A DNA stretch of 64,000 nt from Gluconobacter cerevisiae (GTDB taxonomy: Bacteria; Pseudomonadota; Alphaproteobacteria; Acetobacterales; Acetobacteraceae), in contig NZ_JABCQO010000003.1 of assembly GCF_015244675.1 (NCBI RefSeq), positions 248,001 to 312,000 of the forward strand. The letters run 5' to 3'. Below, one piece after another: positions 1 to 64,000 of this stretch (the first letter of the stretch is position 1; every line of letters begins with the position of its first letter). The notes below the pieces were generated by a model, which had not been told where the DNA came from, ran no database searches, and saw only the letters and a program-made list of their open reading frames with translations. The translations under genes and the position numbers were made by a program.

Positions 1-491
1 ACGAACAGATCGCCAACGTCGAACGTGATCAACAGGGTACCGTTGAGGCACTGGACGCACTGGAAGAAGTCGTCACCCGTTTCCCCCAGACATCCTATGC
101 CCGTGATGCCCAGCTGAAGATCGACCTGTGCCGCGATCATCTGGCTGGTAAGGAAATGCTGGTCGGTCGCTGGTATCAGCAGCAACGCAACTACGAAGCT
201 GCCATGACGCGTTATCAGCGTGTCGTTCAGGATTTCCAGACGACAAACCACGTCGCTGAAGCTCTTGAGCGGCTCGTGGAAGTCTACATGTCCCTTGGTC
301 TTAAAGATCAGGCCCGTCAGACGGCTGCCGTTCTCGGCTATAACTATCCCGATAGTCAGTGGTATCGTTATGCCTACAATAATCTTCGGGATCACAAGCT
401 GCTCAACAACGATTTCAAGAAACCCGTTATCCGCCCCGGACAGGCGGACCATCATGGGTTTTTCTCCCGGATGTGGCACAGCGTCTTTTGA
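1..491 (+). CDS. bamD: Outer membrane assembly factor BamD, C-terminal part (5' cut by window edge)
   Basis: BamD is the TPR lipoprotein of the Bam complex that inserts beta-barrel proteins into the outer membrane. The frame is open from base 3 to the stop at 489-491, so about 162 residues of the C-terminal half are visible. Typical BamD TPR features can be read: the repeat ending in RFPQTSYARDAQ, then LVGRWYQQQRNYEAAMTRY and a helical segment rich in A and L. The N-terminal signal and lipobox lie outside the window. recN starts 46 bp downstream on the same strand, the usual alphaproteobacterial order. Confidence 0.9.
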   Translation, partial: EQIANVERDQQGTVEALDALEEVVTRFPQTSYARDAQLKIDLCRDHLAGKEMLVGRWYQQQRNYEAAMTRYQRVVQDFQTTNHVAEALERLVEVYMSLGLKDQARQTAAVLGYNYPDSQWYRYAYNNLRDHKLLNNDFKKPVIRPGQADHHGFFSRMWHSVF

Positions 492-536
492 TACTGGCCC
501 TTTGAAACAGGCCGCCACACTCCCAACATTGCTGTC

Positions 537-4306
<3,770 letters not shown>

Positions 4307-4336
4307 CAGAACTGCAAAACCAAAACCGTGAGAAAG

Positions 4337-4367
4337 TTGGTAATATTTCACTTTTTCAGGGTATAAC
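4337..4367 (+). promoter_or_regulatory. Possible promoter for the CorC-like gene
   Basis: TTGGTA at 4337 and TATAAC at 4362 resemble -35 and -10 boxes, but the spacer is 19 bp, longer than ideal. The -10 lies only 10 bp before the ATG at 4377 and no Shine-Dalgarno sequence is visible between them, so the transcript would be nearly leaderless. Confidence 0.3.
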
Positions 4368-4376
4368 GCCTCCCGC

Positions 4377-5726
4377 ATGTCAGTCCTCCCTTCTTCCCAG
4401 CACCAGATCGTTCTCCTCCTACTGGGCTTAGCCGCCACGGTCGCGCTGATTGGCGTCTCCATCCTGATCTCGCTATCGGAGATCTCTTTTGCCGCGGCAC
4501 GGGATGTGCGCCTTCGTTCCAAAGCCGAGGCGGGAGACCCTCGTGCTGTCGCGTTTCTCAAACTGCGACGCAACAGCGGTCAGGTCATCACGGTTCTGCA
4601 AATCTGCCTGAACGCCGTGGGCGTTCTGGGCGGCATCATCAGCGAATCCATGGTGAGCGACCCGATTGCAGCGGGCTTTCGTTCGATGGGAACAAGCCCG
4701 GCATTGGCCAGCAAGCTGGGCTCGGCCTGTTCCTTTATGCTGATCACCGGCCTTTTCGTCCTGTTTGCGGACCTTTTGCCCAAGCGGATCGCCATGAACG
4801 CGCCTGACCGGATCGCGCTCAAGGTCGGCTGGTTCCCGGCTGTTGCCCTCAAGGTTCTCTACCCCGCGGTTCTGGTCTTCTCGAAAATCTCGGACTGGTT
4901 GCTTAAGCTCCTTAAAATTCCGGCCGCCGCGACCGTCGAGCCTGTAACCCCTGAAGACCTGCGCGCCATTCTCGCGGCAGGAACAGCCTCCGGCGTGCTT
5001 CTGGAAGAAGAGCACCAGATGATCCAGAACGTGCTTGGCCTTCAGGATCGCGCCGTCACGTCCGCCATGACGCCGCGTGACGAGATTGTCTTTCTGGACG
5101 TCCAGGAAAGCCCGGAAAGCCAGCGCGACAAAGTTCGGGTTCGGCCCTATTCGCGTTATCCATTGTGCGATGGCGGCCTCGACAAAGTCATAGGCTCCAT
5201 TCGCGCAGAAGACGTTCTGGTTGCCGTCGTCGACGAACCCCAGCCAAAAAGCACGGGTCTGGCCACCATCGCCAGCCAGATCTTCCGCATGCGCCGCGAT
5301 GTCCTCTCTCTGCCTGACACCCTGAACCTGTGGGAAACCCTTGCCCAGTTCGAGGCGCATTCAGCAGGCTTTGCCCTTATTGTTAACGAATACGGCCTTG
5401 TGGTCGGTCTCATCACCTATAAGGACATCATGGGTGCGCTGATGGACGGTCTGGTCAGCCCGTTCGAAGAACAGGCCATCGTCCGCCGCGACGATAAATC
5501 CTGGCTGATCGATGGCGCGGCCCCCATCGGCGATGTCATCCGCGAACTGAACATCCCCATGTTCGACGATGCCCAAAACTTTGACACGGTCGGCGGGTTT
5601 GTCATGAACCGTTTGCGTCGCATGGCGCGCAAGGCGGACAGTGTGCAGTCATCAGGATTCCGGTTTGAAGTGGTTGACGTGGAAGGCTTCAGGATCAACC
5701 AGTTATTGGTGACACGTCTGAACTGA
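4377..5726 (+). CDS. CNNM/CorC (HlyC) family membrane protein, DUF21-CBS-CorC
   Basis: An inner membrane protein of the family linked to magnesium/cobalt transport or efflux. The first 190 or so residues form a DUF21 domain with several hydrophobic helices (starting QIVLLLLGLAATVALIGV). A cytoplasmic CBS-domain pair follows at about 225-350, with the typical entry VTSAMTPRDEIVFLD and a second CBS ending VVGLITYKDIMGALM, and a CorC_HlyC transporter-associated domain closes the protein (about 365-449). At 449 aa it is full length. Substrate is unknown; the hemolysin name is historical. Confidence 0.9.
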   Translation: MSVLPSSQHQIVLLLLGLAATVALIGVSILISLSEISFAAARDVRLRSKAEAGDPRAVAFLKLRRNSGQVITVLQICLNAVGVLGGIISESMVSDPIAAGFRSMGTSPALASKLGSACSFMLITGLFVLFADLLPKRIAMNAPDRIALKVGWFPAVALKVLYPAVLVFSKISDWLLKLLKIPAAATVEPVTPEDLRAILAAGTASGVLLEEEHQMIQNVLGLQDRAVTSAMTPRDEIVFLDVQESPESQRDKVRVRPYSRYPLCDGGLDKVIGSIRAEDVLVAVVDEPQPKSTGLATIASQIFRMRRDVLSLPDTLNLWETLAQFEAHSAGFALIVNEYGLVVGLITYKDIMGALMDGLVSPFEEQAIVRRDDKSWLIDGAAPIGDVIRELNIPMFDDAQNFDTVGGFVMNRLRRMARKADSVQSSGFRFEVVDVEGFRINQLLVTRLN

Positions 5727-5762
5727 CTTCCTCTGCCGGACGCAGGCTGCTTAGATCATCAC

Positions 5763-6335
5763 ATGATTGATCTCAGCCGCTCCGCTCTTATCCTTGTCGA
5801 TATCCAGAATGATTTTCTGCCCGGTGGTGCGCTGGCCGTGCCAGGCGGTGATAGCATCCTTGAAGCCGTCAACGCGCTTGCCAGACGCCCGTTCAGGGCA
5901 GTGATCGCCACGCAGGACTGGCACCCCCCACATCACTGCTCTTTCAGCTCTCAGGGCGGCCCCTGGCCGATTCACTGCGTTGCCGGCAGCTATGGCGCTG
6001 ATTTCCCCGAAGCACTCAGGTCCGAGCCCGTAACGCATATCATCCGCAAGGGTATCTTGCAGGAACGGGATAGCTATTCCGGGTTTCTCGACAACGATCG
6101 TGCAACTTCAACGGGGCTCGACGGGTTATTGAGAGGTCTTAGCATAGACCATGTGGTCGTCTGTGGGCTGGCTCTGGATTACTGCGTCACAGCTACAGCG
6201 CTGGATGCTGTGGGTTGCGATTACAAGACCGACGTCGTCCCGGAAGCCTGCCGAGGAATTGCTACCGATTCAAAAGCCATCCTGGAAAAACTTGAAAAAC
6301 AAGGCGTTCTGTTGAAAAATCTGAATGCCTTCTGA
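5763..6335 (+). CDS. pncA: Nicotinamidase / pyrazinamidase
   Basis: Deamidates nicotinamide to nicotinate in NAD salvage. The cysteine-hydrolase triad is readable: Asp13 in LILVDIQNDFLPGG, Lys near residue 96 (HIIRKG) and Cys near 141 (GLALDYCVTATALDA). The metal-binding DWHPPHH motif is near residue 53. The length of 190 aa is slightly short of E. coli PncA but all motifs are present. The next gene starts only 11 bp downstream, so co-transcription is likely. Confidence 0.95.
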   Translation: MIDLSRSALILVDIQNDFLPGGALAVPGGDSILEAVNALARRPFRAVIATQDWHPPHHCSFSSQGGPWPIHCVAGSYGADFPEALRSEPVTHIIRKGILQERDSYSGFLDNDRATSTGLDGLLRGLSIDHVVVCGLALDYCVTATALDAVGCDYKTDVVPEACRGIATDSKAILEKLEKQGVLLKNLNAF

Positions 6336-6346
6336 AGGGCACAATC

Positions 6347-6757
6347 ATGCATATAACCAGACTGCTTCCTGTGCTGCTTGCATACGCGGCATTCCAGACC
6401 GCTTCGGCAGCGACACCTTCGACAACGGCGGATCTGGCGAACACACAGGGGTTCAGGCAGGCTTATCAGGCTATGGTGACACTGCCGTCATGGGTGATGA
6501 CGGCACATGCGACATCCGTGCCGGTCAGCGATCTCAGCCTCGGGGGCAAGTCTTATCTTCTGGGGCATATGTGCCGTCAGCACGACTGTGCGGCAGAACA
6601 GCTTGAAGTTGTTTTTGCGAAAGACCATTCAGCAGCATGGGGTCTGTTGAGCATCAAACGGGATGGGCCACTGAAACAGAATTTTCTGGGCGCGCCTGAT
6701 GCCGAGATGCAGAAGGTTCTTCTCAAAGCCTATCAGGATAATAATCCAGCAGACTGA
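6347..6757 (+). CDS. Ivy-type lysozyme inhibitor, periplasmic
   Basis: A 136-aa secreted protein with a signal peptide (residues 1-21, cleavage after FQTASA). The mature domain carries the hallmark loop CRQHDC near residues 76-81, comparable to CKPHDC of the Ivy family (inhibitor of C-type lysozyme), where the loop plugs the lysozyme active site. The position of the two cysteines, the preceding LGGKSYLLGHMC strand and the WGLLSI strand after it fit the fold. It follows pncA by 11 bp. The family call rests on the loop; target specificity (animal lysozyme or own lytic enzymes) is open. Confidence 0.75.
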   Translation: MHITRLLPVLLAYAAFQTASAATPSTTADLANTQGFRQAYQAMVTLPSWVMTAHATSVPVSDLSLGGKSYLLGHMCRQHDCAAEQLEVVFAKDHSAAWGLLSIKRDGPLKQNFLGAPDAEMQKVLLKAYQDNNPAD

Positions 6758-6800
6758 ATTTAAAGGAAAATGAAGCGCCAGCCGTTTTCTCTAGAATGGC

Positions 6801-6877
6801 TGGTGCGCCCTGATGGATTCGAACCATCGACCCACAGCTTAGAAGGCTGTTGCTCTATCCATCTGAGCTAAGGGCGC
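6801..6877 (-). tRNA. tRNA-Arg(TCT)
   Basis: Read on the minus strand the 77-nt gene starts GCGCCCT and ends AGGGCGC plus discriminator A and an encoded CCA. The anticodon stem ACAGC/GCTGT encloses CTTCTAA, giving anticodon TCT. The T loop GGTTCGAATCC is intact. Confidence 0.97.
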
Positions 6878-6894
6878 ATCAATTGGCCGTTAAC

Positions 6895-6971
6895 TGGTCG
6901 GGGCGCCCGGACTCGAACCGGGGGCCTCTTGTACCCAAAACAAGCGCGCTACCAGGCTGCGCCACGCCCCG
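6895..6971 (-). tRNA. tRNA-Pro(TGG)
   Basis: Minus-strand 77-nt gene. Acceptor CGGGGCG pairs with CGCCCCG, followed by A and encoded CCA. The anticodon stem CTTGT/ACAAG encloses TTTGGGT, giving anticodon TGG. It lies 17 bp upstream of tRNA-Arg in transcription order, so the two are probably one transcript. Confidence 0.97.
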
Positions 6972-7020
6972 AACCGGCCGGAACCTAGGATGTCTGGCCG
7001 GCCGAGGCAAGAGGGTTTTT

Positions 7021-7527
7021 TTATTCGCCTTCGCTTCTTACGAGCGGCGGCACAAAAAGCGGTGCCGTATCCCAGGGAAACAGCACCCAAGTGTCCTGCG
7101 CGACTTCCGTCACATAGTGATCCGTGAAGGGTTTGCCCTCAGGTTTTGCGTAGAGGCACGCAAAAACTGCCTTGGGCAGCAGCTCACGCACGATCCGGGC
7201 CGTTACACCCGAATCCACGAGATCGTCCACGATCAGAAAGCCTTCGCCATCGCCCGCAGCGACAGGCGGCTTGACGACCTTGGGTTCGTGCTGCGTGCCT
7301 TCTTCGCCCGCATAGCTGATGACCGAAACGCTTTCGATCAGGCGGCACCCCATTTCGCGACCAAGAATGGCAGCGGGGATCAGGCCGCCACGGGTAATGG
7401 CGACCATACCGCGAAAAGGCCCATGCTTTTGCATGAGGGTTGAGGCCAGAAGACGCGCGTCACGATGGAGCTGGTCCCAGGTGACGGTCGCATAATGAAC
7501 GGTTTGGGGAGTCTGATTGGCTGTCAT
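7021..7527 (-). CDS. gpt: Xanthine phosphoribosyltransferase (Gpt-like)
   Basis: Type I phosphoribosyltransferase salvaging xanthine/guanine. The PRPP-binding motif FLIVDDLVDSG with its acidic pair is near residue 100, the flexible loop SYAGEEGTQHEPKV precedes it, and the early MVAITRGGLIPAAILGREMG segment matches Gpt. The start MTANQTPQTVHY at 7527 gives 168 aa; an upstream start at 7554 would add nine residues not typical of the family. It is a single gene divergent from the MFS gene. Confidence 0.92.
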   Translation of the reverse strand: MTANQTPQTVHYATVTWDQLHRDARLLASTLMQKHGPFRGMVAITRGGLIPAAILGREMGCRLIESVSVISYAGEEGTQHEPKVVKPPVAAGDGEGFLIVDDLVDSGVTARIVRELLPKAVFACLYAKPEGKPFTDHYVTEVAQDTWVLFPWDTAPLFVPPLVRSEGE

Positions 7528-7597
7528 GATCTTCCTCTGCCTTCCGTCTCGCAATTTTGCAATAAACTTGAGAGACGGAATTGCCTAAAGTGCTGCA

Positions 7598-8824
7598 ATG
7601 ATCGATCCGGCCCTGCGCACCCTTCCCGGCCTTCCGGCTCTTATAGTCGGAAGAATTTTCTCACAGCTTTCCGCGACTACCATGACGATCGCTATTGGAT
7701 GGCAGATCTATGCGCTGACGCATGACATTGCCTCTCTGGGCTATCTGGGTCTTGCACAGTTCCTGCCCATGATTCCTCTGACATTCGTCGCGGGGCACGT
7801 TGCGGACCGCTTCAACCGGCGCACCATCGTTCTCATCTGTCAGATCTGCGAAATCCTCTCTACGGCCGCTCTCGCCGTGGCGGCCGCATTTCACGTCCTG
7901 ACGACGGGCGGAATCTATGCGTTCGCAGCCTTTTATGGCGTTCTACGCAGCTTTGAGATGCCCTGCCAGCAAGCGTTTCTGCCCGCGATCGCACCGCCGA
8001 CTCTTCTGCCCCGCGCACAGGCGCTGCTTTCCTCACTCTTTATGACAGCCTCCATCGTCGGCCCCAGCCTTGGCGGCCTACTCTACGGTATCGGACCAGT
8101 CGTTTGTTACAGTCTCTCGACCCTCGGGTTCGCGGTGGCTTTCTCAGGGACATTCTCCCTGAAACTGGTGCACACCATCCCACCGAAAGAACCGATCACA
8201 TTCGCTTCGGTTTTTGCAGGGCTCTCCTTTCTCAACCGACGCCGTGACCTGCTGGGGGCTATCACGCTTGATCTGTTCGCCGTCCTCTTGGGAGGCGCAA
8301 CAGCCATGCTTCCGGTTTATGCGGATGGCATCCTGCATGTCGGCCCGGTCGGACTGGGCCTGCTTCGTGCGGCTCCGGCGATTGGTGCACTTCTGATGTC
8401 CTGGGGCCTGTCACGGTATCCTCTCAAAGGCCGTGCAGGCCCTGTCATGTTCGTGTCGGTCGTCGTGTTCGGCATAGCGACGATTGTCTTTGGCGCGTCC
8501 CACACGGTCTGGCTCTCGATTGTCGCACTGATGGTCCTCGGGGCGGCTGACGTCATTAGCGTCGTGATTCGCTCCTCATTGATTCAGCTTGCAACGCCGG
8601 ATTCGATGCGTGGACGTGTTTCAGCCGTGAACACGCTGTTCATCGGGTCCAGCAACCAGCTTGGCGAATTTGAAAGCGGTATGCTCGGAACAGCAATCGG
8701 AGCTGAGGCAGCTGTAATCGCAGGCGGCGTCGGCACTATTCTGGTAGCGGCTGCGTGGGCCCATGTGTTTCCGCGACTCTGGGCGCTGGATCGTCTGGAA
8801 GACGTCTTTCCCGAAGAACAGTAA
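7598..8824 (+). CDS. MFS transporter, enterobactin-exporter-like (MFS_3)
   Basis: A 408-aa inner membrane protein with about 12 hydrophobic segments. The A-like motif GHVADRFNRRTIVLIC sits between the second and third helices and a C-terminal half motif MRGRVSAVNTLFIGSSNQLG with the following EFESG stretch is characteristic of the EntS/MFS_3 group. The substrate cannot be deduced. A rho-independent terminator follows at 8837-8861. Confidence 0.85.
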   Translation: MIDPALRTLPGLPALIVGRIFSQLSATTMTIAIGWQIYALTHDIASLGYLGLAQFLPMIPLTFVAGHVADRFNRRTIVLICQICEILSTAALAVAAAFHVLTTGGIYAFAAFYGVLRSFEMPCQQAFLPAIAPPTLLPRAQALLSSLFMTASIVGPSLGGLLYGIGPVVCYSLSTLGFAVAFSGTFSLKLVHTIPPKEPITFASVFAGLSFLNRRRDLLGAITLDLFAVLLGGATAMLPVYADGILHVGPVGLGLLRAAPAIGALLMSWGLSRYPLKGRAGPVMFVSVVVFGIATIVFGASHTVWLSIVALMVLGAADVISVVIRSSLIQLATPDSMRGRVSAVNTLFIGSSNQLGEFESGMLGTAIGAEAAVIAGGVGTILVAAAWAHVFPRLWALDRLEDVFPEEQ

Positions 8825-8836
8825 GTCCTGAAACGC

Positions 8837-8861
8837 AAAAAGCTCCCGAAAGGGAGCTTTT
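8837..8861 (+). terminator. Rho-independent terminator after the MFS gene
   Basis: Inverted repeat AAAAGCTCCC / GGGAGCTTTT around a GAAA tetraloop, starting 13 bp after the MFS stop codon. The T-tract is part of the descending arm. Confidence 0.85.
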
Positions 8862-8894
8862 GTTGCGGCCGAAGCAGCTTTTCAAAAGAAAGGC

Positions 8895-8970
8895 TGGCTC
8901 CCGAAGTAGGACTCGAACCTACGACCCAGCGATTAACAGTCGCTTGCTCTACCAACTGAGCTATTCGGGA
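8895..8970 (-). tRNA. tRNA-Asn(GTT)
   Basis: Minus-strand 76-nt gene with acceptor TCCCGAA/TTCGGGA, discriminator G and encoded CCA. The anticodon stem AGCGA/TCGCT encloses CTGTTAA, giving anticodon GTT. Confidence 0.97.
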
Positions 8971-9080
8971 CCGGCGAGGTGGTATGTAGCCAAATGGGCG
9001 GGGTCGGTAAAGCCCCTAAATGAATTTTTTTTGGAGATTTTTCTGTTTTTCTTCAAAGACCTGAGAAAAACAGTCATTTT

Positions 9081-9533
9081 TCAGAGCTCTTCCCGCCCCC
9101 GCGTTGCAAGCTGATCCACGCGTTCGTTGTTTTCGTCGCCCGAATGCCCTTTGACCCAGAGCCATTCAATCTCGTGCGGCTTCGCAGCTTCCAGAATACG
9201 CTGCCACAGATCCATATTGGCAACAGGGTCCCCTGCTGCATTCCGCCAATTCCGGCGTACCCAGCCTGTGTGCCACCGCGTGATTCCGTTCCGCAGATAT
9301 TCGCTGTCCGTATGCAGTGTCACGATGCAGGGGCGCTTCAGAGCCTCCAGCGCCTCGGCCGCAGCCGTCATTTCCATACGGTTGTTGGTGGTCTCCGGAT
9401 GACCACCCAGAAGCTCTTTTTCCTGCCCCCGGAAGACCAGAAGCGCACCCCAGCCACCGGGGCCAGGATTGGGTTTGCACCCGCCATCTGTCCAGATTTC
9501 AACCTGAGGCCGTTCTGAAGAGGTCTCAGACAT
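9081..9533 (-). CDS. rnhA: Ribonuclease HI
   Basis: Cleaves RNA of RNA/DNA hybrids. The DEDD active site is readable: Asp in [18 protein letters not shown], Glu in [13 protein letters not shown], Asp in HTDSEYL and Asp in NERVDQLA. Starting at the ATG at 9533 gives 150 aa, normal length; a GTG at 9542 would add three residues. It overlaps the end of thrB by 8 bp. A weak hairpin with arms CTGTTTTTC/GAAAAACAG at 9043-9073 could end the transcript. Confidence 0.96.
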
Positions 9534-10476
9534 GGGCAACACCTGCGAAATGACGCAGGCGCACCAGATAGGCCAACGGGTCCTTACGGGTCACGAGCGC
9601 GTTGGCCGGAGTGTTGATCCAGTCATACAGGCGCGTCAGCAAAAAACGGATTGAAGCCCCCTGACATAGAAGGGGAAGTGCTGACTTCTCGGCCTCGGTC
9701 AGCGAACGAACGCTTTCATAACCCTGAAGAATGGCCGCAGCGAATGATGGCGCAAACGTCTTTTCGTCCCGGAAGCACCAGGCATTCAGGCAGATCGCCA
9801 GATCGTAGGCCAGAAAATCCGTACAGGCGAAATAGAAGTCGATCAGGCCCGAAACCTGCCCATTCTGGAAGAAAACATTATCCGGGAACAAGTCCGCATG
9901 GATCTGTCCGCGCGGCAGTTCATCCGGGAGTGGCCATGCACTTTCGATCCGCTGAAGCGCATTCCGCACTTCAGCCGTCAAACCAGGCGACAACGCGTCT
10001 CCGCTCTCGCCACAGCTTTCAAGCAGCGGCCCCCATGCCGCCGGAGACAGCGCATTCGGACGAACGGCGCTATATCCCTCGCCTGCAATATGCATCCGGG
10101 CCAGAGCCTTGCCGAGTTCCAGACACAACCCCGCATCAAGCTGTGTGGCAGAAACACCGGGAAGGAATGTCGTGATGGCAGCTGAACGGTCTGCCAGTGT
10201 CCGCAGCGCGGTTCCATTCCGGTCTGATACGGGAAGCGGGCAGTTCAGCCCCCTGCCCGCAAGATGCTGCATAAGCCCCAGAAACCATGGGAGTTCACTG
10301 GCATTCACCCGACGCTCGAACAGCGTAAGGATAAAATCTCCCTCCGTCGTACGGAGGAGGAAATTGCTGTTTTCGACACCCTCGGCGATGCCATGAAATG
10401 AGACCAGAGTGCCGATCGCGTAAGTGCCAAGAAACGCTTCAAGCGTCTCGGCCGCCAGTTCCGTATAGACGGCCAT
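9526..10476 (-). CDS. thrB: Homoserine kinase, APH-fold type
   Basis: Phosphorylates homoserine on the way to threonine. The 316-aa protein has the aminoglycoside-phosphotransferase-like fold of ThrB type II: N-terminal [20 protein letters not shown], the catalytic loop [13 protein letters not shown] near residue 190 and the metal-binding [18 protein letters not shown]. It lies between ispH (6 bp upstream) and rnhA (8-bp overlap), the common ispH-thrB-rnhA order of alphaproteobacteria. Confidence 0.95.
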
Positions 10477-10482
10477 GAGAAA

Positions 10483-11493
10483 TTAGTCTTCCTCGCCAGC
10501 CAGCGGACCGGGCAGTCGGAAGTTGATGTTCTCTTCCTTGACAATCCGCTCTTCGATCTTGAGCGAATATTTCTCGGACAGAGCCGTCACCATTTCCTGC
10601 ACGAGACTCTCGGGAGCGGACGCACCGGCACTGATGCCCAGTGTTTCCACGCCTTCAAGGACGCTCCAGTCCAGATTTTCGAGCTTCGGCACCAGAAGCG
10701 CGCGCCGCGCACCCGACCGCTCGGCCACTTCGCGCAGGCGCTGCGAGTTGGACGAGTTCGGAGAACCGATCACGATCACCAGATCGCTCTCGGGCGCAAT
10801 CGCCTTCACGGCTTCCTGGCGGTTGGTCGTCGCATAGCAGATGTCTTCGCGCTTTGGTCCCTCAATGAGCGGGAAGCGTGAGCGCAGGATATCCACGATT
10901 TCGGCCGTATCATCGACAGACAGCGTGGTCTGCGTGATGAAAGCCAGTTTCGCAGGGTCTTCCGGCTGGATCGTCCGGGCCTCTTCCGCATCATTGATGA
11001 GCGTGACGGCACCCGGCGGAAGCTGGCCCATTGTGCCGACAACCTCAGGATGTCCGGCATGACCGATCATAAGGATATGGAGCTGGTCCGGACCGCCACC
11101 CGCGAAGTGACGCTCGGCCTCACGATGGACCTTCGACACCAGCGGGCAGGTCGCATCCAGATAAAGCAGGTTGCGGCGCTGGGCCTCGGCGGGAACGGAT
11201 TTCGGAACGCCATGAGCGGAAAAAACGACATGTCCGTCTTCAGGAACCTCGTCCAGTTCTTCGACGAAAATGGCACCCTTGGCTTCAAGTCCTTCTACGA
11301 CCGTCCGGTTATGGACAATCTCGTGGCGAACATAGACCGGAGCGCCATAACGACGCAGTGCTTCTTCTACGACACGAATGGCGCGGTCCACACCGGCACA
11401 GAATCCACGCGGACCGGCGAGCAGGACACGAAGGGTTGGAGGAGCGGCCACACCATCGGTGCGGGCAGGAGCGAAAGTCGTCTGTTCTGACAT
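10483..11493 (-). CDS. ispH: 4-hydroxy-3-methylbut-2-enyl diphosphate reductase IspH
   Basis: Last enzyme of the MEP isoprenoid pathway, an iron-sulfur protein. The three cluster cysteines are visible: Cys32 in [12 protein letters not shown], one near 115 in [11 protein letters not shown] and one near 218 in [11 protein letters not shown], plus the substrate motifs HAGHPE and SSNSQRL. The frame stays open far upstream (to 12237), but that stretch is antisense to a lipoprotein gene; the start MSEQTTF at 11493 gives the expected 336 aa. Confidence 0.96.
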
Positions 11494-11607
11494 GGTGTTC
11501 CCCAAGCGGGCGGAGTTCGATATGTAGGACCAGTATCGACCGGATTGCCTCTCGTCGCAACGTCCGGGCCTCTTTGCCGAGCCTCTTTGTAGGAGTTTCT
11601 TCAGCTG

Positions 11608-12201
11608 ATGCCAGCCATCCGGCGCTTCGCCTCGCCCCTGTTTGCTCCGGCTTTCGCCCTCCTGGCCCTTTCGAGTCTGGCCGGCTGCGACGAATCCAAC
11701 CAGAGTTTCTTCGCCCCCGCCTGTCCGGCGCTCGATATCCCGGGATCGGCAGCTGACCAGTTCGTCTATGACGGCAAGAGCGCGGATATCGGAAGCCTTG
11801 TCAGCCATGCGCAGATCACCTCCGTGTCCGGAGACTGCGAACGTGGCCCCGAGGGACCTCATGGCCATCAGACGGTCCGCACACGCCTGAGCCTTGCCAT
11901 GAACCTGACCCGCGGCCCGGCGGCGAGCAGCGGCACGATCGACGTTCCGTATTTCATTGTCATCATGCGGGACGGCAAGATCGTGGATAAGAAAGTCTTC
12001 ACAGACACGTTCCGCTTCCCGCCGAATGTCAGCACACAGTCTGTCCGCACGGACCTGCGCCTGATCGACCTTCCGTCCACTGACAACATGGCGCAGGAAA
12101 ATCCTTATACGCTGGAGATCGGGTATCAGCTGACGCACGGTGAACTGGGGTATAACCGCGAGCATCTGGCCCCGGTCGCTTTCCACAGCCACACCCAGTA
12201 A
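11608..12201 (+). CDS. Putative outer-membrane lipoprotein, unknown function
   Basis: A 197-aa protein with a basic N-terminus, a hydrophobic helix and the lipobox LAGC (Cys27), so it is probably lipidated and anchored. The mature part holds a second cysteine pair (CPALD, SGDCERG) and a beta-rich stretch ([22 protein letters not shown]) with a HSHTQ end. I do not recognise a named family. It is divergent from ispH and followed by a strong hairpin at 12238-12266. Confidence 0.75.
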
Positions 12202-12237
12202 AAAATACGCCGGGGCGGATACCATCAGACCCGGCAT

Positions 12238-12266
12238 GCGGGCACAGCGGGTTTTGCTGTGCCCGC
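12238..12266 (+). terminator. Hairpin terminator after the lipoprotein gene
   Basis: Eleven-base arms GCGGGCACAGC and GCTGTGCCCGC around a 7-base loop, 37 bp after the lipoprotein stop. No clear T-tract follows. It covers a possible upstream GTG (12259) of the next gene and so argues for the ATG at 12289. Confidence 0.6.
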
Positions 12267-12288
12267 CATCATTTCGGAACAGAAATAC

Positions 12289-14172
12289 ATGGACAATCGC
12301 GAACTGACCCTCCGGGGGATTATTCTCGGAGCCCTCATCACGGTCGTCTTTACGGCAGCAAACGTTTATCTAGGTCTGAAAATCGGCCTGACTTTCGGAT
12401 CGTCCATTCCAGCCACCATCATCTCGATGGCCGTCCTGCGCCTCATGGGCGGTGGGACTATGCTGGAAAACAACATGGTCCAGACGCAGGCTTCCGCTGC
12501 CGGAACTCTGTCCTGCGTATTTGCTGCACTCCCGGCCCTTATCATGGTCGGATACTGGCATGAATTCCCGTATGTCATCACGCTGCTGCTGACGATGGCG
12601 GGGGGCATGACGGGCGTTGTGTTCACCATCCCGCTGCGCCGGGCCCTCGTGAGTAACTCCAATCTGCCCTACCCCGAAGGCACAGCCTGTGCGGAAATCC
12701 TGCGCGCTTCCTCCCCGGAAGGTGATGCCCGGAGCCTCAGATCCCTCACCCTCGGCACTCTTGTCTCGGGGGCTGTGGCGTTTGCCACATCCGGACTACG
12801 TCTGCTGTCAGATGGATTTTCTGCCGCCACCGTCGTCGGCTCATCCGCGTTCCGTCTGAACGGGAGTTTTTCGCTGGCCCTGCTGGGTACCGGCTATCTG
12901 GTCGGCATCGGCGGCGGCATTGCGATGCTGCTCGGCGTGTTTCTTGCCTGGGGCGTCATGGTCCCGGTTCTGGGCCACCTTGCGCCTTCAGCCACACCGT
13001 TGGCCGAGGCTTCAGGCCTCTGGCTGCACAAGGTGCGTTTCATCGGCGCCGGAACCATTGCGGTGGCAGCGGTCTGGACGCTGCTGGCGCTCGCACGTCC
13101 TGTGGCGCAGGGACTGAAAGAAGCGCTTTCCGTCACTCATCTGGCAACCGGCGATGACAGCGACCGCGATCTGTCACCCAAGACGCTGATCGCTCTGTGT
13201 GCAGGACTTGCAATACTGCTCGCTGCGCTGTTCGGCTATTTCCTGTGGCCTGTCATGCCGCATGGCGGCGCTTTGGGAACACTAGTCGTTCTGGGGTTGA
13301 TCGCCTGTTTCGGGCTGGGTTTTCTGGTCGCCAGCGCCTGTGGTTATATGGCTGGCATCATCGGGTCGTCATCCTCTCCGATATCCGGAGTCGGAATTAT
13401 CGCCATCATCGCCATTTCGGTCGCCCTTTGGGGACTGGAAAGCGGCGGTATCCTGACGGTCGAGCAGCGTCCGATTGCCATTGCGTTCGGCCTGTTCGTC
13501 CTCTCCGCCATTACTGCCTCGGCTGCTGTTTCGAACGATAACCTTCAGGACCTCAAGACAGGCCAGCTCGTCGGCGCAGCACCTTGGAGGCAGGAAGTTG
13601 CGCTGCTTATCGGCTGTGCCGTTGGCGCAGTTGTCATCCCCTGGGTGCTACAGGTGTTGTATCAGGCCTATGGTTTCGTGGGTGCCATGCCACGTACGGA
13701 TATGGACCCTTCGCGTGCGCTTGCCGCGCCACAACCTGCACTAATGGCCGCCATTGCGACCGGTATCCTGACGCATCAGCTCGACTGGCTGATGCTGGAA
13801 ATCGGAGCTGCTCTGGGCGTGGTGCTGGTTGTTCTGGATATTGTGCTGCATCGACGCAGCCTTGCTCTTCCGCCTTTGGCCGTGGGGATGGGTATCTACC
13901 TCCCGGCAGATGTCTCCGTCACCATCGGGATTGGTGCGGGGCTTGGATGGCTTCTACGCCGCTTCCCGAGAGAACAGGGAACGATGATCGCCTCAGGCTT
14001 TATTGTCGGGGAAAGTCTGATCGGCGTGGCGCTCGCGACGATGGCAGGCGCTACGGGAAGCTCCGATACACTGGCGCTTCCCGTTCCGGCCTTGTGGAAT
14101 GCCGGATTAGGATGGGCTGTTTTCTGTGGTGTTCTGCTCTGGTTCGGACGCCGGGTCAGACATTCAGAATAA
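12289..14172 (+). CDS. OPT family oligopeptide transporter
   Basis: A 627-aa inner membrane protein with about 14-16 hydrophobic helices. The N-terminus [26 protein letters not shown] and the conserved [16 protein letters not shown] motif near residue 125 are characteristic of bacterial OPT transporters, thought to import oligopeptides or metal chelates by proton symport. The start MDNREL is preferred because the upstream GTG lies within a hairpin. The substrate is not deducible. It converges on the coiled-coil gene with a shared terminator. Confidence 0.9.
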
Positions 14173-14178
14173 ATGAAT

Positions 14179-14200
14179 AAAGGCCTGCGTTCAGGCCTTT
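14179..14200. terminator. Bidirectional terminator between OPT and coiled-coil genes
   Basis: AAAGGCCTG and CAGGCCTTT arms around a short loop, 7 bp after the OPT stop and overlapping the last codons of the convergent minus-strand gene. A/T flanks on both sides would serve both directions. Confidence 0.75.
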
Positions 14201-14748
14201 ACCCACCACTGCACAGGCTCCTGTTCGGACATTTCGGTCTTGACCATCTCCGGCGTTTCAGGAGCGACCTCCTTACGGGGACGCCCAACAGGACGCGGTG
14301 TACGGCGTGCCGCTTCAGCGGCCTGTTCTCGCGCCTGATGGAGGGACGCTTTTAACGTCTGGATCGTGTCCTGATTTTCCCGCAGCTCGCGGTTCAGTTC
14401 GCTGATCTGAATTTTCGCATGAGCTTCGCGCGTCTCAAACGCCTTGAGCTGGGTCCGAATTTCGGCAAGGCTCCGCTCGGCTTCTTCCCACCGACGCTGC
14501 TCACGCTTGACCGACTGACGCAGCCGCTCAACTTCTTCCTGATCGTCCTGAATAGGATTACGCGCCGCAATTCCACGACCGCCTTGATGTTCGACCACGA
14601 CCTGACCGTCTCGTACAAAGCGACGGCGACGTTCGGCAGTTGGCGGGACGGGGCGGGATTTGGGAGTACGGGAGGACGCCCCGGCACCCAGACGGGCAAG
14701 AGCCTGTCTCAGTTTGTCTTCTTCGTTAGCCTGATGCTCGTCCTGCAT
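14191..14748 (-). CDS. Coiled-coil protein with AT-hook-like motif, unknown function
   Basis: Start MQDEHQ at 14748 (185 aa) is chosen because the open frame upstream has no family-like sequence and GAAGAAT lies just before the ATG. Residues about 65-145 form a continuous charged coiled coil (EEVERLRQSVKREQRRWEEAE onward, trimmed here). Before it is a basic proline-rich segment, after it RPVGRPRKEVAPE, whose GRPRK core resembles an AT-hook binding the minor groove. It may bind DNA; no named family recognised. Confidence 0.7.
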   Translation of the reverse strand: MQDEHQANEEDKLRQALARLGAGASSRTPKSRPVPPTAERRRRFVRDGQVVVEHQGGRGIAARNPIQDDQEEVERLRQSVKREQRRWEEAERSLAEIRTQLKAFETREAHAKIQISELNRELRENQDTIQTLKASLHQAREQAAEAARRTPRPVGRPRKEVAPETPEMVKTEMSEQEPVQWWVKA

Positions 14749-14962
14749 TCTGTATTCTTCAACCAATATGATATTTATGGATTTTCCCCTGCAGAACAGG
14801 TCTGCCGAAAGGCAGAAAAGCTGACCGGATTTAAACCCGCTCAGCCGAAACATGTCCTGACAAGGATATGAAAAGTCGACTCGACTGGAAGAACCCCAGC
14901 GTTCTGACGAGGATTTTCTAGCACTTCACGCATATTCTGTCATCAGGGCAATAAGCGTTTAT

Positions 14963-15535
14963 TTATATTTTCTTCTCATGCCAACGCCCTGGCGACCAGA
15001 GAATATCCGTTTCACCATGATTGTTGGCGTGACGCGCAAGAACAAAGAAGTAATCGGACAATCTGTTTAAAAAACGAAGCCCATCTACCGGCCTCTGCTC
15101 CAGTAGCGCTACACGCCGCTCGGCCCGGCGCGCAACGGTTCTGGCAAGATGTGCCTGAGCTGCAACGGGACTGCCGCCCGGCAACACGAAGCTTCTGAGT
15201 TCCTGCTGGTAACGACGCAGACCCTCCAGCCGGTCTTCCAGCCATAGAATGGCTTCCGAAGGCAGACTAGGGGTGCGCTCAAGGTCCGGCAGGCACAGAT
15301 CGGCACCAAGATCGAACAGGCAGGACTGGATCTGACGGATTTCGTCTACAAGATCAGCCATCCGGGAGTCCTGCACCATGGAACAGCACAAAACTCCCAG
15401 TTGGGCATTCAGTTCATCAACAGTCCCCATCGCCTCGATCCGGTCTGAAGACTTGGGAACGCGTGTGCCGTCCCCAAGAGACGTCTCCCCCCCGTCTCCA
15501 CCCCGTGTCACGATCTTATCGATGCGGATCGTCAT
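14963..15535 (-). CDS. Cob(I)yrinic acid a,c-diamide adenosyltransferase, PduO type
   Basis: Transfers the adenosyl group from ATP to cob(I)alamin. The ATP-binding N-terminus TRGGDGGETSLGDGTRVPKSS, cited here in part, and DRIEAMGTVDELNAQLG are diagnostic of the PduO/MMAB family, as are the C-terminal RRAERRVALLE and LNRLSDYFFVLAR helices. The 190-aa length is normal. No B12 riboswitch is visible upstream. Confidence 0.93.
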   Translation of the reverse strand: MTIRIDKIVTRGGDGGETSLGDGTRVPKSSDRIEAMGTVDELNAQLGVLCCSMVQDSRMADLVDEIRQIQSCLFDLGADLCLPDLERTPSLPSEAILWLEDRLEGLRRYQQELRSFVLPGGSPVAAQAHLARTVARRAERRVALLEQRPVDGLRFLNRLSDYFFVLARHANNHGETDILWSPGRWHEKKI

Positions 15536-15561
15536 AACCTGTCCAACCCTCCACGCTGGTC

Positions 15562-16152
15562 TTAGTGGCTTCTTTTGTGCTTTGCGTGATGACCGATGCT
15601 GCGATCGCCCATCAGATCACGGGCGCGGGATGTATGATCCGTCAACATCTTGTCCGTGTCGGTAGCGAGCGTCTTGATGTCCGGCGTACCACCCGAAGCC
15701 TGAGCCGTCGCGATGGCCTTGCTCAGATCCGGTGTGCGGATGCTGACGATATCCCGCAGGAACATACGATCAAATGCAGCACCATAAAGATGGGAAAACG
15801 AATCGACATGATCCTGATCGGCCGCGTCAATCTTGGCGGCGACCGTCAGGTTGGCGTCGGAGGCGATCTTGGCGACGGCTTTCTGATTGGTCGTGTGATC
15901 ACCCTGAACGGTCGAGGCAAATGCCTTGACAACGTCACTGTTGCTATGGGTCACGGCGAGCGTTGCAATGGCGATCTGGGTCTGATCCATCTCATCGATC
16001 TGCTGGATGAAAGCCGCATCTGCCGTCGTCAGCTTGTAAGTCGAAGCGACGCTCGGCAGCGCGGGCGCAGGCGGGGCATCGGGGGCGTTACAGGCGGCAA
16101 GCCCGGCCAGAAGGCCCGCGGACAGACACAGACGGAGATACGAAACAGTCAT
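15562..16152 (-). CDS. DUF4142 lipoprotein
   Basis: A 196-aa protein with a signal peptide and lipobox LAAC (Cys20). The mature part is a four-helix DUF4142 domain (TADAAFIQQIDEMDQTQIAI, then FASTVQGDHTTNQKAV), a ferritin-like periplasmic family of unknown function. The start MTVSYLRL at 16152 is supported by AAGGAAG eight bases upstream. The tail ends in a His/Lys-rich HHAKHKRSH. Confidence 0.85.
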   Translation of the reverse strand: MTVSYLRLCLSAGLLAGLAACNAPDAPPAPALPSVASTYKLTTADAAFIQQIDEMDQTQIAIATLAVTHSNSDVVKAFASTVQGDHTTNQKAVAKIASDANLTVAAKIDAADQDHVDSFSHLYGAAFDRMFLRDIVSIRTPDLSKAIATAQASGGTPDIKTLATDTDKMLTDHTSRARDLMGDRSIGHHAKHKRSH

Positions 16153-16267
16153 CGAAGCTTCCTTTTTCAAACGCGCCTGCCCCGAAAAGACAGGCCGCGA
16201 CAGACTGACAATGCACTCATGACAGTCTCTCATTCGCTGTTCAGACAACACATGATACATTCACGGC

Positions 16268-16702
16268 ATGTCCGCAAACCCCATCCGCCCCGGCACGCCC
16301 GATCTGCTCCGAGGCAGTTTCATTTTCGCTGCCCTGTCCGCAGCATCGGGCGTCATGCTCGGGGCTTTGTCCGCCCACCTGCCGGACCGGCTGTTTGCCG
16401 TTCCGGGCGGCAGGGCCATGCTGCATTCCGCAGTGGAAATCCAGATGTGGCATGCACTTGGGCTCGGCCTTCTTTCTCTGAACGCCGCACGCCTGTCGCC
16501 GCGGCTGATCCGCACGGCGTGTCTATGCATGGCGATCGGCATTGTTCTGTTCTGCGTGCCCGTCACCCTGCTGGCGTTGTTTGACCTGAAGCTGGGTCCG
16601 GTATCAGTCGGACGGATCGCGCCTTATGGCGGGACGATGCTCATGATTGCGTGGTGTCTGGCAGCCATTTCGGCCCTGAAAGTCAGGCCCGGTTTTTTCT
16701 GA
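16268..16702 (+). CDS. DUF423 family small membrane protein
   Basis: A 144-aa protein with four hydrophobic helices. The first half reads FIFAALSAASGVMLGALSAH followed by MLHSAVEIQMWHALGLGLL, and the last helix begins APYGGTMLMIAWCLAA, the typical DUF423 (YgdD-like) pattern. Function unknown. Its end overlaps the convergent neighbour by 20 bp. Confidence 0.85.
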   Translation: MSANPIRPGTPDLLRGSFIFAALSAASGVMLGALSAHLPDRLFAVPGGRAMLHSAVEIQMWHALGLGLLSLNAARLSPRLIRTACLCMAIGIVLFCVPVTLLALFDLKLGPVSVGRIAPYGGTMLMIAWCLAAISALKVRPGFF

Positions 16703-17015
16703 GTTTCCGAAAGACCAGGAATCCGACGGACTGGACGACAAGCGCCAGCAGAAAACAGACAAGCATGATTCCGGTCAGGATCAGCTGTTCGCGTCCGACC
16801 CCTGAGTCGATATGAAACAGACTGTAAAGTTCCTGCCAGGCAGACGTTCCAGCTGTGTGCTGCGCAACTTTGATGGCTGGCTGCCAGAAACGGAAGACCG
16901 ACGCAAAGGCAAGCGTTAACCCTACGAGGATCGCAGTCCGGATCAGGGTTTCCATAACACTGACTTCACGCGGAGACGCGACTTGCGGGCGGGGTGGTGC
17001 TTTTTTCAAACGCAT
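16683..17015 (-). CDS. Small inner membrane protein, unknown function
   Basis: Starting at MRLKKAPPRP the product is 110 aa, with a basic proline-rich cytoplasmic N-terminus, one helix at TAILVGLTLAFASVFRFW and a second at LILTGIMLVCFLLALVVQ, and a basic C-terminus (FRKLRKNRA). No family recognised; the hydrophobic pattern and clean stop make it a likely real gene. Confidence 0.65.
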   Translation of the reverse strand: MRLKKAPPRPQVASPREVSVMETLIRTAILVGLTLAFASVFRFWQPAIKVAQHTAGTSAWQELYSLFHIDSGVGREQLILTGIMLVCFLLALVVQSVGFLVFRKLRKNRA

Positions 17016-17089
17016 GACCTTTCCTGAAAATTGGGCTTTAATCATCTGTTCCTGTCATTCTGCGTTATGGCATGCAGAGGACAACATCA

Positions 17090-17623
17090 ATGAAAGCCTT
17101 TTTCATGAACCGTTCCCTTCTTGCCGCCGGCCTTGGTCTGGCGCTGACTGCAACCCTTCCGGCACATGCCGCATCCACAACACCAGTAGTCCCCGCGCCA
17201 CAACTGACCGAAACATCCGCACCGCCCGTAGCAGCGCCCTATCCTGATACGTCCGTAGCGCACGAGCAGGTAGAACAGGCCTTCGCGCTCGCACAGAAGA
17301 CGCATCGCAAGGTTCTGCTCGATTTCGGCGGAAACTGGTGCCCGGACAGCAAAATGCTCAGCGGTATTTTTGCACTGCCCGACGCAGCGCGCTGGCTGGA
17401 CAGCCAGTTCGTGGTGGTACCGGTCAATGTCGGGCGCATCAACACCAATCTCGATCTGGCGGAACGCTATGGCGTGACCATCAAGGCCGTCCCGACCGTC
17501 ATCATCGTCACGCCTGAAGGTCATGCCCTGAACGGCGACGGCTCCAAGGCGCTTGGCAACGCTCGCAGCATGTCACCGCAGGCTGTTCTTGACCTCATTT
17601 CCGATTGGAACAAACGCGGATAA
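17090..17623 (+). CDS. Secreted thioredoxin-fold protein with CxxxK active-site remnant
   Basis: A thioredoxin-like protein with a signal peptide (MKAFFMNRSLLAAGLG to AHA). The fold is evident from VLLDFGGNWCPDSKMLSGIF, the FVVVPVNVG strand, and the cis-proline segment VKAVPTVIIVTPEG. The usual CxxC is CPDSK, so only one cysteine remains and a dithiol redox cycle is unlikely; related thioredoxin_7-type proteins share this pattern. The start at 17090 omits five residues of a longer frame and begins with a proper signal sequence. Confidence 0.8.
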   Translation: MKAFFMNRSLLAAGLGLALTATLPAHAASTTPVVPAPQLTETSAPPVAAPYPDTSVAHEQVEQAFALAQKTHRKVLLDFGGNWCPDSKMLSGIFALPDAARWLDSQFVVVPVNVGRINTNLDLAERYGVTIKAVPTVIIVTPEGHALNGDGSKALGNARSMSPQAVLDLISDWNKRG

Positions 17624-17630
17624 GTCCTTG

Positions 17631-17655
17631 AGGATCCGGCTTTTTCCCGGATCCT
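17631..17655. terminator. Bidirectional terminator between thioredoxin-like gene and pepF
   Basis: Nine-base arms AGGATCCGG and CCGGATCCT around CTTTTTC, between two convergent stop codons (17623 and 17666). Confidence 0.75.
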
Positions 17656-17665
17656 TACTATATCC

Positions 17666-19354
17666 TCAGAGCGCGAGCACCTGCTCGGCTTCATGGACGA
17701 CTTCCGCCAGAACATCTGCTTCAAACGGAGAAGTCAGTCCCGCTTCGGACACGAGTTGCGCGAACGGTTTCGACCCACCTTCGGCGCAGAGCCTGCGGTA
17801 GATTTCCAGCGTCCCTTCCCGATCCAGACGCGACCCCAGCCAGAGTTGCAGCGCACAGCACTGTGCCAGCGCATAGTCGATATAATAGAACGGCAGCCGG
17901 TAAATATGGAGCTGGGCCTGCCAACGGCCACCCTTTGCCGGATAGGCCAAGTCGCCCCAGTCACGCCACGGCATGTAGAGTTTTTCAAGCCGCTGCCATG
18001 TCTGGTGTCGTTCTTCCGGCGTCATGTCAGGATGGGCATAGATCTCGTGCTGGAAGTGATCCACACACACGCCATAAGGAAAGAACGACAGCGCATCAAT
18101 CAGATGCATCCGCCGATAGCGTTCTGCCGCACCGTCCTCGACCAGTTCCCCAATCTGCGGCCAGCTCAGGAACTCAAGGCCCATGGAATGAATTTCCGCG
18201 GCTTCCATGGTCGGCCAAAGCTGATCGATCCACGGCAGGTCACGGCTTTTCCAGTTCTGGAACGCATGGCCCATTTCATGGGTGAAAACGCCGATATCGT
18301 TATGGGTGCCATTGAAATTGGCGAAAATATACGGCGTTCCAACCGTTGGAAAAGACGTGCAAAACCCGCCCCCCGCCTTGCCGTCTCGGTTTTTCAGATC
18401 GAGATACCCAAGATCGCGCATCTGGACGTAAAAATCCGCCATTTCCCCCGAGGGGTCGAGGTCGCGAAACATGCTTTCAGCACGCGCCACCAGCAGGTCA
18501 TGATCACCAGCAGGCTCTGGATTGCCCTGAAGGTCGATCAGGGCTTCATCCCACGCCATCGCCTTGTCCCAGCCCATTTTCAGACGACGGCGCTCCATAA
18601 GCGCGCTGATCAGGGGCGTGACATACGCCAGAACCTTCTCGCGAAAGGCTGCGACCTGCTCAGGGCCATAATCCGTTCGACGCATCCGGCGATAACCGAG
18701 CTCGATATAGTTCTCAAAACCAAGAGTTTTCGCCATTCGGTCGCGCAGAGCGACCAGCTTGCCGTAAAGGGCATCCAGTTCAGCGCCGTTCTGGTCGAAA
18801 AAATCCCAGCGCGCCTTTTCAGCTGCATGACGAACATCCCGATCCATACCCTGAAGGTAAGGCACCAGCCTCGACAGGTTCAGGGTCTTCCCATCGAAAG
18901 AAATTTTCGCGGCCGCCAGAAGGGCCGTGTATTCCCCTGAAAGACGCGCTTCCTCTTCCAGATCCGTACTGATGCGCGGATCGAACGTGGTCGTGTCAGC
19001 TTCCCAGAGCCGTACCACGTGAGGTGTTACGATGGCTTCAAGGCCATCGCGGTCAGGATCGGCCAACAGGCGCTTCTTGACCGTCACCTCATGATCAGTC
19101 GCGACCGGAGATAACCGATCCGCATAATCCCGATCCGCCTTGGCGGCCTCATCCTGCGTATTGCGCGAGAATTGAAGATGCACATGCGAGGCCCAGGATT
19201 CATACTCGCGCCGGACGGCATCAAAAGCCTCCAAGGCCTCGACGCGGTCCCCGGCATCAAGCAGCGATGCGATGGCATGGTAGCGCGCCTTGAGCGAGTT
19301 CTCGTCAGGCCGGGGGAAAGACAGTTCGGAAAAGGGAGGGATTGTCTTCGTCAT
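17666..19354 (-). CDS. pepF: M3 family oligoendopeptidase (PepF-like)
   Basis: A 562-aa cytoplasmic zinc peptidase. The HEMGHAFQNWKSRDLPW segment near residue 355 holds HExxH, and the third ligand Glu is in MEAAEIHSMGLEFL about 25 residues on, as in M3B oligoendopeptidases. The N-terminal helical part (DENSLKARYHAIASLLDAGD) and the C-terminal KPFAQLVSEAGL segment fit the PepF group. It is a single gene between converging and same-strand neighbours. Confidence 0.93.
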   Translation of the reverse strand: MTKTIPPFSELSFPRPDENSLKARYHAIASLLDAGDRVEALEAFDAVRREYESWASHVHLQFSRNTQDEAAKADRDYADRLSPVATDHEVTVKKRLLADPDRDGLEAIVTPHVVRLWEADTTTFDPRISTDLEEEARLSGEYTALLAAAKISFDGKTLNLSRLVPYLQGMDRDVRHAAEKARWDFFDQNGAELDALYGKLVALRDRMAKTLGFENYIELGYRRMRRTDYGPEQVAAFREKVLAYVTPLISALMERRRLKMGWDKAMAWDEALIDLQGNPEPAGDHDLLVARAESMFRDLDPSGEMADFYVQMRDLGYLDLKNRDGKAGGGFCTSFPTVGTPYIFANFNGTHNDIGVFTHEMGHAFQNWKSRDLPWIDQLWPTMEAAEIHSMGLEFLSWPQIGELVEDGAAERYRRMHLIDALSFFPYGVCVDHFQHEIYAHPDMTPEERHQTWQRLEKLYMPWRDWGDLAYPAKGGRWQAQLHIYRLPFYYIDYALAQCCALQLWLGSRLDREGTLEIYRRLCAEGGSKPFAQLVSEAGLTSPFEADVLAEVVHEAEQVLAL

Positions 19355-19408
19355 GCTTCAATTCTGACATTCCCCCGCTTCTGCGTCCATGCCCTGCCTC
19401 TGCCCCTA

Positions 19409-20620
19409 TCAGTCGGGCCTAATAGCGCTGACAAACTGGGTAATACGATGGCAGGCTTCTGCCAGCTGTTCATCAGACGCAGCAAAAGACAGCCGCAGAT
19501 AAGGACTGTATCCAAAGGCCGAACCCGGAACGGTCGCGACATGCGCTTCTTCGAGAAGAGCTTCCGCAAACGCCACATCCGTCTCCAGAAGACGCCCCTG
19601 CCCGGATGTGCTACCGATCAGGGCCGCGACACCCGGATAGGCATAAAACGCCCCTTCCGGCATGACGCAGGTCAGTCCAGGGACCTTCTGCAAGGCGTTG
19701 ACGACCAGTGCCCGGCGACGCTCATACGTCGCCAGCATGTGTGCAACTCCGTCGGCATCTCCATCAAGAGCCGCCACCGATCCGGCTTGTGCGAGCGTAC
19801 AAACACCCGACGTGGAATTGCCCTGCACCGCAACCATGGCCTGAATCAATGGCACCGGACCGCAGGCAAACCCGACGCGCCATCCCGTCATGGCGTAGGC
19901 TTTCGCCATACCGTTCACGATCAAAATCCGATCCGCAAGATCAGGCGCGACATTCAGCAGGGAGAGGTGTTTGCGGTCGTCGAACGTCAGATGTTCATAG
20001 ATCTCGTCGCTCATCACGAGAACATGCGGCGCCTGACGCAGCACATCTGCGATGGCTTCAAGATCCTGCCGCTCCAGAATGGCACCGGTCGGGTTGTTCG
20101 GGAAATTCAGAACCAGCCATTTCGTACGCGGCGTAATCGCCTCTCGTATGGCTTCCGGGTCCGGGCGAAAGCCGTCCTCTTCCCGGCAGCGGATTTCGAC
20201 CGGAACCCCACCCAGCATCCGGGTGATCAGTGGATAACTCACCCAGTACGGCGCAGGAATGATGACCTCGTCACCGGCTTCCAGCGACGCCATCAGCGCA
20301 TTGAAAATAATCTGCTTGCCGCCATTCGCAACCATGATCCGACTGGACGCAACGTCCAGATCGTTATCACGCCTGAACTTGCGAATGATGGCATCGATCA
20401 GCGGTTTCTGTCCGGGGATCGGTGGATAACCTGTATCCCCGGCCTTCGCGGCTGCATAGGCAGCTTCAATCGCCTCTGGCGGTGACGGAAAATCCGGCTG
20501 TCCCAGAGCGAGCGAAATGACATCCGCGCCCTGCGCCCTCAGTTCACGGGCGCGGGCAGCCATGGCGATCGTTGCAGGACGTGGCAGATCCGCAAGGCGT
20601 GATGCGACGGTAAAACTCAT
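19409..20620 (-). CDS. Aspartate-family aminotransferase (class I), second copy
   Basis: A 403-aa PLP enzyme. The PLP lysine lies in MAKAYAMTGWRVGFA, the N-terminus (DVISLALGQPDFPSPPEAIE) and the NFPNNPTGAIL motif are those of bacterial aspartate/aromatic aminotransferases (class Ib), and the C-terminal Arg is in YLRLSFAAS. The start ATG at 20620 overlaps the stop of the upstream paralogue (ATGA), so the two are translationally coupled. Exact amino donor unknown. Confidence 0.9.
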   Translation of the reverse strand: MSFTVASRLADLPRPATIAMAARARELRAQGADVISLALGQPDFPSPPEAIEAAYAAAKAGDTGYPPIPGQKPLIDAIIRKFRRDNDLDVASSRIMVANGGKQIIFNALMASLEAGDEVIIPAPYWVSYPLITRMLGGVPVEIRCREEDGFRPDPEAIREAITPRTKWLVLNFPNNPTGAILERQDLEAIADVLRQAPHVLVMSDEIYEHLTFDDRKHLSLLNVAPDLADRILIVNGMAKAYAMTGWRVGFACGPVPLIQAMVAVQGNSTSGVCTLAQAGSVAALDGDADGVAHMLATYERRRALVVNALQKVPGLTCVMPEGAFYAYPGVAALIGSTSGQGRLLETDVAFAEALLEEAHVATVPGSAFGYSPYLRLSFAASDEQLAEACHRITQFVSAIRPD

Positions 20621-21819
20621 GAAAGGCCCTGACAAAACTTCTGGATACGGGTGCAAGCTTCAATCAGCAGTTCCGTGCTGGTGGCATAGGAAATCCGGAA
20701 ATATCCCGGTGTAAGAAACGCCGTTCCATGCACGGCCGCAACGCCGGTTTCTTCCAGAAGAGCCGTTACAAAAGCCTCGTCACTATCAATCAAGCGACCA
20801 CCCTTGCTGGTTTTGCCCAGCACGCCAGCGATGGACGGAAAAGCATAGAACGCCCCTTCAGGGAGAGCGCAACTCAGGCCCGGAGCATCATTGAGCATCC
20901 CGATCACAAGATTGCGCCGCTCCTGATAGACCGCCACCATTTCCGAAATAAAATCCTGCGGGCCGGATACGGCTTCCTGCGCTGCTGCCTGCGCGATGGA
21001 ACAGGGATTGCTCGTGCTCTGCCCCTGCAGTTTGATGAGCTGTTTTGTAAGCTCCACTGGTGCTGCGGCAAATCCGATCCGCCAGCCTGTCATGGCATAG
21101 GCCTTGGACACACCATTCATAGTCACGGTCCGGGAGCGCAGACGCGGCTCGACCTGCACAACGGTCTTGGCAACAGCGCCATCATACAGGAGCTTGGCGT
21201 ACATATCGTCCGTCAGGATCCAGATATCCGGATAGTCCAGCAGGACCTCCGTCAATTCCTTCAGGGCTACCTCGTCATACGCTGCCCCTGTTGGATTGCA
21301 TGGCGAGTTGAGGCAAAGCCATTTCGTGCGAGGGGTGATGGCTGCACGAAGCTGTTCTGCCGTCAGGCGAAAACCATTTTCAGGGGCCGTCTGGATAATG
21401 ACAGGTGTTCCATCGGCCAGCGTTACGATGTCGGGATAAGACACCCAGGCGGGAGCTGGAATGATGACCTCATCGCCCGCATTCAGGGTCGAGACCATGA
21501 CATTGTAAATAACCTGCTTGCCACCCGTAGAAACGCAGATTTCCTCTGCCTTGTAATCCAGATCGAAATCAGCGTTCAGACGGGCCGCGACGGCCTTGCG
21601 CAGTTCGAGCGTGCCCGGAACATCCGTATATTTTGTCTTACCGGCCTCAATCGCCCGAATTGCCGCACGCTTGATGAAGTCGGGAGTATCAAAGTCCGGC
21701 TCACCCGCAGAAAGGCTAATGATATCACGGCCCTCTGCCTTCAGGGCACGGGCTTTCTGGGTCACGGCAATCGTCTGACTGGGGAGAATACGGTTCAGAC
21801 GGTCGGCAATAAAGGACAT
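20617..21819 (-). CDS. Aspartate aminotransferase, first copy
   Basis: A 400-aa PLP enzyme with the same architecture as its neighbour: IISLSAGEPDFDTPDFIK, LNSPCNPTGAAYD, the PLP lysine in VSKAYAMTGWRIGFA, and the carboxylate-binding Arg in YFRISYATS. It resembles alphaproteobacterial AspB/AatA more closely than the second copy does. The start MSFIADRL (21819) matches the family; an ATG 18 bp upstream is possible. Same-strand paralogue follows with a 4-bp overlap. Confidence 0.93.
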   Translation of the reverse strand: MSFIADRLNRILPSQTIAVTQKARALKAEGRDIISLSAGEPDFDTPDFIKRAAIRAIEAGKTKYTDVPGTLELRKAVAARLNADFDLDYKAEEICVSTGGKQVIYNVMVSTLNAGDEVIIPAPAWVSYPDIVTLADGTPVIIQTAPENGFRLTAEQLRAAITPRTKWLCLNSPCNPTGAAYDEVALKELTEVLLDYPDIWILTDDMYAKLLYDGAVAKTVVQVEPRLRSRTVTMNGVSKAYAMTGWRIGFAAAPVELTKQLIKLQGQSTSNPCSIAQAAAQEAVSGPQDFISEMVAVYQERRNLVIGMLNDAPGLSCALPEGAFYAFPSIAGVLGKTSKGGRLIDSDEAFVTALLEETGVAAVHGTAFLTPGYFRISYATSTELLIEACTRIQKFCQGLS

Positions 21820-21907
21820 GACAGGCTTCCGGATCATTTTGATGGAGCGATTCTAGGCACGTTCCATCAGTTTTGACCACAGGTAGCCGTGCTCCAATCA
21901 ACAAAAA

Positions 21908-21933
21908 AGGCGCCTTCCCCGAGGAAGGCGCCT
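21908..21933 (-). terminator. Strong terminator downstream of leuB
   Basis: Near-perfect stem with arms AGGCGCCTTCC and GGAAGGCGCCT around a 4-base loop. On the minus strand it is followed by TTTTTT. It lies 32 bp after the leuB stop and ends the long ffh-leuB transcript. Confidence 0.92.
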
Positions 21934-21964
21934 AAATCTTTGCCGGACAAACCCTATACCAAGG

Positions 21965-23074
21965 TCAGGCCAGCTTTTCCATCTCGCGAAGAACCGCTTG
22001 GCCCATCATTTCCGTTCCAACGCGAGCCATGCCGGGGGACATGATATCCCCCGTTCGCAGACCTGTAGCCAGAACATTGGACACAGCCGTTTCAATCAGA
22101 TCCGCATCCTCGGCGCGATTGAGCGAATACCGCAGCAGCATGGCGAAAGACAGGATCTGGGCCAGCGGATTGGCGATCCCCTTGCCTGCGATGTCCGGCG
22201 CGCTGCCATGGATCGGTTCATACAGCGCATTGCGTTTGCCATCGGCGCGAACCGGGCCAAGCGTTGCAGACGGCAGCATGCCGAGTGAGCCGGTCAGCAT
22301 CGATGCCAGATCGGACAGGATGTCTCCGAACAGATTGCCCGTCACGATGACATCGAACTGGTTCGGGTCACGCACAAGCTGCATCGCGCAGTTATCAGCC
22401 AACATGTGCGAAAGCTGGACGTCGGAATATTCGCGCTTGTGAATGTCGGTTACGACTTCCTTCCACAGGAGGCCGCTTTCCATGACATTGCACTTCTCGA
22501 CCGAGCATACGCAGTTGTCGCGCTTGCGGGCCAGATCGAACGCCACGCGCGCCACACGCTCGATTTCGGACGTCGTGTAAACTTCCGTATTGATGCCGCG
22601 ACGTGAACCATCTGGCAGCGTCTCGATCCCACGCGGTTCACCAAAATAGATGCCCCCGACCGTCTCGCGAACAATCATCAGGTCAAGTCCGCGCACCACT
22701 TCCGGCTTCAGCGCGGAGGCCTCAATCAGTGCATCGAACAGCTTGGCCGGACGCAGATTGGCGAACAATTCGAGTTCCTTGCGGAGCTTGAGGATTGCCA
22801 CTTCCGGACGCTTGTCAAAGCCAACATGGCTCCAGGCCGGATCACCCACCGAGCCAAACAGAACCGCATCAGACTGGCGGGCCAGTTCAACAACCTCATC
22901 GCGGATCGGCACGCCGTGCACCGCAAGCGACACTGCGCCAACGAGTTCTTCCGTGATTTCAAGCTTCAGTCCGCGATGCGCACTCATCCAATGCACGATC
23001 CGCGCAACTTCGCGCATGACTTCCGGACCGATTCCGTCTCCGGCCAGAACCAGAAGTTTGTGTGCGTCGCTCAT
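21965..23074 (-). CDS. leuB: 3-isopropylmalate dehydrogenase
   Basis: Oxidative decarboxylation of 3-isopropylmalate in leucine synthesis. The 369-aa protein shows [16 protein letters not shown] at the start, the substrate arginine region [30 protein letters not shown], the metal-site [19 protein letters not shown] and the NAD-binding [17 protein letters not shown]. The start at 23074 overlaps the leuD stop (ATGA). Confidence 0.97.
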
Positions 23075-23697
23075 TTCACAGTCCCTATGGTAATTGACGG
23101 CACCCATGCGCGGGCTGGACGATGTTCGAAGCTGCTGATTTCGGCATCATGGGCCATGGTTTGTCCGATATCGTCCAGCCCTTCGAGCAACATGTGACGC
23201 CGGAACGGATCAACTTCGAACGGGATAGTCTCGCCATTCGGACGCACGATCACCTGACGCTCCAGATCCACCGTCAGACGTGAATTCGAACCCTGACGCG
23301 CATCGTCCATCAGTTCGTCGCAGATCTGGCGCGGCAGCGGGATCGGCAGGATACCGTTCTTGAAGCAGTTATTGAAAAAGATGTCGGCAAAGCTGGGTGC
23401 GATCACACAGCGGATTCCGAAATCCAGCAGCGCCCAAGGGGCATGTTCACGCGAGGAGCCACATCCCAGATTGTCGTAAGTAATCAGGATTTCGGCGTGC
23501 CGGTATGGGTCCTGATTGAGCACGAAATCCGGCTTTTCGTTACCATCGGCGTCATAGCGCTGGGCCGCGAAGGCACTTTTTCCCAGACCAGTCCGCTGGA
23601 TGGTTTTGAGAAAGCGGGCCGGAATGATCTGGTCCGTATCAATATTCTCGGTCGGCATGGGCGCCGCAATGGCGGTCAGTTCCGTGAACTTGTCCAT
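23071..23697 (-). CDS. leuD: 3-isopropylmalate dehydratase small subunit
   Basis: The 208-aa swivel subunit of isopropylmalate isomerase. The family motif [14 protein letters not shown] (here [14 protein letters not shown]) and the substrate loop [17 protein letters not shown] are present. Its start codon shares one base with the leuC stop (TGATG), and its stop overlaps the leuB start, so leuC, leuD and leuB are tightly coupled. Confidence 0.97.
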
Positions 23698-25124
23698 CAG
23701 ACGGTCTCCTTCACCAGTTCACGCACATCGCACAGACGCCCCGTCACAGCTGCCGCTGCCGCCATGGCAGGCGAGCAGAGATGCGTCCGGCCCTCAGGTC
23801 CCTGACGCCCCTCGAAATTGCGGTTGGAGGTTGACGCGCAACGCTGGCCCGGCGTCAGACGGTCCGGATTCATCCCCAGACACATCGAGCAACCAGCCTC
23901 ACGCCACTCAAAACCGGCATCAAGGAACACCTTGTCCAGCCCTTCGCCTTCAGCGGCATGCTTCACCAGACCGGAGCCGGGAACAATCATGGCCCGAACA
24001 CCCTCGGCAACATGTCGTCCGCGCACCACATCCGCAGCAGCGCGCAGATCTTCCAGACGGCTGTTCGTGCAGGAGCCGATAAACACGACATCCACTGGCG
24101 TTCCAGCGATTTTCTGCCCAGCCTCAAGCCCCATATAATCCAGAGCACGCTGGATCTGGGCTGCACGGGCCGGATCGGCAACGTCTGACGGGGACGGCAC
24201 GGAACCATCGATCGGCAGCACATCCTGCGGGCTGGTACCCCATGTGACGGACGGGATGATCTCTTCAGCGGCGAGCGTGACTTCCGTGTCGAAATAGGCG
24301 CCTTCGTCAGACGCCAGACTGCGCCAGTACTCACAAGCCTGCTCGAACGCTTCATCCTTCGGCGCGAACGGACGGCCCTTTACATAAGCGAAGGTTGTCT
24401 CGTCAGGCGCCACCAGCCCTGCACGTGCACCGGCTTCGATGGACATGTTGCATAGCGTCATACGCCCTGCCATGTCCAGATCACGGATTGCAGATCCTGC
24501 AAATTCAATGACATGGCCAGTGCCACCAGCGGTGCCAATGCGCCCGATGATGGCCAGCATGATGTCCTTGGCCGTTACGCCCGGACCGACCTTGCCTTCA
24601 ACGGAGACGCGCATGTTCTTCGCGGGTTTCTGCAGGATCGTCTGCGTCGCGAGCACATGCTCGACTTCGGACGTCCCGATCCCGAATGCAAGAGAACCAA
24701 GGGCGCCATGCGTGGAGGTATGACTGTCACCGCAGACGATCGTCATGCCCGGCAGGGAAATGCCCTGTTCCGGCCCGACGACGTGCACGATCCCCTGAGA
24801 GGCGGAACGCAGCGGGAAATAGGGGATGCCGAATTCGGCAACATTCTTCTCAAGCGTTTCGATCTGGAGACGGCTCTGCGGCTCCTCGATTGGCTTGGAA
24901 CGGTCGGACGTGGGAACGTTGTGGTCCACCACGGCCACCGTGGCATCCGGACGACGCACGCGGCGCCCGGACAGCCGCAGACCTTCAAAGGCCTGCGGGC
25001 TTGTCACCTCATGGACGAGGTGCCGGTCGATGTAGAGGATGCACGTCCCGTCTTCGAGGCGTTCGACGACATGGTCGTCCCAGATCTTGTCAAAAAGGGT
25101 TCTGGACGAATTGGTAACGGGCAT
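23697..25124 (-). CDS. leuC: 3-isopropylmalate dehydratase large subunit
   Basis: Aconitase-fold subunit carrying the [4Fe-4S] cluster. The 475-aa protein has the cluster cysteines in [17 protein letters not shown] and in [12 protein letters not shown], plus [17 protein letters not shown] near residue 130. It begins 21 bp after the rplS stop on the same strand, without a visible terminator between, so it is read from the ribosomal-protein transcript or from an internal promoter. Confidence 0.97.
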
Positions 25125-25145
25125 CCTGTCTCTACTCCGGACGGT

Positions 25146-25538
25146 TTAGGAAGCGGCCTTGCTGTCAGCCTTCGGCAGATCGCGGGGACGCTCGGCAATA
25201 CGGGCGGACTTGCCCGAACGGCCGCGCAGGTAATACAGCTTCGCGCGACGGACTTTACCACGACGCACAACTTCGATGCTGGCGATTGACGGTGCGTACA
25301 GCGGGAACACGCGCTCCACGCCTTCACCGTTGGAGATCTTGCGAACCGTGAAGTTGCTGTTCAGACCCTTGTTGGAACGGGCGATGACAACGCCTTCGAA
25401 GCTCTGAACACGCTCACGCGTGCCTTCGACAACGCGGACGCCAACGCGGACCGTGTCACCTGCAATGAACTCGGGAACAGCGCGGACGCCGGAAAGACGC
25501 TCGATTTCGCGCGCCTCATACTGCTGGATAATGTTCAT
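25146..25538 (-). CDS. rplS: 50S ribosomal protein L19
   Basis: 130 aa with [20 protein letters not shown] and [20 protein letters not shown], the L19 signature. The ATG at 25538 is preceded by CAGGAG at proper spacing; a TTG two codons upstream is not needed. The C-terminus has a short extension ([15 protein letters not shown]). Confidence 0.97.
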
Positions 25539-25562
25539 GACCAAACTCCTGAAAACAAAACT

Positions 25563-26267
25563 TCAATGGACCTGCTGTCGTGCCAGATACGCATCCCAGA
25601 GGTCCGGGCGGCGCGCCTTCGTGACGGCGATTGACTGTTCATGGCGCCAGCGGGCGATGGCACCATGGTTGCCGGAGAGAAGAATGTCGGGCACGTCCCG
25701 CCCGTCCCACACTGCCGGCTTGGTATATTGTGGATATTCAAGAAGCCCCTCAGCAAAGCTCTCGTCCTGACCGCTGACATCTGATCCCATAACGCCGGGA
25801 AGGAGCCGTACGCACGCATCCAGAAGAGTCAGGGCGGGAATTTCTCCACCTGACAGTACGACATCGCCCATGCAAAGCTGTTCGATATCGTGCTTTTCCA
25901 GAACGCGCTCGTCCACGCCTTCGAAACGACCGCAGAGAACAACGACCCCTGGCCCGGATGACAGACGCTCCGCATCTTCATGCGACATGCGCTTGCCCCG
26001 TGGTGTCGGGTAGACGACCGGACGACCGTCCAGCGCGGGAAGCGCCGAGAGAGCCGTATCCAGAACGTCCGCCCGCATCACCATGCCGGCTCCGCCACCA
26101 AAAGGCGTGTCGTCCACGGCCCGGTGGCGTCCCAGTCCATGCTGGCGCAGATCATGCGCCTCACAGGACCAGATCCCCCGCTCCAGCGCCCGACCCGCAA
26201 GGGAGAACCCCAGCGGCCCCGGAAACATGTCGGGGAAAAGGGTCAGGATGTCCGCGCGCCAGCTCAT
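25563..26267 (-). CDS. trmD: tRNA (guanine-N1)-methyltransferase TrmD
   Basis: Methylates G37 of tRNAs. The SPOUT trefoil-knot motifs are present: [29 protein letters not shown] and the SAM-binding [17 protein letters not shown]. At 234 aa it is normal length. It overlaps rimM by 4 bp. Confidence 0.97.
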
Positions 26268-26806
26268 GCCCGCACCTGGACCTCGCCAGAGAGATCCCCC
26301 TCGACCTCGACTTCAACAGGAGGGACAAGGGTCACTTCCCGTTTCGCGAGATCAACGCGCGGCACGCAGGCCAGCGTGAAGGGCACGATCAGACCACGAT
26401 CCACTTCGAGGCTGACGCCTGCGCCGTAATCGTGAACGACCGATACCGTCCCGAGAATATCTCCGTCTTCCGAGACAGCCGTCATACCGATCAGATCGGC
26501 ATGATAGAATTCGTCGTCTTCGGTTTCCGGAAGAACGGTGCGCGGAACATACAGCTTGGCATTGACCAGACGTTCGGCGGCCGTACGGTCAGGGAGATCC
26601 TGGCCTTCGGCATCCGTCAGTGCAGCCACGCCAGCCGAAATCCAGCGTGCCGTCCATGCCCTGCCCTGCCCGTCATGCAGCACGCCCAGCGTCTCGACCG
26701 AAGCCGGATCATCTGTGGCAGCATGAAGATGCACCAGACCGCGGACACCGTGCGGACGACCGACGGTGGCAATCAGGACATCGCTGTCAGGGTTGAAGCG
26801 GGGCAC
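26264..26806 (-). CDS. rimM: Ribosome maturation factor RimM
   Basis: A 180-aa 16S rRNA processing factor with an N-terminal RimM domain beginning [18 protein letters not shown] and a C-terminal PRC-barrel ([34 protein letters not shown]). It lies between rpsP and trmD as expected for this operon. Confidence 0.95.
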
Positions 26807-26834
26807 GTCTCGGGCTTCCTGAAAAGCAGCTCAA

Positions 26835-27179
26835 TCAGGCCGCAACAGCGGCAGCAGCAGCCTTGGCGCGTTCCTGAGCCTTCGCCTTCGGAGCGGACTG
26901 CTTGGGCTGCTCGTTGTAGGTCGGCTTCGGAGCCAGGCCTGCATTACCGAGGAAACGGGCGACACGGTCCGTGGCGAGGGCGCCGTTGGACAGCCAGTGC
27001 TTGATGCGCTCGTCAACCAGACGGATACGGTCGGCGTGATCAGCCGGCAGCATCGGGTTGTAGGAACCAACCTTCTCGATGAAACGGCCATCGCGCGGGC
27101 TGCGGCTGTCAGCAACAACGATGTGGTAGTAGGGACGCTTCTTGGCACCTGCACGTGCAAGACGGATCTTGAGGCTCAT
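26835..27179 (-). CDS. rpsP: 30S ribosomal protein S16
   Basis: 114 aa starting [18 protein letters not shown], with [18 protein letters not shown], both diagnostic of S16. The C-terminus is extended by an Ala/Lys-rich tail ([17 protein letters not shown]). The open frame extends upstream to 27266 but ATG at 27179 is preceded by AGGAG. Confidence 0.97.
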
Positions 27180-27222
27180 GAAATACTCCTGAGAGACAGA
27201 ACTTGTAAAAAAACGGGACAGA

Positions 27223-28650
27223 TCAGGCGAAAGGCGGCCGTCCACCGGGTTTACCCCCGGGGCCACCCATGCCCTTCATCAGATCCGCCAGACCTCCTGC
27301 ACCACCCATGCCACGCATCAGGCCACCAAGGCCCATCTTGCTGATGCGTTTCATCATGGTGGACATGTCGTTGAACTGTTTGAGCAGACGGTTGATCTCC
27401 GGAACCGTGGTTCCCGAGCCTGCTGCAATGCGCTTTTTGCGGGACGCCTTGATGATCTCCGGCGTCTTGCGCTCCTGCTTCGTCATCGAGGAAATGATGG
27501 CCTTGTGACGCTTGAAGATCGACGTATCGAGCTCCTTGTCACCCAGCATATCCTTGATCTTTCCCATTCCCGGCATCATGCCGAGAATGCCGGAAATCGA
27601 GCCCATGCGGTTGATCTGGTTGATCTGGGACACATAGTCATCCAGATCGAACTTGCCCGCGAGCATCTTCTTGGCAACGCGCTCACCTTCCTCGTGATCG
27701 AGGGTTTCGGCAGCACGTTCCACCAGCCCGGCAACGTCCCCCAGACCGAGAATACGGCCTGCAACACGCTCGGGATGGAATTCTTCAAGCGCTTCGAGGT
27801 TCTCACCCGAACCGGTCAGCTTGATCGGCGCGCCCGTGATGGCCTTCATGGACAGGGCCGCGCCTCCGCGGGCGTCACCGTCCATCCGGCTCATGACGAC
27901 GCCAGTGATGCCAACAGCTTCGTTGAAGGCCTTCGCGGTGTTGACGGCGTCCTGACCGGTCATCGCATCAACGACCAGCAATGTCTCGGCAGGCTTGGTG
28001 AGCGTGCGGATTTCCCGCACTTCATCCATCAGCGCTTCGTCGATGGACAGACGGCCTGCCGTATCGAGAATAACGACGTCATAACCTTCGAGACGACCGG
28101 TCTCGAGCGCACGCTTTGCGATCTGGACAGGCGACTGTCCGGCAATGATCGGCAGAGCCTGAACGCGACCCGTCTGGGCGTTGACGCGCTCAGCCAGCTG
28201 CTGAAGCTGGAGCTGCGCGGCCGGACGCTGGACATCAAGGCTGGCGAGAAGGACTTTCTTGTTCTCACGACCGGACAGGCGCAGGGCGATCTTGCCGGAG
28301 GTCGTCGTCTTACCCGAACCCTGCAGACCCACCATCAGCACTGGAACCGGCGGATTGGCGGACAGGTTCAGCGGAACCGCCCCTGCCCCGCCCAATGCGT
28401 CGATCAGGGCATCGTTGACGATCTTGGCGACAGCCTGACCAGGAGAAACGCTTTCCAGCACTTCCTGCCCAACAGACCGCTCGCGAACCTTGTTGACGAA
28501 GTCCCGCACCACAGGCAGAGCAACGTCTGCCTCCAGCATGGCGAGACGCACTTCACGCATGGCCTCGGTGACATCAGCCTCCGAGAGCTTCCCGTTCTTG
28601 GAAAGCCCTTCGAGGACACCGGACATCTTGCCTGAGAGTTGATCGAACAA
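27223..28650 (-). CDS. ffh: Signal recognition particle protein Ffh
   Basis: GTPase of the SRP. The N domain is followed by the G domain with [16 protein letters not shown] near residue 105, [13 protein letters not shown] and [15 protein letters not shown], and by the methionine-rich M domain ([39 protein letters not shown]) ending in a Gly-rich tail. It is the first gene of the run that continues into rpsP-rimM-trmD-rplS-leuCDB. Confidence 0.98.
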
Positions 28651-28675
28651 CGGGTCACCTTAAAAGCAAACAGAA

Positions 28676-28711
28676 ACACGCCACTGCGCGAGTCTTCGCG
28701 AGGTGGCGTGT
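28676..28711 (-). terminator. Hairpin terminator of the Spy-like gene
   Basis: Outer arms ACACGCCAC and GTGGCGTGT with an inner CGCGA/TCGCG stem. On the minus strand it follows the Spy-like gene by 69 bp and is followed by a T-rich stretch, and it lies 26 bp upstream of the ffh start. Confidence 0.75.
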
Positions 28712-28780
28712 CCGGAAACAGAGTCTGTCTATTCCCTTGCAGCCGAAGCGTCAAGCGATAGACGCAGAAACCTCAGTTTT

Positions 28781-29317
28781 TCAGGGCATATCGTCCGGTT
28801 CACCCTCTGGCGGGTGCCCCATCAGAGCCTTCATCTGTTCATGAAGCGCCTTGAGCTTGGTCATGGTCTCCTTACCCTGCTGGCGCTGTGCGGGCGTCAG
28901 TAGATCATGAAGCTGTTCCATGGTTTCGAGATGGAGCGCGGAGACTTTGGCCTTGAGCTCATTCTCCTGTCCATTCAGATCCGTGAGTGTTGCACGATCC
29001 AGATCCCCGACAGAACTGAGAGCATCGTGGATTTTCTCCTCGATAGCCCGCCCTTCGAGACGAAGCGCGCGCTCGTCCTGATGAGCCTTCTCAAAAATGG
29101 CCTTAAGCTTTGTTTTTTGATCCGCCGTCAGCGTAACGCCAGGAGGAACAGGAGGCATCATATGGCCGGGAGCACCACGCGGGCCTCCCAGAGACGGCTG
29201 AACCCAGCCGGACACATGATGCGCTTGTGCCGAGGCCAGAAGAGGAGTTCCCATCAGGCCCAGAGCCACCATGGCGGGAAGTAAGGCAGTAGGGCGAAGG
29301 ATCGTCATGGACGTCAT
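28781..29317 (-). CDS. Periplasmic Spy/CpxP-like protein with LTxxQ motifs
   Basis: A secreted helical protein of the Spy/CpxP group of periplasmic chaperones and stress sensors. The signal peptide is TALLPAMVALGLMGTPLLASAQA, abbreviated here to its core. Two family motifs are visible: LTADQKTKL and LTPAQRQQ, separated by a long helix with charged residues. The start MTSMTIL at 29317 follows AAGGAT closely; MTIL at 29308 is also possible. His/Met-rich stretches (HHV, HMMPP) could bind metal. Confidence 0.75.
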   Translation of the reverse strand: MTSMTILRPTALLPAMVALGLMGTPLLASAQAHHVSGWVQPSLGGPRGAPGHMMPPVPPGVTLTADQKTKLKAIFEKAHQDERALRLEGRAIEEKIHDALSSVGDLDRATLTDLNGQENELKAKVSALHLETMEQLHDLLTPAQRQQGKETMTKLKALHEQMKALMGHPPEGEPDDMP

Positions 29318-29526
29318 ATCCTTGGAGGTTATGGCAGCCGGAAACGCACGGGGCGCCTCCATGACGTTCTAGATGGCACGCTTCAATGTTGCTGAGTTCC
29401 CCCTCCTCCGTTTCAAAAAGTAAGGGCATAGGGTATATGTAACACGGCGACTTGACGGAAAATGTTTCCCGTCGCATGAAGCATCCAGATCCGAACAGAC
29501 TCCTTCAGAAATGAAGCCTGCCGGAT

Positions 29527-29663
<137 letters not shown>

Positions 29664-29670
29664 AAAATCT

Positions 29671-29693
29671 ATCCCACCTTAGGTCCCATCTTA
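29671..29693. repeat. Left arm-type repeats
   Basis: ATCCCACCTTA (29671) and GTCCCATCTTA (29683) lie 12 bp apart. The same two elements recur in swapped order at 60505-60527 next to the integrase start, so they are candidate integrase arm-binding sites. Confidence 0.55.
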
Positions 29694-30043
29694 GAAAATG
29701 CGTCACCCTGCGGCGCCCGGACGCGATATGCGTCGTCCTGTAAATGTATCGATGCGACTTGCTGACTGAAATCCTGTGTTTCTCAGAGGCATCCAGATAA
29801 TCTGAGGCCGCGCCTGAAGCAGCACTCCGCGAAACTTCGCTCAGAAATATCTTGAAATCGTCGCCCGTGTTCAGCTAACGTTCTTTCGTTAGTTGACACC
29901 ACGTTACAGAAGACTTCCACAAGGGAAGTGCACGACCTGCCTCTGATCGAAGCAGTAATTTTGCAGAATCTTGAACGCCCAAAAAACCAGCGAACCAGGT
30001 GTCATCGTGAGCCCCGCAAGGGGCATGGTTGGATGAGCGTATC
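29694..30043. other. Gene-free stretch at the island's left end
   Basis: About 350 bp with no supportable gene. It separates the attachment site and arm-like repeats from the AlpA-like gene and presumably holds its promoter; I see no clear -35/-10 pair. Confidence 0.4.
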
Positions 30044-30286
30044 ATGGATTCTACACTACCAAGTCGTCCCTCGGGTGACTTTTTCATAAGCCGTCGCGAG
30101 GCTGCGATACGGCTTTGTGTCTCTCTCTCCACGATTGATCGGTATGTCGCCGCTGGGGTTCTGCAGCGCTACAAGATTGGACCGCGTCGGACGCTCTTTC
30201 GGCTACGCGACGTCGAGCATCTCGTGCGTCGCGACGATGTCGGCTTTCAGGCACCTGCGCCGGTGCCCTTGGGACCGGATTTCTAG
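30044..30286 (+). CDS. AlpA/excisionase-like DNA-binding protein
   Basis: An 80-aa protein with a MerR-type winged helix: ISRREAAIRLCVSLSTIDRY followed by VAAGVLQRYKIGPRRTLFRL and RDVEHLVRR. Such proteins act as excisionases or as activators of the integrase in P4-like islands. ATG at 30044 is preceded by GGATGAG at 6 bp; a TTG at 30029 would be the alternative. Its position beside attL fits an Xis role. Confidence 0.7.
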   Translation: MDSTLPSRPSGDFFISRREAAIRLCVSLSTIDRYVAAGVLQRYKIGPRRTLFRLRDVEHLVRRDDVGFQAPAPVPLGPDF

Positions 30287-30347
30287 TCATCTTGCCCCTC
30301 AAGGGAAGGTCCCTGCAAATCCCGCCTTAATACTGAAAGTCGAACCG

Positions 30348-31028
30348 ATGTTTGATGTCGCCGAAAAAGAATTTTCTTGGGACGCTCCTTGGGGCTTCCT
30401 CGAAGTAAAAAAAGTTGCTCAAGACTTTTTTTACTGGCTTCTCACGAATATCTTCAGAGGCCCCACGGGCAACATTTACGTAGCAGCATCTTTCCGGACA
30501 TGCATAGGCTCTCTATCAGAAATTTGTAAATCCGTTCATTGTAATGTGCCTTCTTATGTCACCGAAGACTGGTTTAGTGTCCGTATGACGACCCCAAATT
30601 TTTCGGATAGAAAAATCGAGCAGGTTATAGAAAGGCTAACGCTGAAATTGGACTATGCAAGGATTGGGGGAGTAAAACTTTGGGCAGCTTTAGATGCAGT
30701 CATGGAATTGCTGTTTGCTCGGGCATCATCCTGGTCTGATGCATTGACACTGGATGACCTCCTGCCGCAGCTGACGTCAGGCCGGATGATCCAAGTTTAT
30801 GACGAATACCGGAAGGCAGGTCTGCCACTCAATATAATTGCAGAGCACGTTCTCTTTTATAAAAGACCAATCCGATCCGATGAGCAGGTCCGTCTTGCTC
30901 GCGCTTTGAGGGATCTTGGCTGGAAACGGCATCGCACGGCACAGGCCCGGCGTTGGATAGCACCTCCTGATTTTCCAACAAGAGACCGAAACAATTCCCG
31001 ATGGGATCAAGAGGTGACGTCTCTTTGA
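30348..31028 (+). CDS. Island protein of unknown function with basic C-terminal helix region
   Basis: 226 aa, not recognised. The N-terminal two thirds are mixed helix/strand with several Trp and Phe residues (FSWDAPWGFLEVKKVAQDFF). The C-terminus SDEQVRLARALRDLGWKRHR and following ARRWIAPPDF resemble the small winged-helix tail found after phage primase/VapE-like proteins, so a DNA-related role is possible. It follows the AlpA-like gene by 61 bp on the same strand. Confidence 0.6.
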   Translation: MFDVAEKEFSWDAPWGFLEVKKVAQDFFYWLLTNIFRGPTGNIYVAASFRTCIGSLSEICKSVHCNVPSYVTEDWFSVRMTTPNFSDRKIEQVIERLTLKLDYARIGGVKLWAALDAVMELLFARASSWSDALTLDDLLPQLTSGRMIQVYDEYRKAGLPLNIIAEHVLFYKRPIRSDEQVRLARALRDLGWKRHRTAQARRWIAPPDFPTRDRNNSRWDQEVTSL

Positions 31029-31361
31029 GGTGTAGTAAATTTGCAAGTCCCAATGTGCGGTGACGAGCCGTAGCCTCACGACCACCGTTGGAGCAGCATC
31101 TGACATCCCAAGTTGTCGCATATGGGGGGCGAGCGGAATGTCAGTTATCGGGAAGCAATAGCCGAAAGTCGCCATTCGCAGCACTCAGGTTCATGGCGCC
31201 TACCGATTCATCTAAGACATTCAGCGGTCAAATTTCGGTCCTCAGAAGCGGGCCGTCCGCTACCTGACAGCACCCTTCGATTTGGCCGCATTTTACCAGG
31301 CCAGTGGTAGGGTCGATAGCGTGAAGAGCCAACGTTCTGCCAAGTCAACGGCCACGCCTCA
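31029..31361. other. Gene-free stretch between convergent genes
   Basis: About 330 bp between the stop of the unknown protein and the convergent stop of hamB. No supportable coding region, and no strong hairpin seen. Confidence 0.4.
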
Positions 31362-34300
31362 TCATGCGGCAAGTTCTCTGGCGACGGCCGCAAAATATGC
31401 GGGGTACGCTTGGAGGGCAAGGATGGTCGCTTGATGCCGACAAGCCGTACGAACACCCGCGCGGTCGCGAACACCGTTCCATAGTACAGACAAGAAATTG
31501 GCTACGACACGGTCTGCGAAACCTGCTTCAGTGAAGGCAATCGCGGACGGATCGGTCAAACCGTATTTAATTTGCTTTTGGAGATTCGAGAGACCCGCGA
31601 AGAGGGCTTCATCCGTGCCTTCGGCCAAGTCCGCCAGTGAGGCAGTGATCATCGCCAGATCGTAAGCGAACGCGCCCTCGCATAGGGCAACTGCATCTTC
31701 AACCGCTGCCCGGTCGCCGCTCACCCTGATATCGAGGGCGGTCATGCGTTGATGGATATGATGGTAGGGACGGCCAGCGACCCAATCGGCCAAGGCGTCC
31801 GGTAGAAAATCCGTGCTGGAAAGCGACCGGATCGAGGATGACGAGTTCCATGAAATGATTTTTGCTGCCACATAAGGCAGGAGCTGATCGGCTTCGATTG
31901 CCGCCCTAAGTGGGGCGGCATTTTCATTAAGCCAAGTCTGTAGTTCAGCTACGATCGCCGGAGGAAGCGGAGACTTCCGAATAACAGCGCGTTGATCGCC
32001 GTCAGCGTTCGCCGCGATGGCAGCGGCAATCATCTGAAACACTGCGACGAGTACCTGTTTGGTTTCCTGGCCTGCGAGGTGATAGGCCAGAGTGCGGGCG
32101 GCCAGTTCGGCCACTCGGTCCTGACTCTCTTCTTCCAGAAATGTCATGTTCGCCACGAGAAAGGCGGCGATGGCTTGGATAGCTCTCGCACGCCCCTCGA
32201 TAAATTTGCGAAACTCGACCGCGCTGATGTTCGGTTGAAGAGCGAGCGCTTCGTTCACGACCTGCTCGATCCGCGCAGCGTCGGCAAAGGCGAGATCGAG
32301 CCACTGAGGGAGCATGGGCTGGACGAGCGGTGGCGCACCCTTCTGACGCTGCTCATAATCCGAGAATAGCGCGAGGATGCTGCTTCTGGTCGGCTCCGAC
32401 TTACTGGCATCGACGAGCTCTTTCGCCTCATCCCAACGCCACCTTTGCCGAAATTCATTCCGCTGATCGAAGATCGACGGTGTGGAGAAAATCACGCTCC
32501 CTTCGGTGTGCATACCAGCACGACCGGCGCGGCCCATCAAATTTTGAAAGTCGCGGACCATGATACGCTCTGCACCTTGCCGGGTCGATGTCACGATCAG
32601 ATACTTGAGCGGGAAGTTAACCCCTTGCGCCAATGTCGAGGTGCACACGACAAACTTGGCGAGCCCCTCTTTCATAGCGTGCTCGATGCAAAGCCGGAGA
32701 CCCTGCGGTGTGTCGGCATGGTGCGCGAATATCCCAAGAGCAGCAGCCGTCGTCGCACTGGCGGCGACACCGAGATGCTGTTGGGACAAGGAGCTGATCT
32801 TGCCAACTTCAGCCACGTCGGAAACGTCGATTGGGCGGGGGAAACCAGCGCCCCTGTTGTAGATATCGACTGCACGACGACAGATTTTCGTCACGCTGTC
32901 TTTCCTGCCGCAAAAGACTGCCACGCTGCCATTTGCGACGACGTGCAAGCCAAGGAATAGACCGACTTCACCGCCATCCGACTTTGCCGGAAAGCGCTGA
33001 ACCTTTCTCTCCCTTCCGAGAAGATCCAGTTCGATGTCGTCGATGATCCGTGGTACCCAGAATTCGGTTTCCTCGGGGGCGGTTGGGCTTACATATTGCA
33101 GCCGACCTCTGGCATCCTGCCAGCTCGCAAAAGCGATGCTTTTCGATGTCGGTAACAACCCCGCGCCGTCAATAACAGCTTCGGCGTCACCAACCAACCA
33201 ATCTGCAACCGCACTGGCGTTGCCAATGACTGCAGAGATCAGAATGACCTGCGTTGCCTCAGGTAGCGTCAGTTTCAGCGATGTCAGCAGAAGCTCGTAG
33301 GTGGGACCGCGCGTTAGGCCGTCAAACTGATGTCCCTCGTCGTAAATGACGAGGCCGATGCGCTCGACCAGCTCCGGTGCGCGTCGCAGCATGTAAAGCA
33401 GCTTCTCAGGCGTGACGATCAGGACTGTATTTACGGCCATTATCTCTTCCAGTTGAATGTCAAACTGGAAGGAATCCGATGCCTCATCGAGCTTGATCGG
33501 CTCTCCGGCAAAAGCGGCGGCGAGGTCGCCCCGGATGTCATGGCAAAGCGACCGATAGGGCGCAACGATGATCGCCAGTGAAGCACGCTGTGACAGGAAC
33601 GCTGAACGGATAATCAGTTCGGTCGCACGGGTTTTGCCTGCACTGGTCGGCATCTGGATGACCGCAGATCTACCTTGGAGCAGCCCGGCCGCTGCAATTC
33701 TTTGTTGCGCGGGCCATAATTCGAAGGGGAAATGAGCCTTTGCCAGCGCCGGCCGCCAGGCATCGGCGTCGAGGCCGGATGCACTAGGGAGAATTGATCG
33801 AGAGGCGTTGCGTAGTTTCGTTGCGCAGATCGCTGCAGCCAAGTCGGCATACAGAAGCTCTCTCGGGGAGCCGTTCTGATAAGTGCCGTTGCGAAGTCGA
33901 TCGGTTGCGGCGGAGACCAAATCGACCCCAGAATCGAAAGTCGTAAATCCGGCCATTGATGCCAGAACAGTGTTTAGATTTGGCGAGATGCCGGGAATCT
34001 GGGAAAACTCATTTTGGAGGAGGTGGTAGGTCAAAAGACCCAGGCCGCCCGCCAACTCTGGGGATGGGGTCTCCATTTTCTTGATGATTACGGCTGCGTT
34101 CCCGATGCTGCCATTTAGATAATAGGCCGATGCGCAGAGCAGCGAAAATTCAACCGAGATTGTCTCGTCGAGTTTTGCGTTCAAGTAAGCGTCGAAGAAA
34201 GTGGAAGCAAACCGTAGGCCCTCCCTGACAGTCAGGTCGACGCCGGTCCAACTGGTCGGAAGAAGGTCCGCGTCGAACGCCGCGATGGTTTCCGCCTCTC

Positions 34301-34478
34301 GAAATTCATTAGCTGTAACGGAAGCCACATCGCCGAGGATGCCCACCGCTAGGTCGAAAAGTATGGAGGGGTCGCGATAGAGCTGTATGAAATATTCAGG
34401 CGCAACCCGAAACTCGTACATCTTTGCGCGTGCGCGCGTGGCGGAGAGAACGCGATTGGCGGTTGCTTCAGGCTTCAT
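31362..34478 (-). CDS. hamB: Hachiman defence helicase HamB
   Basis: A 1038-aa superfamily 2 (Ski2-like) helicase. Motifs in order: Walker A MPTSAGKTRATELI near 286, DEGH box (VIYDEGHQFDG) near 377, LISAVIGNASAVADWL, and motif VI QNLMGRAGRAGM near 646. An N-terminal helical region of about 250 residues and a long C-terminal region lie outside the helicase core. The start MKPEATANR (34478) has AAGGG upstream and overlaps the hamA stop by 11 bp; the frame extends to 34502. HamB with an upstream DUF1837 nuclease is the Hachiman arrangement. Confidence 0.82.
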   Translation of the reverse strand: MKPEATANRVLSATRARAKMYEFRVAPEYFIQLYRDPSILFDLAVGILGDVASVTANEFREAETIAAFDADLLPTSWTGVDLTVREGLRFASTFFDAYLNAKLDETISVEFSLLCASAYYLNGSIGNAAVIIKKMETPSPELAGGLGLLTYHLLQNEFSQIPGISPNLNTVLASMAGFTTFDSGVDLVSAATDRLRNGTYQNGSPRELLYADLAAAICATKLRNASRSILPSASGLDADAWRPALAKAHFPFELWPAQQRIAAAGLLQGRSAVIQMPTSAGKTRATELIIRSAFLSQRASLAIIVAPYRSLCHDIRGDLAAAFAGEPIKLDEASDSFQFDIQLEEIMAVNTVLIVTPEKLLYMLRRAPELVERIGLVIYDEGHQFDGLTRGPTYELLLTSLKLTLPEATQVILISAVIGNASAVADWLVGDAEAVIDGAGLLPTSKSIAFASWQDARGRLQYVSPTAPEETEFWVPRIIDDIELDLLGRERKVQRFPAKSDGGEVGLFLGLHVVANGSVAVFCGRKDSVTKICRRAVDIYNRGAGFPRPIDVSDVAEVGKISSLSQQHLGVAASATTAAALGIFAHHADTPQGLRLCIEHAMKEGLAKFVVCTSTLAQGVNFPLKYLIVTSTRQGAERIMVRDFQNLMGRAGRAGMHTEGSVIFSTPSIFDQRNEFRQRWRWDEAKELVDASKSEPTRSSILALFSDYEQRQKGAPPLVQPMLPQWLDLAFADAARIEQVVNEALALQPNISAVEFRKFIEGRARAIQAIAAFLVANMTFLEEESQDRVAELAARTLAYHLAGQETKQVLVAVFQMIAAAIAANADGDQRAVIRKSPLPPAIVAELQTWLNENAAPLRAAIEADQLLPYVAAKIISWNSSSSIRSLSSTDFLPDALADWVAGRPYHHIHQRMTALDIRVSGDRAAVEDAVALCEGAFAYDLAMITASLADLAEGTDEALFAGLSNLQKQIKYGLTDPSAIAFTEAGFADRVVANFLSVLWNGVRDRAGVRTACRHQATILALQAYPAYFAAVARELAA

Positions 34479-35283
34479 TGGCTGCCCTTTCGTAAAGGGC
34501 ATGAACTAGCTTCATGAGCGACGGACCACGGATCACAAGCAAGCGTAGATTGTCCTCGTTCTGATGACCTGTGGTGTTTGTCTCTTCCAGATTTGTCGTC
34601 GCATAAACATCAACATCCAGAACCGCTGCTGCGCCATTGACCCTTTTGAACGGCCGATCGGACTCATTCTGAAACCGCTGGATCCAGCTGGCCTCGACAG
34701 CCTGGCCGCGCACGAGCAACCTTTGTTTCATGGCATTGAGCGTCATGGCTTCACGCAAGTGATCCTTCATGGAGTCCGTGACGGCATCCTGCAGTCGGTT
34801 CTTGTCGGTCGCCGACAGCCCTGACTTGGATTCCACTACGAACAATTCGTCATTGGCGTGGTCACCCTGCGGATGAACATATCTGATACCGACTATATCC
34901 GAGCCCTGAGTAGAGCCCTGCCGGTTCCAGCGATCTTGATATCGCAGTTGCCGAGGACACCAGTAGCCGAGGATAAATTGTATGAAGTCAGCAACCAGGA
35001 TTTCACCGAAGTCGCCTGAGCGCAGACTTGGGCCAGGTGACGTCTTAGCGTCGGGGAACAGAATCGTCTGCAGAAAATCCGCGTGGCTTTTGCCCGTGCC
35101 CGCCGCCATCGCGGCAAGGTCCGAGTCTACACAATAGTGCTGGCGGAAGTGCGTGGCCCATTCTGACAGGATGGCCTCATCCCCTTCGGGATTGAATTTC
35201 CATATCTCGATTTCCCGACCGCAGGCGCTCAGGCGTCTTTCACCTGTGTCCTTCAGCCAATTAATATGAGGCGGTATAGCCAA
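34468..35283 (-). CDS. hamA: Hachiman nuclease HamA (DUF1837)
   Basis: A 271-aa protein with a DUF1837-type PD-(D/E)XK core: SLRSGDFGEILVADFIQF, GSDIVGIRYVHP (Asp), and FVVESKSGLS (Glu and Lys near 151-153). In described Hachiman systems HamA is the nuclease held inactive by HamB, and the equivalent E-x-K is needed for defence. hamA overlaps hamB by 11 bp. A 9-bp inverted repeat lies about 65-110 bp upstream. Confidence 0.8.
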   Translation of the reverse strand: MAIPPHINWLKDTGERRLSACGREIEIWKFNPEGDEAILSEWATHFRQHYCVDSDLAAMAAGTGKSHADFLQTILFPDAKTSPGPSLRSGDFGEILVADFIQFILGYWCPRQLRYQDRWNRQGSTQGSDIVGIRYVHPQGDHANDELFVVESKSGLSATDKNRLQDAVTDSMKDHLREAMTLNAMKQRLLVRGQAVEASWIQRFQNESDRPFKRVNGAAAVLDVDVYATTNLEETNTTGHQNEDNLRLLVIRGPSLMKLVHALYERAANEA

Positions 35284-35346
35284 GAACCAAGACCCCCTGT
35301 CAATACTTTACGTTTCTCTACCCAGCAACGCTTTGTTAGTCACGGG

Positions 35347-35390
35347 TTAATTTAGAGAATTCTGACACTGGTACTATCTGACTAAATTAA
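35347..35390. promoter_or_regulatory. Inverted repeat upstream of hamA, possible operator
   Basis: Perfect 9-bp A/T-rich arms TTAATTTAG (35347-35355) and CTAAATTAA (35382-35390), 26 bp apart, in the 177-bp gap between the nuclease-helicase stop and the hamA start. It could be a regulator site or part of an internal promoter giving hamAB its own transcript. Confidence 0.4.
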
Positions 35391-35460
35391 GGGCTCGCAT
35401 CCGCCATCTAAAGATCGGCAATACGCGCAGCAATGCGACATTCAAAGCTGGGCGTCCCAT

Positions 35461-38400
35461 CTACTTGCGAACTCTAAATGAACCACTTTTGCGCATAGCA
35501 TTTTGTCCGTCTAAAAACGGAATCTCACAGTTGGTGCGATCATCAAGGAACGTCTCCGCGAAGTATTTCAAAAGCCGCGAATCACGCATTACCTTGAGAT
35601 CACCGGGAAGGTGGTTGATCACCTCCTGGCTAGCCAACACCACCAGCTTGGCGCGGGGCCGCGAGGCCATGACGTTGAAACGATTGAGCGATAGGAGGAA
35701 CTCGTCCTCGTCAGCGATCGCGTCAGGATCACCCAGCGCATAACTGGCTATGATCACATCACGCTGCTGCCCTTGGAAGCGCTCGACGGTGTTTACCGCG
35801 CTGCGAATGAGCCTGCTGTCGTCACCGAGCGGTTCGAAGAGGGACTGGAGCTTGGATACCACCAGTGCCTTGTGGGCGCGGTGCGGCGTCACAACGCCGA
35901 CAGCGTCGGTCCAGAAGCTCTTCGCGTCATGCAGCCCTGCGCTAGTGGCCTGCGGATCCCCTTCGAGGCCAGCGCCGAGATGGCTCCGAAGTATCCAGAG
36001 CAGCGCCGCCACAGTCTGAGCTTCGAAATCGTTCCACTGGCTGCTGCATCCTTCCGGATAAATAAAAGCGGATAGCGGCTGATTAGGCTCCAGTAGCCGA
36101 GCGAGTTCGGCACCGAAAGCAAGACTTCCGGGCCAGTTCGCAGGTGCTATCGCAGGGAGTGGCGTCTCTAACCGCATACGCAGATCCGGAAACCGAGCGG
36201 TAAGGCTGGCCGGATAACCGGCGAAGCGCCCGAAGCCGACTATCATGCTGTTCGAACGGTAGTTCTCCAATAGATCTTTCGAGGCCACCCCTCGATGGGC
36301 CGCGACGAAGTCGTAAACGGATCCAACGAGCTTTTCGAGACCGAGAGGGGGCTGCACTGCCTGGATAGGCGGTAGCTGCTTGGGGTCGCCGACGACGATT
36401 GTCGAGCCGCCTTCGGCAAGCGGTGCCAGCGCAAGCACGGAGCTCGCCATGTCCATTTGGGACGCCTCGTCGATCAGGACCACGTCAAAGAGCGACTGGG
36501 CCACGTTGCCCTTTAGGCCGGCAAATTTAGTTACCTGCTGAGGCGGCGCCGACACAATCGTGGACATCGTCCTGGCGACCAGCAGGTCGTGCAGGTCGGG
36601 GATGCCGGGCGCATCTTTATCATTAAGGAGATTGGCGCCCACCGGCAGACCCGGAGCATCCTCCCTCGAATCGGAACGCAGACGAGCCAGTCGCACCTTG
36701 CCGGTCGTCGCCTCTCCGAGTGAGACTATCTGGTAAAAGGTGCGCAGCACGACATTGTCGATTGCATCGTAGGTATTGCTCGTCACGAGGATCCGGATAG
36801 CTCGGCCAGAAGCGTGAGCTTCTAACAGCAACCCTAGCAGGATGGCGCGCAGCGTCTGCGACTTCCCCGTTCCGGGCGGCCCCCAAATAAGAGCGACGCG
36901 TTTCTCCATCGCTTCGCGCCATGCGTCCCACTGGCTGTCATTGAGCTTGGTATCGAGAGATTCCAGCGTCGCTCGTGTCGCTGCAGCATTTCTGCCCGTA
37001 GGAGCGAGCGCCGTCTTTTTTGTATCCCAAAGCACCTCTGCTACGGGCACATGCGCGGTCGCAGTCTTGGGCGCTGCCTTCCCGATGACGTTGGCTGTCG
37101 GCGTTCCAGCACTCATTGCCAGGGGCGGATTGCCGATCGCCTTAAGCACGGTTTCGAGCCTTCTCGTCAAGAAGTCCTGAACCTGGCGGTCGAGGACGAC
37201 ATCACGGCGTAGGTCAAGCGTTGCTTCAATCTGTCGCAGATAGGTATCGACCTCTGGCTTGAAGGATACGGCGACGAGCCGGGCATCGCGGTCGATGGCG
37301 AGCAGTTGCGTCCCCGTCAGAGATCCGGCGAAATCGAACTCCCGGATCCAACCCGGTAGATCCACAGCGAGCGGTACGCCGCCGGTGAACTCGCCGACCC
37401 GGCGCGAATAGAAGTCCGGTATGGAAGCGGGCGATAGAGCGCAGAGGAAGTCGCGCTCCTCGAACTTGGCTTCGCGGGATCCTTCAGCTAGCGTATAAAT
37501 CCGTACCCCGGGATGCAGCGTGATCCCGAGCGTCGATGCCGCGGTAGCTAGATCGGCACCGGTGAGTTCCACTTCCAGTCGTGCGGCGAGATACTTGGCC
37601 TCCCGCTCGTGCACAGGCATTGCCAGGGAAATAGCGTGTTCTAGTCTGACGACTTGGGCATTGAGGCAAGCGAAAGCATACCAGATCTGCCCGTCTGCAC
37701 TTACCCTCTGCAGAGATGCAGGTGGCTTGATCTCCGTGATCTTCGGCGCACGACTACGCAATTGGCCCTGGAGGTCGAGGCGCAGGCGCCACATGATGGA
37801 ATGAAGGGCATGCAGCTTCATCGTCACCGTCGCACGCAACTGCGTGATCTGCTGGCTCCATGGACGAGGTTGCCCCATCTTGGTCCAAATCTCGTGCGCC
37901 CGCTCCGACGGGACCTGATCGGACAACGGATCTTCAAAGATCACCGGCACGCGGAATTCAAATGGCGTTCCGCCAGCCTTTGGCGGAGGTGCATAGGTGC
38001 GCGCTAGTCCGAGCAACGAGTAGTAGTGCGGAATGGGTGCCGCCACCAGCGCCTGGATCGCGTTGCGGACGATTGTTATGGGCGCATTTGCCGAGCGCAA
38101 CTTTGCGTTCTCTATAATCTGTTCTGGCGGAAACAACCACGCCAGCTTCTTGAGATTGCCGTCGGCGAGGACGTGCTGGAGGTTGCGGCCAATTACGCGT
38201 AGCATGTGTTCGTAAGTGACGCTGTCCCAGATGTAGATCTGGACCGTCGCGTTGGCCTTGACCTTCGTCGCATCGGAGAGCGCCTTTTCGACATACGCGA
38301 GAAAACTCATCAGTTCGCGAGTTTCGCTCTGGACACTGCGCGTGTCGTTCACGAAGACCTGTGCCTCGACCCTCTCGCGCTGACCGTTAATATTTGAGTG

Positions 38401-39666
38401 GCCACCGACGCCAAAGGCCAGAGTCAGGCCGCTACCGACATCGAAATCGGCCGATAGATAGAGATTGAGATCCGCCCAGTCCGGAATGACGGCCGAAGTG
38501 CCCGAGCCGGCGGGAATATCGCTGATACCGGTCGCAAGCGAGTGCGCCCGACCCGCAACTACTGTCCGTGTGGCTCGCAGTTTTGGATGGCAGTTGAACA
38601 CCGCGTCGTCGGCCGGCAGCGGAGCCAGCAAGCCGGTGGTACTGATGTTGAGGTTGCCAAGTGCGCGCCGAGCACCGCGGGGCAGAAAGGCGATGGAACT
38701 GAGATGCCCTTGCGCCTTGGCCATGGGCATGCAGTGATCCGAATGTTCCGCAGTGGTCGCGTTCCACACGTAGCCGAGATACTCGCAGCCGCTGCAGCCG
38801 GTGCCCACATGCCAGTCGAGATCCTTCCATGGACTGGCTAGCGCTTGAGGAAGCTCCACGACGAAGAAGTGCCTGAGTCGCGGCGAGAAGACGTCGATCT
38901 CGAGCGTCTCAATGTCCTCGTTTAGCGCGGTCGCCAATTCGTTCGCGGTCGGCGTAGTACCCGCTTTCAGTCGATCGGCCTTGAGCCGGATGATCGTCGC
39001 TGCGTCATGCGATCCCGGCCAGATGGCTGCCTCGGCGACGACCGCGTACCGGTCGGCATAACCGTTGTCGGTAAGCCAGCCCGCCAACGCCAAAGAGTAG
39101 TAGGTGATCTCCGCAAAGTACGACGCGCTCGGCTCGGCAGTCATCTTAATGTCAATAACGCGCAAACCGATTCGACCATCTCCATCGTGGACGGAGCCGT
39201 CTGCCTCTACGATCCGGCTCACCTTTGCGGGGGAAAACACCTGAATCAAGTCAGGCACCAGCTTCGCAAAGCCTAGCGAATGCGTGACAACCAAAGCGTC
39301 GATGCCGATAGCCGTCTGAAAGCCTAGGCCAACATCGAACTCGGGCCTCACTAGAAACGCACCAGGCTGCGCCCGGGGCATCACGTTCTTTAGTTTTTGG
39401 TCCTGGAACTCTGTTCCGGTCACGGTGCCTATGACTGACGCACTACCGAAAGTGTTCTGCAGATCTTTCAGCTTGTCCTGCTCCCAGCGGCTGCCTTCCT
39501 GAGTCAGTGCCGCCATTCCGGTGCGAGCGACTGTCTTCGGCGGCATGCCCTGCGCATCACGCTCCTGCTGATACTGCTTGTTTTCCGGCGAAAGGAGAAG
39601 ACGAAGCTGACGAGGACAATCAGTCCTGAAGTAATTGCTGACAACACGCTTACTGAGATACGGCAC
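35461..39666 (-). CDS. RecB/Dna2-like nuclease fused to superfamily 1 helicase
   Basis: A 1401-aa protein. N-terminal nuclease: Cys17 (CPRQL), a metal Asp in AIGIDALVV and the D-x-K pair in RVIDIKMTAEPS near 177, then CSGCEY and DHC at about 290-309, together giving the four cysteines of a Dna2/AddB-type iron-sulfur nuclease. C-terminal helicase of the Upf1/Dna2 class: WGPPGTGKSQTLRA near 932, LIDEASQMD near 1067, GDPKQLPPIQ, and NTVERFQGQQRDVII. GTG start with GGGGGAAG upstream. It lies 33 bp after the methyltransferase, so they form an operon. Confidence 0.85.
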   Translation of the reverse strand: MPYLSKRVVSNYFRTDCPRQLRLLLSPENKQYQQERDAQGMPPKTVARTGMAALTQEGSRWEQDKLKDLQNTFGSASVIGTVTGTEFQDQKLKNVMPRAQPGAFLVRPEFDVGLGFQTAIGIDALVVTHSLGFAKLVPDLIQVFSPAKVSRIVEADGSVHDGDGRIGLRVIDIKMTAEPSASYFAEITYYSLALAGWLTDNGYADRYAVVAEAAIWPGSHDAATIIRLKADRLKAGTTPTANELATALNEDIETLEIDVFSPRLRHFFVVELPQALASPWKDLDWHVGTGCSGCEYLGYVWNATTAEHSDHCMPMAKAQGHLSSIAFLPRGARRALGNLNISTTGLLAPLPADDAVFNCHPKLRATRTVVAGRAHSLATGISDIPAGSGTSAVIPDWADLNLYLSADFDVGSGLTLAFGVGGHSNINGQRERVEAQVFVNDTRSVQSETRELMSFLAYVEKALSDATKVKANATVQIYIWDSVTYEHMLRVIGRNLQHVLADGNLKKLAWLFPPEQIIENAKLRSANAPITIVRNAIQALVAAPIPHYYSLLGLARTYAPPPKAGGTPFEFRVPVIFEDPLSDQVPSERAHEIWTKMGQPRPWSQQITQLRATVTMKLHALHSIMWRLRLDLQGQLRSRAPKITEIKPPASLQRVSADGQIWYAFACLNAQVVRLEHAISLAMPVHEREAKYLAARLEVELTGADLATAASTLGITLHPGVRIYTLAEGSREAKFEERDFLCALSPASIPDFYSRRVGEFTGGVPLAVDLPGWIREFDFAGSLTGTQLLAIDRDARLVAVSFKPEVDTYLRQIEATLDLRRDVVLDRQVQDFLTRRLETVLKAIGNPPLAMSAGTPTANVIGKAAPKTATAHVPVAEVLWDTKKTALAPTGRNAAATRATLESLDTKLNDSQWDAWREAMEKRVALIWGPPGTGKSQTLRAILLGLLLEAHASGRAIRILVTSNTYDAIDNVVLRTFYQIVSLGEATTGKVRLARLRSDSREDAPGLPVGANLLNDKDAPGIPDLHDLLVARTMSTIVSAPPQQVTKFAGLKGNVAQSLFDVVLIDEASQMDMASSVLALAPLAEGGSTIVVGDPKQLPPIQAVQPPLGLEKLVGSVYDFVAAHRGVASKDLLENYRSNSMIVGFGRFAGYPASLTARFPDLRMRLETPLPAIAPANWPGSLAFGAELARLLEPNQPLSAFIYPEGCSSQWNDFEAQTVAALLWILRSHLGAGLEGDPQATSAGLHDAKSFWTDAVGVVTPHRAHKALVVSKLQSLFEPLGDDSRLIRSAVNTVERFQGQQRDVIIASYALGDPDAIADEDEFLLSLNRFNVMASRPRAKLVVLASQEVINHLPGDLKVMRDSRLLKYFAETFLDDRTNCEIPFLDGQNAMRKSGSFRVRK

Positions 39667-39699
39667 TGACTTCCCCCGATTACTTCTGTGTATCTAAGT

Positions 39700-41757
39700 T
39701 CAACGCAGAGCGTCCTCAAGCTTAATCGGCTCCGATCGTCCCCATTTTCGCCTCGGAGCCAATGCCTTACCGACAAGAGCGGCTCTACGTAGCGCGGCCG
39801 CGTCGATAGCGTTGAAAGGCAGCGCTAGGTCGCCGTATCGTTTGAGCCACGCCGTGACCTCTGTTTCGACCTCGGCCAATTCCTGCTCGCAGACCTTTAG
39901 GACGGGCGTAGGCCCGCCACCGTGCCGAAGGACGAAGACCGCGTCCCAGAGCCCGCGCTCACCCTGAGCATGCAGGCCATTGCCAGCTTCGCCGGGCATG
40001 GGCAGAACGCTTGTGATCCGCAAATCAGTGCGGGCTATTGCCTCCGCGAGCGCCTGCCAGGCTGGAGCATCGGTATGCCGGTATGAGAATGCGACGATGC
40101 CGTTACGCTTTAGCACCCGAGCGATTTCTTCAAAGGCCTGACCCAGTCCGTCCGTGTAGCGTTCGACACTCCCAGCACGTGACCTATTGGCGACGAGGCT
40201 ATTGGCCAGGATGTCCTGTTGCTCGCGTGCGTCGAGCACCTCGAGGCATTGTAGCCAAGGGCCAAAGAAGCGCGCGAGTTCGGAATAGGCGATGTTGTCG
40301 AAATAAGGCGGATCCGTCATGACGACGTCGATGGATCTGTTCGGGAGAAACGCGAGATTGCCAGCTGTCCCCATGTGAATTTGGTTCTTCCGCCGACGGG
40401 TCCGCGTGGGCACTTCAATGAAGCCCTTTGCTCCCGTCGGCTCCTTGGGACTACGCGCGTAGGCGGCTGCGGCAGTGAGCTTGCGGACAGCGTTGGGAAA
40501 TGTACCGCGCCCCGCCCGCTCGATCCATGGATTGAGCTCGACCGGACGTTGGATATGCCGGAACGCTCGGAGCGAAAACAGCGGCGTGAGACGCCGCCAG
40601 CCTCCAGCGTAGGACGCCATCATGCAATTCGTGGTCAGATGATCGCTGAATGCCATCGCGACCGCGCTGCGGAGAGGATGATCAAGAAGCGAGATCTCTT
40701 TGGCCAGCAGGCCGAGATGCAGCAGCTGCCGGGCATTGAAAAGGTCGCGCCAGCGACGATAACCATAGGCGCTCAACCGTTCGTCCGACCAGCCCGACGT
40801 ATCTATCTCGTCGTCCGGAATCAACACCTCTCCTGCCAGCTCTGCATTCGCGAGCGCCACTTTTGCACGCTCATACTGGCGCACGTCCTCGTCAACGGCT
40901 TTACGGAAGGTGCGCTCCGACATGGGCACCATGCGCATGCTGACGTCGCCCGCGATCGTTTCCACCGCGAAAAGCCGCCAGCGCGGAGCGCCATCACGCC
41001 GTCCATACTCAATGAGCTGATCGCCGTGCTCGCAGTGAGGGCATTTCGCCCGACCCCGCAGAACAGTTCCGTGATCGCAATCGGTACGGTGGCCGCAGCT
41101 ATCGCATTCGAATGACGCAGTGCGCGCAGGCAGATCGTGGATCGTGCCACAGGCGGAGCAGAAAGCGTGGCGCGTAGTGCCGTCGTCAGCAAGGACGTGA
41201 TTGGGATGCGCATCGAAATGACTTCCGCAGCCAGCACACTCTACGACCTGCACCCAGAAGTGGTGCAACACTTGGTCGCCGTGCCTGACGTGAAACTCTG
41301 CAAGTCGGCTCCCGACCCGTTCCTTCAGGTCGGCGAGGATAGGGCTCAAATCCGGTAGATCAGCCGCCCCCAACTCCAGGCGGCTGACTGCGCAGGCAAC
41401 AGGATCTACGTCACAGCCGTATGCTGTGGCACCGAGCCGGGATGCCTCGAAAACCGACGTACCGCCACCGACGAAAGGGTCCAGCACCTTCAAACCGGTA
41501 AGATCTGCGCCTCCGTAATAAAGTTCCCCAAAATCTGCGTCCGGCTCCGACGTGACACCGATGAGCAAGCTGCGGAACACCGATCCTAGTCTGCGCGCGA
41601 ACCATTTGTGTGCGGTATAGATCGGGCGAGGCCGCCGCCCTTCGCGAATAGCAAACGCGACGAGTTGCTCTATCGGAAGCTGCCCAGCCTCCACGAGAGA
41701 TAGCCGATTGATCCGTACGCTTTTCCGCGTTTTCTTTTCTTTTTGCTTTAGGGTCAT
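39700..41757 (-). CDS. Zn-ribbon adenine-specific DNA methyltransferase (DUF1156-type)
   Basis: A 685-aa N6-adenine methyltransferase of the COG1743/DUF1156 kind. The N-terminus has YTAHKWFARRLGSVF and SAM motif I LDPFVGGGTSVFEA near 94. A cysteine-rich insert follows (CAGCGSHFD, CSACG, CDSCG, CPHCEHG, roughly residues 180-260), likely zinc ribbons. The catalytic DPPYFDNIAYSEL is near 480. The ATG at 41757 has GGAG six bases upstream. It is the first gene of an operon with the nuclease-helicase and, after a gap, hamAB. Confidence 0.85.
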   Translation of the reverse strand: MTLKQKEKKTRKSVRINRLSLVEAGQLPIEQLVAFAIREGRRPRPIYTAHKWFARRLGSVFRSLLIGVTSEPDADFGELYYGGADLTGLKVLDPFVGGGTSVFEASRLGATAYGCDVDPVACAVSRLELGAADLPDLSPILADLKERVGSRLAEFHVRHGDQVLHHFWVQVVECAGCGSHFDAHPNHVLADDGTTRHAFCSACGTIHDLPARTASFECDSCGHRTDCDHGTVLRGRAKCPHCEHGDQLIEYGRRDGAPRWRLFAVETIAGDVSMRMVPMSERTFRKAVDEDVRQYERAKVALANAELAGEVLIPDDEIDTSGWSDERLSAYGYRRWRDLFNARQLLHLGLLAKEISLLDHPLRSAVAMAFSDHLTTNCMMASYAGGWRRLTPLFSLRAFRHIQRPVELNPWIERAGRGTFPNAVRKLTAAAAYARSPKEPTGAKGFIEVPTRTRRRKNQIHMGTAGNLAFLPNRSIDVVMTDPPYFDNIAYSELARFFGPWLQCLEVLDAREQQDILANSLVANRSRAGSVERYTDGLGQAFEEIARVLKRNGIVAFSYRHTDAPAWQALAEAIARTDLRITSVLPMPGEAGNGLHAQGERGLWDAVFVLRHGGGPTPVLKVCEQELAEVETEVTAWLKRYGDLALPFNAIDAAALRRAALVGKALAPRRKWGRSEPIKLEDALR

Positions 41758-42544
41758 CGGCATTCTCCTTCCTTTTGGAAATTCCTCCAAGTATTCAGTG
41801 GTAATAAAGGTCGTTTAAAGAGGAGCCCACCCTGTCCAGCCGCACCTCGAGAGGTAGAGTGTTCTGATGATCGCAGCATTCTAGATCATGCCGCCCGTAC
41901 GACCGATCTCATAGAATCCACCGGCTCAAGCTGACATCCCCACATCGCACGCCCAATGTCCGGTTTCCTCAAAATCGATTCCGTAACCCGACAGTCGCGA
42001 ATATTCCACATGCAATTTTCAGATAGCGGTTGTTCACTGCGCAGGGAGCGGCAGCTTTCTTCGATGCAGCGCCGCAGAGCGGACTGACCAGAAAGTCCCA
42101 AACCCGGTCTATTGCGGCTCGCCTGACAATGTCGGCTTTCGGGCAACCGTCATAACTGTTGGGATGTCTGGCATGAGGGGACTGCTGCCTGTCTGCTTAA
42201 TTCTTGAAGACGAGAGGTAGCAATGAGGGAAGAACGAGCTGATCGCTGTGGAGGACCCAGCACCCGGCGGACCTTCCTGCTGTTCATTCAACTGCGTGTA
42301 ACAGCCACTATGCGCCTCGATTACGATTGTTCAATAGACTGCGAGCTAATACAGAAAACGGTCGCTCGGGCGACTTATTCTGGCAAGTTTTTCCAGCAAC
42401 GATATTAGGTCTCTTATGTGTACGTTGAATTCGACAAGGGTATAGAGCAGGCATTCGAGTTGATAGCGCGGAATTATGCCGGCCCATTGCCGATCGATGG
42501 GACTGTGGCTCATCTTAACATCCAGCTCGGGCTCAGCAATTTGA
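41758..42544. other. Gene-free stretch between divergent defence operons
   Basis: Nearly 800 bp without a supportable gene; short open frames have no recognisable protein character. It becomes AT-rich toward its right end, where a promoter-like sequence for the rightward operon begins. Confidence 0.4.
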
Positions 42545-42573
42545 TTGTATTAGTTCTTTTTTTGCTCTAGATT
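42545..42573 (+). promoter_or_regulatory. Possible promoter of the NdpA-like/membrane protein operon
   Basis: TTGTAT at 42545 and TAGATT at 42568 with a 17-bp spacer, in an AT-rich stretch about 80 bp before the TTG start at 42654. A second -10-like TAAAAT is at 42591. Confidence 0.35.
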
Positions 42574-42653
42574 TTCTTCTGTTCAATTGGTAAAATAGTT
42601 GCTTGCTCCTAACCTTCGTATTATTTGTGGACGCAGATAGAGCGGAGGCTGAG

Positions 42654-43709
42654 TTGGCTTTTTTTCATGATGACGAAATTGCGACCCTTCACATCGAGAA
42701 TGTAATCTTGCACGTTGTCGGGGACGAAGAATTCAATCCCGAAACAATGCGGATAGTTGAACATGCTGATTTCTTCGTCGAGCGCATTCGCAATACTGAT
42801 GTAGCTTCAGTGTTCGAGTTTCAGGCGGATTCGCAGACAAAGGCTCAGCTTGAGCGTATGGCCCGCGATGAGGACGAATTCGAAACCGGTGGCCAGGCAC
42901 TTGCTCGCGAATTTTCTCGTTTCCATCTCGGAAGCAGCCGTGATGGCGCCTTCTTCATTTTTGAATTAAGGACCGCTAATCCCGATGTTCGCATCTACAG
43001 TTTGATTAAATATGATTATCAGCAGGTAATAGAGCAACAACAGCAGAATGATGGTACCAATCTCTTACGCCTCATCGTGCAGGCCTTCGTGGCTGACAAA
43101 AGTGCGATTCAAAAGTCAGCTCTGGTGCGGGTCGTCAATGGCGTGGCAGAAATGGCGATTGCGGCAAAGGATCGTGTGAAGCAAGCGCCGGAAATCGGGG
43201 ATTATTTTGCAAATTATTTGCACGTTGTCCGCGTACGTGACGATGAGCAGTTAAATCGCAAGGCGATCGAAGCAGTGGGCAATGCATTGAAAGAGCTTAA
43301 GGACATTTTGCCTGATTGTGATGTCCCAAGGGCCTTCCGGGAGGCAAAGGTAGCCTTGAACAATCGGCAACGTATCAATCCGGCTGCTCTGGAAGACGCT
43401 GTGCTAGCGGCGGCGGGCAATCCCGAGGATGAACGGATTATCACAAGGATTCAAAAATGCGTTCAGCGTAAAGTCAAGTCCGCCAAACTCGGAGGTCTTG
43501 AATTTTCTCCGAACCGCGACCTTCTCCGTAGTCCGGCGATCCGAAAGGTTCGAACAACTGAGGGCGTTTTGCTTTTTTATCCAGATCGCGTAGGCGACGC
43601 AAATGTTGAACGTTTGCGGACGGCGGATGGCGGCGAAGTGATCACAATCACAACGAGGCATGTTGAGGAGGATGGTATTGTCCGTCGAGAGCCTCGCAGC
43701 GCGTCTTGA
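42654..43709 (+). CDS. NdpA-like (nucleoid-associated protein family) defence-island protein
   Basis: 351 aa from TTG 42654, chosen because GGAGG lies 5 bp upstream and the product then begins with EIATLHIENVILHVVG, much as NdpA proteins begin. The FFIFELRTANPDVRIYSLIKY strand-helix region, cited in part, and PEIGDYFANYLHVVRV resemble the NdpA (YejK, 37-kDa nucleoid-associated) fold, but the match is by pattern only. The gene overlaps the next by about 32 bp. The pair may act together against phage; this is inference from location. Confidence 0.5.
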   Translation: MAFFHDDEIATLHIENVILHVVGDEEFNPETMRIVEHADFFVERIRNTDVASVFEFQADSQTKAQLERMARDEDEFETGGQALAREFSRFHLGSSRDGAFFIFELRTANPDVRIYSLIKYDYQQVIEQQQQNDGTNLLRLIVQAFVADKSAIQKSALVRVVNGVAEMAIAAKDRVKQAPEIGDYFANYLHVVRVRDDEQLNRKAIEAVGNALKELKDILPDCDVPRAFREAKVALNNRQRINPAALEDAVLAAAGNPEDERIITRIQKCVQRKVKSAKLGGLEFSPNRDLLRSPAIRKVRTTEGVLLFYPDRVGDANVERLRTADGGEVITITTRHVEEDGIVRREPRSAS

Positions 43710-45156
43710 TGCGCTTGATGCCGACGGGGCCTTTGTTTCTGAGAGCGAGGCCATCGTCAGCATTTCAAATCTGAGCGCTGCAATCGCACGCGAGATCGGA
43801 ACGCTTGCCTTAACTTTGGGTTGGGACACGGTGACCTTCGATGGGGCAGGAAACGACTGGGCGCTTGAAGATCTTGATGAGTCTTTTGCGCCGTTCAGAG
43901 TCGATCTCGAAAAACCACTCGGGCCGGAAGGTGTACTGCGCCTACTGACTAATGTTGGTTTCGCCTCTTGGTTAGAGCGGGATGTGTCCAGTGTGCATTG
44001 GCAGGTGGCTCACCTCACGACTAAAATTGTCGCAGTAGGCGCTTGTTTTACGCCTTGGGATAACGAGACTACGGAGTTTACGCCTAGTCTGGGCTTGCGC
44101 GGACCACGAACCCTTGTTCGTGAGTTTGCTGGTCAGCGAGCCGTGCCGGCCACGCTAGCGCGCTGGCTCCTGCGTGATGTCGATACTCTGTCACTCCATG
44201 ATCCTGCGGCTAGGCTATGGGCAGAGCATGCATCGCGCATGCTGCTTCTGTCGCTGCCGGATGAGTTTGACGCAGATCGCGGATCACTCCGGTTCAGAGG
44301 GCCACCACGACTTGAGTTGAGCTATCCTATAATAGGGGAGCCCTTCGCGACGATACTTGGATTGCCAGGAATTAAGGATCTGCAGGCGGCGTTGGCGTGG
44401 GTATTTGAGATCGAGCGCGAAAGCGAGATGCGCCATATCTTGCTCGCGACCGAACTTGCTCGATGTGGCGGGACAGTTGATGAGGCGCCGGAGTTCCTGC
44501 GCGATTATCTTGGCGCGGCATTGGAAGGCGCAAAAACTGCCTATCAGGTCCAACTCGCCGGCATGAGTAGTGACGCTCTCAAGACGCTGGTAGAACTGCG
44601 CAAGAGTGTCACCGATGAAACGGCGAAAGTATCCGATGCAACGCGTCAGGTTATCACAGCGGTTGCGAGCGCGCTGGCAGTTGGTGCCGGGCTGATCGCG
44701 ACACGAGTGACGACAAACGCGAGCCCGTTACTGATCATACTTGTGATGGTGATGGCGGGAGCCTATGTTGCGATTACCATTATCTCTGGCGTAATGTTTG
44801 CCCATTTACAGCGCGAAGTGCGTAAAGAGTGGCAACCCAGACTCTACAGGTTTCTATCGCAACCGGACTATGAAGCGCTGGTTGCCGGCCCCGCTCGTAC
44901 GGCAGAGAAGGCGCTCTGGTACTCCTCTATTTTGGGTACGCTTGCAATCATTGTGATGGCCTGCGCGATCTTCCTGACCCCTCCAGCATTAAGCGAACGC
45001 AAAGAAGATGCACAGATCCCGAAGGATGTGTCGGCACCGACATTGGTTGAAGCCCACACGCCGCCAAAGAACAGAACGATACCGGTTAGCGGCGCCCCGG
45101 CGAATGATCCGGTGCCAGCGCCATCCAGAGTAAATTCCGCCCACGAACATAAATAG
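43678..45156 (+). CDS. Membrane-anchored partner protein of unknown function
   Basis: About 492 aa from the TTG at 43678, which has GAGGAGG six bases upstream; an ATG at 43672 would leave no spacing. The first 300 residues are soluble and not recognised. A short coiled region (LKTLVELRKSVTDETAKV) leads into three hydrophobic helices (ITAVASALAVGAGLIA, LLIILVMVMAGAYVAITII, ILGTLAIIVMACAIFLTPP), and the tail is Pro-rich and hydrophilic. It resembles other defence effectors with a cytosolic sensor and C-terminal membrane helices. Confidence 0.65.
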   Translation: MSVESLAARLDALDADGAFVSESEAIVSISNLSAAIAREIGTLALTLGWDTVTFDGAGNDWALEDLDESFAPFRVDLEKPLGPEGVLRLLTNVGFASWLERDVSSVHWQVAHLTTKIVAVGACFTPWDNETTEFTPSLGLRGPRTLVREFAGQRAVPATLARWLLRDVDTLSLHDPAARLWAEHASRMLLLSLPDEFDADRGSLRFRGPPRLELSYPIIGEPFATILGLPGIKDLQAALAWVFEIERESEMRHILLATELARCGGTVDEAPEFLRDYLGAALEGAKTAYQVQLAGMSSDALKTLVELRKSVTDETAKVSDATRQVITAVASALAVGAGLIATRVTTNASPLLIILVMVMAGAYVAITIISGVMFAHLQREVRKEWQPRLYRFLSQPDYEALVAGPARTAEKALWYSSILGTLAIIVMACAIFLTPPALSERKEDAQIPKDVSAPTLVEAHTPPKNRTIPVSGAPANDPVPAPSRVNSAHEHK

Positions 45157-45530
45157 GCCACCCACCGATCGCGGGCATAGCAGCTGCCATAAACTTCAAG
45201 CGTTATGATCCTAAGCTTTCAACTGGCCACTTTTCATTTCGAACGCACTTGAACGCAGCAGGTCCGCTTACGCCTTCATGGGGGACATCCAAGCAGTGGC
45301 GACCATTGGCCGAAAGGCGACATTGTTAAGCGGACCCCGATAAGCAGAGTTTGAGACGAATCAGGCATTCGTAGTTCTTTCCGCGGACGACCGTTACCGG
45401 TCAGACAGGACATTTGGACGATTACCCAGGGTGCACTTGAGTTAAATGCTGGATCGCAGCACTAAGAGCTTGTGATCCGTCACCTTGAATTACTGCCCTT
45501 TGGCTTAGAGCTTTGGTAAAGGTAGATTTC
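45157..45530. other. Gene-free stretch with no clear feature
   Basis: About 370 bp without a supportable gene or hairpin. It separates the membrane protein from the decayed exonuclease. Confidence 0.35.
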
Positions 45531-46025
45531 ATGAGCGAAGCCGCACCTAATTTGGCAGATTTGGCCGACATTCTGAGCGCGAGCAACGATTATCGCGTCC
45601 AGCGACGTCTTAAATCGCGCTCGAATATTACGCAGCCTGACGGAACGCCAACAAAGACTGCGATTCTCGTAGATGTAGAGACGACGGGCCTAGATCTTCA
45701 GAACGATGAGATAATCGAGCTGGCTATGATCTCTTTCACTTACTCTCTCGATGGAAGAATTTTCGAAATTGGCCAGACGTTTCAGCATTTTCAAGAGCCC
45801 AGTCGCCCAATTTCGGCCGAGATCACCCGGATCACCAATGCCATGGTGGCCGACCATAAGATTGATATTGCAGAGGTTGCTACGTTTGTCAGTTCTGCCG
45901 CTCTGGTGATCGCTCACAATGCTGGGTTTGATCGTCGCTTTGCGTAGCGGTTGAACGCTCACTGGTTCCTGACACTTGCGGGTGCACGCGAAAAGTTCGA
46001 GGCTTGGCGCAGAGACTACAATTAG
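45531..46025 (+). pseudogene. DnaQ-like 3'-5' exonuclease, broken by a stop codon
   Basis: From MSEAAPNLADL the frame encodes the exonuclease ExoI motif ILVDVETTGLDLQ and ExoII AHNAGFDRRFA, then hits TAG at 45945-45947. In the same frame the sequence continues as RLNAHWFLTLA and KFEAWRRDYN to a second stop at 46023, the kind of sequence intact relatives have after FDRRF. The ExoIII region and the rest of the domain are missing. So it is a 138-aa truncated product at most, most likely inactive. Confidence 0.7.
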
Positions 46026-46308
46026 GTCCGCCTACATGGGGCGATTGGCAACATGACGCCCGTCTCGCTGCATATTCCCGGTGACGTATCCAGTTCGTTA
46101 CTGTGAAACCACGTCGGAAACTCTACCATCCGGCGGTCCAACGTTTGGAAGCAGGTCAATAGATGGAAAACTCCAACTCAAAATGGCTGGTTTTTGGGGA
46201 GCACGTCAATATGTCCATGGGTCGTTTAAAGATTTATAATTATACTATTGTCTCAGGGACTATGCCTCTTTAAACTAGCACGAGTTCTAAGATGAGGAAA
46301 TCCACTAT
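46026..46308. other. AT-rich gene-free stretch
   Basis: About 280 bp, markedly AT-rich near 46180-46300, probably carrying the promoter of the small gene that follows. No defined boxes can be assigned with confidence. Confidence 0.35.
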
Positions 46309-46563
46309 ATGCACTTACTAATTAACAAGATGGGCCTTCGCCGAGAAGATGGGGATTGGGAGGCTGACACTGTCCGTTATGAGGTAGTCGATGATTCGTC
46401 TCAGCCTAAAAATATTTTGGGCTTCTTCACCACGCCAGCAGAGGCCATCTCTTTCACGCTAACTGAGCTTCAGAAAGAAAGGGATAAGCTTGTCGTCGAG
46501 ATCAGAGCCATAGACGCACAAATTTCCTATCTAAACTCCAACCCGACTCCTCACTGTAAATAA
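46309..46563 (+). CDS. Small hypothetical protein
   Basis: 84 aa, preceded by GATGAGG at about 8 bp. It has a strand-rich N-terminus (DWEADTVRYEVVDDSS) and a C-terminal helix with coiled-coil character (LTELQKERDKLVVEIRAI). Not recognised. The clean ribosome binding site is the main support. Confidence 0.45.
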   Translation: MHLLINKMGLRREDGDWEADTVRYEVVDDSSQPKNILGFFTTPAEAISFTLTELQKERDKLVVEIRAIDAQISYLNSNPTPHCK

Positions 46564-47274
46564 GAGATATCTCAGGCGCTCTCAGTTGGACTTTGACGGT
46601 TTTACTCGATTGATCAAAAGCGAATCGGTGCGGGATCTCTGCTCGAACCTGAATGAGGAGAATATTTACAGCATGGGATGCAAGATAATGAAGATCGGCA
46701 CGGATTTCTAATATTCTGTCGGTCTTGACTAGTATGCGATAGAATGTCGTGTGCTGGTATGAGGCGTTGTCTTGTCGCAGAACCGCTTCTTCGTTACTGC
46801 GGGCTGCGCAGTTGTGAGATTTAGCTTCTGACGCAGTTTCTCTGCCCTTGTTCCCGATGAATGCTATCATCATTGAAATTGACGACACACAGCAACTGTG
46901 CGTAGTCCGCAAGACTGCTGCACGTGGTATCTGTCGTTATTCAGATCGCTCTCCGCATGGCGGACATTATTGGTTCAAATCTATCACCGTGGTGGGCCGG
47001 GATCCGATAGTCTGCTTTTGGGGTAAAGAAGATTAAAGCAGACTTTGCATTGACTGGACGCCTTGGCAGTTCTCGACCAACCTCGACCCTTGCGTGTTTC
47101 TACACGAATATCTCTTGCTGACAGAAGCCACCATTCGCCGCTCGACTCCATTTCAGCAGCGTCAGCAAATATCGTTGGTTCACTGATTGTGAGTCCCGCA
47201 TCATTTCGATAACGGTCGGCCAGATAGGGTGGAACATGGATCGGGCATTCACTCTGTTCGACAGCATGGCTCGC
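46564..47274. other. Gene-free stretch between small gene and STAND ATPase
   Basis: About 710 bp without a gene I can support. Two open frames (59-136 codons) lack ribosome binding sites and family-like sequence. It lies at the convergent ends of the neighbouring genes. Confidence 0.35.
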
Positions 47275-50004
47275 TCAGGTGGCTTTCCAGTCAGAAAGCC
47301 GTTTGGTGAGTTCCAATCTAAACTTCTCATCTTCGCAGCAGTCGATCGCATCTGTGAGCAGCGTCGTAGCCGTATCGGGATCTGTAGGACGTAATATATC
47401 GGCCTTAGCGGCGAAAAAGGTCGCCCGATACTTTGACGGCATGGACATCGCTAGCCCCTTATCGATAAGATCAAGGGCACCCGGGTCTCCTGTGCCTCTT
47501 GCCGATTCAGCACGACGAAGGTACCAAAATGAGCCGCGTTGACGCTCGGGGATCTCATCAAGGATCCCACCAGCTCGTGCCGGATCGCCATCCATCAGCG
47601 CCGCATCGGCGTAGTGCACCGAGGCAAATGGGGACACCCGACGAAGTGCCACAAAGAATGATAGCGCCCGCTTGATCTCTGCTTTCGCTTCGGCTGCCTT
47701 CCCCAAACGAACGAGCATCTTCGCTGCGGCAATGCAGATACGCCCTACGGCAACGCGCTCGTCATCGTCCTCGGACGATGACGGGTCGCCGAGGTTAATC
47801 TCCTCAAAGATCTCAAGGAATAATTCGGGTTGACTGTAAGCCCAGTCGGGTCCGAAAGCTGCAAACGCGCGGACGGGCTGCGACTCCCCTGACCATGTTG
47901 CGGCTTTGATCATCTGGGCCATGAACACGCCGTATCGGTTTGTCATTTCACGGCTAAACTGTTGAAGATGCCCACGGCGCATAGTCGCGAGTAACTCTAT
48001 TAGCGTACTGATTTGCACGGAGCCTGGCTCCGATTGTTCCGCCTCAATGATATTGAACAGCAGTGTTTTTGCACGGTCAGATTCGTCGGTGAGCAACCGA
48101 GCCAGTTGTAGCATGGACGGGTAGGCAACCGGATCGTTCTCGATTAGCTTCTCGAAGCTCGCCTTTGCTTCCTGCACTCTGCCTAGCTTCAACAGCGACT
48201 TTGCCCGGTGATGCCGGATGGTTGTGAGACTTGGAGATGACGACCCCACTCGCCGCTCAAGATGGTCGAAAGTCGGCATACGGCCTTCGAGTTCATGCTT
48301 CGCGGCCTGCTTTTCGCCTCGATCGCGCATGTTGCGGTAGCTGATTTCAATCGCTTCCACTACACTGAGCACCCATTCGCGCTCCGGGCCGTTGACAGAG
48401 CCTTCCGCATCAGTTGCTGGATCCCCGATCAGTTCCGGATTGAGATCGCAGGGAGCGGCGCTGTGTAAATACGCGTAGCGTAGTATCCCCGCTTCAGGTC
48501 GCTCGGTGAGCAGCCGCGTGAGGAGCGCACTGTGACGGCGCGCCACGCGCACGAAATCGACTTTTTTCGGATCAATGGCGGCGCGCAGTAGCTTTTCCAA
48601 TTTTGCGCGCAGGTCTTGTTCTGCGATTGGAATTTCTGTGCTCAACGCCTTGGCGGAGGCATAGACAATGTCATGCAGACGTTCGGTTCCTTCTTGACTG
48701 CGCATGAGAAATGCCCAGCGCTCCAAGTCAATAATGCCGCTCTTGCCCATGATACGCTTGGCGAGCAAGGAATCGAGGGTCGCGGAACCGGCCCACAGGA
48801 ACGGAGCAAGACGGGAGCCGAGCACGGCAAGATTGCGGCGAACAATCCGCTGCGCAACCGTCTGCCTACGGTCGTCAATCGCAGACGGTAGGTAAGCGCA
48901 TTCCTCCACGAGCTCTTCCCATGCGACCTGCTCGTCCCTAACTAAGCCGTTGAGTATCCGGAGCAGCAACGGATGGGCGCCCACGGCATCGAAAACCTCC
49001 TTTAGGACGGTCGACGGACACGGCGTCGGTGCGCCGGCCGACAATACCTCTTTCGCGTCAATTTCAGAGAGCTCCTCCAGCTTCAGCGGATCGGCGCCCC
49101 AGGCGACCTGGGACGTGAGTAGGACGTTGGAGGCTGGCCCGCACTTTGCTGCTAGGGCATCAAGATCAAGGTCGACGGTGACGTTATCGAGAACCACTAG
49201 TGCACTCTGCGTCCGGAGGATGCCAATTACATTAAGTTTGTAGCCATTACTTCGGACGTCGAAGGCATCGAGCTCAATTGCGTCCTTTAGGTCGGCAGCA
49301 TCGACCCATATAATCTGCTCGTATTGATCTCGAACAGCGTGTGCCACCGCGCAAGTCAACTCGGTCTTTCCGATCCCGCCCATCCCGGAGATCACGACGC
49401 AACGGTCGTTGTCCAACCTACCCTTGACCGCGTCGATTTCATCTTTACGACCGCAGAACGCCCTATCGAGGTCGGGGACCCTCTGACTTGCCGCGTACTG
49501 CTCATTTATACGACGCAGATTGGGCAGAATTGGTGCGATACGCTCTATGATTACATCGTCAAGGAGGCACTCCTTGACGATGTAATCGGCAATATCCTGC
49601 CCCGCATAAACGTCGATCGTCACTCCGAGTGCCAGATACCTCGCTCTGCGCTTGCTTTGCCGAGTGCGGGCCGTCGGACCGGCATGGCGCGTGCTAAAGA
49701 TTCGCCAATGACGGATATGGGGAGCAGCACGTCGCAGATGTCGGATGTCATGCCGAAGCTTCGCCTCCGTAGAGTTGAAGAAATCCTTGTCAGAACTCGC
49801 CTCGGACGCGCTACCGTCCGGCCATAGTGCATCCAGTGCCCCCGATACAGGCGCTCCCTGTAGGTTGAGTCCGTTGGCCTGCACGGTCGCGCCAGCCATT
49901 TTGTCCCAGATAGGCTTGAGCAGCTTTTCCAAACTTGCACCGCTTACGCCTTGTAGATCCTCTAGCAGATCCCGCACGAAACGTCTGTGAAGCTCGTCGT
50001 TCAA
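47275..50004 (-). CDS. STAND ATPase with N-terminal nuclease-like domain and TPR region
   Basis: About 909 aa. The N-terminal region holds ALDALWPDGSASEASSDKDF followed by a spaced Lys and Asp (AKLRHDIRHL), a pattern seen in restriction-type nuclease domains of antiphage NLR-like proteins. The NB-ARC core has Walker A GMGGIGKTEL near 210, Walker B SALVVLDNV and GAHPLLLRIL. The C-terminal third is helical TPR-like (KLGRVQEAKASFEKLIENDP, SFWYLRRAESARGTGDPGAL). TTG 50004 is preferred because GGAGG lies 5 bp upstream; the frame opens at 50025. Role as a phage sensor is inferred. Confidence 0.75.
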   Translation of the reverse strand: MNDELHRRFVRDLLEDLQGVSGASLEKLLKPIWDKMAGATVQANGLNLQGAPVSGALDALWPDGSASEASSDKDFFNSTEAKLRHDIRHLRRAAPHIRHWRIFSTRHAGPTARTRQSKRRARYLALGVTIDVYAGQDIADYIVKECLLDDVIIERIAPILPNLRRINEQYAASQRVPDLDRAFCGRKDEIDAVKGRLDNDRCVVISGMGGIGKTELTCAVAHAVRDQYEQIIWVDAADLKDAIELDAFDVRSNGYKLNVIGILRTQSALVVLDNVTVDLDLDALAAKCGPASNVLLTSQVAWGADPLKLEELSEIDAKEVLSAGAPTPCPSTVLKEVFDAVGAHPLLLRILNGLVRDEQVAWEELVEECAYLPSAIDDRRQTVAQRIVRRNLAVLGSRLAPFLWAGSATLDSLLAKRIMGKSGIIDLERWAFLMRSQEGTERLHDIVYASAKALSTEIPIAEQDLRAKLEKLLRAAIDPKKVDFVRVARRHSALLTRLLTERPEAGILRYAYLHSAAPCDLNPELIGDPATDAEGSVNGPEREWVLSVVEAIEISYRNMRDRGEKQAAKHELEGRMPTFDHLERRVGSSSPSLTTIRHHRAKSLLKLGRVQEAKASFEKLIENDPVAYPSMLQLARLLTDESDRAKTLLFNIIEAEQSEPGSVQISTLIELLATMRRGHLQQFSREMTNRYGVFMAQMIKAATWSGESQPVRAFAAFGPDWAYSQPELFLEIFEEINLGDPSSSEDDDERVAVGRICIAAAKMLVRLGKAAEAKAEIKRALSFFVALRRVSPFASVHYADAALMDGDPARAGGILDEIPERQRGSFWYLRRAESARGTGDPGALDLIDKGLAMSMPSKYRATFFAAKADILRPTDPDTATTLLTDAIDCCEDEKFRLELTKRLSDWKAT

Positions 50005-50479
50005 GATGCCCTCCAAATCGTTCAAATCTTCTTGTCGCCGCTTCGTGCGAGTGTGTCTGAAGAAGATTACCTCGCCAAGCTTTCAAGCCAAGGCTTAGTT
50101 TTTGCTGGCCCGCGCACGACAGCAGGCCAGCCAGTCACCAGATCGGAGACGGCCTCTCTACCTAACTTGAGGAGGGTGACGGGAAAACGCTCGGAAGCCC
50201 GCTTCGGCCAGGAGCTGTCCTTCATTGGTCCAATCGTAAATGGCGCGACTTAGTCCCGATCTCGAGGATTGATCCAAGTGAGGGTTAAGTCCGCTATTGG
50301 AGAAGGCAATGGGGCAGCACAACGGCCGGGTTTGGCGCGAAGCTGTCGCGAAGATCGTTCATATGAACTTCCGATCGGCTGATCATCCTGCCCAATAGCA
50401 GACGTTCCGCTTTCCTGAAGGGTTTCGGGCGCCGCGAGGCGTACGAAAGTCTGGGAAGACCGAACCCGCGACACCGGGA
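50005..50479. other. Gene-free stretch upstream of the STAND gene
   Basis: About 475 bp with no supportable gene. It contains the promoter region of the STAND ATPase on the minus strand and runs into the non-coding 3' end of the IS91-family element. Confidence 0.35.
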
Positions 50480-50720
50480 CTCAGTTATGGGGAATTTGCA
50501 ACTGGCGCCGCCCCGGGGGAGAGCCTGAGCCAGAACATACAGGTGCGTTTGTGGAACTGGAACGGGTTTTTATGACCGGATCTGCATGACGCGATGACAG
50601 AATTTGCGGTGCAGACAGCGATTTTCCCGGCTTTTCCGGTGATGCTTACAGGAGCCCCGGTTTGCCGGAGCGGAGCCACTCCGACATCGGGATCGGTCAT
50701 GCTGTAATCTCTGCGGGCTG

Positions 50721-51911
50721 TCATGGTGATCCCCCGGCCGGAGCAGTCGCCCGGGGTGGCCCTCGGGGCTGGCACCATCGGGGAAGGATCTGGATGACGA
50801 CCATCGGACCACCACAGCATGGGCACGGCGGTGGCGTGACCGGTTCGGTTTCCGGGACTTCTGGCGCTGGTGTGGACATGACATTCAGCAGTTCCCGCAC
50901 CCGGGCGAGGCTGGCCTTGCGGCTGGAACTGGCCAGCAGGCCATAATGGCGGATGCGATGAAATCCCCGTGGCAGGACATGCAGCATGAAGCGGCGGATG
51001 AACTCATCCGTGGCGAGTGTCATGACCTGCTGCTGGTGGGCCGTGTCCCGCCGGTAGTCCTTGTAGCGGAACGTCACGCCGTTTTCGTTGAACGCCAGGA
51101 GGCGGCGGTTCGAGATGGCGACACGGTGGGTATAGCGTGACAGATAGGCCAGCACCGCTTTTGGACCGGCAAACGGGGGCTTGGCGTAGACGACCCAGCG
51201 CCTGCTGCGCACAGGGGCCAGATACCGCAGGAAGGCACGGCGGTCTGCCAAAGGGGCAAGTTGCCCCCGGAAGACCAGCCGATCGGCGTCGAAAAGTGCC
51301 AGCAGCCGGGTCAGGAACAGGCGGCGGAACAGCTTGCCCAGCACCCGGACGGGCAGCAGGAAGGCCGGGCGTGACGAGATCCAGCGCCGGCCATCGGGCG
51401 AGAGACCGCCACCCGGCACGATCATGTGCACATGGGGATGGTGGGTCAGCGCCGAACCCCAGCTGTGCAGCACGGCGGTGATGCCGATGCGGGCACCCAG
51501 ATGCCGGGGATCGGCGGCGATCGTCATCATCGTCTCCGAGGCGGCCTGGAACAGCAGGGCGTAGAGAACGGCCTTGTTCTGGAGCGCGATGTGGGCGATC
51601 CGCGCAGGCAGGGTGAAGACGACATGGAAATACCCGACCGGCAGCAGATCGGCCTCCCGCTCGGCCAGCCATGTCCGCGCGGCGTTCCCCTGACAGCGCG
51701 GACAATGACGGTTGCGACAGCTGTTATAGGCGATCCGCCAGTGTCCACAGTCCCCGCAGGCCGCGACATGACCACCAAGGGCCGCCGTGCGACAATGTTC
51801 GATCGCCGACATGACCTTGAGCTGCTGCAGGGGGAGACGGCCGGCATGGGCTGACCGCCAGGCAGGACCGGCAGCCCGAAAGATGTCCCCCAGTGCGAGG
51901 GAGGCGGACAT
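50721..51911 (-). CDS. IS91-family HUH transposase
   Basis: 396 aa. An N-terminal zinc-binding module reads CGDCGHWRIAYNSCRNRHC and CQGN. The HUH metal site is in LTHHPHVHMIVPGGGLS near residue 160 and the catalytic tyrosine is in YLSRYTHRVAISNRRL near residue 245, all diagnostic of rolling-circle IS91 transposases. The C-terminus is Pro-rich. The upstream recombinase gene ends 20 bp before this start. Confidence 0.93.
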   Translation of the reverse strand: MSASLALGDIFRAAGPAWRSAHAGRLPLQQLKVMSAIEHCRTAALGGHVAACGDCGHWRIAYNSCRNRHCPRCQGNAARTWLAEREADLLPVGYFHVVFTLPARIAHIALQNKAVLYALLFQAASETMMTIAADPRHLGARIGITAVLHSWGSALTHHPHVHMIVPGGGLSPDGRRWISSRPAFLLPVRVLGKLFRRLFLTRLLALFDADRLVFRGQLAPLADRRAFLRYLAPVRSRRWVVYAKPPFAGPKAVLAYLSRYTHRVAISNRRLLAFNENGVTFRYKDYRRDTAHQQQVMTLATDEFIRRFMLHVLPRGFHRIRHYGLLASSSRKASLARVRELLNVMSTPAPEVPETEPVTPPPCPCCGGPMVVIQILPRWCQPRGPPRATAPAGGSP

Positions 51912-51930
51912 GACCGCCCCTGCTCCGGGA

Positions 51931-52836
51931 TCAGCCGTCGGGCCTTGCCTGCGCCGTCGTCAGCATGCCCAGCCTGTCGAGCGGACTGATGACGGCCCGC
52001 ACGGTCCGTGTCGCAACTTTTGTATAAAGGGCCGTGGTCTCCAGGCGGGAATGACCCAGCAGAACCTGGATCACGCGGACATCAACACCATCCTCAAGCA
52101 GGTGCGTGGCAAAGCTGTGCCGCAGGGTATGAGGCCCCACACGTCTGGTGATCGAAGCAGCCCGCGCGGCATCGACAACCACACGATGGAGCTGCCGTGT
52201 GCTGATGGGCCTCATGGTGTCCTGGCCGGGAAAAAGCCAGCCACCGGAATGCATCACGCCCTGCTGGCGTCCGGCCTTCCACCACTCCCGCAGCAGGGGC
52301 AGAAGGTCTGCCGGAAGCATGGCGTTGCGATATCGTCCCCCTTTGCCCCGTTCGACCCTGAGCAGCATGCGCTCGCTGTCGATATCGCTGATCTTGAGAG
52401 CGGCGACCTCGGCCACCCGCAGGCCTGCCCCATAGGCGACCGACAGGGCGGCCTGATGCTTGAGGCATACGGTCGCGTTGAGCAACCGGGCAACTTCATC
52501 ACGGCTCAGCACGACGGGCAGGTTGCGGGGCTGCGCTACCCGGACCAGCCTGCGTGCAAGGTCGGGGCGGTCGAGCGTCTGGGTGAAGAAAAACCGCAGC
52601 GCCGACACGATGGCATTCATGGTCGGTGTCGGCATGCCAGCCGCGTTCTGCGCAATCTGAAACTGGCGCACATCCTCGACTGTTGCCGTGTGGGGTGAGC
52701 GGCCCAGAAACGTGGCGAAACGGCCGACATCGCGAAGGTAATTGCGTTGCGTCTCCCGGGAGAACCGCCGCACCGCCATGTCATCAAGCAGGCGCTGGCG
52801 AAGGGGACTGATTGCAGCAATGCACAGGGACTCTGT
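51931..52836 (-). CDS. XerD-like tyrosine recombinase of the IS91-type element
   Basis: About 301 aa with an N-terminal SAM-like domain (FSRETQRNYLRDVGRFATFL) and a catalytic domain with the Arg box SVAYGAGLRVAEVAALK, GPHTLRHSFATHLLEDG (HxLRH), GHSRLETTALYTKV (nucleophile Tyr). Such recombinases accompany some IS91 elements and may resolve transposition products. The start is at the first or second of two adjacent ATGs. Confidence 0.9.
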   Translation of the reverse strand, partial: TESLCIAAISPLRQRLLDDMAVRRFSRETQRNYLRDVGRFATFLGRSPHTATVEDVRQFQIAQNAAGMPTPTMNAIVSALRFFFTQTLDRPDLARRLVRVAQPRNLPVVLSRDEVARLLNATVCLKHQAALSVAYGAGLRVAEVAALKISDIDSERMLLRVERGKGGRYRNAMLPADLLPLLREWWKAGRQQGVMHSGGWLFPGQDTMRPISTRQLHRVVVDAARAASITRRVGPHTLRHSFATHLLEDGVDVRVIQVLLGHSRLETTALYTKVATRTVRAVISPLDRLGMLTTAQARPDG

Positions 52837-52989
52837 CATCATCCGGCTCCTTCTGGTGGGAAGAAGCCAGAGTGCTTGACCAGATCAGGACAGTTCCAAA
52901 TAAAACAGATCGCTCACGCCGTGGTGACAGACCTGCACACCGCACCAATCCCGCGCAGCGGGTTCGTTCTCCCCCCCAAAGCTGACAAA

Positions 52990-53030
52990 CTTCTCCTCTC
53001 CAGCGCCAGTCAGAACCTGGAGAGGAGAAG
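52990..53030 (-). terminator. Strong hairpin at the end of the FkbM gene
   Basis: Fourteen-base arms CTTCTCCTCTCCAG (52990-53003) and CTGGAGAGGAGAAG (53017-53030), overlapping the last codons of the FkbM gene. On the minus strand it is followed by TTTG. Confidence 0.7.
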
Positions 53031-53858
53031 ATTCCCCCGGCTACGCCCACGGCGCTCATACCCACAGCGCCGCAGCACCGGAAAGACGTCCTGGGCCCAC
53101 CGGCCATGCTCGGTGTCTTCCATGATGAGATGATCAGGCCACAACGTCGCTGGCGCCTCGCGAAAAAACGGCAGCAACGCCCGGTCTTCATAACCTTCGA
53201 TGTCGATTTTCAGAACATGCACGGCCGTCACATCGCAGGCCTGCAGAATGTCCAGAAGCGGACGGATACGCACTGCGGCACCGTGCCCGGCACCGACCCG
53301 ACCGCCGCCGAAATCCCCGTTCATCTGCACGAGCTGACCGGAGCCCTCCTGATCCCCGACGGCGACACGTAAGAGATCGGCCTGCATCCCGTTCAGCCTC
53401 ATATTGGTCGTCAGGCGCTCGAACAGCACCGGGTTCGGTTCAACGGCGATGACACGGGCTTCTCTCTGGGCGGCATAGAGCGAAAAGAACCCCATATTCG
53501 CGCCCACATCTACAAACGTGCCGCCTTTCGGCAGATGACGCCGCAGCCATTTCAGCTCGCGATGATTGTAGCACGCGCCACACACCGCCGATTTTGCATC
53601 CGTCTGGTTGTCCTGCGGGTAAAACCGCACCTTCAACCCGAACAGGGTCGCATCGACAGGACCTGAGGAGCAGTCTCGTTTGAACCGTTCCATGAACGGC
53701 CGACGCAGACGGCTGTACCCCAAGGGAGTGTTGAAGAAGACTTTCCGGATCTTCTTCTGCGCCTCTGTCAGCGGATAGGATCCAAAAGACAGGACACGCG
53801 TAAGGCCGTATCCGTCCAGCACAATGTGCTCAGAAGACGGGTCTGAGTGTTCTGACAT
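53010..53858 (-). CDS. FkbM family SAM-dependent methyltransferase
   Basis: 282 aa. The SAM motif GGTFVDVGANMGFFSLYAA is near residue 113, followed by RVIAVEPNPVLFERL, VAVGDQEGSG and HVLKIDIEGYEDRALLPF, the FkbM signature. Members O-methylate sugars or small molecules; the target here is unknown. It sits alone between the IS91-type element and the repressor region and could be cargo of either. A 14-bp hairpin ends it. Confidence 0.88.
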   Translation of the reverse strand: MSEHSDPSSEHIVLDGYGLTRVLSFGSYPLTEAQKKIRKVFFNTPLGYSRLRRPFMERFKRDCSSGPVDATLFGLKVRFYPQDNQTDAKSAVCGACYNHRELKWLRRHLPKGGTFVDVGANMGFFSLYAAQREARVIAVEPNPVLFERLTTNMRLNGMQADLLRVAVGDQEGSGQLVQMNGDFGGGRVGAGHGAAVRIRPLLDILQACDVTAVHVLKIDIEGYEDRALLPFFREAPATLWPDHLIMEDTEHGRWAQDVFPVLRRCGYERRGRSRGNLLLSRF

Positions 53859-53948
53859 AAGAGATGATGACCGTATGGAAGGGAGTAACGGGGCTTCGAT
53901 GAAGCAAACGGCAGGGTCAGGACGCGCTGTGTCCGACGGACCGTTCCG

Positions 53949-54191
53949 TCACAGCTTCCCGACCTCGCGACAAAGTTGGAGCAGGCTGCCCATCCGCTGT
54001 TGCAGCACGGCGCCGAGCACCATCACGCCCTCCAGCAGACGCGCGCCTTCCGTGTCCGCCCGCAGACTCTCGAGGCGCCCTTTGAGCAGCGCATGCTCGA
54101 TCTCGATCAGACGCAGCACGTCATGCAGGCCAGCATGCAGGTCCTCGAGACCGGCTGGACGGGGTGGTGGCAACAGTGGATCTTCAGGCAT
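53949..54191 (-). CDS. Small helical protein, unknown function
   Basis: 80 aa, Pro-rich start (MPEDPLLPPPRP) then two amphipathic helices (LHDVLRLIEIEHALLKGRLE, VMVLGAVLQQRMGSLLQLC). It is divergent from the repressor and a promoter-like TTGATA/TATTTC pair overlaps the palindrome at 54298-54322, so it is probably regulated by it. No family recognised. Its helical character resembles the 68-aa protein at 58289. Confidence 0.55.
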   Translation of the reverse strand: MPEDPLLPPPRPAGLEDLHAGLHDVLRLIEIEHALLKGRLESLRADTEGARLLEGVMVLGAVLQQRMGSLLQLCREVGKL

Positions 54192-54274
54192 GACAATCCC
54201 TTGGACAAAAATGTCGGTTTCATGCGAGGATCTGACGATGACGAGTCACGGGCCACGCAACATTTCGATGCCAA

Positions 54275-54322
54275 GAAATACGGTTTTTCGACTTTCATAT
54301 CAAGCGGAATATCGTATTGATA
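54275..54322 (-). promoter_or_regulatory. Operator palindrome and promoter of the 80-aa gene
   Basis: TATCAA (54298-54303) and TTGATA (54317-54322) form an inverted repeat around AATATCGTATT, itself a smaller palindrome. On the minus strand TTGATA at 54303-54298 and TATTTC at 54280-54275 are spaced 17 bp, so a repressor bound to the palindrome would cover the -35 box. A similar sequence, ATATCCGTATTGA, is at 55064. Confidence 0.45.
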
Positions 54323-54382
54323 CCTCATTTCCGAATGAGGACCCTCTGCGTGCCCCGACATTCCAGGCGAAAGCGTAAACTC

Positions 54383-55021
54383 ATGGACGACCAGATCCGC
54401 CTGATGCGCGAGCGCGGCGAGCGCCTCCGCGAAGCGGCGCAGAGTATTGGCATCACCCATGCCGCCAAGGCGGCGGGCGTGCCGTATACGACCCTGAGAG
54501 ACTACATGAATGGCGGGGAGATGAAGTTCTCCGCCCTTGCGTCGCTGGCCCGGGTCTGCGGTGTGTCCCTGGACTGGATCGCCTTTGGCACGGCCGGCGG
54601 CTCACCCTCCGGGGCGACAACGGTCCAGACCACCTCGACCCGTCAGATCGTTGTGCCCTGGTATGATCATCATGAAGACGGCCTGCGGATTGGCCGTGAC
54701 TGGTTGCAGAGTGTCATTCCCCGAGACCTCACAGCTCTCTGCCTTATCAGCAATGCAGGGGATGCGATGGAGCCGACCCTGTCCTCGGGTGATCTGGTCA
54801 TCGTGGACCGGAGCGTCACGACCGTGACGGGCAGCGCGCTCTATGCGCTGGAGAGTGCTGGCGCCATCCTGATCCGTCGCCTTGACCCCAAACTCGGTGG
54901 CGGGGTCCGAGTGATTGCTGACAATCATCGCTACCCGCCTCAGGACGTTGAGGCCGATCGCCTGGAGTGCTTCAAACTGCTCGGCGAAGTGGTCTGGATC
55001 GGCGGCGTGCCTCATCCCTGA
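54383..55021 (+). CDS. Phage-type repressor, XRE helix-turn-helix plus inactive S24 domain
   Basis: 212 aa. An N-terminal HTH (ITHAAKAAGVPYTTLRDYMN, ALASLARVCGVSLDWIAFG) is followed by an S24/LexA-like C-terminal domain (DAMEPTLSSGDLVIVDRSV, ALYALESAGAILIRRLDP, NHRYPPQDV). The nucleophile serine of the usual DSMEPT is alanine and the lysine expected before RL is arginine, so self-cleavage is unlikely. Start at ATG 54383; the frame opens at 54317. It probably controls this half of the island. Confidence 0.85.
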   Translation: MDDQIRLMRERGERLREAAQSIGITHAAKAAGVPYTTLRDYMNGGEMKFSALASLARVCGVSLDWIAFGTAGGSPSGATTVQTTSTRQIVVPWYDHHEDGLRIGRDWLQSVIPRDLTALCLISNAGDAMEPTLSSGDLVIVDRSVTTVTGSALYALESAGAILIRRLDPKLGGGVRVIADNHRYPPQDVEADRLECFKLLGEVVWIGGVPHP

Positions 55022-55030
55022 GGCGCTCAC

Positions 55031-55100
55031 GATATACGGGAACCTGTTTGAATAAATAGGCGCATATCCGTATTGACGACACACGGGAAATCGTAGATCA
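55031..55100 (+). promoter_or_regulatory. Repressor-downstream control region
   Basis: Holds ATATACGGGAA (55032), ATATCCGTATTGA (55064-55076) and ACACGGGAAATCG (55081), sharing half-sites with the palindrome before the repressor. TTGACG at 55073 could be a -35 box; the -10 is unclear (TAGATC at a 15-bp spacing). Confidence 0.4.
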
Positions 55101-55234
55101 TCTGACTTGTTGAGTTCATCGTGTGTGCAGGGCTGTCCTGCCACACAGGAACTGCAAGGAGCTGGCGATGATGTCTTTGTCCCGTTGTGTCTTCCGGTCT
55201 GGCCCCTGTTCCTGCCTGTCAGGGGGCGCCTGAC

Positions 55235-55411
55235 ATGGTCGTCTCCACCCTTCTTGTGCTGATCGTTCTTCTCCTGCTGGTGCTGGCGCTCGGATCGTCG
55301 GTCAGGCTGTTCGCGTGGCTGAAGGCGCGCGACATCCTGCCTCCTGCGGCGCTGATGCTGGGTACGGCGTTGGTGATCCGGGTCGTCTTCCACGCCCACT
55401 GGGGGAGATAA
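55235..55411 (+). CDS. Small two-helix membrane protein
   Basis: 58 aa: a very hydrophobic N-terminal helix (VVSTLLVLIVLLLLVLALG), a basic loop (FAWLKARD) and a second helix (PPAALMLGTALVIRVVFHA). A 21-codon frame preceded by AAGGAG (starting 55168) ends just before this ATG and may couple translation. Function unknown; the next gene follows 7 bp after. Confidence 0.55.
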   Translation: MVVSTLLVLIVLLLLVLALGSSVRLFAWLKARDILPPAALMLGTALVIRVVFHAHWGR

Positions 55412-55417
55412 GCGCTC

Positions 55418-55714
55418 ATGACGTCTTCAACAGACGGTCTGTACAGCGAGGCGACCGAAGCAAAACGCGCGGCCCGTCTGGCTGACTATCTCGAAGAATA
55501 CGGGGCTGAGGAAGACGAGACACGGCTTCTGCTGAGATATGTCTCGTGGTTCGGAGCGGGTGCCTGTCTTTTGTGCGGCATCGCCCTGGCTCTGCCCTGG
55601 CATCCGCTCTTTGCGTTCATTCTGGGCATGAGCTGTTGGACGGCTCCGCGAGAACCGTTTCTCCGGAAACTGAAAGCTGCTGAAGACCGCCGCAGGCTTC
55701 GCGGGCTGGACTGA
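55418..55714 (+). CDS. Small membrane protein, unknown function
   Basis: 98 aa with an acidic/basic cytoplasmic start (ARLADYLEEYGAEEDETRLL), two hydrophobic helices (WFGAGACLLCGIALALPWHP, LFAFILGMSCW) and a basic tail (LRKLKAAEDRRRLRGLD). It follows the 58-aa membrane protein by 6 bp, so the two are an operon under the repressor region. Confidence 0.6.
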   Translation: MTSSTDGLYSEATEAKRAARLADYLEEYGAEEDETRLLLRYVSWFGAGACLLCGIALALPWHPLFAFILGMSCWTAPREPFLRKLKAAEDRRRLRGLD

Positions 55715-55802
55715 GACGGTCCGTTCGTTTTTCGGCAGGTCGCCCGCTTTTTTCTAATTCTCCCGTCATCGACTGTTTTGCAAAAACAGCAAAGGATCCC
55801 GC

Positions 55803-56201
55803 ATGTCTGCACGTCTTCTCAGAACCCTGGCCGTCACATTGTCTCTCACCGGACTGGTCGCCCTGACAGGCTGTGCCTCGGAAGGGAACGAAGCTCTTAA
55901 AAACGAGACCAGCGCCTCCATTGATCAGAAGATCCATGATGGTGTGACCACCAAGGACCAGATTCGGGCGCTGTTCGGAGATCCGCGCGAAAGCACGTTC
56001 ACTGATAGCGGTCATGAACAGTGGCGCTATGCGTTTACCAATGCCTCGTCTGACGCTGCCAACTTCATTCCGCTCTATGGCGACCTGCATCAGGGCACTC
56101 ATGGCACGGAAAAGACACTGACCGTAATCTTCAGCGGCGATGTCGTCTGGCACCACACCATGAATTCTTCTGCCGTCAAAACCGGCAGCGGGCTGTTCTG
56201 A
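55803..56201 (+). CDS. SmpA/BamE-like small lipoprotein
   Basis: 132 aa with a signal sequence and lipobox LTGC (Cys24). The mature part has the SmpA/OmlA-like segment DGVTTKDQIRALFGDPREST followed by EQWRYAF, as in BamE-fold proteins. Here it is a cargo gene and not the housekeeping bamE. A perfect 9-bp hairpin follows. Confidence 0.75.
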   Translation: MSARLLRTLAVTLSLTGLVALTGCASEGNEALKNETSASIDQKIHDGVTTKDQIRALFGDPRESTFTDSGHEQWRYAFTNASSDAANFIPLYGDLHQGTHGTEKTLTVIFSGDVVWHHTMNSSAVKTGSGLF

Positions 56202-56217
56202 GGTTACAGAAGAAAGT

Positions 56218-56243
56218 CCCCTCTGCCGTTGAAAGCAGAGGGG
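56218..56243 (+). terminator. Hairpin after the SmpA-like gene
   Basis: Arms CCCCTCTGC and GCAGAGGGG around an 8-base loop, 16 bp after the stop. There is no T-tract, so its strength as a terminator is uncertain. Confidence 0.5.
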
Positions 56244-56337
56244 ATGATTCAGGCCGGGGAAGACCGGAAGGCCTCGTCCGACCCAATGGATATATTGAAA
56301 ACAGCTCTCTGCTAGAATGGAAATGTAGGTTGATGAC

Positions 56338-56985
56338 CTACTCTTCCAGCATGGCAGGACCTTGAGGCAGACAGCTCCACTCTGCGGCCTGGCCGAAGGG
56401 TTCCTCCTCGCCAGGCGGTGGAGAGACGACATTTCCTGACAATACGAGCAGCCGGTTCAGCGGCTCCCATTCCAGCAGTGTTTCAAGCAGAGCCGTTGCG
56501 CAGTTCAGACGCAGGAAAGGGCTGTCCCGCGTCAGTTCTGTCATCAGGTCCGTACGCAGTTCGAGGGCGGATTCCTGCAACCCACACGGCCGCAACCACG
56601 ACGCCCGCTGTCGTGCGAGCCGGTACAGACAGAGATCATAAGGCGGTTGATCCTGCGGCCCACCCATCACGCAGCGCAGGAAGGACATGTGAAACCCTGC
56701 CAGAACAAAAGGTCTCGGCGCATCCACCGGCATCAGGGCGCGGAACAGGGGATCGCTGATGGTCAGAGCGGGTTGCCCGTGCTCGTCAAGACTTTCCTCA
56801 AGATGACCCGAGGCGCGCCGGGGTTCCCCCAGCCAGAGCAGGCTGCGCCCTTCGACAAACCCGTCCCTTTGCAGCAGCGTGACAGGAGCGCCCGCATAGG
56901 GCGCTCCTTTCTGATCCGGCGTCATGTCGAGCAGTTTCAGGCGCGTGATGGGCCAGCGCGGCAGCCGGATCGGACCAGGGGTCAT
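56338..56985 (-). CDS. Unknown protein, last gene of a four-gene island operon
   Basis: 215 aa, no family recognised. Beta-rich first half (TLLQRDGFVEGRSLLWLGEP) and a helical middle (DLCLYRLARQRASWL, TALLETLLEWEPLNRLLVLS). It overlaps the preceding gene by 4 bp, and all four genes of this operon run the same way. Codon pattern and tight packing support a real gene. Confidence 0.6.
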   Translation of the reverse strand: MTPGPIRLPRWPITRLKLLDMTPDQKGAPYAGAPVTLLQRDGFVEGRSLLWLGEPRRASGHLEESLDEHGQPALTISDPLFRALMPVDAPRPFVLAGFHMSFLRCVMGGPQDQPPYDLCLYRLARQRASWLRPCGLQESALELRTDLMTELTRDSPFLRLNCATALLETLLEWEPLNRLLVLSGNVVSPPPGEEEPFGQAAEWSCLPQGPAMLEE

Positions 56986-57629
56986 GACCCGCCTCCCGCG
57001 CGCAGCTGCGCTACCAGGGCGAGGAAACGCTTCTGTAACTGCGCTGGCTCAAGGAGGTCGTTGAGATACCAGATCTCGGGCGTAAGGCACTTCTGCCGGT
57101 AGACCTCCAGACGCCGGTCGAACTGCGCCAGAAGATTCGCTTCGCAGTCATTGCGCGTCACGCGGTCCGCACCGCAGGCGCCTACAATTTCGATATGCAT
57201 GACACGTGACCCGAAACGGATCGCGAAATCGGAATAGAACCGTGGCTGCTGAGACGGGTCGAGGGCAATTTCCAAGTCCAGCGCGACATCCCGCGGAACA
57301 ATGGGTTTGATCGCCTCATAGGCAATCCGCTCCGGGGTTGAATTCAGCCGGGTTCCGTCAGAGGCAACGCGGCCATGGCTGGGCAGACCGGGCCAGCGCT
57401 GCTCGACCCTGCGCAGGAGACCGGCCCAGACGCCGGGTCCTTCATCACCCAGTTGCGTGAGATGCCGCCCCGCCGGCTGAAGGTAGCGGAACAGGCTTGA
57501 GGGCGGCTGTGCCTTCAGTTTGTAACTGATGTCACGATACAGATCGAGATCGTCATCCGTGGGCTCGAAAAATGAGCGCGCGTGACGGGGCACGGTCGCC
57601 GCAGCGACCGGGATTTTTGTAAGAAGCAT
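56982..57629 (-). CDS. Unknown protein with a possible PD-(D/E)XK-like core
   Basis: 215 aa. The segment NSTPERIAYEAIKPIV followed by YSDFAIRFG and MHIEIVGACG places Glu, Asp and Glu at spacings like those in DUF559/Vsr-type nuclease folds, where an E-x-G-x-H or E-x-K completes the site; the last basic residue is not evident. So a nuclease fold is possible but not shown. It overlaps the next gene by 4 bp. Confidence 0.6.
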   Translation of the reverse strand: MLLTKIPVAAATVPRHARSFFEPTDDDLDLYRDISYKLKAQPPSSLFRYLQPAGRHLTQLGDEGPGVWAGLLRRVEQRWPGLPSHGRVASDGTRLNSTPERIAYEAIKPIVPRDVALDLEIALDPSQQPRFYSDFAIRFGSRVMHIEIVGACGADRVTRNDCEANLLAQFDRRLEVYRQKCLTPEIWYLNDLLEPAQLQKRFLALVAQLRAGGGS

Positions 57630-57701
57630 GAAGCATCCAGATTTTTGAGAAGATGAAATAAAGGGACAGGCCGACGCTGTCGGGCCGGTCGGTGTCAGGT
57701 G

Positions 57702-58292
57702 TTACGGGCGATACTTGAGGCCGCTCCCAGGCACCTGTCCGGTCCAAAGGGTTTCGATCAGTCGGGCCGCGGCCTGAATACGGACGAGATCGGAAGCCGG
57801 ATGAACGCCCGAGCGATCTTCCGCTGCAAACCGGGCCAGAAGTCTTTCCGGATCATCTCCAATCCCTGCCAACTCTGGCGCAAGCTGCAGCATCAGAGCG
57901 GCAAGGGTCATGACCTGCGGCGTTTTCGTTGAGCAGGGCCCGAGCCAGGCCATCTCCTGCACCCCCATGAGCAGGACGAGATCCGGAAGAAGGACAGCAG
58001 AAGAGAGGATGCTGTCTGTGCCGTCCTCTCCTGCACCCGTGAAGTCTGGCATGGGCTGGTGCAGGATCTGGTCCCACAGAGCCTGCCGGTTGGCCGGGTC
58101 CTGATCGGCGGACAGACAGGGAAACCACAGCCCCAGACGTTCGGCCACGGGCACGGGCTCAGTCCGGGACAGGACAAGATCGTACAGACATACCGCACTC
58201 CCGGTCGTCCTGAGCGGAGCGTCCCGGCGATCACGGGAGGAGACAAGACCCATCAGGCGGACAGCGAGGTCCGTGCGCCGGAAGGGCGTCAT
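57702..58292 (-). CDS. Unknown helical protein of the island operon
   Basis: 196 aa, not recognised. It is mostly helical with hydrophobic stretches too short for membrane spans (SILSSAVLLPDLVLLMGVQE) and a C-terminus LIETLWTGQVPG. It overlaps the upstream gene by 4 bp (58289-58292). Confidence 0.55.
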   Translation of the reverse strand: MTPFRRTDLAVRLMGLVSSRDRRDAPLRTTGSAVCLYDLVLSRTEPVPVAERLGLWFPCLSADQDPANRQALWDQILHQPMPDFTGAGEDGTDSILSSAVLLPDLVLLMGVQEMAWLGPCSTKTPQVMTLAALMLQLAPELAGIGDDPERLLARFAAEDRSGVHPASDLVRIQAAARLIETLWTGQVPGSGLKYRP

Positions 58293-58495
58293 GTCCGGTC
58301 TCCTACGCGGTCCGTCAGCGCCCGGTTCAGGGAACGGATCGTCTGCGCCAGAACGATCAGCGTTCCCTCAAGCCGGGTGTCGCTTGTGAAGGCTCCGGGC
58401 TGCGCGATCACATCGCGCAGTATGGGAAGAACAATGCCTGCCAGGACGGCGTGAGCATCAAAAAGCGTGTCGAGTTCGGTGACTGATCTGGTCAT
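58289..58495 (-). CDS. Small helical protein, first gene of the island operon
   Basis: 68 aa from ATG 58495 (MTRSVTELDTLFDAHAVLAG): two helices with regularly spaced leucines and a basic end. Function unknown. Transcription would start in the 700-bp control region that carries the phased repeats. Confidence 0.55.
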   Translation of the reverse strand: MTRSVTELDTLFDAHAVLAGIVLPILRDVIAQPGAFTSDTRLEGTLIVLAQTIRSLNRALTDRVGDRT

Positions 58496-58827
58496 TGCGA
58501 AAGGCTCCAAAAAGAGGTAGCCCAGAGAACGAGAGAGAAAATCCTCGCTCTGGTCGCACGGCGACCATTCCAGCTCACGCCCCGCGTGAGCCCATCTGGG
58601 GTGAGGACCAGCCCGGCCCTCCCTTGCGAAGCCAAAAAAACGACAGACCCCCCCTGATCATTTCCCGTCATGAGAGAGCGAGAAAGGTTGAGTTCTGCAC
58701 CGCCGCCCTCAGGGCGGCGCGACCCCGGAACGGGGGCGCGTGCAGGTCCGGATGACGCGTCACAACGTGATGCGGACGCCCCCGGCGGGGCACGAACATG
58801 AAACGGTTTCAAGGGACTGTTTTAAAA

Positions 58828-58856
58828 GGGTTTTTGGAGCCTTGCTCCAAAAACCC
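58828..58856. repeat. Perfect 13-bp inverted repeat
   Basis: Arms GGGTTTTTGGAGC and GCTCCAAAAACCC around CTT. On the minus strand it is followed by TTTT, so it could terminate the integrase transcript 350 bp downstream of that gene, or be a protein or nicking site. Confidence 0.65.
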
Positions 58857-58957
58857 GGTATCGTGCCATCTTAAGCGATCTGGCAGTACGATTTCATGGC
58901 GCATTGCCATGGTCTGAGGTTGCTGATCGGGTATCACCCTGATCCGCCCTCGTCGTG

Positions 58958-59073
58958 TGACGCTTGAATGACGCATCCCGGGTCCGCGCGATGGCGACAT
59001 GACGCATGGATGACGCGTCACGGAGAGTGTTCGGACCGGCATGACGCATGAATGACGCATGCGTGACGCGTCA
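58958..59073. repeat. Helically phased TGACGC repeat array (42-bp period)
   Basis: TGACGC begins at 58958, 58969, 59000, 59011, 59042, 59053 and 59064. Pairs are 11 bp apart and the units repeat every 42 bp, i.e. one and four helical turns. Each unit ends in TGACGCATCC or the palindrome TGACGCGTCA. A further TGACGCGTCA lies at 58753. It is an iteron-like or multi-operator array. Confidence 0.8.
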
Positions 59074-59202
59074 TCGGGCTTTTGGTGGATCTTCAGGGCG
59101 ATCAGCAGAATTCATGCATTTTGCCACAGAGGCGGGGATGGGGTTCTGAAGGCGCTGGAACCATTCCTTATCCGGAAAAATTATTCAGCGATTGAGGCCC
59201 GT

Positions 59203-60495
59203 TCAGGCGTCTGGATCTCCGATGTCAGAGTTTTTCCAGGTGAAGAGCGGGGCGCTGTCAGGATCGGGACGCTGAGGCTTTGCGATTGCCTCAGTGGATT
59301 GCCCTGCACAGAAGCGTTCCCAGGCATGCATCATCTCGGAACGCCTGTTGAAGAGATCCCCCCGGCGATAGGCGGCCTCAACCTTGTCACCGATGGCATG
59401 GGCCAACGCCATTTCGGCGACCTCCCTCGGAAAGTCGGTTTCTTCGGCCGCCCAGTCCCGGAAGCTGGAGCGCAAACCATGGATCGTCACATCCTTCGTG
59501 CCTGCGGCCTGATGGAGGGCCTTGGAGACCGCGACATCGCTCAACGGCGAACCGACCCGGCCACCAGGAAAGACGAAACTGTCCTCACCGAGACTGGATC
59601 TCAGGGTCTGGACTTTATACAGCAGCGCCATCGCTCCGTTCGTCAGGGGCACACGATGCTCCCGCCCGGCCTTCATCCGCTCGGCCGGGATGGTCCAGAT
59701 CTGTTTCTTCAGATCGATTTCCGACCACAGGGCCTTTCGGACCTCGCCAGACCGGGTTGCGGTCAGGCAGACGAACCGTGCGGCCAGAGCTCCCACACCA
59801 TGCTCGGCGCTGAGCCGGCTGTAGACCGGCGGGAGGTCGCGATAGGGCAAGGCGGCATGGTGCACCACCTTCGTGACTGCCGTGGGTTTGGGGAGGATGT
59901 TGGCCAGATGCCCCCGCCAGCGGGCCGGGTTCTCCCCCTCGCGCCAGTGGTGGCTCTGCGCATAGTCCAGAATACGCTCCATCCGTCCACGCAGCCGTGT
60001 TGCGGTTTCGGTCGTGCTCTCCCAGATCGGTCGCAGGACGGCGAGAACGTCCTCTGTCTGGACGCTGCCAATCGGTTTCTGACCGAGGATGGGAGAGACA
60101 TGCCGCTCCAGAGAGCTGCGCCACATGGGCGCCGAGCGCGGATCTTTCCAGCCCGGCGCCTGTTCGGTGATGTACTGCTCGGCAACCTGCGCGAAGGTGC
60201 GCTCCTGAACATCAGGTCCCTTCTGTCGGGCTTTTTCTTCCAGGGGGTCGATCCCCTGCAGAAGCAGGCGCCGGTTCTCGGTCGCCTGGAGCCGGGCATC
60301 GGCCAGAGAAATATCCCGGGCGGGACCGAGTCCCATTTCCCGTCTTTTGCCGGTCTCAGGGCTTTTGTAGCGGAAAGTCCAGGCCCGGGTGTCGCCGCGG
60401 ACAGTGATCCATAGATTTCCGCCATCACCATAGACCCCGTCTTTGAGGGAGGCGACCTTGCGGGCATTCATCTGGTTCGGCGGAAGCTTGCTCAT
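59203..60495 (-). CDS. P4-type tyrosine integrase of the island
   Basis: 430 aa. It has the P4-family N-terminal arm-binding domain (LKDGVYGDGGNLWITV, EMGLGPARDISLADAR), a core-binding domain near 100-190, and the catalytic domain with Arg in FVCLTATRSGEVRKALW, HGLRSSFRDWA (HxLR) and the tyrosine near AHAIGDKVEAAYRRGD. Transcribed toward the island interior, with its 5' end 151 bp from attR, the typical position for an integrase acting on tRNA-Ser. Confidence 0.93.
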   Translation of the reverse strand: MSKLPPNQMNARKVASLKDGVYGDGGNLWITVRGDTRAWTFRYKSPETGKRREMGLGPARDISLADARLQATENRRLLLQGIDPLEEKARQKGPDVQERTFAQVAEQYITEQAPGWKDPRSAPMWRSSLERHVSPILGQKPIGSVQTEDVLAVLRPIWESTTETATRLRGRMERILDYAQSHHWREGENPARWRGHLANILPKPTAVTKVVHHAALPYRDLPPVYSRLSAEHGVGALAARFVCLTATRSGEVRKALWSEIDLKKQIWTIPAERMKAGREHRVPLTNGAMALLYKVQTLRSSLGEDSFVFPGGRVGSPLSDVAVSKALHQAAGTKDVTIHGLRSSFRDWAAEETDFPREVAEMALAHAIGDKVEAAYRRGDLFNRRSEMMHAWERFCAGQSTEAIAKPQRPDPDSAPLFTWKNSDIGDPDA

Positions 60496-60504
60496 GGCTT
60501 TTTA

Positions 60505-60527
60505 GTCCCATCTTCCGTCCCACCTTA
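60505..60527. repeat. Right arm-type repeats next to the integrase start
   Basis: GTCCCATCTT (60505) and GTCCCACCTTA (60517), 12 bp apart, 10-32 bp upstream of the integrase ATG. Same two elements as at 29671-29693 but in the opposite order. They would also let the integrase autoregulate. Confidence 0.55.
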
Positions 60528-60645
60528 CGGGATAGGTTTCAATGCGTCTATCTGCTTCTTCAGGATGGCATGGATTTCTGTAAAATCATGAAAAACAAGG
60601 GTTATTGCACCGATCTGCTTTTCCGTGATGCCCCAGGTCGGCGGA

Positions 60646-60661
60646 CACCCTCTCCGCCAGA
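60646..60661 (+). repeat. attR: right 16-bp direct repeat of the island
   Basis: CACCCTCTCCGCCAGA, identical to the 3' end of tRNA-Ser at 29603-29618. No tRNA surrounds this copy. Confidence 0.85.
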
Positions 60662-60773
60662 AGATATATTCTATGACATTCCATGATGCGCATCCGGCCT
60701 TGAATTCGGCGGGTTTCCGACGATTTTAACGATCCAGAGCGTACTGTGGCAATCCTTGAAGCGCATGCAATGC

Positions 60774-60812
60774 GGGGGTAGTTATGGGGGTATCAGAATG
60801 GTCCTGGGGGTA
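60774..60812 (+). repeat. Three GGGGGTA repeats before the second integrase
   Basis: GGGGGTA at 60774, 60786 and 60806, spaced 12 and 20 bp, ending just before the ATG at 60816. The last copy also acts as the G-rich ribosome binding site. They may be arm sites of the second integrase. Confidence 0.5.
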
Positions 60813-60815
60813 TCG

Positions 60816-62024
60816 ATGCTGACAGATGTCCAGCTCCGGCGCCTTGCCCCGAAAGACAAGGCTTACAAGCTTGCAGACGCAGGTGGTCTTTTTATTCTCG
60901 TCCAGCCGAACGGATCGCGCCTCTGGCGTATGAAGTATCGCTTCGGTGGCAAGGAGAAACTCCTTGCATTTGGCACTTATCCCGAAGTGACGCTCGCAAA
61001 AGCCAGAGACGCCCGGGATCAGGCACGTAGCGAGCTCCGTGCCGGTCGGGATCCTTCATTGACCCGCAAACAGCGTCAGGCAGAAGCCCGACAGACAGAT
61101 CGCCAACTCAGAAACGTTGGAGAAATCTGGATCGCTTCCCAGGCCTCGCGCTGGACCCCGCGCCACCGGAAAAACGTCGAAACAAGCTTGGAGCGGTTCG
61201 TCTGGCCTGATCTGGGCTCTCTCAATCTTGACGATATCACTCCGCCAATGGTGCTCGCGACCATCAGAAAGATCGAAGCCGGAAGAGCCAGGGAAACGGC
61301 ACGCCGGATACGTCAGAGACTGAGTGCGATTTTCCTGTTCGGCATTGCCCACGGTCTGGGCACACAGGATCCCGCAGCGGTCATCAAGGGGGCACTCGTT
61401 CCGCTGAAAAAAGGTCGTCAGCCCGCCATCACCGATCTGGGGGAACTGCGCGATCTGTTCCGTCAGGTTGAAGCCATTCCGGCTCACCCTGTGACGTTAC
61501 TGGCGCTCCGCTTTCTCGCCCTGACCTCTGTACGTCCCGGCGAGGTCCATGCCATGGGATGGCACGAACTTTCAGAGGATCGGTCCGTCTGGCTGATTCC
61601 GGCAGAGCGCATGAAGATGCGTCGGGAACATGAAGTCCCCCCTTCCCGACAGGCGCGCGAGATTCTGGAGGCAGTTTTCCTGCTGACAAGCAAAGGGCCG
61701 CTCGTTTTCCCAAACAACCGATGGGCGCATCGCCCGATGAGTGAGAACGCGTTCAGTTATCTTCTTCAGCGGTCAGGATATTCTGGGCGCCAGGTTCCGC
61801 ACAGCTTTCGGGCGTCATTCTCGTCAATCATGAACGAACGCTACCCGTCCGACAGGGCCATCATCGACCTCATGCTGGCGCATCAGAACAAGGATCGGGT
61901 GGAAGCAGCCTATAATCGTGCTCTTCATCGTGAGCGAAGAAAAGAACTCGCTCAGATCTGCGCCGATCTTCTTATGGAGCACGCTTCACCCCCAGCCGAT
62001 TTTCTCGGTCACCAAAAGCGATAG
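60816..62024 (+). CDS. Second P4-type tyrosine integrase, outside attR
   Basis: 402 aa from ATG 60816 with GGGGG six bases upstream. N-terminal arm-binding domain (LADAGGLFILVQPNGSRLWR, AFGTYPEVTLAKARDAR), catalytic Arg in ALTSVRPGEVHAMGW, HSFRASFSSIMNERY (HxFR), and tyrosine near QNKDRVEAAYNRALHRE. It differs clearly in sequence from the first integrase and lies 155 bp to the right of attR, pointing away from it. It appears intact and suggests a second, perhaps decayed, element in tandem. Confidence 0.9.
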   Translation: MLTDVQLRRLAPKDKAYKLADAGGLFILVQPNGSRLWRMKYRFGGKEKLLAFGTYPEVTLAKARDARDQARSELRAGRDPSLTRKQRQAEARQTDRQLRNVGEIWIASQASRWTPRHRKNVETSLERFVWPDLGSLNLDDITPPMVLATIRKIEAGRARETARRIRQRLSAIFLFGIAHGLGTQDPAAVIKGALVPLKKGRQPAITDLGELRDLFRQVEAIPAHPVTLLALRFLALTSVRPGEVHAMGWHELSEDRSVWLIPAERMKMRREHEVPPSRQAREILEAVFLLTSKGPLVFPNNRWAHRPMSENAFSYLLQRSGYSGRQVPHSFRASFSSIMNERYPSDRAIIDLMLAHQNKDRVEAAYNRALHRERRKELAQICADLLMEHASPPADFLGHQKR

Positions 62025-62074
62025 ACAGCCACCTCCATCTTTCAGTGGAAAGCAATACCAGATCAAAGAGCTTG

Positions 62075-62847
<773 letters not shown>

Positions 62848-62934
62848 TACTGAACAAATCCCTCTCCGGTAAGCCCTGGGCAGTTCACCCAGAAGGGCAA
62901 TGGGAGATCTTTTTCCACCGCTTAAACACAGCTG

Positions 62935-63732
62935 CTAGAGCGTTTTTGCTATGACGCCAAGCCATGGACTTAACCAGCCCAGACCCTCAGATGTCGTAGA
63001 GCGGGGATTATATTCGCACCCAATCCATCCGCGATAACCAACACGGTCCAGCCATTTGAAAAGATAAGGATAATTGACCTCACCCGCGTCTGGCTCATGC
63101 CGATCAGGGACGCTAGCCGCCTGAATATGGCCGATCGATTCAAATAAGGTCTCCAATCGCACCACAAGGTCACCCTGCATGATCTGCGCGTGATACAGAT
63201 CGAACTGGATCTTCACATTATCCACCCCGATCAGGTCACAAACTGCCTTCGTTTCTTCCTGATAGTTCACAAAATATCCGGGCATGTTGCGCGTATTGAT
63301 AGCTTCGAGAACGATAGTCAACCCAAGAGACTTCGCTTGTGAGGCGGCGTATTCAATATTCCGCAGATAGGTTTCCATCTGTCGTTCATACGGGATGTCA
63401 TGATCGCGCAGACCGGCCATGACATGCAGGCGGCTGTTCCCGAGAACCTGAGAGTACTCCAGTGCCAGCCCGATCGTGCGCTCGAACTCCTCTTCACGCC
63501 CAGGGAGTGCCGCCAATCCACGCTCCCCCTGATCCCAGTTTCCAGGAGGGGCATTGAACAGCGCAACATGCAGATCGTTTCCCCGGACGCGGGTCTTCAG
63601 GTCCTGCCTGTCAAAAGCATATGGGAACAGGAATTCGACGCCTTTGAACCCATCGCGCGCGGCGGCGTCAAAACGCTCGAGAAATTCAAGCTCCGGGTAG
63701 TTCATGGTCAGGTTTGCGGCAAAAGCGGGCAT
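62935..63732 (-). CDS. hyi: Hydroxypyruvate isomerase (Hyi/OtnI family)
   Basis: 265-aa TIM-barrel enzyme interconverting hydroxypyruvate and tartronate semialdehyde, or a related OtnI isomerase. It starts MPAFAANLTMNYPELEFLER and shows DGFKGVEFLFPYAFD, LEAINTRNMPGYFV, VKIQFDLYHAQIMQGDL and the metal-site Glu in GWIGCEYNPRSTT. Starting at 63732, with AAGGAAG upstream, gives normal length; the frame opens at 63810. It follows the gluconate permease on the same strand by 25 bp. Confidence 0.92.
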   Translation of the reverse strand: MPAFAANLTMNYPELEFLERFDAAARDGFKGVEFLFPYAFDRQDLKTRVRGNDLHVALFNAPPGNWDQGERGLAALPGREEEFERTIGLALEYSQVLGNSRLHVMAGLRDHDIPYERQMETYLRNIEYAASQAKSLGLTIVLEAINTRNMPGYFVNYQEETKAVCDLIGVDNVKIQFDLYHAQIMQGDLVVRLETLFESIGHIQAASVPDRHEPDAGEVNYPYLFKWLDRVGYRGWIGCEYNPRSTTSEGLGWLSPWLGVIAKTL

Positions 63733-63757
63733 GACGTGAGACTTCCTTTGTGGTGAA

Positions 63758-64000
63758 TTACGAGACGAAAGGCCACAGGATGCAGGTTGCCAGAAACCCC
63801 AGAATACCAAGGGTCGTTGTCAGAACAGTCCAGGTCCGCAGACCGTCTGCCACATCAATTCCGGACAGTTTCGTGAAGATCCAGAACCCTGCGTCGTTGA
63901 CGTGAGACACCGATAGCCCTCCTCCCCCCATGGCAAGCGCCAGCAGAGCAAGCTGGTTGGGGTTGGCATGCATCTCGGCAATCATGGGGCCGAGAATTCC
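63758..64000 (-). CDS. GntP-family gluconate permease, C-terminal part (cut by window edge)
   Basis: The last 80 residues of a GntP-type gluconate/proton symporter: GILGPMIAEMHANPNQ at the edge, then the family hallmark SVSHVNDAGFWIFTKLSG, LRTWTVLTTTLGILG and a hydrophobic end (FLATCILWPFVS). The rest of the gene is beyond base 64000. Grouping with hyi suggests a sugar-acid catabolic operon. Confidence 0.9.
   Translation of the reverse strand, partial: GILGPMIAEMHANPNQLALLALAMGGGGLSVSHVNDAGFWIFTKLSGIDVADGLRTWTVLTTTLGILGFLATCILWPFVS

Follow-up and report, generated by a model that had tools for sequence, protein, structure and literature searches.

Does a DNA methyltransferase gene with a giant nuclease-helicase gene directly behind it encode a restriction system in Gluconobacter cerevisiae, and if so is that system already known under a name? 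The two genes, here called MT and NH, lie in the 64,000-nucleotide stretch of DNA that we analysed (the window). A first-pass annotation had described them as a zinc-ribbon methylase paired with a 1401-aa protein, in a possibly undescribed restriction-like arrangement. We examined the anatomy of both proteins, their pairing in other genomes, their likeness to named systems and the genomic island around them.

Architecture of MT and NH

Both genes are on the minus strand (Table 1). The open reading frame of MT runs from a TTG at 41790 to 39700, and an ATG at 41757, seven bases past an AAGGAG site, gives a protein of 685 aa; this ATG rather than the TTG is the likely start. The interval in the first-pass annotation, 39700-41757, spans MT only. 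Along the protein the DPFVGGGT motif comes first, then four CxxC pairs beginning at 174, 200, 218 and 239, then DPPY. In all five aligned methyltransferases of this kind (5/5) the motif I residues D93, P94, F95, G97, G98, G99 and T100, the cysteines C200, C203, C239 and C242 and the whole of DPPY are invariant. DPPY is usual for N6-adenine enzymes, and by this rule MT is predicted to be an N6-adenine methyltransferase. In PADLOC, MT scores highest against a Type II methyltransferase model (91.4 bits). Models for DUF1156-associated enzymes match as well, PADLOC DUF1156_MTase with 75.6 bits and NCBIfam DUF1156_antiphage with 102.8 bits, the latter far under its curated cut-off of 1000, and the Pfam DUF1156 domain is not among the Pfam matches of MT. 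By its profile matches MT is thus a relative of DUF1156-associated methyltransferases, and the label "DUF1156-type" that it had been given is only loosely right.

Table 1. Features of the MT-NH locus and its surroundings, in window coordinates
Feature	Position	Strand	Basis
MT: zinc-ribbon DNA methyltransferase, 685 aa	39700..41757	-	Pfam/PADLOC/NCBIfam profile matches and motifs
MT motif I DPFVGGGT (AdoMet binding), aa 93-100	41458..41481	-	sequence
MT zinc-ribbon stretch, four CxxC pairs, aa 174-242	41032..41238	-	sequence
MT motif IV DPPY, aa 482-485	40303..40314	-	sequence
NH: Dna2-like nuclease-helicase, 1401 aa, GTG start	35461..39666	-	ORF, Pfam, PADLOC, profile matches, residue conservation
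NH nuclease domain, ~aa 1-325: probable Fe-S Cas4/Dna2-type PD-(D/E)xK	38692..39666	-	conserved residues and structure model
NH central region, ~aa 326-890	36997..38691	-	no Pfam match; mostly aligns with the rest of the 771-aa DpdJ neighbour
NH SF1 helicase, ~aa 891-1401	35464..36996	-	Pfam and PDB profile matches, motifs
HamA of Hachiman (neighbour, not part of the pair)	34468..35283	-	PADLOC PDLC00161, 353 bits, 3-271 of 271
HamB of Hachiman (neighbour, not part of the pair)	31362..34502	-	PADLOC PDLC00188, 1175 bits, 1-1036 of 1037
Left 16-bp direct repeat, mostly 3' end of tRNA-Ser, putative attachment site	29603..29618	+	exact repeat
Right 16-bp direct repeat, between two integrase genes	60646..60661	+	exact repeat
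Tyrosine integrase, island right end	59203..60495	-	Pfam Phage_integrase, Phage_int_M, Arm-DNA-bind_3
Second tyrosine integrase, just outside the right repeat	60756..62024	+	Pfam Phage_integrase, Phage_int_M, Arm-DNA-bind_3

NH begins with GTG at 39666, 33 bp behind MT, and ends at 35461, so that the 1401-aa protein is present where it had been placed. Its helicase part matches Pfam AAA_11/AAA_12, carries the motifs GPPGTGKS (929), DEASQ (1066), GDPKQLPP (1093), NYRSN (1135), FQGQQ (1297) and SRPRAK (1335), and has PDB profile matches to SMUBP-2, NAM7/UPF1 and DNA2, by which the C-terminal part of NH is classed as a UPF1/Dna2-type SF1 helicase. The Pfam scan gave no match at all in the nuclease part and no target-recognition domain anywhere in NH. 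Conservation of the nuclease part is strict: the Fe-S cysteines C17, C291, C294 and C312 together with D139 and D172-x-K174 are identical in 26/26 intact homologues, as are all 17 catalytic and Fe-S positions that were checked (these seven in the nuclease domain and ten further ones). A structure model of aa 1-329 (pLDDT 88.9, pTM 0.90) has Cas4 as its best PDB match (probability 1.00, E 1.1e-3, TM 0.36 by query and 0.51 by target), followed by AdnA, lambda exonuclease, MGME1, Dna2 and AddB at E 0.09 or worse, and three predicted viral proteins match it at E < 0.001; for a larger model, of aa 1-885, Foldseek returned nothing at E 0.001. Because the Cas4 match is modest and the other PDB matches are weak, an Fe-S Cas4/Dna2-type nuclease fold of the N-terminus is likely but not proven. 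Of the domain plan proposed earlier, the C-terminal SF1 helicase is therefore borne out by Pfam and PDB profiles, and the N-terminal iron-sulfur nuclease stands as a likely assignment.

Pairing of NH with methyltransferases in other genomes

NH homologues were collected from three sources. Species genomes, scanned with an NH profile of three sequences and two short peptide patterns, gave 19 loci, which are a sample of NH and no census; of 110 records in the plasmid set with any match, 3 have near full-length NH, and IMG/VR gave 10 NH loci, two of them identical. A search of viral_contigs with NH alone found nothing. The loci span Pseudomonadota, Bacteroidota, an Asgard MAG, plasmids and viral contigs, and 28 of them could be assessed for their neighbours, L025 being counted via a second contig of its genome and L057 being without the NH start. 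Left out of this count were L028 (NH N-terminus only, with a 606-aa N6_N4 methyltransferase about 1.8 kb away), L031 (both genes partial), L032 (contig ending inside NH), L059 (identical to L055) and L003, with NH in two frames and no such methyltransferase seen; L049 and L006-L009, being DpdJ-like, were not taken as NH loci. L003 is on the megaplasmid of Methylorubrum extorquens AM1, where the two reading frames of the homologue occupy 8965-13387.

A DNA methyltransferase lies beside NH in 26 of the 28 loci, directly in 25 and with one ORF between in L029, so that homologues are far from being rarely adjacent. This count takes all kinds of methyltransferase together, and the kind found in the window accounts for 5/28. 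The partners comprise the window kind (5 of the 26 paired loci), a compact 370-aa kind (20) and a beta-class enzyme (1). The pairing of NH with a methylase described in the first-pass annotation thus recurs, the zinc-ribbon enzyme being one of at least three partner kinds.

All five methyltransferases of the window kind (the window, Billgrantia L014, Azospirillum L015, Chromobacterium L016 and the Heimdallarchaeota MAG L017) are directly 5' of NH and codirectional with it. The L017 enzyme is 24% identical to MT, and its placement in a Heimdallarchaeota MAG is possibly a binning error; a PIWI-like gene (5903-8095, plus strand) lies just upstream of the pair there. The 370-aa kind is arranged otherwise, in 19/20 loci tail-to-tail (3' of NH, on the opposite strand) and in one codirectionally (L054), and in 8 of the 19 tail-to-tail loci the ends of the two genes overlap by 4 bp. 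The tail-to-tail order excludes a simple shared operon in most relatives. In L056 a 359-aa methyltransferase directly 5' of NH has TSPPY and then DPFAG (42, 327), and by this motif order it is a beta-class enzyme. The two viral contigs L054 (8001-13399) and L056 (6919-12437) hold unusual arrangements of the pair. TSPPY, carried both by the 370-aa kind and by the L056 enzyme, goes with N4-cytosine methylation, and this rule would suggest such an activity for both. Two intact NH are without a partner, one in Thalassospira (L018) and one in Nostoc (L026). Against the two methyltransferase profiles both genomes yielded nothing beyond weak, short matches, and Pfam scans that covered 10/11 (L018) and 6/10 (L026) of the neighbouring ORFs of at least 200 aa showed no methyltransferase.

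How far does this exceed chance? In 24 loci the methyltransferase profiles matched 22/46 ORFs next to NH and 1/225 farther ORFs (p 1e-18), a value that overstates the case, as the profiles derive from the genes adjacent to NH in loci that are themselves related, which makes the test partly circular; the two profiles also miss other methyltransferase kinds. An all-against-all comparison of ORFs from 20 loci found NH and its methyltransferase as shared families, besides a single further match between two loci. Once viral loci are included, 29 loci are linked by NH, 17 by the 370-aa kind and 5 by the window kind (counting the remote L028 match); other families, among them one Type III-like methylase, each connect 2 to 5 loci, for the most part viral contigs that are related but also L024 and L019. 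On the NH tree the methyltransferase kind changes 5 times against a shuffle mean of 8.6, a value as low being reached in 0/200 shuffles with some help from near-copies; support for the window-kind clade is weak (67/82). Distances between NH proteins and between their 370-aa methyltransferases are correlated (Mantel r 0.71, 0/9999 permutations, n=18 loci).

The reverse scan of viral_contigs from the 370-aa kind yielded 18 loci and no new pair. Nine are on contigs with NH already known, two of these holding the same stretch, and are 53-67% identical (L085 40%). The other nine, mostly 31-44% identical, show no NH in the DNA examined; among these, the contigs of L084 and L091 stop shortly after the methyltransferase, and the L092 match covers just 43 residues. 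Because half of the loci show no NH, the methyltransferases linked to NH make up one part of a larger family that also has other partners. The window-kind profile matched 12 loci in viral_contigs, mostly by short or generic matches, with L093 a window-kind relative cut by the contig end and L096 a 370-aa-kind locus already known.

The distribution of NH is sparse and scattered. It occurs in 1/26 genomes of the genus, only in the window's own genome in a class sample of 289 genomes, and in two of 398 genomes of a phylum sample, the window's own and that of L025, whose NH piece is identical; NH is 85% identical to an Azospirillum protein. Elsewhere the ORFs near NH include Type I and Type III-like restriction-modification, BREX, HamB-like and PIWI-like genes, which is a defence-island setting.

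Comparison with named systems

In PADLOC, NCBIfam and Pfam scans the candidate of a known named system for the pair was rejected: it matches no named system of PADLOC or NCBIfam, and the first-pass annotation could put no name to it either. No model in either collection covers the whole of NH, whose matches there are confined to the helicase part, and we did not find the pair described as a named system in the open PMC literature.

The closest published description is that of Bad, a bacterial Dna2-like enzyme of 1245 aa from Geobacillus stearothermophilus (WP_053413574; Wilkinson et al. 2020, PMC7430649). As described there, Bad has an N-terminal RecB-type nuclease with a four-Cys iron staple, a long conserved central domain and a C-terminal SF1B helicase, a DNA methyltransferase (Type III Mod-like, m6A) adjoins it in all Geobacilli investigated, and the authors proposed a novel restriction enzyme. 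NH resembles this description in its four cysteines (C17, C291, C294 and C312 in 26/26), in the RecB-family residues D139 and D172-x-K174 (26/26, with a modest fold match), in its C-terminal UPF1/DNA2-type SF1 helicase and in having a methyltransferase next door (26/28), and between nuclease and helicase it too has a long conserved stretch. It differs in length, 1401 aa, and in its partners, which are zinc-ribbon, 370-aa or beta-class enzymes rather than Type III Mod-like ones. The present loci extend the hint given by Bad to other phyla and other methyltransferase kinds, the likeness of NH to Bad being one of published description. "Undescribed" was therefore too strong a word for the arrangement, since Bad with its neighbouring methyltransferase had been reported and proposed as a restriction enzyme in 2020 (PMC7430649), even though no named system matches.

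A second likeness is to Dpd. A profile made from three sequences, a Skermanella 771-aa protein and its Caulobacter and Methylobacterium counterparts, aligns over almost its whole length (columns 3-766 of 773) with NH ~aa 2-850 (probability 99.4, E 1.2e-21). The 771-aa protein, without a PADLOC match itself, precedes DpdJ in the Skermanella Dpd locus, and the gene after it matches DpdJ over its whole length. The NH helicase in turn matches the start of DpdJ (PADLOC, 149 bits, only 44-476 of 2112). Because its nuclease and central part resemble the 771-aa protein and its helicase resembles the start of DpdJ, NH looks like those two proteins joined; it is without the remaining part of the 2113-aa DpdJ, which has been counted as a YprA-family helicase (PMC12458937), and its modification gene is a methyltransferase. 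A full Dpd system is ruled out, as no DpdA, DpdB or DpdC is among the PADLOC matches listed for nine window proteins and DpdJ is not matched at full length. On an unannotated phage-labelled faecal contig (MT835580, L049) two overlapping ORFs of 753 and 2134 aa (7986-16570, plus strand) resemble NH in its split, DpdJ-like form.

Type I and Type III restriction-modification enzymes combine a motor-nuclease subunit with a methyltransferase, as the pair appears to do. The motors of Type III enzymes are SF2. The Type I motor is also SF2 (PMC7430649), whereas NH has an SF1 motor with a probable Fe-S nuclease in front of it. Both DUF1156-DUF499 and BREX-related Type-1 systems have adenine methyltransferases related to MT; DUF1156 is reported in Type-1 BR systems (PMC12839542), and in L012 DUF499 is paired with a DUF1156-type methyltransferase. 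The Pfam matches of nine window proteins include no PglZ, BrxL or DUF499, and a DUF1156-DUF499 system is ruled out by the missing DUF499 together with the 102.8 bits of MT against the cut-off of 1000. For DISARM, no Drm model (DrmA, DrmB, DrmC) is among the PADLOC matches listed for the nine proteins. Mokosh MkoA, Hhe and PLuB contain large SF1 helicases whose helicase parts NH matches, but its best stretches against these models lie only within NH 894-1362, and the NCBIfam scores are far under cut-off (PLuB 80.3 of 999, Hhe 39.6 of 2000).

A restriction-modification-like reading and its alternatives

The sequences show the domain anatomy, catalytic residues that are intact, a conserved pairing with correlated divergence, and a patchy distribution, and we think it probable that MT and NH together make up an ATP-dependent restriction-modification-like system of two genes on a mobile island. 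We infer methylation, recognition, substrate, complex formation and restriction as follows. MT would methylate a specific sequence across the host genome, probably at N6-adenine, and would also provide sequence recognition. NH would be the restriction engine acting on DNA without the mark, recruited probably via MT or via its own central region; its SF1 motor would move along and unwind the unmarked DNA, and its Fe-S Cas4/Dna2-type nuclease would cut the resulting single strands. Because relatives swap the methyltransferase kind while NH stays, NH may be the constant engine and the methyltransferase the exchangeable part for specificity and self-marking. The earlier proposal that one gene marks self DNA and the other degrades or unwinds foreign DNA agrees with this domain anatomy, the activities being those that such sequences would predict. 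Counting against a restriction-modification reading are the two partnerless NH (L018 and L026), the reverse scan without a new pair, the near-copies and the weakly supported window-kind clade on the NH tree, the lack of a target-recognition domain among the Pfam matches of NH, and the tail-to-tail gene order of most relatives.

A further point concerns the substrate. Bad and Dna2 load at, and prefer, junctions of single- and double-stranded DNA (PMC7430649), so that a start of NH on intact duplex would need a further explanation. This preference would fit a pair that protects without site cutting of intact duplex, self being marked by MT while foreign DNA in replication is blocked or processed by NH at forks, flaps and single-strand gaps; DruE of Druantia III, described in a 2026 preprint as a helicase-nuclease engaging ssDNA-containing replication intermediates (PMC13192584), offers a parallel. 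We consider this rather unlikely: the nuclease residues intact in 26/26 NH suggest that cutting matters, on a substrate that they leave unspecified. Such a pair would not be BREX itself, because no PglZ or BrxL is found in the Pfam matches of the nine window proteins.

It is improbable that NH is instead a Dna2-kind enzyme of DNA repair or end processing and that the methyltransferase gene serves separately in defence or regulation and shares the same defence islands. The architecture of NH and its best PDB profile matches are indeed Dna2/UPF1-like, and two NH do without a methyltransferase partner, but the gene is rare and patchy (1/26 in the genus; 2/398 in the phylum sample, one being the window's genome), unlike a housekeeping repair gene, and shared islands alone hardly explain the adjacency, the matching distances and the recurrent tail-to-tail order across phyla.

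Genomic setting

The pair has a known defence system next to it. On the minus strand the order is MT, NH, HamA, HamB, all codirectional and contiguous, and the Hachiman system directly downstream of the pair, which the first-pass annotation had passed over (31362-35283), is complete, HamA and HamB both being covered by PADLOC models. Hachiman is probably a separate neighbour, independent of the pair. That all four genes are one extended Hachiman system, with NH products triggering HamAB, would suit their contiguous, codirectional order and the report that HamB senses DNA damage and frees HamA (PMC12278908), but it is very improbable: 177 bp separate the NH stop from the HamA start, HamA and HamB do not recur beside NH elsewhere except for a weakly HamB-like helicase in L016, the genomes of L014-L017 gave no full-length match to the window HamB, and the closest relatives of the HamAB DNA that were found, which are carried by Gemmobacter and Blastomonas plasmids, belong to other records than the three of the plasmid set that have near full-length NH.

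The pair and Hachiman lie within a putative 31-kb tRNA-Ser genomic island (29603-60661) bounded by the 16-bp repeats, two copies of which occurred in 0/100 shuffles. In a sister genome (G671) a similar repeat is present at the same tRNA-Ser, with an integrase-like gene about 22 kb off on one contig, and because of these this tRNA-Ser may be an integration hot spot. Other genes of this region are worth recording. Overlapping genes at 42603-45156 (plus strand) encode a weakly NA37-like protein (Pfam E 0.0016, under cut-off) together with one of 498 aa that has hydrophobic stretches in its C-terminal part, and are possibly another defence pair. A DEDDh exonuclease gene at 45513-45947 (plus strand) is apparently shortened, its 144 aa corresponding to positions 10-148 of a 307-position family. 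A 916-aa NB-ARC/STAND-type NTPase with TPR repeats is encoded inside the island at 47275-50025 (minus strand), and an IS91-type transposase adjoins another phage-type integrase at 50721-52842 (minus strand).

Implications

More speculatively, NH could be a modification-agnostic engine that is coupled to at least three methyltransferase kinds and, split in two, to the 7-deazaguanine marking of Dpd, reading self via its partner and not via a fixed site of its own; we put this forward tentatively. If it were true, NH would stand for a restriction enzyme class of its own, one in which the duplex is unwound and its strands are degraded. The link to Dpd suggests a shared cutting engine around which modification chemistries are swapped. 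Should the pair restrict, it would represent a restriction-modification class in which the motor is of Dna2 type and the nuclease precedes it, and it would help to answer what purpose bacterial Dna2-like enzymes serve, a question that the Bad paper leaves open (PMC7430649). The MT-NH pair is small and so directly testable. Since both genes recur side by side in distant microbes, our results point to a little-studied kind of restriction-modification defence.
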